This document shows positions 1 to 33,778 of a stretch of DNA of 33,778 bases, one piece after another. Every line of letters begins with the position of its first letter. Within the stretch, counting starts at the first letter, position 1. Under the pieces are notes generated by a model. That model did not search any database, had not been told where the DNA came from, and saw only the letters and a list, made by a program, of their open reading frames with translations. The translations under genes and the position numbers were made by a program. Source of the stretch: an uncultured Chlorobiaceae bacterium (GTDB lineage Bacteria; Bacteroidota; Chlorobiia; Chlorobiales; Chlorobiaceae); the NCBI GenBank assembly GCA_903939765.1, contig CAJAIK010000122.1:1-33778 (forward strand), read 5' to 3'.

Positions 1-78
1 CCAGTTGAACTTATTGAAACAACGGAGGGACTTGTTCATGTCGTCACCTATCTGGACGCCAGCCGCGGTATTGTCTGA
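1..78 (+). CDS. C-terminal end of a MbcA/ParS/Xre-type (DUF2384) antitoxin, partial
   Basis: Reading frame 1 is open from the window edge and ends at TGA 76-78. The 25 visible residues (PVELIETTEGL...YLDASRGIV) resemble the end of the DUF2384 toxin-binding domain of MbcA/ParS/Xre antitoxins, where a P-[IV]-[DE]-L-[LI] stretch precedes a short terminal helix. The neighbour starting at 38 is a RES-domain toxin, the usual partner of this family. The two frames overlap by 41 nt, which implies translational coupling. Only the tail is visible, so the family call rests on a short match plus gene context. The DNA-binding N-terminal part lies outside the window. Confidence 0.6.
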   Translation, partial: PVELIETTEGLVHVVTYLDASRGIV

Positions 79-772
79 AGCCTGGGAACATCAGTGCAAA
101 ATTTGGAGAATAGTTGAGGTGCAGCACGTAGTCTCGACCATGAAAATTGTAGACTCGCTTGCTGAACAGGCGTTACTTGAAGAGATTCTTGAACAGGGAA
201 AGCCGCCCGTACCAACTGAAACGGCAGGACTTCACTATCTTCTCTCAACGCCATTTCGTTATAAAACACTCTGCCCCAAAGGCTCACGTTTTCGGACTCC
301 GGATGATCCCGGTGTTTTTTATGGAGCAGAACGGGTAAAAACCGCTGCGGCTGAAATCGGGTACCATCGCTGGCAATTTCTTCAGGACTCATTGAATCTC
401 GACAGGCTTCCGCCCGCTCAATTCACTGCGTTTTCTGTGCCAGTGAAGGGAAAAATGGTCGATTTGCGACTGGCTCCCTTCATGAGAGATACACTCTTCT
501 GGACTGATCCCGGCAACTACAGCACAACACAAGCATTTGCAAAAGTTGCACGGCAAGCATCACTGACGGCAATTCTCTACCACTCTGTCCGTGACCCTGA
601 GCCTCATTTTTGCTCCGCTGTGCTCACCCCCAAAGCATTTGCCGCAAAAAATCCTGCCAAACCCATGCAGACACTGACGCTCACCATCCTCCAAAAGGAG
701 GCCGTCTGGCAAGGAGAAGGGATTCAACCTTTTGCATTCAATACCGCATTCTGGGCGAACCCACTCATATAA
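38..772 (+). CDS. RES domain toxin (NAD+-degrading type)
   Basis: A 244-residue protein of the RES family. Characterised members, such as mycobacterial MbcT, are ADP-ribosyltransferase-fold enzymes that deplete cellular NAD+. Visible family landmarks are the N-terminal IWTPAAV block, WR (candidate catalytic Arg) followed by VSTMKIVD, the segment HYLLSTPFRY, then SRFRTPDDPGVFYGAE with the candidate catalytic Glu, and a late ILYHSVRDPE block. ATG 38 is chosen because GGAGG lies at 24-28 with good spacing; an in-frame TTG at 5 has no such site. The overlapping upstream frame looks like its DUF2384 antitoxin, so the pair is probably a type II toxin-antitoxin module, presumably autoregulated by the antitoxin as in related systems. 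Toxin activity is inferred from the family. Confidence 0.85.
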   Translation: MSSPIWTPAAVLSEAWEHQCKIWRIVEVQHVVSTMKIVDSLAEQALLEEILEQGKPPVPTETAGLHYLLSTPFRYKTLCPKGSRFRTPDDPGVFYGAERVKTAAAEIGYHRWQFLQDSLNLDRLPPAQFTAFSVPVKGKMVDLRLAPFMRDTLFWTDPGNYSTTQAFAKVARQASLTAILYHSVRDPEPHFCSAVLTPKAFAAKNPAKPMQTLTLTILQKEAVWQGEGIQPFAFNTAFWANPLI

Positions 773-920
773 CCGAGGTATAAAGAGTTGCCAGCCTCAA
801 GCTCCCTCTCTGCAAAAATTGCCCTTTGTATCATTTTTCATTACCTTCGTTTAAGCGACAAAGCAGAATAACCTGCACTGAGAAAATTCAGGTTGTTGAC
901 CCTTGACCCATTCAAATACC

Positions 921-1631
921 ATGAGATTAGCTGTAAATATTGATCATATCGCCACCCTGCGTAACGCACGGGGCGAACAGGAGCCTGATCCGGTTGTTGC
1001 TGCCCTGCTTGCTGAAAAGTGCGGTGCTGCGGGCATTGTCTGCCACCTGCGTGAAGACCGTCGCCATATAAAAGACCTTGATCTTGCACGATTACGGCTT
1101 GCGGTGACTACAAAGCTTGACCTTGAAATGGCCATGACCTCGGAGTTGCAGCAGATTGCGCTGAAGACAAGGCCGGAACTTATCACCCTTGTGCCTGAAA
1201 AAAGGGAGGAGCTTACCACCGAAGGTGGGTTCGACATTGCCCGCCACTTTGACGTGCTAAAAGAATATCTGAAACCGTTCCGCCCTGCGGGCATAGAGGT
1301 GAGCCTCTTTATCGAGCCTGAGAAAAAGGCTATCGACCTTGCCCGGCAGGCGGGAGCCGATATGGTGGAACTGCACACGGGCCTCTATGCCCTGAAAGAG
1401 AGGGGCGAAGAGCAGGCAAAAGAGCTGCAAAGAATCCGAGAGGCTGCCATCTATGCCAGAACACTCGGGCTCAAGGTGGTCGCCGGTCACGGGCTCAACT
1501 ATCTCAACATTGCGCCATTTCGGGATATTGCCGAGATTGAGGAGGTGAGCATCGGCCATGCCATTATTGCCCGTGCCGTGCTGACAGGCCTTGAAGAGGC
1601 GGTCAGGGAGATGCTCCGTATCATTGAATAG
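921..1631 (+). CDS. pdxJ: Pyridoxine 5'-phosphate synthase PdxJ
   Basis: Condenses 1-deoxy-D-xylulose 5-phosphate with 3-amino-2-oxopropyl phosphate to give pyridoxine 5'-phosphate, the last step of the DXP-dependent vitamin B6 pathway in the cytoplasm. The 236-residue product is close to the family length (about 240). It begins with the hallmark [13 protein letters not shown] and keeps the [16 protein letters not shown] and VAGHGLNY segments of the TIM barrel. An in-frame TTG at 903 would add six residues, but ATG 921 puts MRLAVNIDH at the N-terminus as in homologues. No strong ribosome binding site is seen. It is followed 8 nt later by rdgB, so the two are probably co-transcribed. Confidence 0.97.
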
Positions 1632-1639
1632 AGCCACCC

Positions 1640-2344
1640 ATGCCAGCAACTGCCGAGAACCGCATTACCATCGTCCTTGCAACCGCTAACCGCGACAAGG
1701 TCAAAGAGCTTCGTCCACTGCTTGAAACGATCTCTCCGCTGTTCAATGTCGTAACGCTGCAAGAGCTTGGCGTAGAAGTGGAGATTGAGGAGACAGAGTG
1801 TACTCTGGAGGGAAATGCCCTGCTCAAGGCAAGGGCTATTTTTGCCCTTCTTTCTGAACGCTTTCCCTTCATGATTGCACTGGCAGACGATACCGGCCTT
1901 GAGGTGGACGGGCTGAATGGAGCACCGGGCGTCTACTCTGCGCGATTCGCCCCCGTGGCGGATGGCCAGGCTCCGGCCTATCAGGAGAACGTGCGTCATC
2001 TGCTGCACTGCATGGAGGGCATGACGAACCGGGCGGCTCGCTTCAGAACCGTTGTTGCACTGAAAGGCGCCATCCCTTCCCCGGAGGGCAGCTTTTCTTT
2101 TGAGAATACTGCGGAAGGAGTGGTTCAGGGCAGCATAACAGGGCAGGAACAGGGAGATGCCGGGTTTGGTTATGACCCGCTTTTTCTGGTGTACCCTACT
2201 GCGAAAACCTACGCAGAAATGAGTACGGCCGAAAAAAACAGCCTCAGTCACCGCTCCCTTGCCGTACAACAAGCAGTGGTCTACCTTAAGAATATTCTTC
2301 AGCCAAAAATAACTCTACCAACCGCTATCAATCCATATCCATGA
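1640..2344 (+). CDS. rdgB: RdgB/HAM1 family dITP/XTP pyrophosphatase
   Basis: Hydrolyses non-canonical purine nucleoside triphosphates (dITP, XTP) to monophosphates and pyrophosphate, keeping them out of nucleic acids. The N-terminal ATANRDKVKEL nucleotide-binding loop, the ADDTGLEVDGLNGAPGVYSA active-site block, the GFGYDPLF strand and the C-terminal SLSHRSLA motif are all present. At 234 residues it is longer than the E. coli enzyme (197); the excess is mostly a C-terminal tail after the SHR helix. Its TGA overlaps the ATG of uppP (ATGA at 2341-2344), typical of translational coupling in a pdxJ-rdgB-uppP run. Confidence 0.96.
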   Translation: MPATAENRITIVLATANRDKVKELRPLLETISPLFNVVTLQELGVEVEIEETECTLEGNALLKARAIFALLSERFPFMIALADDTGLEVDGLNGAPGVYSARFAPVADGQAPAYQENVRHLLHCMEGMTNRAARFRTVVALKGAIPSPEGSFSFENTAEGVVQGSITGQEQGDAGFGYDPLFLVYPTAKTYAEMSTAEKNSLSHRSLAVQQAVVYLKNILQPKITLPTAINPYP

Positions 2345-3189
2345 CACTCTTTGAAGCCATCGTTCTCGGTATAGTCCAGGGACTGACGGAATTCCTTCCG
2401 ATCAGCAGTACCGCACATCTGAGAATTATACCAGCCCTTGCAGGATGGGCAGATCCAGGAGCTGCGTTTACTGCTATCGTACAGATCGGCACACTTCTCG
2501 CTGTCATGCTCTATTTCCGGAAAGATATCATTATCATTGTCACTGCCGTCATTAAGGGAATCCTGGAGGGTAAGCCCATGGAAAACGATGACTCCAGAAT
2601 GGGATGGATGATTGTTGCCGGAACGGTTCCGATTGTCATTTTTGGACTGCTTTTCAAGTCAGAAATAGAGGGCAGCCTGCGCTCGCTCTATTGGATCAGC
2701 GGCGCACTTATCGGACTTGCGCTTATACTTTCTCTGGCTGAAAGAAAAATACAAAACACGATAAAAAAATATCTGCCGCTGAAATCAATGAACGATATCG
2801 GATGGAAAGAGGCTCTGCTGATTGGTCTGGCTCAAAGCATCGCCCTCATCCCCGGCTCATCGCGCTCAGGGGTAACGATAACCGGCGGGCTTTTTTTAAA
2901 TCTGTCGCGTGAAGCCGCAGCCCGTTTTTCATTCCTCCTTTCACTGCCTTCGGTCTTTGCCGCAGCACTCCTGCAACTCTATGAAACAAGAGCTGTCATT
3001 GCCGCATCTCCTGAACATTTAACCAACATCCTCGCAGCAAGCCTCGCCGCAGGTATTGTCGGCTATGCCTCCATCGCCTTTCTTATCAACTACCTGAAAA
3101 AACATACCACAACCATCTTTATTGCCTACCGGCTCGTGGCTGGTGCCGCCATACTTTACCTTGTAACCACAGGAGTGTTGCAGCCATAA
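2341..3189 (+). CDS. uppP: Undecaprenyl-diphosphatase UppP (BacA family)
   Basis: Integral membrane phosphatase that recycles undecaprenyl pyrophosphate to undecaprenyl phosphate for cell-wall and envelope polymer synthesis; overexpression of family members gives bacitracin resistance. The product has 282 residues, as expected. Signature 1 is near residues 13-27 (QGLTEFLPISSTAHL, with Glu17 and the SST-x-H catalytic group) and signature 2 is ALIPGSSRSGVTITGG. Several hydrophobic helices follow the UppP pattern. It is the last gene of the pdxJ run and overlaps rdgB by four bases. A 179-bp gap separates it from the next gene; no convincing terminator is seen there. Confidence 0.97.
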   Translation: MTLFEAIVLGIVQGLTEFLPISSTAHLRIIPALAGWADPGAAFTAIVQIGTLLAVMLYFRKDIIIIVTAVIKGILEGKPMENDDSRMGWMIVAGTVPIVIFGLLFKSEIEGSLRSLYWISGALIGLALILSLAERKIQNTIKKYLPLKSMNDIGWKEALLIGLAQSIALIPGSSRSGVTITGGLFLNLSREAAARFSFLLSLPSVFAAALLQLYETRAVIAASPEHLTNILAASLAAGIVGYASIAFLINYLKKHTTTIFIAYRLVAGAAILYLVTTGVLQP

Positions 3190-3368
3190 TAATGACTTCC
3201 AACGCAGCGCCACACACCTGTAACTTTACAGTAAATTAGCTGCTAACCCGTAAGCTTGTTTTTGAGGAGGGGGTTATCTTAAAAAAATAATTAAGTTTTC
3301 TTCGGAAGCAGGCGGAAATTTTTTGTTATATATAAGGCAATCTAAATTAACAGCTAAATAATCCAGCC

Positions 3369-4229
3369 ATGCCATACAGCTTATCAGGCGTAGGGCAGAA
3401 TGGTTTTGAAAAAGCAGACTTACATATACATACGAAATGTTCAGACGGGATCTTCACTCCTGCAGAGATTGTTGAAAAGGCAGCACTTGTCGGATTGAAG
3501 GCCATTAGCATTACTGACCATGATTCTGTTTTAGGTATTGACAAAGCAAAGCCATTAGCCTTAGAGAAAGGCATTGAGCTTATTCCTGGTGTGGAAATGA
3601 GCTCGACCTACAAGGGCTATGATATTCATATCCTTGGTTATTTTTTTAATTATCAGCATTCAGAGCTGAAGGAATATCTCGACCACTGCCGTCATCTGCG
3701 CACCGAAAGGGCTGAGCGCATGGTGAGCAAGCTTGCCAAAATGGGCGTAAAGATCGGTATTGAGCAGATCATCGTCAAGGCACAGAACGGAAGTGTCGGC
3801 CGGCCTCACATTGCCGCTGTGTTGCAGGACGGAGGCTATGTAAAAAGCTTCAGCGAAGCGTTCAGCAAATATCTCGGCTCACACAGTCCGGCTTATGTCA
3901 AAAGCATAGAAACGCACCCGGCAGACGTCATCAGGCTCATCAACAAGGCCTCTGGCCTCTCTTTTCTTGCACATCCGGCACAGAATGTGCCCGACGAAAC
4001 CCTGAAGCAATTGATTACCTTCGGGCTTGATGGCATTGAAATTGTCCATCCCTCTCACGATGCCTATCGCCAGAATTACTATCGTGAAATTGCCAACGAG
4101 TACTTTTTGCTCTTTTCAGGAGGCTCCGACTATCACGGAATGCGAGAGCGAGATGAAGACCTGTTTGGCAAGGTAACCATACCGTGTGAATGGGTGGCAA
4201 AAATGAAAAGTCGACTTTTACACGCATGA
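3369..4229 (+). CDS. PHP domain metal-dependent phosphoesterase
   Basis: A 286-residue protein of the polymerase and histidinol phosphatase (PHP) superfamily, closest in layout to the YciV/RNase AM group that hydrolyses nucleoside 3',5'-bisphosphates and trims RNA 5' ends. Metal ligands are visible in order: DLHIHTKCSDG near the N-terminus, ISITDHDS, PGVEMS, a middle GRPHIAAVL helix, FLAHPAQ, and the C-terminal GGSDYHG. The stop overlaps an ATG in the next reading frame (ATGA at 4226-4229), and the gene heads the mla-like run. Whether its function is tied to lipid transport or it is merely co-transcribed cannot be told from sequence. Substrate is unassigned. Confidence 0.9.
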   Translation: MPYSLSGVGQNGFEKADLHIHTKCSDGIFTPAEIVEKAALVGLKAISITDHDSVLGIDKAKPLALEKGIELIPGVEMSSTYKGYDIHILGYFFNYQHSELKEYLDHCRHLRTERAERMVSKLAKMGVKIGIEQIIVKAQNGSVGRPHIAAVLQDGGYVKSFSEAFSKYLGSHSPAYVKSIETHPADVIRLINKASGLSFLAHPAQNVPDETLKQLITFGLDGIEIVHPSHDAYRQNYYREIANEYFLLFSGGSDYHGMRERDEDLFGKVTIPCEWVAKMKSRLLHA

Positions 4230-4297
4230 AAACAGAACTTTCCAAGGCCAGCGCACCTCACCTCACCTTTTTTATGCCATTACTCTTTATAAGAAGC

Positions 4298-5068
4298 ATG
4301 GAAAAAAAGCTTGTCACGCAATTGAAAGTTTTTTTTCTCACCATGCAGGATTTTTTTCTTTTTTCGCTCAGGGCGTTTATGGCCTTTCCGAAAATGATTC
4401 GTTACTGGCGGGATGTGCTTGATCAGGCAACGATATGCGGCAGAGACTCAATTCCCATTGTCCTGGTCAGTGCCATCTCCATAGGAGCGCTCCTGGCCAT
4501 TGAGGTAGGGAACCTGCTTGAAGATTTTGGAGCGAAAACAATGCTTGGACGCTCAACGGCGCTCTCCGTGATCCGTGAACTCGGACCGCTTCTCATGGGC
4601 CTTATGCTATCCGCCCGCTTCGGATCGAGAAACGGCGCTGAACTCGGTGCCATGCAGATATCGGAACAGATCGATGCCCTGCGCGCTTTCGGCACAGACC
4701 CCATAGCCAAGCTTGTCATGCCCCGTCTTCTTGCTGCACTTATCATGTTTCTGCCATTGACGGCACTCTCAGACTTTGCCGGCCTGCAAAGCGCCGCCTA
4801 CATGGCCGAGCACTACCATCGGATTGATCCTGGAATATTCTGGAATGCCGTTTACCCCCGGCTTGCACCCAAAGACTTTGTCGTCGGCTTCCTGAAGGCC
4901 CCTGTTTTTGCCATGATCATCACACTGGTCAGTTGTTTCAACGGTTTTTCGGCGAGGGGAGGAACCGCTGGTGTAGGACGCTCGACCATCAAGGGCATTG
5001 TGGTTTCGTCAGGGCTTGTCCTGATTGCCAATTTTTACGTTTCAAAGATAGTGCTGGAAAACATGTAA
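4298..5068 (+). CDS. mlaE: MlaE family ABC transporter permease
   Basis: Permease of an MCE-type ABC transporter that moves phospholipids between the membranes of Gram-negative cells. It carries the family block RELGPLLMGLMLSARFGSRNGAELGAM and the following IDALRAFGTDP coupling region, and has about five hydrophobic segments. Three starts are possible: 4190, 4226 (ATGA overlap with the PHP stop) and 4298. ATG 4298 has a weak AAGAAG site and gives 256 residues, matching the usual 260; the 24 residues encoded from 4226 show no family resemblance. mlaF begins 4 nt after the stop and mlaD after that, so the E-F-D core is complete. No MlaB or MlaC homologue lies beside it. Confidence 0.92.
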   Translation: MEKKLVTQLKVFFLTMQDFFLFSLRAFMAFPKMIRYWRDVLDQATICGRDSIPIVLVSAISIGALLAIEVGNLLEDFGAKTMLGRSTALSVIRELGPLLMGLMLSARFGSRNGAELGAMQISEQIDALRAFGTDPIAKLVMPRLLAALIMFLPLTALSDFAGLQSAAYMAEHYHRIDPGIFWNAVYPRLAPKDFVVGFLKAPVFAMIITLVSCFNGFSARGGTAGVGRSTIKGIVVSSGLVLIANFYVSKIVLENM

Positions 5069-5072
5069 GTGC

Positions 5073-5807
5073 ATGATTGAATTACGGAATGTCAGTTTAA
5101 AATATGGCGAAAGAGAGATTCTCAAAAATGTCTCCCTGACCATTAAGGATAACACCATAAAGGCGATCCTCGGACCGAGTGGCGTGGGAAAGAGCACCAT
5201 TCTCAAGCTGATGCTTGGTCTTATCAAGCCGAACAGCGGTCAGGTCATTGTTGACGGTACCGATATCACCTGCATGAAAGAGCGCAGTCTGTACAGCATA
5301 AGGCGAAAAATGGGCATGGTCTTTCAGGGCAATGCGCTCTTCGACTCGTTGACCATCAGCCAGAACCTCGGCTTTTTTTTGCGTGAAAACCTGAAACTCC
5401 CGGAAGCAGAGATCAGCCGAAAAGTTGCCGAACAGATCCAGTTTGCGGGTCTTGAAGGTTATGAAGATCAACTGCCTGAAAGCCTGAGTGGCGGGATGCG
5501 CCGACGGGTTGCCATCGGAAGGGCACTGATTTTCAAGCCGCACATGATCCTCTTTGATGAGCCAACCGCAGGACTTGACCCGGTCAGCTCAAAAAAAATA
5601 TTGTCACTTATCAGCTCACTCCGTCAAAACAATAACCTTGGAGCAGTCATTGTCACCCATATTATTGATGACGTCTTTTATGTGGCCGACTCCGTCGCGG
5701 TGCTCTATCAGGGCGAAATCATTTTTGACGATGTGACCGAAAAACTCCACGAAGCCGAGCATCCCTTTATACGATCGATTTTATCAGACAAAATTCTCGA
5801 ACTATAA
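5073..5807 (+). CDS. mlaF: MlaF family ABC transporter ATP-binding protein
   Basis: ATPase that powers the MlaE permease. The 244-residue protein has all nucleotide-binding elements in order: Walker A GPSGVGKST near residues 34-42, Q-loop VFQGNALFDSL, ABC signature LSGGMRRRVAIGRAL, Walker B MILFDEPTAGLDP and switch histidine VTHII. FQGNALFDSLT is characteristic of the Mla/Ttg2/MCE-linked ATPase group. It starts 4 nt after mlaE and is followed 22 nt later by the MCE substrate-binding protein. The function follows from the family and from the unbroken E-F-D order. Confidence 0.95.
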   Translation: MIELRNVSLKYGEREILKNVSLTIKDNTIKAILGPSGVGKSTILKLMLGLIKPNSGQVIVDGTDITCMKERSLYSIRRKMGMVFQGNALFDSLTISQNLGFFLRENLKLPEAEISRKVAEQIQFAGLEGYEDQLPESLSGGMRRRVAIGRALIFKPHMILFDEPTAGLDPVSSKKILSLISSLRQNNNLGAVIVTHIIDDVFYVADSVAVLYQGEIIFDDVTEKLHEAEHPFIRSILSDKILEL

Positions 5808-5829
5808 CATCAACAAGACCTGCACCTGT

Positions 5830-6708
5830 ATGAAAAATCCGAACGCTTTGAAATGGAGCGATCTGCAAACCGGTATTTTTTTCTTTTTCGGCATCTGTTT
5901 TGCGGCCTATATGGGACTGGTCATCGGTAAAAACAGCAACCTGTTTACCGGTGTGACTACCATAAAAATTCTTTCGAGCGATGTACAGAGCCTTGCTGAA
6001 AACAACTTTGTCTCTGTTTCCGGCAAAAAAATAGGAACGGTTTCAAAAATGGACTTTGAGAGAAGGAACGGTTCGCTCTTCGTTGTCGCCACCCTGAGGC
6101 TTAAAAATGAGTTTGCCCCCCTTGTCACCAAGGATGCCAAAGCGACCATCAAATCACTCGGCGTACTGGGCGACAAATATGTTGATATCAAAACAGGAAA
6201 AGCGGCTCCCGTCACTAACGGAGATTTTATCGTGCTTGAAACGGAGGATGGAATGGCAAGTCTCACGACCAATGCAAACCAGGCCTTTGTAAAAATCAAT
6301 GAGCTCCTCGATCACCTCAACAGCGGCAAAGGTATGGCTGGCCGGCTTATCTCGGATGAGAAAATGGGAAGCGAGTTGGCCGAAACCATCAGCAGCCTTA
6401 AAACCACAACTGCAGAACTCTCGAACGTGACGCAGAAGGCCTCGCATGGAAATGGACTGCTGCCCAAACTCCTTAACGACAAGGCCATGGCAAAAAATAC
6501 TGCCGAGACCATTGAACGACTTAACGAGACTGCCTTGAAAACCCAGTCACTGATCACCAAGCTCAACAATGAGAACGGGACACTGGGGCATCTCTCCTCA
6601 GACCCGACACTGTATACAAACCTGTCACGGGCGCTCTCCTCACTTGATTCTGTGCTCGTTGACCTGAAAAGAAAACCGGGTCGCTATGTCAAGTTCTCAC
6701 TCTTTTAA
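5830..6708 (+). CDS. mlaD: MlaD-type MCE domain protein
   Basis: Periplasm-facing, inner-membrane-anchored lipid-binding subunit of the transporter. Residues 1-12 are polar, a single membrane segment spans about 13-33, and one MCE domain follows (about 44-124: VQSLAENNFVSVSGKKIGTV, then SLGVLGDKYVDIKTG). The rest, to residue 292, is helical and polar, with heptad-like patterns (TISSLKTTTAELSNVT), matching the helical tail that forms a central tunnel in MCE hexamers. At 292 residues it is longer than E. coli MlaD (183) and closer to Ttg2C/plastid TGD2-like forms. The next gene starts at the base after its stop. Confidence 0.92.
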   Translation: MKNPNALKWSDLQTGIFFFFGICFAAYMGLVIGKNSNLFTGVTTIKILSSDVQSLAENNFVSVSGKKIGTVSKMDFERRNGSLFVVATLRLKNEFAPLVTKDAKATIKSLGVLGDKYVDIKTGKAAPVTNGDFIVLETEDGMASLTTNANQAFVKINELLDHLNSGKGMAGRLISDEKMGSELAETISSLKTTTAELSNVTQKASHGNGLLPKLLNDKAMAKNTAETIERLNETALKTQSLITKLNNENGTLGHLSSDPTLYTNLSRALSSLDSVLVDLKRKPGRYVKFSLF

Positions 6709-7893
6709 ATGTCGATAACACCCGTGCAATTGCTTCGATTCGTTATCCTTTCAGGCATGATCCTTGCTGGATTAAGCACCACGCTTCCGGCAAGGCTTTT
6801 TGCTTATGATTTCAGACCACTTGACGCTGTTATGGAAAAAGCGGTCAGCGATACGGTTTTTCCGGGGGCAAGCCTTGCCGTTCTTTACAAAGGCGAGGTT
6901 GTTTTTCACAAAGCTTTTGGACGGATGACCTACAGCCCCCAAAGTCGCCCTGCTGAAACGACAACCCTCTACGATCTTGCCTCCCTCACCAAGGCAGTTG
7001 CCACAACAAGCATTGCCATGCAGCTTGTTGAACGCGATTCCCTCTCGCTGCAGTCGGCTGTATCAAGCTATCTGCCCGGCTTTGCGAAGAACGGCAAAGG
7101 TCGGGTGACGATTGAGCAGCTCATGCGCCATACTTCAGGGTTGCGGGCCCACACTTTTTTTGCGAAAAGCTGCACCACCCCCGAAGAGCTTTTTCAGGCC
7201 ATTGAGGCCGACACACTGCTCACAGCACCCGGTACCGCCACACTCTACAGCGATCTCAACTTCATGCTTCTCGGCAGAATCATTGAGAAGATCACCGGCC
7301 ACAGCCTTGCAGCTAACTTTCACCAGCGGTTTGCCGCACCGCTCGGTATGAATTCGACCATGTTCACGCCGCAGCCATCGCTCGTCTGGCGAATTGCACC
7401 GGTGGATAAAGATACGCTCTGGACATTCAAGGTACCGCGCCCCCTCGTCAACGACCAGAATGCGGCCCTTCTCGGAGGCGTTGCCGGCCATGCAGGACTC
7501 TTTTCAACCACTGGCGACCTGCTTGTCATGATGAAAATGATCATGCAGGGTGGACGCCTTAACCACCACGACTACTTCAGCCCTGCCACCCTCCGAAAAT
7601 TTCTTGCACGAAATGGCTATCCGAGAGCCGTGGGATGGGATATACGCTCTCTTGACGGGCACTCTTCAGCCGGAGACTATTTTTCAAGCTCCTCTTACGG
7701 CCATCTCGGTTACACCGGTACCAGCATCTGGGTCGATCCTGAACGTCAGCTTGCGGTCATTCTGCTCAGCAACAGGGTCTACCCCTCATCAGAAAACATC
7801 AAAATCCGCAAATTCCGCCCGCTGCTCCACAACAGCGTCGTCGAGTGTCTCGGCCTGCGGATCAGGCAAACAGCCCCTTCATCGGCACAATAG
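6709..7893 (+). CDS. Secreted serine hydrolase, beta-lactamase (class C/EstB) family
   Basis: The 394-residue protein has an N-terminal signal-peptide-like segment (residues 1-32, ending ARLFA). It then shows the serine beta-lactamase/DD-peptidase fold: FPGASLAVL, the SxxK nucleophile motif SLTK at Ser92-Lys95, a YSDLN stretch at 180-184 where class C enzymes have YxN, and GHLGYTGT in place of KTG. The Y-S-D triad and HxGYTG are usual for esterase/peptidase-like members and make true beta-lactamase activity unlikely. A periplasmic esterase, transpeptidase-like or D-aminopeptidase role is more plausible. ATG 6709 directly abuts the mlaD stop, so it is probably co-transcribed with the lipid transporter. 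Its end overlaps the convergent flavoprotein gene by 32 bp. Confidence 0.85.
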   Translation: MSITPVQLLRFVILSGMILAGLSTTLPARLFAYDFRPLDAVMEKAVSDTVFPGASLAVLYKGEVVFHKAFGRMTYSPQSRPAETTTLYDLASLTKAVATTSIAMQLVERDSLSLQSAVSSYLPGFAKNGKGRVTIEQLMRHTSGLRAHTFFAKSCTTPEELFQAIEADTLLTAPGTATLYSDLNFMLLGRIIEKITGHSLAANFHQRFAAPLGMNSTMFTPQPSLVWRIAPVDKDTLWTFKVPRPLVNDQNAALLGGVAGHAGLFSTTGDLLVMMKMIMQGGRLNHHDYFSPATLRKFLARNGYPRAVGWDIRSLDGHSSAGDYFSSSSYGHLGYTGTSIWVDPERQLAVILLSNRVYPSSENIKIRKFRPLLHNSVVECLGLRIRQTAPSSAQ

Positions 7894-9793
7894 GAAGCGG
7901 AACCAGCTTCAGCGACTCCTGACGAAAGATTGAGTTTGCGGCCATTCGCCCGGTAAAAGCTGAGGCCTCCATAAGAAAAACCGGCGCATCAACCTTTACC
8001 CAGTCTCCGGCAAAAAAGAGATTTGAAAACGGCGTTGCAATGCCTGGACGACGCGCATGATCACCCGGAGCCCACCGCGAAAAATTGGACTGCATCATAA
8101 AAAGCTCCTGCAACACCTTCGCTCCAACGCTTTCAGGAAACATGGCGTGAAGCTCCTGAATCATGGTTGCCTTAATCTCCTCTTCCGGCCTGATATCCTT
8201 TGGCGCAATAGCATAAGCATGCAGTTCAACAACGGTGCCGCCATGCTTTTTTGCCCAGGAAATGAAAGGCTCCTGAAAATGTGAGTAAAGAGAGATAGAG
8301 TCGGTGTAGGTATAGCCCGAAACCGTATAAAAGGGAAACTCAGCCGAATCAAGCGGGCGGTCGATCCAGAGACGGTAGACCGCGTAGGGATCCGCCTCGC
8401 CAAGCGAAGCAACCTTCGACTCAAACTCGGGACGGCCCAACTGAGAAGCTTTTACCAATTCACGGGTACCCCGCACGTTGGAAGCCACAATACAATAATC
8501 ACAGGCAAGCAACTCCCCTTCTCCGCCGCCAAAAACTCCCTCTCGCTGCACAACAAGCTTATCTCCTTCCGGCACAACGGCAAGCCTTGCAAGCGGAGCC
8601 TTGGGTGGTCCGCTCACCGGAGTGCCTGTTGCATCATAGCGTCCGGCATGGCAGGGACAGGAAAAACCCCCGGTGAGTGCATCAGGAGTGACCGGACACC
8701 CCATGTGTGTGCAACGCCCGTCATAGGCCGCGTAACCTTGCCCCTTGCGCCCGACCATGACCGGCACACCATCGGCCGTAGCAAACCCGGCAAAGCCAGT
8801 TTGCGGAACCGCCGCAGGATCAAGGCTCAAATAGAGCTTACTGCCACTCTCCGGTGAATCCACTACAACTCCTGAAACCCTCTCCCCTTCAACCTTGAGG
8901 CTCCTGGCGGTGCTCCCCTTCCGAAGCGTCACCCCAAGCTGTTTCAGTTTGGCCTCAAGAGGATCAATAAGGGCGCTCATACAGTCGCGATTGGTTATTT
9001 TGAACGCAAGCCCTTCAGGACTACCCATAAAATAAAAATGGAAATAACGAAGCGCCTCAGCCGCCGACAACACCTCCATGCGGTTCATCGTCGCATCTGC
9101 AAACGGGTGGAGCACCGTGTCGACAAATGCAGGAAGCGCATTGCCATTGCGGCAATAGGTCATAAAATCAATCGAGTCATACTTGCTGAAACTCCTTTGG
9201 TACTCATAGCGGAACAACTCCCCCATTGAGCGCAGGCCTTTGGAATTTTTCAGAAAGGAGATCAAATCAAGCCGGCGTGACTGCCCGACGATAGAGAGCA
9301 CATTGAGGGGAAACAACTTGGGCGTCTGGCCAAAAATTTCTTCGGGAGAGTCTTTAAAAAGAACAGGATAACCGGGAGACGCGGTAAAAACATCCTGCTT
9401 GACGCCTGCATAGGCAAACAACTCATTGAGATTGTAATACTGATCAAAAAAGCCATGAAAGCCGTGCTCCACCGGAAAATGCTCACCAAGGGCATCAAGA
9501 TCCCAGCCGGTAAGCTTGCCACCCAGCGCAGCAGAAGACTCCACAAGCGTCACCTCAAAACCCCTGCGGGCCAGCTCCACAGAGGCACTGATCCCGGCAA
9601 GGCCACCGCCGATGACCACCACTTTTTTTGCTATCTCAAGTTTCTCCCTCCCTTCCGATCCCTCAGGAGCCTGAGTGTAAAACTCCTTTCGCGGCTGATA
9701 ATAGCCAACCAGCCCGGCGGTTCCTGCCACGGCAACAGAGGCACCAATACCCGTGCGCCGCAGCACTGTTTTTATAAACTCACGTCGTTCCAT
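7862..9793 (-). CDS. crtU: FAD-dependent carotenoid desaturase/methyltransferase-type oxidoreductase with Rieske domain (CrtU-like)
   Basis: A 643-residue flavoprotein of the phytoene-desaturase/amine-oxidase superfamily. Residues 1-30 hold a Tat-like signal (RREFIK, then a hydrophobic alanine/glycine-rich stretch). The FAD-binding GxGxxG lies at 61-67 (IGGGLAG), followed by a glutamate-ended beta strand. A complete Rieske [2Fe-2S] site is inserted mid-protein: C361-x-H363 and C379-x-x-H382. The C-terminal FFAGDWV...MEASAFTGRMAA is the desaturase FAD signature. In green sulfur bacteria such proteins include CrtU, which turns the beta-ionone ring of gamma- or beta-carotene into the aromatic ring of chlorobactene or isorenieratene. 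The superfamily call is firm; the CrtU assignment is from memory of the family and moderately sure. It is divergent from nothing nearby and probably monocistronic. Confidence 0.75.
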   Translation of the reverse strand: MERREFIKTVLRRTGIGASVAVAGTAGLVGYYQPRKEFYTQAPEGSEGREKLEIAKKVVVIGGGLAGISASVELARRGFEVTLVESSAALGGKLTGWDLDALGEHFPVEHGFHGFFDQYYNLNELFAYAGVKQDVFTASPGYPVLFKDSPEEIFGQTPKLFPLNVLSIVGQSRRLDLISFLKNSKGLRSMGELFRYEYQRSFSKYDSIDFMTYCRNGNALPAFVDTVLHPFADATMNRMEVLSAAEALRYFHFYFMGSPEGLAFKITNRDCMSALIDPLEAKLKQLGVTLRKGSTARSLKVEGERVSGVVVDSPESGSKLYLSLDPAAVPQTGFAGFATADGVPVMVGRKGQGYAAYDGRCTHMGCPVTPDALTGGFSCPCHAGRYDATGTPVSGPPKAPLARLAVVPEGDKLVVQREGVFGGGEGELLACDYCIVASNVRGTRELVKASQLGRPEFESKVASLGEADPYAVYRLWIDRPLDSAEFPFYTVSGYTYTDSISLYSHFQEPFISWAKKHGGTVVELHAYAIAPKDIRPEEEIKATMIQELHAMFPESVGAKVLQELFMMQSNFSRWAPGDHARRPGIATPFSNLFFAGDWVKVDAPVFLMEASAFTGRMAANSIFRQESLKLVPLPIVPMKGLFA

Positions 9794-10222
9794 AAAGATA
9801 AAGAGAGCGTTAAAGCGAAGGAGAAATCCATTTTCTAACCTGTATGTTTATTTAACGATAATTAGTTTCCGAGAGAAATCCCCCTGTTTTTTGAAAATTT
9901 GACATATTACCGTTGCGTCAAAAACCGTTTTTAATGACCAACAAAGGCATCCTTGTGCTGATCGGGATGCGCCCATAAGCAAACTACTAAATTATGCTCC
10001 AAGAAGCTGCTGATCTTGCTGAATTTTCTTGGGGAAGGTGTGAGGAGAGTATCTTCAATCAAAAGAAGATATGGGGCGTGCTGTTCAGCACCGGGGGGTT
10101 AAAGTGGTTGGGGCCATGACGCGCTCGCCCGAGGCCACGCAAGCTTCTCAAAGAAGATACGAATGTGAGTAATGTCGTCGTCAAGATTACTGATGACGAC
10201 GACATTAATTAATGGTTAACGA
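9794..10222. other. Gene-free spacer between the flavoprotein gene and the autotransporter 3' end
   Basis: No convincing gene is seen on either strand in these 429 bp. The left part must hold the promoter of the minus-strand flavoprotein gene, but no clear -35/-10 pair stands out. The right end contains a strong hairpin (separate entry). The middle (about 9940-10160) has mixed composition and might be decayed coding sequence; no frame is recognisable. Confidence 0.6.
10170..10207 (-). terminator. 14-bp perfect inverted repeat downstream of the autotransporter gene
   Basis: Arms TAATGTCGTCGTCA (10170-10183) and its exact reverse complement (10194-10207) flank a 10-nt loop. The structure lies 16 nt past the stop codon of the autotransporter gene, where a terminator is expected. 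There is no T-run after the stem in the minus-strand direction, so intrinsic termination is uncertain. It could instead protect the mRNA 3' end or be a protein-binding site. Confidence 0.45.
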
Positions 10223-13200
10223 CTACCAATTGATATGGAACCCTGCCATTCCAGCATAGCTTTGCTCCGTACCTAAAGCGTCACACTCGAAATTACCGAA
10301 GAGCGTACAGACCTTGCTGACGGTCAGATTCAACCCGATACTGGCCAGCATCGAATCCACAGGCGGGTGAGCCCCCTGGATCACAAAATCAAAACCAGGC
10401 GCCGAGACAAAGGAACTCTCTGTTGACCGCTCTGTCCTGAATTCATGTTTCCATGCGGCGCTGACCACCAGCGAGAGTGCGGTATCAGCAGTAAACTCCG
10501 TTTTTGTTTTCAGTTGTATACCAAGCCGAAGTGGCATTGAATCGATGATACGATCATTATAGGATAACCCGATCGGGCTCAGCCCCCCCGCCATATTGGT
10601 TTCGGAAAATCCACTCATATGCATCGAACCATACCTTAACCCGGCGAAAGGTGTCACCTCAACGGTATTGAGCTGCTGTTTGTAACCTGCCTCAATATCA
10701 CCACTCAGAGAGTAACTGTGAAATGCACCAGTCAGATACTCATCAAAACCCGGTATCGTAAAGCTCTCTCCGCACGGCGTATCCATTGATACATCAGGAA
10801 TGGATGCATGTCGCAGCTCCTTATTGTTAAAATAATCGTATGCAAGAGTACCGGTCAAATAGAAATGATCCTGACGCATCGCTCCATAGCCGGCGATGTG
10901 CCACGCATCAACGTGACCGTTTGTTTCACGATCATGCACATTGAATGACATCCGGCCATATCCACCGGCGACGCCAATCAGCCAGGATGACGATAGCTGC
11001 TCATCAATTCCCAGAACGAAACCATCACCGCTGTCATTAGCCTTTGCCGACCCGACGATTCTGTCACCGTCCAACGTTCCCTTGCTGCTGTTTCCGGTAA
11101 TCCAGGCCCTCCAGTTGCGGGATGCACCCCGTGGCCCACCAGTTGTCGACAATAAGGAGTTACCATAGACATCATGTGAATCATTGGAAAGCCAGAATTC
11201 TTTCCGGTGTGCAATTGTCTTGAGAAAGATATCGTCAGCCACAAAACCAGCCTGCTGAAGCGCTGAAGTTCCCTCGCCCGAAAGCGAATCATAAATTCTT
11301 CCAAGCGTGGCTACATCCGGCTGGAAGAAGAGCGCCGTTGCGACAGGCCTGAAAGCAGGCGATATCTGGGCAAGTTGAATCTGATTTATTGCCGAACCGA
11401 CCGAATGCTGATTTGGCGTCAGACCTGAAGGGGAATAATCAATGACATAACCCAGGTCGATGTCAGTTCCGTTCGGAGGATAGAGCAGTGAATAGGTCGA
11501 AACCGCCGTGTCAGGAGCCTGAAGAGTGATTCCGCTGTGAGTCAAACCCCCTGCCGCCGATATCAGCACGTTCGTGTGCTGGCCGGGCAACGCATAGCCC
11601 GGAGCCGTTAAAGGATCAACCAGGTTAACCGCTATGGTGCCGGAAACATCGGCTGTGCCACTGACATTCAGCCTGTCCGTAATCTGGTTTTTAAGATCGA
11701 GATCAGCCAGATAGGTACCATTTGCCGTCTGAACAAAATTCCCGGTAAGATCGGTAGTCAGCACATGCTCACAATCGCCGGGCGAAAGAAGGCCCTCATT
11801 GGTCAAGAGGTTGCCTGCACCCAGAAAAACGGTGACGCCTGAGTTGAAAACTGCATCCACCTCATTATAGAAGGAGTTAGCCCCGGCACCCAGATCCACT
11901 GAACCGATTATCGTGCCAAAGTTATCGATATTATCATTACCGGTGTCTGCGCGTACGGCGAAACCGTCAACTCCAAGAACAGTCGTGATTATCCCGTCAT
12001 TATTGAGCTGATTGTCAGCACCATTCAGGATATAGACGCCAGCTCCCTGGCCACTGCCTCCCTCAATGTGGCTTGGTGTTGCCCCATTCAGAATATTGAC
12101 GATAATGTTTCCATCGCCATCTGGCGCATCACTCTGTGCCGTCAGTGCGATCGAATTGACACCATGAGCAATCAGGTTTCCTGTCTGGTTGATAGTGGTG
12201 AGACTAGCTGCCCCAAAACCGCCTGACGAGCCGGAAAAGAGGAATGCGCCCTTCTGTCCCGGAGGGTCGGAAGCAAGACCCACAGCGCCGCCGCCACCAC
12301 CAACGCTCTGCGAATAGAGCGCAATACTGTTGGCACCGGTGACCGTGATGGAACCTGCCGTATTATTGATCGTAACGATGCCGCCTGTGCCAATTCCGCC
12401 ATTGAGGAGGGCCAGACTGCTGGCTCCGCCGCCGGGCTGTACCAGACCGCCGCCACCACCCACCGACTGCGCGAAGATGCCGACGGAGTTGTCGCCGTCT
12501 ATGATGATGGAACCGGTATTGGTGACGCTGACATCGCCGCCCGTTCCAGAAACACTGTTCTGACCACCTATAGCAACCGGCACAACAGCTACACCGAGCG
12601 CCGAGCCTGCTGTACCACCGCCGCCACCCACCGATTGCGCCATGATACCAATCGAGTTGTTGGCATTGATCTGGACGAGACCATTGTTGACAACCGTCAC
12701 ATTACCGCCGTTGCCGCCAGCGCCGCCGTTGCCGCCAAGAGTCACCGAAGCCGTACCGATTCCTCCAATAGTCGTCAATGCACCACCGCCGTTACCGCCG
12801 CCACCGCCCACCGATTGGGCAAAAATAGCAGTAGAATTTGCGCCATTGGTCACAAGCGTGCCTGACTCGAAATTGTTGACGATGACAGCACCACCATCGC
12901 CACCACTGCCACCACTGCCTCCAACACTCACCGTGCGAGACTCCGCCGAAAAATCAGTGCCAGCACTGCCGGCAACCCCGGCAGAGCCACCGCCACCGCC
13001 GATCGATTGCGCCAATATTGCCTGCGAAGCAAAACCATCCGTCTCAATCAGGCCATAGTTACCAACCGTCACCATTCCACCATTACCGCCGCTGCCGTTG
13101 CCGCCTACGATCGTCTTGAAGCCGAGAAGATCTGCGTCAGAGTTTCCACCACCGTAACCTCCGCCACCACCCACCGACTGGGCAAAAATACCGTTGGACA

Positions 13201-16200
13201 TCGAACCCCTGGTCCAGATAGTACCATCTGCACGGTTTATGACATTGACGACACCGCCGTCTCCATACTGGCCACCACTGCCGCCCACGGCAATGGCACC
13301 AATAGCGCCACCGCCTGTGCCGCCGCCGCCGCCGATTGAATGAGCAAAAATGCCGTTTGCCTCATTACCGGCTGTATACAGTTTGTTAGCGTTGTCAACA
13401 GAGACCAGTCCGCCTGTTCCACCGCCAGAACCGGAACCGCCAACCGAAACAATCAGCCCCAACCCGTTAAAGTCAGGATCGGAGACACCACCGGCAGAAC
13501 CACCACCACCACCAGTGGACTGGGCACGAATCGCATCCGACCTTTTACCTGAGGTGCTGATCCAGGCCGTGTTCGTGATGTCAACCTCGCCGCCATTGCC
13601 ACTTGAGCCACCAGAACCGCCGACCGCAACAGCCGATATAAATGTGGAGCCGCCTTTGCCTCCACCTCCGCCGATGCTCTCCCCAAAAAGGCCGATTGCA
13701 TCGTCACCTTTTGTTATGATCGATGGAGTGTCTCCTGTGAGCGTACCATAACTGTAGATCTTCACTGTTCCGCCATTGCCGCCGCCGCTACCGCTTCCTC
13801 CTATGGTAATCGCCCCCTTACCCTTACCGCCCCCTAAGCCGCCGCCGCCGCCTACCGACTGGGCAAAAATACCTACAGAAGCAAAACCTTCAGTCTGGAT
13901 TTTTGCGGTTGACGAGTTGGTGACCGTAACACTGCCGCCATCACCACTGGCCCCGCCATACCCACCGAGAGTTATTCCTGAGAGTCCAGAGCTGCCACCG
14001 TTTCCGCCTCCACCGCCGAGCGACTGGGCGATAATACCATCGGCCTTGTCTCCTGTGGTGAGCAGGGTTGCATCATTTTTTACAGAGACGGTACCGCCGT
14101 TACCCGAAGCCCCTCCGAAACCTCCAAGGGAGAGAAGCCCACCAGCCGATCCACCATTGCCACCACCGCCACCAACCGACTGAGCAAAAATTGCCGCAGA
14201 GCTATTGCCCGTTGTCGAAATATCGGCTGTGGATGTTAGCGAGGGTGTATTCGTAACCGTTACTTCGCCGCCGTTACCCTTTGCTCCTTCAAAACCGCCA
14301 ATACTGACCAGACCTGTGAAACCAGAGGAAGCGTTGCCGCCATTGCCGCCGCCACCGCCAATCGACTGCGCCTCTATACCGTATGAATCAGATCCCGATG
14401 TCTGAATAAAACCATTGTTGGTTACATTGACAGCCAGACCGCCGCCACTTGCCCCGCCATGACCTCCGACCGTGACTCTGCCCGCTCCCTGAATCAATCC
14501 TGTCGTACTGATAGGAAAGGTCACAGCCGTTATGGCATAATCAACATACTCTGCGCCAGGAAACATGCCGTTCAAACCTACTATGGCCTGTCCGCCATCG
14601 CCGCCGCCGCCGCCGATTGATTGAGCCTTTATGCCCACCGAAGCTTTGCCGGTTGTGGTGATAAAATCATGATTGTTGACCGTCACATTACCGGCGTCAT
14701 TGCCCGTACCACCAAAGCCGCCGACATCGACCTGCACATTCACGCTGGGATTCTTGGCAGCCTTGACACTGGTGATCACCTTGCCAAGGCCCAAATGATC
14801 AAACGTACAGGAGGTGGCAAGCTGCAATGAAAGTGAATTGGCACCACCGCCGTTACCACCACCGCCGCCAATCGACTGTGCAAAAATGCCGTTTGAGCCG
14901 GCTCCTGAGGTCAGAATTCCGCCGTACTGATTAACCAGGACATCTCCCGCGGTGTTACCGATGCCTCCCATGCCACCAACAGAAACCGCAACATTTATGG
15001 CTTTTCCGGCCTGGGCATCACCTCCGGCAAGAAGCCCGGTGAACGCTCCGCCGCCATTACCTCCGCCGCCGCCGATCGACTGCGCCTTAATGCCATTGGC
15101 TGATGGGCCTATTGTCTGGATCTCACCATTGTTGGTGACACTGACATTGCTACCGAATCCGCCATCACCGCCAAATCCACCGACAGTAAGACCAACGTTG
15201 ACATTGGTATCTTCACCGGTAGGACCAACCGCGCCGCTGAACGAAAAGCCGCCATTGCCGCCACCACCGCCGATCGATTGCGCCAGAATACCGTCGGAAT
15301 CCTTGCCGGTGACCACGGTTACCGGCTGAAAGATCGTACCGAGCTCTGCAACTTGCTGTTGCTGGATCGAGGAAGAACCTGTGCTGATATTGCCGGTATT
15401 GTTGACGGTGACTGTGCCAGCCTCGCTGCCAACTCCTCCGAACCCGCCCACTGAGGCTGATATCTGCTTCGAATCAGGACCGCCGATAGAACCGGCAACA
15501 CTCAAACCTCCATTGCCGCCACCGCCGCCGATCGACTGCGCCAGTATGCCAACCGAGGCATCGCCGATTGTTGAAGTATCACCGATGCGTGTAACACCTA
15601 CAGCTTTGCCCGCACCTCCGGAACCGCCGAATCCGCCTACCGAGGCAGTGATAGATGGCACATTGTTGCTGCTGGCAAAATTAAAGGTTCCTGCAACGCT
15701 CAAACCTCCGTTGCCGCCACCGCCGCCAAGAGATTGTGCGACCACTCCGTCAGCATGATTCCCGAGAGTCGAGATGATTCCGGTGGATGCAACCGTGACC
15801 GTGCCGGCATCACCGGCTAATCCGCCAAAACCGCCAAGTGAAGCTGAAAGGCTGAAACTGTTCCCTTCCGGCACAGAGAGTGTACCAGCAAAACTGAAAC
15901 CTCCGTTACCGCCGCCGCCGCCGACAGACTGCGCCAGAATGCCGTTCGATCCATCTGCATGGGTCAGGATGTTGTCAACGCTGATGACATCAACCGCTCC
16001 TGCACTGTTGCCGGCAGCACCGAAGCCCCCAACACTGAGGGAGAGAGAGGCTTGGGCGTCTGTCGTCGCAGTGAAAGCGCCGGAGAAGCCGCCATTACCG
16101 CCACCGCCACCGATTGACTGCGCCTCGATACCGTTGGCGCTCTGGCCTGTCGTCTCTATTGTCGCTATGTTATCGACAATGCTGTTCGTGCTGTTAACAT

Positions 16201-19200
16201 TAACCACACCTCCCAAGCCACCGGCGGAGCCGCTGCCACCAATACTTGCACCCAAACCTGCATTACCAAGAGCAAAAGAACCTGCAAGTGAAAAACCGCC
16301 GTTACCACCGCTACCGCCGATAGACTGAGCTTCGATACCATTGGAGCGGTCACCTCCGGTCTTGATTGTTCCGACATTATTGACCGTCACGGTCTTTCCA
16401 TCACCTCCACCGCCAGACATCTTACTAAAACCGCCGATGGAGAGCGTACCTGCGAATTTGGAGCCTGCCGTCAGCCCGATTGAAAAGCCGCCGTTACCTC
16501 CACCACCGCCGAGTGACTGAGCCAGTATGCCGTTAGAATCAACACCCTTCGTCAATATATTGTTATAGCTTGTAACCGTTACCATGCCCGCATCGCCAGC
16601 GGCAGAACCAAAGCCGCCAACGGAAGCCGTAAAGGCACCGCCTGAAGTCGAAGCGCTCAATCCGCCGGAAAATCCGCCGTTGCCGCCACCGCCGCCGATC
16701 GACTGTGCCATAATACCGTTGGAACGTGCGCCATCCGTCTCGAGGGTTACTACTCCTGCTTCTGGCGCGATCAGGAGAGGGATGCCAGCAGTCGCCTGGG
16801 CGTAACTGTCAACCTCAACAGCATCGGCATCACCGCCGCCAGCGCCGAAACCGCCAACAGAGAGCCCGAGAGCAGCCGAGCCTGTCGTAAAAGCACCGGC
16901 AATCGAGAAGCCGCCATTGCCGCCACCACCACCGAGAGATTGTGCCTCGATACCGTTGGAATCAGCGCCCTTTGTCCAGATTGTGCCATAGTTCTGCACT
17001 GTAACTGAAGAGGCATCTCCTCCGATCGAACCTTTACCGCCAATCGAAACAGAACCTCCAAACTCAGAGCCACCGGAAAGTCCGATCGAAAAACCGCCAT
17101 TGCCGCCGCCGCCACCGATTGACTGAGCAAGGATACCGTTGGACTTGTCACCCAGCGTCAGGATATTATTATAGCTTGTTACTGATACCGTTTCACTCTT
17201 TCCACCACCCCCAGTCGCAAAACCGCCAACCGAAACACCGGCGGCAGCCCCCTGCAGAGCAACGCCGATTGTTGCCGAAAAGCCTCCGTTTCCACCTCCA
17301 CCACCGAGGGATTGCGCAAAAATACCGTTCGACTGGTCGCCATCGGTCTCCAGTGTAGTGATTCCATAGACTGGAGAATTAAGACCAGTTGTGCCGTAAC
17401 TGTTGACCGTGACCGCCCCGGCATCTCCACCGCCTGCGCCGAACCCGCCAACCGAGACACCTATTCCTACTGCACCGACCGTAAATGCACCGGAGACGGA
17501 AAGTCCGCCATTACCACCGCCGCCGCCGAGGGATTGCGCCTCAATGCCATTGGAGTTAAAGCCCTTGGTATAAATCGTGCCCGTATTGGTGACCATGACG
17601 TCTGAGGAGGCTCCTGCCGTACCACCGAAACCACCAACCGAAACTGCTCCCGCTGCGCCGATGCCCTCAAAGGCCGCAGAGCCCGCAGCAGAGAAACTGA
17701 ATCCGCCATTACCGCCTCCGCCGCCGAGTGACTGCGCAAGGATGCCACTGGAATTATCGAAAAGTGTGCTGATATTGCCTGAACCGGTAACAACTACCAA
17801 ACCAGCGGAACCGCCGGAACCGCCGGAACCACCAACCGAAACGCCGATACCCGCAAGACCACCGAAAGTGATATTACCGCTGAAACCGCCATTACCGCCA
17901 CCACCGCCGATCGACTGCGCCAGAATACCATAGGCGTCATTGCCTGTCACGCCCTCTGTACCTGTTGAGAGATTGCCAGTGGAATGCACGGTAACCGCTG
18001 CAGCAGAGCCGCCACTGTCACCTTTGCCGCCGATGTTGACACTTGCACCCGCTGCAGATCCAAGCGACAGGCCGATGGTCGAACCTCCATTACCGCCGCC
18101 GCCACCCACCGACTGTGCAATGATTGCACTTGCCTGATCACCGGTGGTTGTAATGTTGCCAATGCTGGTAACGTCCACCGTAGAACCATCGCCGCCACTT
18201 GAGCCATCTCCACCGAGACCGACCGCCGCTGAAACGCCACCGAAAGTAAGGGCTCCCGAGCCCGCGAAGCCGCCGTTGCCTCCGCCACCGCCAACCGACT
18301 GCGCAAAAATACCCGAAGACTGCATGCCGGATGTCTCGATATCACCCGTGCTGTTCACGGTGACACTGCCGCCATTGCCACCACCGCTGCCCGAACCACC
18401 GATTGCCACGGCTCCGCCAAACGATCCGGTGCTGGCGGAAAGCGCTGCACTGAAACCGCCGTTGCCACCGCCGCCGCCGACCGACTGTGCAAAAATAGCG
18501 TCCGACATATCCCCGAGAGTCGTGATATTGCCGACGCTATTGACAATCACACTATTACCGGTTGCACCGCTTCCTCCACTCCCGCCGAGCGTGACCGCTG
18601 CCGAGCCGAGACCTTGCAGGCTGCCGGAAAGCGATGCGGCAAAACCACCGTTGCCACCGCCGCCGCCGATCGACTGCGCCAGAATACCATTGGAATTATC
18701 TCCGCCAGTAAAAATATTATTGTGTAACGTACTATTGCCACTGGTCACACTCACCGTACCGGCACTGTTACCGATGCCGCCGCTGCCACCCAGGGAGATC
18801 CCGGCACTTGCGGAACCACTGAGAGCAAGCGTACCGGCAAAGCCGCCGTTACCGCCGCCGCCGCCGATTGACTGCGCCAGTATGCCGTCAGCGTTTTGAC
18901 CAAAGGTAACAAGAGTGTATTGACTGCCAAGTATTGACTGACCAGCGCCATCAGCAGTAACATCCACATTGCCGGCAACCTGACCGCCGCCGCCCGAGCC
19001 GCCAACACCGACTGAAACGCTGCCCAAAAGAGAAAGTGAGCCGACGGCTGAAAAGCCGCCATTGCCGCCGCCGCCGCCAAGCGATTGCGCCAGAATGCCG
19101 GTGGAGTTATCTCTCCAGGTGAGGATTGATCCGGAACTGTTCACCGTCACCGTGCCGGACGCTCCCCCTGAAGCCCCTTCTCCTCCGACGCCGACACTGA

Positions 19201-21454
19201 CACTGGCAAGACCAATAGATCCTCCTGCAGTAAATCCTCCATTGCCACCGCCGCCGCCGATCGACTGCGCCGCAATACCGTATGAATTGGCGCCCACAGT
19301 AGAGATATTGCTGAGATTTGAAACGGTAACGCCCAAGGCATTGCCGCCAGTACCACCTTTGCCGCCCACGCCAACCGCGATTCCAACGATGCCAGCGCTT
19401 CCGGCGACCGAAAATCCGCCATTACCGCCGCCACCACCAATCGACTGCGCAAGAATGCCATCCGAATTTGAACCAACGGTCGAAAGCGTACCTTTCGTCC
19501 CCACACTAACCTCTCCTCCATCGCCGCCAAAACCACCGTTACCTGCAACGCCGATGGCAATGCTAAGGACTGGATTGGCTGAGGCGGACACAGTAAAACC
19601 TCCATTGCCGCCGCCACCGCCGATCGACTGCGCCACAACGGCGGATGACTGGTCACCGTATGTATTTATACTGTAAGCTGTCGCTGAAAGCGGATCGGTA
19701 TTGTCGCGCCTGATGGTGACGCTTCCGCCCTTTCCGCCTCCGGCACCATCGCCCCCAAAAGCTGCGCTGATCCCTGGGCCAACCGAAATCGCACCGCCGC
19801 CGTTGCCGCCACCGCCACCGATCGACTGCGCCAGAATACCTGGTGAGCTTGCCGAAGCAAGGCCGTTTGTGCCAGCAGATATATTGCCACCGTTGATGAC
19901 AGTTACCGTGCCGCCGTCGGCGCCGCTGCCACCGCTACCGCCTGCCGTAAACAAACCGGCGGCAGTACCGCCGTTTCCGCCGCCGCCGCCGATCGACTGC
20001 GCCAGAATACCTGCCGCCTGCTCACCCGCCGTTGTCAGCGTCCCGCTGTTGGAGACAGAAACTGTTCCGCCTTTCGTTGTGCCCGAACCTTTGCCGCCAA
20101 GGGAAAACAGCGCACCTGAATTTGCACCGTTGCCTCCGCTACCGCCGATCGACTGCGCCTCAATGGCGTTTGCGCCAAGGCCTGATGTTGTAACATGTCC
20201 GGTACCGGCAACTCCAACCTCTACCGTTCCGCCGCTGCCACCGGCAGAGCCATCACCACCAAGGGCAACCGCCGCACTGATGGATTTTCCGGCGTCACCG
20301 CCGCCGCCACCAATGGACTGGGCAAAGATGCCCTGCGCGTAATTGCCGTGCGTCGTGATTGAGCCTCTGGCAGTAATTTGGGCTGCACCGCCATCACCTC
20401 CCGTACTACCACCACTGCCGCCCGAATAGAAAAGACCGAAACCACCAGAGCTGGAACCACCACCGCCGCCAATAGAGCGAGCCTCGATGCCGTAGGAGTA
20501 GTCACTACTTTGCAAGTCACCACCGGTCGTAATTGATGTTCCCGCATCAGTATACACGATTGCCTGACCAGCCTGACCAGCCCCGCCACCGCCACCGGAA
20601 CTATACGCGAAAAGGCCAAAGCCGCCGCCGCTTTGGCCACCATTGCCGCCCTGGCTGAATGCAAGGAGACCGACAGAGCTGTTGCCAGTCGTTGAGACAG
20701 AGCTGCCTGTTCCTGTAAGATTGGCGGTCGCATCCCCGCCATTACCACCCAGCCCCCCGCTGCCAGAGCTTCCACCTAAACCGTATGAACCGCCGCCGTT
20801 GCCGCCATTGCCAGCCAGACTCAGGGCTACCAGGCCAGCGCCATTGATCGCAGAGGCTTTGCCATTGAGGGTTACCGTAACGAGCCCCCCGTTTGCTCCA
20901 GTGTGCCCAGCCCCACCGTTGCCCAAAACATATGCGTTGCCGCCGTTGCCACCATTCGACCCTTTTGATACACCCTGGACTGCGGCTGTTATACCACCAG
21001 CCGGAACAGGCGGAACGCCTGCACCTGGAATGACCTGGTATATCCCGGTATTGACCGTTAAATCCACTGGAGGGCCAGCATTGCCCGATGGTGTGGTACC
21101 TATATCCACTGTATTGATGATCGCTGCTGCAGTTGTACCCTCCGCAGTAAGAACAGCGGTTTTATGACCATCAGGCCAAGTGATAACTGTAAAATAAGGA
21201 TGAAGTAAAGGGTCTGGAGAAACAGGGTTGGTCGTAAATGACTGATCCGCACCATCCCCCGGCACGGCTCCGACCTGAACATCAGCCTCATAAACGCTGT
21301 TACTCAATAAATTTATTACAGTAGCACCAGCATTGTTCGCCTCAACGAGGAGGAACGAGCCGGCAAAAAGGAGAGAGCAAACAAGGGGGGGGACGAAATG
21401 TGCTTTAACGCATGAATTGAAACGGACAAGGGAGAACGGAAGATAGTTGGACAT
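10223..21454 (-). CDS. Giant glycine-rich autotransporter (type Va secretion), 3743 residues
   Basis: A predicted outer-membrane/surface protein. Residues 1 to about 44 form a signal peptide with an extended polar start and a hydrophobic core (VCSLLFAGSFLLV). The passenger, about 160-3100, is a tandem array of roughly 45 modules of 50-85 residues; each has a core close to GILAQSIGGGGGNGGFS followed by beta-strand-like TVTVxSxGxIxTxGD, which suggests a beta-helix or beta-solenoid. About 3220-3330 (GNFVQTANGTY, then DRLNVSGTADVSGT) resembles the autotransporter-associated/autochaperone region. Residues about 3450-3743 are a PF03797-like beta-barrel ending in an aromatic residue (GFHINW), as the Bam recognition signal requires. 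ATG 21454 has a modest GAAAGA site. The gene stands alone. An adhesin or cell-contact role is inference; no enzymatic domain is visible. Confidence 0.92.
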   Translation of the reverse strand: MSNYLPFSLVRFNSCVKAHFVPPLVCSLLFAGSFLLVEANNAGATVINLLSNSVYEADVQVGAVPGDGADQSFTTNPVSPDPLLHPYFTVITWPDGHKTAVLTAEGTTAAAIINTVDIGTTPSGNAGPPVDLTVNTGIYQVIPGAGVPPVPAGGITAAVQGVSKGSNGGNGGNAYVLGNGGAGHTGANGGLVTVTLNGKASAINGAGLVALSLAGNGGNGGGSYGLGGSSGSGGLGGNGGDATANLTGTGSSVSTTGNSSVGLLAFSQGGNGGQSGGGFGLFAYSSGGGGGAGQAGQAIVYTDAGTSITTGGDLQSSDYSYGIEARSIGGGGGSSSGGFGLFYSGGSGGSTGGDGGAAQITARGSITTHGNYAQGIFAQSIGGGGGDAGKSISAAVALGGDGSAGGSGGTVEVGVAGTGHVTTSGLGANAIEAQSIGGSGGNGANSGALFSLGGKGSGTTKGGTVSVSNSGTLTTAGEQAAGILAQSIGGGGGNGGTAAGLFTAGGSGGSGADGGTVTVINGGNISAGTNGLASASSPGILAQSIGGGGGNGGGAISVGPGISAAFGGDGAGGGKGGSVTIRRDNTDPLSATAYSINTYGDQSSAVVAQSIGGGGGNGGFTVSASANPVLSIAIGVAGNGGFGGDGGEVSVGTKGTLSTVGSNSDGILAQSIGGGGGNGGFSVAGSAGIVGIAVGVGGKGGTGGNALGVTVSNLSNISTVGANSYGIAAQSIGGGGGNGGFTAGGSIGLASVSVGVGGEGASGGASGTVTVNSSGSILTWRDNSTGILAQSLGGGGGNGGFSAVGSLSLLGSVSVGVGGSGGGGQVAGNVDVTADGAGQSILGSQYTLVTFGQNADGILAQSIGGGGGNGGFAGTLALSGSASAGISLGGSGGIGNSAGTVSVTSGNSTLHNNIFTGGDNSNGILAQSIGGGGGNGGFAASLSGSLQGLGSAAVTLGGSGGSGATGNSVIVNSVGNITTLGDMSDAIFAQSVGGGGGNGGFSAALSASTGSFGGAVAIGGSGSGGGNGGSVTVNSTGDIETSGMQSSGIFAQSVGGGGGNGGFAGSGALTFGGVSAAVGLGGDGSSGGDGSTVDVTSIGNITTTGDQASAIIAQSVGGGGGNGGSTIGLSLGSAAGASVNIGGKGDSGGSAAAVTVHSTGNLSTGTEGVTGNDAYGILAQSIGGGGGNGGFSGNITFGGLAGIGVSVGGSGGSGGSAGLVVVTGSGNISTLFDNSSGILAQSLGGGGGNGGFSFSAAGSAAFEGIGAAGAVSVGGFGGTAGASSDVMVTNTGTIYTKGFNSNGIEAQSLGGGGGNGGLSVSGAFTVGAVGIGVSVGGFGAGGGDAGAVTVNSYGTTGLNSPVYGITTLETDGDQSNGIFAQSLGGGGGNGGFSATIGVALQGAAAGVSVGGFATGGGGKSETVSVTSYNNILTLGDKSNGILAQSIGGGGGNGGFSIGLSGGSEFGGSVSIGGKGSIGGDASSVTVQNYGTIWTKGADSNGIEAQSLGGGGGNGGFSIAGAFTTGSAALGLSVGGFGAGGGDADAVEVDSYAQATAGIPLLIAPEAGVVTLETDGARSNGIMAQSIGGGGGNGGFSGGLSASTSGGAFTASVGGFGSAAGDAGMVTVTSYNNILTKGVDSNGILAQSLGGGGGNGGFSIGLTAGSKFAGTLSIGGFSKMSGGGGDGKTVTVNNVGTIKTGGDRSNGIEAQSIGGSGGNGGFSLAGSFALGNAGLGASIGGSGSAGGLGGVVNVNSTNSIVDNIATIETTGQSANGIEAQSIGGGGGNGGFSGAFTATTDAQASLSLSVGGFGAAGNSAGAVDVISVDNILTHADGSNGILAQSVGGGGGNGGFSFAGTLSVPEGNSFSLSASLGGFGGLAGDAGTVTVASTGIISTLGNHADGVVAQSLGGGGGNGGLSVAGTFNFASSNNVPSITASVGGFGGSGGAGKAVGVTRIGDTSTIGDASVGILAQSIGGGGGNGGLSVAGSIGGPDSKQISASVGGFGGVGSEAGTVTVNNTGNISTGSSSIQQQQVAELGTIFQPVTVVTGKDSDGILAQSIGGGGGNGGFSFSGAVGPTGEDTNVNVGLTVGGFGGDGGFGSNVSVTNNGEIQTIGPSANGIKAQSIGGGGGNGGGAFTGLLAGGDAQAGKAINVAVSVGGMGGIGNTAGDVLVNQYGGILTSGAGSNGIFAQSIGGGGGNGGGANSLSLQLATSCTFDHLGLGKVITSVKAAKNPSVNVQVDVGGFGGTGNDAGNVTVNNHDFITTTGKASVGIKAQSIGGGGGDGGQAIVGLNGMFPGAEYVDYAITAVTFPISTTGLIQGAGRVTVGGHGGASGGGLAVNVTNNGFIQTSGSDSYGIEAQSIGGGGGNGGNASSGFTGLVSIGGFEGAKGNGGEVTVTNTPSLTSTADISTTGNSSAAIFAQSVGGGGGNGGSAGGLLSLGGFGGASGNGGTVSVKNDATLLTTGDKADGIIAQSLGGGGGNGGSSGLSGITLGGYGGASGDGGSVTVTNSSTAKIQTEGFASVGIFAQSVGGGGGLGGGKGKGAITIGGSGSGGGNGGTVKIYSYGTLTGDTPSIITKGDDAIGLFGESIGGGGGKGGSTFISAVAVGGSGGSSGNGGEVDITNTAWISTSGKRSDAIRAQSTGGGGGSAGGVSDPDFNGLGLIVSVGGSGSGGGTGGLVSVDNANKLYTAGNEANGIFAHSIGGGGGTGGGAIGAIAVGGSGGQYGDGGVVNVINRADGTIWTRGSMSNGIFAQSVGGGGGYGGGNSDADLLGFKTIVGGNGSGGNGGMVTVGNYGLIETDGFASQAILAQSIGGGGGSAGVAGSAGTDFSAESRTVSVGGSGGSGGDGGAVIVNNFESGTLVTNGANSTAIFAQSVGGGGGNGGGALTTIGGIGTASVTLGGNGGAGGNGGNVTVVNNGLVQINANNSIGIMAQSVGGGGGTAGSALGVAVVPVAIGGQNSVSGTGGDVSVTNTGSIIIDGDNSVGIFAQSVGGGGGLVQPGGGASSLALLNGGIGTGGIVTINNTAGSITVTGANSIALYSQSVGGGGGAVGLASDPPGQKGAFLFSGSSGGFGAASLTTINQTGNLIAHGVNSIALTAQSDAPDGDGNIIVNILNGATPSHIEGGSGQGAGVYILNGADNQLNNDGIITTVLGVDGFAVRADTGNDNIDNFGTIIGSVDLGAGANSFYNEVDAVFNSGVTVFLGAGNLLTNEGLLSPGDCEHVLTTDLTGNFVQTANGTYLADLDLKNQITDRLNVSGTADVSGTIAVNLVDPLTAPGYALPGQHTNVLISAAGGLTHSGITLQAPDTAVSTYSLLYPPNGTDIDLGYVIDYSPSGLTPNQHSVGSAINQIQLAQISPAFRPVATALFFQPDVATLGRIYDSLSGEGTSALQQAGFVADDIFLKTIAHRKEFWLSNDSHDVYGNSLLSTTGGPRGASRNWRAWITGNSSKGTLDGDRIVGSAKANDSGDGFVLGIDEQLSSSWLIGVAGGYGRMSFNVHDRETNGHVDAWHIAGYGAMRQDHFYLTGTLAYDYFNNKELRHASIPDVSMDTPCGESFTIPGFDEYLTGAFHSYSLSGDIEAGYKQQLNTVEVTPFAGLRYGSMHMSGFSETNMAGGLSPIGLSYNDRIIDSMPLRLGIQLKTKTEFTADTALSLVVSAAWKHEFRTERSTESSFVSAPGFDFVIQGAHPPVDSMLASIGLNLTVSKVCTLFGNFECDALGTEQSYAGMAGFHINW
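12200..20960 (-). repeat. Tandem coding repeats of the autotransporter passenger
   Basis: About 45 copies of a module of roughly 150-250 bp. The most conserved stretch on the plus strand reads close to CCGCCGCCGATCGACTGCGC and encodes AQSIGGGGG on the minus strand. Copies differ mostly in the hydrophobic spacer after the core, and the core alternates between SIGG, SVGG and SLGG. End modules are degenerate (for example LAFSQGGNGG near the start and TAQSDAPDGDG near the end), the usual pattern for an array that expands internally. The count was made by reading the translation and may be off by one or two. Confidence 0.9.
15900..17560 (-). repeat. Higher-order three-module repeat inside the passenger array
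   Basis: Within the array, modules beginning NGIEAQS occur near 17540, 16945 and 16330, about 600 bp apart. In each interval the modules follow one order: NGIEAQS with a FSxxGAF-type spacer ending in (T)LETDG or IETTG, then a module ending in a SYNNILT/VDNILT stretch, then an SNGILAQS module with a FSIGL-type spacer. The matching positions resemble each other more than adjacent modules do. This points to duplication of a block of about 200 residues. Confidence 0.7.
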
Positions 21455-21874
21455 GATCTTTCAATCGTTGAAATGAGTTAGTAAAAAACATCAAAACGAC
21501 CAGCACTGAGACAGCCTATCAGCAGCGCTAATACATACAGGTAACAGGAGAGCGATTCAGTAATGCGACGCTTTCATGCTACTCCAATAAAAAAAAGGTC
21601 AATTAGTCTAAATGTAAAAAAACGATAACTACCAGTCATAATACGTAAAAAAAATAAATCAATTGTATATTTGTTACATTTATTGAGTTTTTTTCAGCAA
21701 CGCCCTCTCTGCATTTCTTTAAAACTCCGTAGTGATCACTACCTGTGCAACCAGCGAATTGACTGCTGGCGTTTGGTCAATTACTTGGGCTGCAGCATGT
21801 TATATTAGCTACAGAGATTTTCGGTACAACCGCTCATTGGTTGTTTAAGCAAGCTTGCAAACCATCTTCCTCCA
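21455..21874. other. Divergent regulatory region between the autotransporter gene and queG
   Basis: This gene-free, AT-rich 420 bp separates two divergent starts, so it must hold both promoters. A perfect 14-bp palindrome lies within it (separate entry). A TATATT hexamer near 21802 is a possible -10 for queG, but no well-spaced -35 was found. On the minus strand a TTGACC hexamer near 21600 could serve the autotransporter gene; its -10 is poor. No small gene is evident. Confidence 0.6.
21729..21742. promoter_or_regulatory. Perfect 14-bp palindrome GTAGTGATCACTAC, candidate operator
   Basis: The sequence is its own reverse complement over 14 bases and lies in the intergenic region between two divergent genes. 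Perfect palindromes of this length without a loop are typical of binding sites for dimeric helix-turn-helix regulators. No regulator gene is adjacent and no second copy was seen nearby, so the function is a guess. Confidence 0.35.
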
Positions 21875-22840
21875 ATGGCAACCCCTTCCATCACTCTTGC
21901 ACGCCAGATTCGCAAGGAGGCGGCACGGCTCGGATTTGCCGCTATCGGGTTCTCCTCTCCGGTGCCGCAACCCATTGCCATGCAGCACTATACCGCCATG
22001 CTGCGCGATAGGCGGCATGGGGAGATGAGCTATATGGAAAAAAGAATGGAGGAGCGAGCCGATCCCTGCCTGCTCTTTGCGGGCCTGCACACCATCATCT
22101 CTGCGGCAATCAGCTACAATTACCCGATCAATTATAGTGACGGCCTGCCAAAAATTTCGAAATATGCGCTCATCGACGACTATCACACCGTTCTCAGGGT
22201 AAAACTTGAGGCACTCGTAGCGGCCTTACAACTGCTTGTAGAAGAGCCTCTCAATGCAAAAATCACCGTTGACAGCTCTCCTATCCTTGAAAAAGCGTGG
22301 GCCGAAGAGGCCGCCATCGGAAAAACCGGGAAAAATACCCTCTTGAAGGTCCCCTCAGCCGGCTCCTATCTTTTTCTTGGAGAGATTCTTGTGGACAGGG
22401 AGATCGTGTCACCAAAACTTGCACTGCCTAACTTATGCGGCAGTTGCAGCATCTGCCTTGAGCGCTGCCCTACCGGCGCACTGCTTGAACCGGGAAAAAT
22501 TGATGCGTCAAGGTGCATCTCCTACCTGACGGTAGAGCTGAAACGGGAGTTTACGGCTGAAGAGACGGCAATGGTTGGTGAGTGGTTGTTTGGATGCGAT
22601 ATCTGCCAGGAGGTCTGCCCCCATAACCGGCAAGCAAGCATCAAGGCGAATGAGTCGTTTGTGTTGCGGCAGAATCTCCTGAACATCACCACGGAAATAA
22701 TTCTGAACCTCACCAAATCAGGCTTCCGTGAGCTTTTTTATGGAACTCCGATTTTCCGCATCGGCCTCAGGCGTCTTAAACGCAACGCCCGGGCGGTAGC
22801 GGAAAATCTTAATAAGGCAAAACCGGCAACCACGGATTAG
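21875..22840 (+). CDS. queG: Epoxyqueuosine reductase QueG
   Basis: Cobalamin- and Fe-S-dependent enzyme that reduces epoxyqueuosine to queuosine in the wobble position of GUN-anticodon tRNAs. The product is 321 residues, a little short of E. coli QueG (379). Two [4Fe-4S] cluster ligand sets are clear: C188, C191, C194 and C198 (CGSCSICLERCP), and C214 with C241, C244 and C248 (CDICQEVCP). The conserved TVDSSPILEK block (about 131-140) contains the catalytic aspartate of the family. ATG 21875 gives a natural N-terminus. The C-terminal HEAT-like extension of longer QueG proteins is largely missing, which is common. The gene is alone, convergent with the aldo/keto reductase gene. Confidence 0.95.
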   Translation: MATPSITLARQIRKEAARLGFAAIGFSSPVPQPIAMQHYTAMLRDRRHGEMSYMEKRMEERADPCLLFAGLHTIISAAISYNYPINYSDGLPKISKYALIDDYHTVLRVKLEALVAALQLLVEEPLNAKITVDSSPILEKAWAEEAAIGKTGKNTLLKVPSAGSYLFLGEILVDREIVSPKLALPNLCGSCSICLERCPTGALLEPGKIDASRCISYLTVELKREFTAEETAMVGEWLFGCDICQEVCPHNRQASIKANESFVLRQNLLNITTEIILNLTKSGFRELFYGTPIFRIGLRRLKRNARAVAENLNKAKPATTD

Positions 22841-22878
22841 AACCCATTACCCCAGCCTGCGGATGGCACGGTATAAGG

Positions 22879-23883
<1,005 letters not shown>

Positions 23884-23926
23884 ACTCTCTCCGTTTTTTT
23901 CGGTTCCGTGTTGTTCGTCAAGCCAT

Positions 23927-23968
23927 AAAAAAAGATCGGGGCGCACTACGTTTGTACAACCCCGATCT
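23927..23968 (-). terminator. Rho-independent terminator of purH
   Basis: On the minus strand the stem AGATCGGGG (23968-23960) pairs perfectly with CCCCGATCT (23941-23933) across an 18-nt loop and is followed by a run of T (23932-23927). It sits about 55 bp past the purH stop and 44 bp before the start of the aldo/keto reductase gene, so it should separate the two transcripts. Confidence 0.85.
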
Positions 23969-24022
23969 CTTTTATTTTCAGCACTTCATGATAGTCGAAA
24001 AAAGGTCATTCATCCCTGTGTC

Positions 24023-25597
24023 TCAATGCTTGAAGTGGCGCATACCGGTAAAGACCATGGCGAGGTTGTTGGCGTCAGCCGCCTCAATCACCTCGTTATC
24101 GCGGATGGAACCGCCCGGCTGAATAACAGCAGTCACTCCGGCCTCGGCAGCGGCAAGCAGGCCGTCAGCAAAGGGGAAAAATGCATCTGAGGCTACAACC
24201 GAGCCATGCAGGTCGAGGTTGACTTCGGAGGCCTTCCAGCGTGCAATTTTTGAAGAGTCCACGCGCGACATCTGACCGGCGCCAACACCATAGGTCTGGC
24301 GGTTTTTAACATAGAGTATGGTGTTCGACTTGATATGCTTGCAGATCTTCCAGGCAAACATCAAATCAGCAATCTCCTCTTCGGTTGGCTGCCGTTTGGT
24401 GACAACGGTCAAATCCTCTTTTGCCACGATTTTGCTGTCGCGTTCCTGAACGAGCATCCCGAAGGGGGTTGACTTGAACTCCCAGCCGCCTTTGGGCAAT
24501 GCGCTCGTCTGCAGCACAAGCCTGCGATCTTTTTTCTTCATCAGCATCTCAAGCACGCCATCCTCAAAAGCGGGCGCAATGAGAATTTCGGTAAAGATTT
24601 CATTGACCGCCGTTGCAGCCTCCATATCAAGAGGACGGTTGAAAGCGATAATGCCGCCAAAAGGGGCCTGGGTATCGGTTGAAAATGCCCTGCGGTAGGC
24701 TTCGGCAAGCGTGGAGGCCTGAGCAACGCCGCACGGGTTGGTGTGTTTGACAATGACCACGGTCGGCTCTTCACCACGGAACTCCTCAATCAGGGTGACG
24801 GCTGCGGCAATATCGAGCATATTGTTGTAGGAGAGCTCCTTGCCATGCAGCTTCTCGAAAAAGTCGCCGAAAGAGCGTGTGCCGTTCTCATCGGTCAGGC
24901 GATAAAGCCCGGCACTCTGATGCGGGTTTTCTCCGTAGCGCATATCAAGCTCACGCTCCAGGCTGACCGTCATCTTCGTCGCCGCCTGCTGCGCTCCACC
25001 GACAGCTCCTGCCAGATACGAGGCAATGGCGCGATCATAACGGGAGGTGAGTTCAAAAACCTTCAGTGCAAGCCTCAGGCGGGTCGTCCTTTTCGTTGCA
25101 CCGTTGTTTTCCCGCATCTCCTGCAAAACAAGCGCGTAGTCGTCACTGTCGGTGACCACCGTAACGGACTCATTGTTCTTGGCTGCACTCCGAAGCATGG
25201 AGGGGCCGCCGATATCAATATTTTCTATAGCATCCTCGAAGGTTACGTCCGGTTTTGCCACCGTAGCCTCAAAAGGATAGAGGTTGACAACAACAAGATC
25301 AATAAAGCTGATTCCGTTCTCGGTCGCCTGTTTGACATGGTCAGCATTTTCCCTGACAGCAAGCAGTCCACCATGTATTTTCGGGTGAAGGGTTTTGACC
25401 CGTCCATCCATAATTTCCGGGAAACCGGTGATGGTTGAGATGGAAGAGGCGCTGACACCTGAATCCTGCAGCGACTTCAAGGTACCCCCAGTTGAAAAAA
25501 TTTCAACACCCATGCCACTTAACTCACGGCAAAATTCAACAATACCGGTTTTATCAGATACAGAGACCAGCGCCCGCTTAATGACAGGATCAGACAT
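24023..25597 (-). CDS. purH: Bifunctional AICAR formyltransferase/IMP cyclohydrolase PurH
   Basis: Catalyses the last two steps of de novo purine synthesis: formylation of AICAR with 10-formyl-THF, then ring closure to IMP. The 524-residue length fits the family. The N-terminal MGS-like cyclohydrolase domain carries [29 protein letters not shown] and NLYPF. The C-terminal AICAR transformylase domain carries the catalytic KHTNPCG block, MRYGENPHQ and QPGGSIRD, and the usual end GMRHFKH. The start at 25597 gives the normal N-terminus, with no strong ribosome binding site. It is followed by a good terminator, so it seems to be transcribed singly. Confidence 0.98.
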
Positions 25598-25674
25598 TTG
25601 CAGAAAATTTATTTATTGATCGTTTTAAGAGCCCTTTGTGAAGCGGGAATTTAAGAAAAAATCCTCAATTGTTT

Positions 25675-25703
25675 GAGAGCGACCTTGCACCGCCGTCGCT
25701 CTC
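25675..25703 (-). terminator. 9-bp stem-loop after the alpha/beta hydrolase gene
   Basis: GAGAGCGAC (25675-25683) and GTCGCTCTC (25695-25703) form a perfect stem with an 11-nt loop, 23 bp past the stop of the minus-strand hydrolase gene. In that direction the T-run is about 10 nt away from the stem; on the plus strand TTTT follows directly. It probably ends the hydrolase transcript before the purH promoter region. Confidence 0.5.
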
Positions 25704-25725
25704 TTTTGGAACTGTTAAGGTAAAA

Positions 25726-26670
25726 TCAGCCAATAAAGTCGACCACCGCATCGCACATCTGTGTAAGGCCTGGTTGCTCAAGAGGATAATGACCTGCATT
25801 TTCAAGCATCACCACCTTTGTCGGCACACGATTGACACGAATGAGAAAAAGCTTACTGAGATGCAGGGGTGTCCAGGTGTCTTTTTCCGGCTGGGTCAGT
25901 AAAATCGGGCAAACAGCAAATTCTTCGGGTTCAATAACCGGCTGGTATGCCGTGAACGAGCTGAGGAATTTCATGGTGACCCATTTGCCTGCGGAAGTTT
26001 TGTCTCTCAAACAAGCCTTGAGCGCCGCTTTATTGTTGACAAGTGCCGACATTTTGCTTACCAGACTCATCGGCATACGAAGCGCTGCCAGTGGCGTTTT
26101 GGCGGCAAGATGGGTCAATGGCACACCGATACGGCTCATGAGGAAATTCAGTGCAGTTTCATCGCGAACCTGTTGTACCCGCTGGTCGAGAAAGGTCATG
26201 CCCACGATACCTTTGACTTTTTTGTTGAGCGCTGCTGTGTGAAAGGCAAGCATACCTCCGGCACTGAGACCATAGAGCACGATGGGGCGTCCATCTTTTT
26301 CAAGCTCTCGGTCAATGAGGTCAGAGCCTGCCTGAACCCAATCGTCGTAGGTCACGAGCGCACCTGATGCCACCTGGGTCATCCCATACTCGGGCATATC
26401 GATGGCAATGGTTTCAAAGCCACGCTTGAAAAGGGGACGGCCCAGAATGGTAGACATTTGCCGCCCGTTGGTGCCAACTCCGTGAAACAAGATCACTTTT
26501 ACCCTGGCACCGGGATTACGATAACAATCAAGGTGTATCTGGTGACTTCGCCATTGCCACCACTCTTCTGAGGGCTCATGACCCGGCTCTAACTGAAATC
26601 CTTTGGGAAGAAATGCCTGGATTTCCCGCCAATTCGATTGCGTTCCGTAGTCCTCGTTACTATTTGTCAT
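25726..26670 (-). CDS. Alpha/beta hydrolase
   Basis: A 314-residue cytoplasmic hydrolase with no signal peptide. Visible elements of the fold are the oxyanion strand ILFHGVGTNGR, the nucleophile elbow LYGLSAGGM (G-x-S-x-G, Ser), an acidic residue in PEKDTWTP after the penultimate strand, and the catalytic His in ENAGHYPLE. The segment between has mostly helical lid character. Substrate cannot be read from sequence; lipase, esterase and lysophospholipase members share this pattern. ATG 26670 is preferred to the in-frame TTG at 26676; neither has a good ribosome binding site. Confidence 0.85.
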   Translation of the reverse strand: MTNSNEDYGTQSNWREIQAFLPKGFQLEPGHEPSEEWWQWRSHQIHLDCYRNPGARVKVILFHGVGTNGRQMSTILGRPLFKRGFETIAIDMPEYGMTQVASGALVTYDDWVQAGSDLIDRELEKDGRPIVLYGLSAGGMLAFHTAALNKKVKGIVGMTFLDQRVQQVRDETALNFLMSRIGVPLTHLAAKTPLAALRMPMSLVSKMSALVNNKAALKACLRDKTSAGKWVTMKFLSSFTAYQPVIEPEEFAVCPILLTQPEKDTWTPLHLSKLFLIRVNRVPTKVVMLENAGHYPLEQPGLTQMCDAVVDFIG

Positions 26671-27052
26671 TGGCAACGGATTAGTTTGTTGATTTCACCG
26701 GGCGCAAAAACACTTCGGTGACATGATAGGATCACTCAATACTTGAAGGCTTGCTGCACAACGCATAACCGCCTTAAAATCTCGGTGAGTAGACCAGCCA
26801 CTCTCTTTTGCCAAGGTAATAAAACAGCATCATATCATCAAAAACGCCAAACCATGACACGTTTCGAATACGCAAAAACAGCGACTGATTGCACAATAAA
26901 CCGGACGTATCAGAGAGTGATTTTTTAATTGAATCGCCACAACAAGAGCCTGAATGTCCCTGATTTTTTGGCACATGGTTACAATTGCGATTTTTTTACC
27001 AGCCATCGGCCCGAAGCGCTTGTCGGGCTCAACCCGCTCCAGAACTGATATT
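26671..27052. other. Gene-poor spacer, no supported feature
   Basis: Between the hydrolase start and the small membrane protein stop there is about 380 bp without a supported gene. A minus-strand open frame (26830-27087) crosses it and overlaps the membrane protein gene; it has no recognisable homology and an odd composition at its end, so it is not annotated. The hydrolase promoter should lie in the left part. Confidence 0.5.
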
Positions 27053-27460
27053 TCATAAGGCCGGACGCGACCGTCCTGTAATTGCAACGGTGAGACTGCA
27101 TGCGAACAACACTATCGCTACCGGCAACCAGATTGCTCTTTCATCAGCACTCGGCGTAATCGAATTCAGCACCACCGCAAGCGCACCCAAGATGACTACA
27201 AGCCAGACCGCCCATTTCGAAATGCGAAACCAACGTTTGAGCAACAGTCCACTCCGAGTCAGCACCACCAACGCAGTAACGACAAGAAAAGCGGCCTGCA
27301 TGGCGGCAGCAAATCGCATGACCGGAGGAAAAAGTCCCGGAAAGGCACCGCCCATTGCGTAAGAACCCAAAGGTACACCAAGTGCGAGTGCAAGTTGAAA
27401 CAGCACTACTCCAGTAGTAATGATTGCAAAAAGAATCGCTGCCGCTCGCGTCACTCTCAT
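27053..27460 (-). CDS. Small conserved membrane protein, four predicted helices
   Basis: A 135-residue hydrophobic protein with about four transmembrane segments, near residues 6-30, 44-66, 80-101 and 110-129, and a basic C-terminus. The pattern around SADERAIWLPVAI before the last helix recalls a widespread family of uncharacterised small membrane proteins. ATG 27460 is supported by an AGGAG site about 7 nt upstream. No enzymatic motif is visible and function is unknown. It appears transcribed alone or with a promoter in the 250-bp gap to its right. Confidence 0.8.
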   Translation of the reverse strand: MRVTRAAAILFAIITTGVVLFQLALALGVPLGSYAMGGAFPGLFPPVMRFAAAMQAAFLVVTALVVLTRSGLLLKRWFRISKWAVWLVVILGALAVVLNSITPSADERAIWLPVAIVLFACSLTVAITGRSRPAL

Positions 27461-27710
27461 CTACCACTCCTTTTGTCTTTATCCTGACATTGATCAGACT
27501 GATTTGCCTGTTTGGGAAAAAACGGAGAGTTTCTGTCACAAAACAGAGAGTCGAAACCAGTTATAAGACTTTTCACACTATCGGGCACTGATGCGAAAGA
27601 ATATGATACAGCAAAAGCACACACAATTTCAATAAAAAAGAACAACCCGGATCAACGCATTGGTATTTCACTTATTGAACAAAATCCGCAATTCCCGGCA
27701 CCACAAATGC

Positions 27711-28481
27711 TCAGGACTGGTACAGAAGAGAAAACTTCTGTTGCAAGAGCACCGGGATCTCTTCACGCCTGACCGTCCACCCCTTTGTTCTGCCTTCCGA
27801 AACAGACTGGAACCGGTCGCCGAGCAGCACCTCCTTTCCCAAGGGGTTTTGCAGGACGACCATCAGCCACTGGACAAAAATCGAGGCCGGATGGGTTGAG
27901 TTCATATAGTTTGCCGGTTCAAAATCCACCCACTCCTGCAAGCTGAGATTGAACTCGTAGAGATTTTTCCATGCATCATCGGTAAACGACTGCAAGAGAT
28001 AGTTTTGCTCCGGGCTTCCGGTCAGTTTGAAGGTGTCGAAATCCTGCCTGATTTCCCGGTCAATCCAGTTCAGGTTGACCGGCTCCCGTATACCGTAACT
28101 GCCGAAACCAAGGTCGCAGAGCCATTGCTCGCCCTTTATCGTAACCACAATCGCCATATGCGTCTTCGGACGACGGACAGTGTAGGTCATCGGGCGGGCA
28201 GCGACAAATTGATAGGGAATGCCCAACGCGCCGAGAGCCATGGCAAACAGTCCATTCACCTCATAGCAGTAACCCCCGCGCTGCCGATCGACGATTTTTT
28301 GGTAAATCTCTTCCGGTACGAGAGAAACGATTTTGCCAGCCTGAACGTCGAGGTTTTCAAACGGCACCGAAAAGAGTTGACAGCGCATCATGCGTTTCAG
28401 CGTCGCAAAATCGGCAGAAGCGGCACCCTGAAAGCCGATTCTGGCGAAATATGCCGCAAGGTCAAAGTTTTGAGTATTCAT
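27711..28481 (-). CDS. nat: Arylamine N-acetyltransferase
   Basis: Transfers acetyl from acetyl-CoA to arylamines, hydrazines or related amines through a cysteine intermediate. The 256-residue length fits the family. The catalytic triad is complete: Cys72 in RGGYCYEVNG, His108 in KTHMAIVV and Asp123 in CDLGFGSYG. The N-terminal FENLD block (about residues 41-45) is also conserved. ATG 28481 gives a normal N-terminus. It is divergent from the DinB-like gene across a 350-bp gap. In some bacteria NAT enzymes act in amide-bond formation in secondary metabolism, but no such cluster is seen here. Confidence 0.95.
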   Translation of the reverse strand: MNTQNFDLAAYFARIGFQGAASADFATLKRMMRCQLFSVPFENLDVQAGKIVSLVPEEIYQKIVDRQRGGYCYEVNGLFAMALGALGIPYQFVAARPMTYTVRRPKTHMAIVVTIKGEQWLCDLGFGSYGIREPVNLNWIDREIRQDFDTFKLTGSPEQNYLLQSFTDDAWKNLYEFNLSLQEWVDFEPANYMNSTHPASIFVQWLMVVLQNPLGKEVLLGDRFQSVSEGRTKGWTVRREEIPVLLQQKFSLLYQS

Positions 28482-28832
28482 AACGAACAGAGTCAGATCT
28501 CAACCGGGCAGTTCTGCGCGGAGTGCGGTTCCGTATAAAAGATACGATTTTGGCAAACAAATTGACGATAAACGTCAGGTTTACACTGCGAAATTGTTGC
28601 CATAAGTGACCGCGCAGAGATCGGCAGAGGCCCGCCATCCCATCCCGATATCAGGATCACGCAAGCATGAACAATTCCCGGGTCCGGAAAATCTCTTGAA
28701 AAATGAACCGACAGGCCGATTGCGCTGTTATTAATCTTGTAATTGACCGAATATGGCGTGATGTTGTTAACTCCGTCTTGGTCATGCATCGTAAAGCAAC
28801 GAAATATCTCTCCACAATTAACCTGCACGTTT
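28482..28832. other. Divergent spacer between nat and the DinB-like gene
   Basis: About 350 bp separates the two divergent starts. Only short inverted repeats are seen (for example TGACG-ATAAA-CGTCA near 28570). A minus-strand frame (28493-28948) is open here but overlaps the DinB-like gene and matches nothing recognisable. It must hold both promoters; neither could be placed. Confidence 0.5.
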
Positions 28833-29360
28833 ATGAACTGGAAACAGCTTCTTGAAGCACAACTCGAAGCCGCCTTCAAGGTGGCAGAACGACTTGTAAG
28901 GCTTCTTGACGAAAAGGATCTTGACTGGAAACCTTCCCAAGGCAGCAACTGGATGACGACAGGTCAACTGCTTCTGCATATGGGAAAATCCTGCGGAGTT
29001 CCCGTGAAAGGTTTCGCTACGGGAGATTGGGATATGCCCTCCCATAGTGACATGAACGAAAAAAAAACGGAAAAGAAGATGCCGCCTCCGGCCCAGGAGC
29101 TTAAGGCAGTCAGCACCATTGATGAAGCCCTGAAACTCCTCGCTTTCGACAAAACCATTGCCTTTGAGGCATTGAACCATTGCAGCGAAGATGAGCTGGA
29201 ATCTAAACCAGCGCCAGCCCCGTGGGATCCTACACCACTGAACCTCGGCTTGCGCCTGTTGCAGATGATTGATCATCTGAACCAGCACAAAGCACAGCTC
29301 TTCTATTACCTGAAACTGCAAGGCAAGCCGGTCAACACCTTCCATCTTTACGGCAAGTAG
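28833..29360 (+). CDS. DinB-like (DinB_2/YfiT superfamily) putative metalloenzyme
   Basis: A 175-residue four-helix-bundle protein of the DinB/YfiT superfamily. Members bind a divalent metal through three histidines, and some are thiol transferases (bacillithiol- or mycothiol-dependent). The triad is visible as His49 (LLLHMGKS), His148 and His152 (MIDHLNQHK). The N-terminal helix MNWKQLLEAQLEAAFK marks the start at 28833; 30 further in-frame residues upstream (from 28743) do not look like protein. Substrate is unknown. The stop codon is inside a strong hairpin. Confidence 0.85.
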   Translation: MNWKQLLEAQLEAAFKVAERLVRLLDEKDLDWKPSQGSNWMTTGQLLLHMGKSCGVPVKGFATGDWDMPSHSDMNEKKTEKKMPPPAQELKAVSTIDEALKLLAFDKTIAFEALNHCSEDELESKPAPAPWDPTPLNLGLRLLQMIDHLNQHKAQLFYYLKLQGKPVNTFHLYGK

Positions 29361-29372
29361 CAATACTTGCCG
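29351..29372 (+). terminator. 9-bp stem with GCAA loop over the DinB-like gene stop
   Basis: CGGCAAGTA (29351-29359) and TACTTGCCG (29364-29372) form a perfect stem closed by a GCAA tetraloop, a stable GNRA type. The stop codon TAG (29358-29360) lies within it. The following T-run is weak, so this may terminate or stabilise the transcript. Confidence 0.5.
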
Positions 29373-29391
29373 CGTGGTTTGCCAACGCTCG

Positions 29392-29439
29392 TGACGTCCA
29401 ATGAAGACTCACCTGCTTCGCGCCAGCTTCATGACGTCA
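29392..29439. terminator. Stem-loop between convergent genes
   Basis: TGACGTC-CA-ATGAAG (29392-29406) pairs with CTTCATGACGTCA (29427-29439), leaving a two-base bulge and a 20-nt loop. It lies between the ends of the plus-strand DinB-like gene and the minus-strand flavoprotein gene, where a bidirectional terminator would be expected. No clear T-run is present on either side. Confidence 0.35.
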
Positions 29440-29448
29440 AGGCGACCT

Positions 29449-30645
29449 TCACGAAAAAGGAGGTATCAATTTGAGCAAATCACGTTTTTTCAGATTATGA
29501 CCGATGACACCGGCCAAAAGGTTTGCCCTTGTTTGTTTTTTAGCCGCAAACCTCATGAGCGACTCCAGTAAAAACTCATTATTCAGCAAAGGCTGAAAAG
29601 CATACTCAAGCGTAAACTTGCGAAATAAAAACTCTTTGCGCCAAAGCTCCTCATAATGCATGAAGGCCCGTGTTTCCTCTTCAACCAGAGCCCTTGCGGC
29701 AGCCTCTGCAGCATACCGGCCACTTTTCAACGCATAATATATTCCTTCACCAGTCAGGGGATCAACAAAGCTGCCGGCATCGCCGGTGAGCAGAACATTA
29801 CCACGACCTCTTTTTCCCTGAAAAGAGCCAAAAGGAAGTGGCCACCCTCTGAGTGTTCCCGGCTCCATAACAGCATTTTTCAACTTTGCCGATGCAAACG
29901 CATTCTCAGCAACAAAGCGCTCAAACAACTGCTTGAGAGGCCGCTGATCTTTGAAGCGGGTCATAAGGCCCACCCCGACATTGGCTCTCTGTTTACCTAA
30001 AGGAAATATCCAGCCATAACCTGGAAGCATGGACTTGTCGTAATGGAGTTCTATGGAATCCGTCAGCCCCTCAACCTTTGAATAATAGGCACGAATGGCA
30101 AACCCGTGATGCTTTTTCTCCTTGTTTGCCAGATTCAACCGGGAGGCTATGGGAGAATACGCACCGTCTGCAGCAATGATAACGCGACCGAACCACTCTC
30201 CTCCGGAACTTCTTACGCCTCTCGCTCTATCACCATCCATGATGATATCGGTAACGGCAGTATTTTCAAGAACGGTGATTGTAGAGTGCTCTTTAACACA
30301 GGCAATGAGGCAGTCATCAAGTTCTTTTCTTGGAATAACATAGATACTACCCGTCAAACTCCCGTCCTGCGAAAGTCTCCCCTGCACAACAGTACCGGCA
30401 GGAGAAAAGAGGGTAACACCTTTACATACCATCAATGGGCCAAGCCGAAGGCGAACCAGATCCATGACGTTCATCTCTTCAAGAATGGCTGATGAAGCAG
30501 CGGTGAGACCGTCTCCGCAAACCTTCTCCCTGGGAAACGTCGCCTTGTCGAGCAGCAAAACACTGTACCCTTTTTGGGCAAGAAACAAAGCAGAGGAACA
30601 TCCGGCAGGACCGGCGCCTGATATAACCACGTCATAGCATTTCAT
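29449..30645 (-). CDS. Geranylgeranyl reductase family FAD oxidoreductase
   Basis: A 398-residue flavoprotein of the geranylgeranyl reductase family, whose members reduce isoprenoid double bonds in chlorophyll side chains, quinones or lipids. Family marks are the dinucleotide-binding GAGPAGCSSA at about residues 10-19, CGDGLTA near 43-49, the mid-protein AADGAYSPIASRL, and GDAGSFVDPLTGEGIYYAL with the second FAD contact. A green sulfur bacterium needs such enzymes to make phytyl or farnesyl side chains. Sequence alone does not tell BchP from a paralogue, so no symbol is given. ATG 30645 follows an AGAGAGG-type ribosome binding site. It is separated by about 110 bp from the next minus-strand gene upstream. 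Confidence 0.88.
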   Translation of the reverse strand: MKCYDVVISGAGPAGCSSALFLAQKGYSVLLLDKATFPREKVCGDGLTAASSAILEEMNVMDLVRLRLGPLMVCKGVTLFSPAGTVVQGRLSQDGSLTGSIYVIPRKELDDCLIACVKEHSTITVLENTAVTDIIMDGDRARGVRSSGGEWFGRVIIAADGAYSPIASRLNLANKEKKHHGFAIRAYYSKVEGLTDSIELHYDKSMLPGYGWIFPLGKQRANVGVGLMTRFKDQRPLKQLFERFVAENAFASAKLKNAVMEPGTLRGWPLPFGSFQGKRGRGNVLLTGDAGSFVDPLTGEGIYYALKSGRYAAEAAARALVEEETRAFMHYEELWRKEFLFRKFTLEYAFQPLLNNEFLLESLMRFAAKKQTRANLLAGVIGHNLKKRDLLKLIPPFS

Positions 30646-30756
30646 AACTCACCTCTCTTCAATTTTCACCACATGGCCTACCCACCACCCGGGCCCCAAA
30701 CTCGATCTGTCCTGATATCGTGCAATGCTCCACAATGCCGGCAAGATTTTCATACT

Positions 30757-30984
30757 TCAGGAACCTTCGACAAGGCGCGCTACTTTATGCCCACAAATTG
30801 CGCAGTTTCCCTTGAGAAGCAGATCACCGCCCACAACTGAACCGGAATAATCAACAATTCTGACAGAGTCACGACAATGCGAACACAGGACGTTATCGAG
30901 TATTATCTCCTGGAATTCTGCAGGAATTTCCTCCCATATTTTGGCAGCTTCCAGCGAGAATTGGGGAAATTGAAATATGGTCAT
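30757..30984 (-). CDS. Small CxxC-CxxC (zinc-ribbon-like) protein
   Basis: A 75-residue protein. Cys34 and Cys37 (LCSHC) and Cys61 and Cys64 (CAICGHKVARL) form a two-knuckle arrangement typical of a small zinc ribbon. The N-terminal half is helical and acidic (EAAKIWEEIPAEFQEIILD). It has no Shine-Dalgarno site; the start is the first methionine. It lies 20 bp downstream of the broken ParE-like gene, on the same strand. Function is unknown. Confidence 0.7.
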   Translation of the reverse strand: MTIFQFPQFSLEAAKIWEEIPAEFQEIILDNVLCSHCRDSVRIVDYSGSVVGGDLLLKGNCAICGHKVARLVEGS

Positions 30985-31004
30985 GGGGAGTAGTTCTTTA
31001 CGAA

Positions 31005-31306
31005 TTAGCTACTAAACCTCTCAAACCAAACACCCGGCTCACGATGCTGATGAAAGAACGAAACCACGAGTAACTCATCAAGGTTTGGGATATAGATGAG
31101 AAAGTAGGGAAACTTACGAAATAGCACCCGGCGGAACTCTTCTTCGATGCGTAAATGCCCAAAAAAATAGTTAAGCGCAGACGCTACTGCCACGTCAGTC
31201 GCACGAGCAAACTCAAAGCCAAGCCCCAATGCTTTTGATTCATACCAAACCTGAGCCTTTGCTCAGCCTCAGGACGGAGCACAACAACATCAAGGCTTAA
31301 TCCTTT
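31005..31306 (-). pseudogene. ParE/RelE-type toxin gene broken by a frameshift
   Basis: The C-terminal part (stop at 31005) reads QVWYESKALGLGFEF, then RATDVAVASALNYF, a basic stretch FRRVLFRKFPYFLIYIP and a late VVSFFHQHREP, which is the layout of ParE-type ribonuclease-fold toxins (gyrase inhibitors). The matching N-terminus VVVLRPEAE lies just upstream in another frame. Joining them requires one extra G near 31262: GCTGAG then GCAAAG would give EAEAKAQVWYES, as in intact relatives. No good start codon is seen for the first part and no antitoxin gene remains upstream. A sequencing error or programmed frameshift cannot be excluded. Confidence 0.7.
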
Positions 31307-31312
31307 TCAGGA

Positions 31313-31385
31313 AAGTTATTTAACTTTGTGATTAATGGTTAGTTTTTTTACTGTGTTTTTATAGCTCTCCTTAGTTAAATAACTT
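31313..31385. repeat. 13-bp perfect inverted repeat, 73 bp end to end
   Basis: AAGTTATTTAACT (31313-31325) and AGTTAAATAACTT (31373-31385) are exact reverse complements, separated by 47 bp of T-rich sequence. They could pair as a long hairpin, or be the ends of a tiny mobile element or a remnant of one. No flanking target duplication was recognised. Confidence 0.6.
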
Positions 31386-31393
31386 GTTGTTTT

Positions 31394-31419
31394 GTTGGGG
31401 TTCGCAAGCTCCCCCCAAC
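31394..31419. repeat. Palindromic REP-like element after the RTX gene
   Basis: GTTGGGG (31394-31400) and CCCCAAC (31413-31419) flank a loop reading TTCGCAAGCTCC. The whole resembles the dispersed GTTGGG...CCCAACCTAC palindromes found in many proteobacterial and cyanobacterial genomes. It could also act as a transcript end for the RTX gene, although no T-run follows in that direction. Confidence 0.55.
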
Positions 31420-31444
31420 CTACTGCGCTACGAGCTAACGACTT

Positions 31445-33778
31445 TTACAGGTAAAAGTCAGAGACACTTAAAGTATTTACACCAGTCAGTCGAATAGCAA
31501 AATCAGCAACATTGTCATTACCAGTACTGCCATACAAGATGTGATTGGTAGCATCAAAACGTAATTGCCCTGTAGCATCTGTACTACTAAATGCCGCAGT
31601 GCCGATAAAAGTGAAGGCTTGATCGCCCGCCATGGTGAGGTTAGCGTCAATACCTGATAAATCAATTTTATCACCTTCGCTGGATTTGAAATCGGCAATG
31701 GTGTCCGCTGTAGCGGCGGTATTTCCCGTTTCGGCGATTGAATTAAAATCAAACGTGTCAGAGCCCAGGCCACCCGTCAGGATGTCCTTACCTAAAGCAC
31801 CTGTCAACACGTTATGGTCAGAATTCCCTATTAAGGTGTCGTTGTAGTCAGAGCCATAAACGTTTTCAATGCTGATTAGGGTGTCATTACCTGCTGCGCC
31901 TGTGTTTTGTGAGCGATTGACGATATTCAAGTCAACAGTTAAAGAACCAGCGATATTTTTATAGGAGGCCGTATCAAAACCTAAACCCCCATCAATGGTG
32001 TCATTACCAGTACCACCATTCAATATATCACTACCTAAACCGCCTCTAAGCACATCATCTCCTCCTTGAGCATCTATTTTATCCTCGCCAGCCCCACCCA
32101 TAAGAACATTTCTGTTTGCATCACCTGATAGAAAATCATCGCCATTAGCACCTACTTTTGCACCAGCTAAAACGTCCTTAAGCAAGTCGCTATTCACTAA
32201 ATCACTGACACTAACGGGTGATCCATGTTCACTGTCTAACAAGCCAACCAAATTAATCAGACTATCGTGTTTATCCGCTGTGTTGGCTAAAAAGAAACGA
32301 TTAATCAATTGATTAATGCTGTTAGTGTCGGTCTCCCCCACTAACAAGCCATTGTGAAGCATAGCAGTGATTTCTGAGTTAATGGCACCAACGTCATGGG
32401 TATAATCTGCTTCTGTGCCATAAAGATATTTCCAATCAAGGCTTAAAAAATCTTTATAAACTATTACATCTTTGGGCGGAGCTTCTCCTCCTTGCTCCAC
32501 AGTACGACCGTTTTCATTTGCGGCCCTATAGGTTATTTTGTATTGATCATGGATAGAACCATCAGTATTTACGGTTCTCACCGTATCAACAGCTGTGATA
32601 ATACCAGTGTGTCCATACGTTCCATTAGGACTAAGAAAGGCTGAACCTACTATTGGGATAACTCCAACGTGAAAATCTTTATAAGTTCCGCCATAAGTTC
32701 CAACAGTATTAAAAACAGTTTTAGGGCATCCCCAGCTACCAGGGATATTGCCGTAACGGGCATCTTGGACATAAACAACACACTGTACATGCTGACCTGC
32801 ATCCGCTCCGATATTCTGAACATGAATACTTGTGACAGAATTACTGCTTATACTATCCTGAAAACTTTCTGTACCAGCTTTAGCAGTTGTCAGAGCGCTC
32901 AATGTATTTAATTGAGTTGTACCAAGTGTAACGCCTGTAGTCGTGAAGTCCAACACACCTGCTGCAAGACCCGCAAAACTGTTGCCTGCTGAATCAAATA
33001 CCGCTCCAGCACTGAAAGTGACTTCGATGTGGTTGCCATTGGTCAAATCATCTACGGGATTGATGGTCATGGTATTACCCGAAAAACTCACCTGAGTGGT
33101 GTCAGAAACGCTGATGTCGCGTCCGCCCCCTTTCGTGAAATTGTCGAGATGAATAATACCCGTTCCTGTGTGTACCGCCTCGTTGAACGTTAACACAATA
33201 TTAGCTCCCACCGCGACATTACCTGCTTCATCAGCAGGAGACAAGTTTGTCAGTATTGGTGCTGTGTTATCGGTAGTTCCACCACCACCATCATCATTAT
33301 TAATGACTCCTATTTCGGAGCTGTTGCCCAAGGTGGCATTGGATGGAGTGGACAAACTAACTTTGAATAATTCAACGGATTCCACGGTTGTATCGCCAGC
33401 AATATTGATAGTCAGTGATTTGCTGGTCTCGCCGTTGGCAAAACTGATTGTGCCTGAGGGCAATGAGCCGCCAAAAAAGTCGTTGGCAGACGCAGCACTG
33501 CGAGTGCTGTCGCTTGCACCTATGACGGTGTAATTGACGCTCGAAGCTCCGATACCATTGCTACGGTTGATGGTGAACGTAAAAGGAGTGCTGCCGCTGT
33601 TACCTTCGTTTTTAACGGTGTCAGCTATGGTGGAAGCGATGCTTATAACTGCCGGTGCGGCAACATCATCATTGTTTATGGCTCCGTAGTCACTGCTGGT
33701 GCCAAGCGTCGCATTGCTGGCGCTCGACAGGGTCACATTAAAGCGTTCGGACGTTTCAACAGCGGTGTCACCGGCAAC
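31445..33778 (-). CDS. Type I secreted RTX protein with Calx-beta, Ig-like and CHAP-like domains (5' end outside window)
   Basis: The frame is open to the right edge; 777 residues are visible and the true N-terminus is missing. In order: the end of one Calx-beta repeat (about 1-30, ending INNDD), a complete Calx-beta repeat (about 40-160, ending GVINNDDGGGG), and an Ig-like/Big_5 domain (about 165-285, TAPILTNLSPADEAGNV). A CHAP-like domain follows (about 320-430): Cys333 in QCVVYVQDARYG, His390 in GTYGHTGIITAVD and Asn421 in AANENG. Then come RTX calcium-binding nonapeptides (about 543-606 and 641-678, GGxGxD type) and a C-terminal region ending VSDFYL, the usual type I secretion signal. CHAP enzymes cleave peptidoglycan, so a bacteriolytic exoprotein is inferred. 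Composition looks more AT-rich than its neighbours. No T1SS genes are visible. Confidence 0.85.
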   Translation of the reverse strand, partial: VAGDTAVETSERFNVTLSSASNATLGTSSDYGAINNDDVAAPAVISIASTIADTVKNEGNSGSTPFTFTINRSNGIGASSVNYTVIGASDSTRSAASANDFFGGSLPSGTISFANGETSKSLTINIAGDTTVESVELFKVSLSTPSNATLGNSSEIGVINNDDGGGGTTDNTAPILTNLSPADEAGNVAVGANIVLTFNEAVHTGTGIIHLDNFTKGGGRDISVSDTTQVSFSGNTMTINPVDDLTNGNHIEVTFSAGAVFDSAGNSFAGLAAGVLDFTTTGVTLGTTQLNTLSALTTAKAGTESFQDSISSNSVTSIHVQNIGADAGQHVQCVVYVQDARYGNIPGSWGCPKTVFNTVGTYGGTYKDFHVGVIPIVGSAFLSPNGTYGHTGIITAVDTVRTVNTDGSIHDQYKITYRAANENGRTVEQGGEAPPKDVIVYKDFLSLDWKYLYGTEADYTHDVGAINSEITAMLHNGLLVGETDTNSINQLINRFFLANTADKHDSLINLVGLLDSEHGSPVSVSDLVNSDLLKDVLAGAKVGANGDDFLSGDANRNVLMGGAGEDKIDAQGGDDVLRGGLGSDILNGGTGNDTIDGGLGFDTASYKNIAGSLTVDLNIVNRSQNTGAAGNDTLISIENVYGSDYNDTLIGNSDHNVLTGALGKDILTGGLGSDTFDFNSIAETGNTAATADTIADFKSSEGDKIDLSGIDANLTMAGDQAFTFIGTAAFSSTDATGQLRFDATNHILYGSTGNDNVADFAIRLTGVNTLSVSDFYL

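Follow-up and report, generated by a model that had tools for sequence, protein, structure and literature searches.

A giant autotransporter of an uncultured Chlorobiaceae bacterium with a passenger of conserved glycine-rich modules and a putative beta-helix/polyglycine-II architecture

What kind of structure is built from dozens of glycine-rich modules strung together in one surface protein, and what might it do for the cell? The question arises from a single open reading frame of 3743 aa without internal stops (positions 10,223–21,454), present once in the genome of an uncultured Chlorobiaceae bacterium (no second copy was found) and located in a 33,778-nt window, by which we mean the whole stretch of DNA analyzed here. 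A first-pass annotation, made from the letters of the sequence, had described the product as a giant autotransporter that may form a very long fibre for attachment, aggregation or contact with partner cells. Our analysis favors, with a probability of roughly 60%, a giant type Va autotransporter whose passenger is a composite beta-helix/polyglycine-II solenoid and which likely acts as an adhesin or scaffold.

Organization of the gene and its module array

The gene and all of its parts lie on the minus strand, and passenger and barrel are encoded in one polypeptide. Residues 1–44 (21,323–21,454) form a probable export signal peptide, with a basic n-region, a hydrophobic FVPPLVCSLLFAGSFLLV and then NNAGA; this hydrophobic n/h/c pattern was judged by eye from the translation, and the homologue in another Chlorobium genome (G035) has a comparable hydrophobic N-terminal stretch that ends in VFAA. 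Next come an N-terminal passenger cap, the presumed distal tip (residues 45–160; 20,975–21,322), with no family match in Pfam or NCBIfam and no recognizable binding domain, and about three degenerate modules (residues 161–324; 20,483–20,974), in which the translation contains GGNGG, GANGG and GGNGGDA segments together with VTV and S..L.A.S strands. The main array of 44 strict modules (residues 325 to ~3100; 12,155–20,482) leads to a C-terminal stem, a probable autochaperone-like region plus barrel (residues 3241–3743; 10,226–11,734; TIGR01414 and PF03797), which shares 47–65% identity with its closest homologues and weakly matches the solved structure of EstA (3kvn). The autotransporter beta-barrel itself (10,289–11,107) matches positions 1–254 of the 255 in the PF03797 profile (E 1.6e-50; 172.7 bits, where the cut-off is 26), and the last residue of the protein is W. 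Just 3' of the stop codon, a perfect 14-bp hairpin without a T-run (10,170–10,207; −21 kcal/mol, z −5.2) is a possible terminator. The earlier description of the gene thus holds for its reading frame, its export-signal-like N-terminus (by eye) and its PF03797 barrel; the strand had gone unstated. Four more PF03797 barrels occur in the same genome (contigs C108, C10, C96 and C8), in frames of 803–1248 aa.

Glycine makes up 26% of the passenger, which matched no Pfam or NCBIfam domain when scanned whole and piecewise, in agreement with the earlier remark that no enzymatic domain is visible in it. The Pfam scan of the whole protein missed even the PF03797 barrel, probably a filter effect given how biased the sequence is, and we therefore treat the piecewise scans as the reliable ones. 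These data support a giant autotransporter with a structural passenger, whose architecture is outside the Pfam and NCBIfam models used.

A regular expression for the core AQS[IVL]GGGGGNGG counted 44 strict cores from residue 325 to residue 3048, for a total of ~47 modules with the ~3 degenerate ones, close to the ~45 first reported. Columns 5, 6, 8 and 9 of the core are glycine in 44/44 modules, and nothing outside this glycine core is invariant. The modules had been described as near-identical, but they are not: pairwise identity averages 41% (range 20–65%) and Tandem Repeats Finder detected no tandem array at the DNA level, results that together rule out a near-identical tandem array. Five-glycine runs do recur (GGGGG is present in 42/44 strict cores), but the intervals between them, once described as fixed, are only approximately so, with module lengths of 52–86 aa around a median of 62 aa.

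The glycines follow a triplet pattern. GGX tracts of at least two triplets number 79, far more than chance would give: when the same residues were shuffled 300 times, the mean was 15.4 and the maximum 26. Glycine autocorrelation at lag 3 reaches 1.42, where local shuffles give 1.11 ± 0.04. Each module carries two such segments. Segment 1 consists of three GGX triplets, with first glycines kept in 44/44, 44/44 and 37/44 modules, and segment 2 of four, with first glycines in 40/40, 34/40, 28/40 and 23/40 (alanine replaces the last in 14 more). Most of the variation in module length lies between the core and segment 2 (7–41 aa), while about half of the modules measured have 32 aa separating segment 2 from the core that follows. 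A higher-order repeat of three modules is also visible in modules 19–24 (residues ~1443–1840), where similarity pairs 19 with 22, 20 with 23 and 21 with 24.

Predicted structure of the passenger and its possible role

Structure prediction of three to five modules had been proposed as a check, and AlphaFold2 modelled a five-module segment (17,693–18,679) with a pLDDT of 96.0 and a pTM of 0.89 from a 61-row alignment. The modules are therefore predicted to be highly ordered, contrary to the disorder that had been considered as grounds for abandoning the idea. In the model, each module runs from glycine segment 1 through b1 (7 aa), a turn, b2 (7 aa) and segment 2 (12 aa) to b3, b4 and b5 (8 aa, ending ..GI.AQS), giving five strands per module. 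Both glycine segments are modelled as something other than strand, and their pLDDT of ~98 suggests that they are not floppy linkers. A module modelled alone reached a pLDDT of 56 and formed only the b1–b2 hairpin, so that b3–b5 seem, in this low-confidence model, to need neighbouring modules. Searches of solved structures with the five-module model in Foldseek returned no match at E < 0.001; the top match was a weak one to 7jjv, a nine-helix polyproline-II antifreeze protein (probability 0.84, E 0.039, TMt 0.42, rmsd 14.1 Å). Solved PDB beta-helices gave no significant match (E at least 0.04, TM ~0.1) and a fold comparison with viral proteins returned nothing.

GGX is the motif of polyproline-II/polyglycine-II bundles (PMC13243192), and PE_PGRS sandwiches have to retain the leading glycine of every triplet, as it faces inward (PMC10216338). 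In the present array the leading glycine of the GGX triplets is likewise kept, more weakly in the final triplet of segment 2. Polyglycine-II helices pack at ~4.8 Å, equal to the spacing of beta-strands, and both elements could thus stack in one rung. We propose that the barrel would sit in the outer membrane and that the exported passenger would fold on the cell surface, each ~62-residue module forming one beta-helix coil (b3–b4–b5, ending G[IV]xAQS). The chain would then exit the core via one polyglycine-II segment (GGG GGN GGx), form the b1–b2 hairpin of variable length, and come back along a further polyglycine-II segment (GGx GGx GGx (G/A)Gx). A stack of such modules would align ~90 polyglycine-II helices at about beta-strand spacing, and the result would be a rigid, broad, hydrophilic blade ~20–25 nm long with an edge that shows variable hairpins.

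The length follows from 4.8 Å per coil and ~47 modules, or roughly 22 nm. Such a blade would be short, the bulk of its mass extending laterally as polyglycine segments and hairpins; a standard beta-helix made of as many residues would be roughly three times longer. At about one coil per module, the emphasis of the first-pass annotation on a very long fibre was probably wrong. We infer the polyglycine-II conformation, the single coil per module, the dimensions, the surface exposure and the function. It seems to us somewhat more probable than otherwise that the protein represents a new class of solenoid with coils that each unite a turn of beta-helix, a pair of polyglycine-II helices and a hairpin, whose ~90 polyglycine-II helices in this protein would exceed the 54 of the largest PE_PGRS cited, and which occurs in hundreds of unannotated giant autotransporters from Alphaproteobacteria, Chlorobium and other phyla.

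A rather unlikely alternative places two coils in each module, with one GGX segment each, which would give a narrower blade of ~45 nm (about double the length) in which the polyglycine helices are all parallel. The order b1-b2-GGX-b3-b4-b5-GGX could indeed be two half-coils, but the low-confidence model of the lone module has a b1–b2 hairpin and no pairing between b1–b2 and b3–b5.

For the composite solenoid with one coil per module, the most likely role in our analysis would be that of a surface adhesin or self-association scaffold (for cell–cell aggregation or biofilm), with variable hairpins lining the edge of the blade, a role suggested by the analogy to known autotransporter adhesins. We judge it doubtful, to about the same degree as the two-coil arrangement, that the protein is instead mainly a shield or matrix component, such as an S-layer-like coat, a barrier to phages or predators, or an ice- or water-structuring surface. 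The weak similarity to antifreeze protein 7jjv, the closest fold match, is consistent with such a role, as are the unrelated lifestyles of the carriers (e.g. soil rhizobia, marine Maricaulis, a methanotroph and a green sulfur bacterium). However, we identified neither an ice-binding motif nor any other specific one, and a low-copy giant autotransporter would not tile the surface as an S-layer does.

Less probable still is an ordinary, long autotransporter beta-helix with coils of ~20–24 residues, in which the glycine runs would be flexible loops and the whole a fibre of at least 60 nm for adhesion. Its attraction lies in the autotransporter barrel and in the NxGxI...SxGIxAQS strands, which look like coils of known autotransporter passengers. 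Flexible loops are difficult to reconcile with glycine segments that have a strict GGX period and receive some of the highest confidence values in the model, and the failure of PDB beta-helices to match the five-module model also argues against this reading. Moreover, a lone module of two to three such coils should pair several strands, whereas only the hairpin forms.

The composite solenoid we favor has partial counterparts among known proteins. Like type Va autotransporters of the pertactin, AIDA-I and Fap2 type (PF03797), the protein has a signal-like N-terminus, a long repetitive passenger, a C-terminal barrel and a terminal aromatic residue; unlike them, it has two GGX polyglycine segments per module, a glycine-rich passenger and no passenger family, and its five-module model finds no match among solved beta-helices. 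Mycobacterial PE_PGRS are surface proteins whose GGX triplets are predicted to form stacked polyglycine-II helices, the largest listed being Wag22 with 54 (PMC10216338). They share the GGX triplet repeats and, on our proposal, the polyglycine-II conformation, but a PE domain is absent from the N-terminal segment of our protein, which differs further in its outer-membrane autotransporter barrel and in its ~90 putative polyglycine-II segments, between which coils of beta-strand and hairpins are interposed. Springtail and snow-flea antifreeze proteins, gp38 of phage S16 and the glycine-rich domain of ALK also contain bundles of GGX-type polyproline-II/polyglycine-II helices, but are small (6–14 helices), without a beta-solenoid, and unrelated.

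The giants Cag_0614 and Cag_0616 of Chlorobium chlorochromatii are hemagglutinin- and RTX-adhesin-like, with calcium-binding repeats (PMC4053972), and, like the present protein, are repetitive Chlorobium surface proteins of very large size encoded in genomic islands. We found no sequence relation to them, and Pfam detected no calcium-binding nonapeptide repeats (PF00353) in the passenger, though it did detect an RTX gene in the same window. An RTX-type or Chlorochromatium-type giant was thereby ruled out, and the comparison once drawn with symbiosis genes of a phototrophic consortium fails by sequence type, those being RTX/hemagglutinin-like (PMC4053972).

We found no paper on the exact motif and, in a literature search that covered few subscription journals, none on autotransporters with polyglycine-II or polyproline-II passengers; an earlier description is possible. 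A review of autotransporters makes no mention of glycine-rich or polyglycine passengers. The protein is not categorically new, since its secretion system is a known one and genome databases hold many unlabelled relatives. If correct, the proposed architecture would bring autotransporter beta-helices and polyglycine-II bundles, two structural worlds otherwise apart, together in one widespread family that goes undetected by the Pfam and NCBIfam models used, and would explain the five-glycine runs as rigid structure rather than linker.

Conservation of the array and distribution of the module

The G035 homologue (3977 aa) shares 81% protein identity with our protein, and reciprocal best matches between their modules were collinear in 45/45 cases. 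Collinearity extended to L035, an alphaproteobacterial MAG (36/36), to a second Chlorobium, G077 (19/20), to Methylocapsa (14/15) and Kaistia (20/23), and to Mesorhizobium comanense (25/29, the largest shuffled value being 14), while the more distant Maricaulis and Novosphingobium had no module collinearity. Matched modules averaged 60–86% identity, versus ~50% when modules within the same comparison were paired arbitrarily. The array of G035 has three extra modules, which lie within the region of modules 19–26, the site of the internal three-module similarity.

The array is under purifying selection. Compared with G035, dN/dS is 0.13 in the array, against 0.17 for the whole protein, 0.22 for stem plus barrel, and 0.26 in the N-terminal 300 codons, the fastest-evolving stretch of those compared, indicating that the array is the most constrained part of the protein. 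The possibility that the array is an assembly artefact (raised in the first-pass annotation) or a decaying, functionless repeat appears very remote: the repetitive gene does sit in a 128-contig draft assembly and in G046 the contig stops within a related copy, but the same modules in the same order are found intact in an independent 10-contig Chlorobium assembly (G035, on an 884-kb contig) and in Alphaproteobacteria, which rules out an artefact for the array as a whole, and near-identical DNA repeats and stops are absent from an array with the low dN/dS given above. The giant gene thus keeps the identity and order of at least 40 modules across phyla, yet enters new genomes as a single-gene insertion, a constancy unlike the fast turnover usually expected of repeat adhesins.

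Within Chlorobiaceae, the module occurs in 4/86 genomes (the source genome, G035, G077 and G046), and in a sample of 148 genomes from the phylum it was matched in the source genome and G035 only. Autotransporter barrels are common in the family (47/86 genomes), suggesting that this way of secreting proteins is native to Chlorobiaceae. A wider search, also proposed at the outset, found the module in Chlorobium, Alphaproteobacteria and other phyla, at no fewer than 237 confirmed loci in GTDB species genomes. Among the matches listed, these loci are mostly from Alphaproteobacteria (Mesorhizobium, Maricaulis, Novosphingobium, Paracoccus, Caulobacter and others), with some from Gammaproteobacteria, Verrucomicrobiota and Planctomycetota, and the recovered ORFs contain 7–80 cores (median 32), several of them ending at contig or locus ends. 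Unnamed giant glycine-rich autotransporters of Mesorhizobium, Maricaulis, Novosphingobium, Paracoccus and other genera therefore have the same module as our protein, and in Mesorhizobium, L035 and Kaistia the individual modules also follow one another as they do in our protein; these autotransporters differ in their number of cores (subject to these truncations) and in their barrels, which are 30–47% identical. In the barrel tree, three Chlorobium copies cluster (91/90) and the deeper forks are without resolution.

In the G046 copy (L114, G046:C329), the array is broken by the contig end at 6823, leaving a C-terminal fragment of 785 aa with 52–56% identity to the remaining Chlorobium copies; counts of giant glycine-rich autotransporters from draft assemblies may for this reason be too low. 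A contig classed as viral (L110, IMG/VR contig IMGVR_UViG_3300002741_000006) encodes a Mesorhizobium-like member that groups with Mesorhizobium in the barrel tree, and is possibly a misclassified bacterial sequence or the flank of a prophage.

The insertion site and its neighbours

The insertion of the gene is clean and involves a single gene. An 11,972-bp block (9868–21,839) holds the giant gene only: in BLAST comparisons with the close relatives G069 and G059, the alignment stops at 9867 and resumes at 21,840, and the flanks are contiguous in both relatives. To the left lies a gene for an FAD-dependent amine oxidoreductase with a Rieske domain (7862–9793, minus strand) and to the right the epoxyqueuosine reductase gene queG (21,875–22,840, plus strand), both identified with Pfam; in ~40/65 genomes of the genus these two genes are 100–305 bp apart on one contig. 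In G035 the giant gene is at a different site (on C4; region L111/L112), which is empty in G083, where the counterparts of G035 locus coordinates 9565 and 21,730 adjoin. The inserted blocks of the two genomes have the coding sequence in common, and not the flanking sequence; the insertions in the source genome and in G035 are two separate single-gene gains or relocations.

The inserted block contains no transposase, terminal repeat or long target duplication, the repeats at the junctions being ~3 bp (GTT) in the source genome and a partly repeated terminator hairpin in G035. The plasmid and phage sequences searched gave no match, the one hit on a viral contig being the Mesorhizobium-like L110, and the 33,778-nt window has no tRNA and no Rfam element; cargo of a mobile element, plasmid or phage was rejected on these grounds. 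Nor does base composition support transfer, as GC3 of the giant gene (0.52) falls within the spread of its neighbours (0.39–0.60) and is no mark of recent foreign origin; its high GC is due to glycine codons.

The far end of the window holds the C-terminal part of another large surface protein (31,445–33,778, minus strand, open at the contig end), which contains Calx-beta, Big_5 and RTX calcium-binding repeats and is a candidate RTX adhesin of the type reported for Chlorochromatium.
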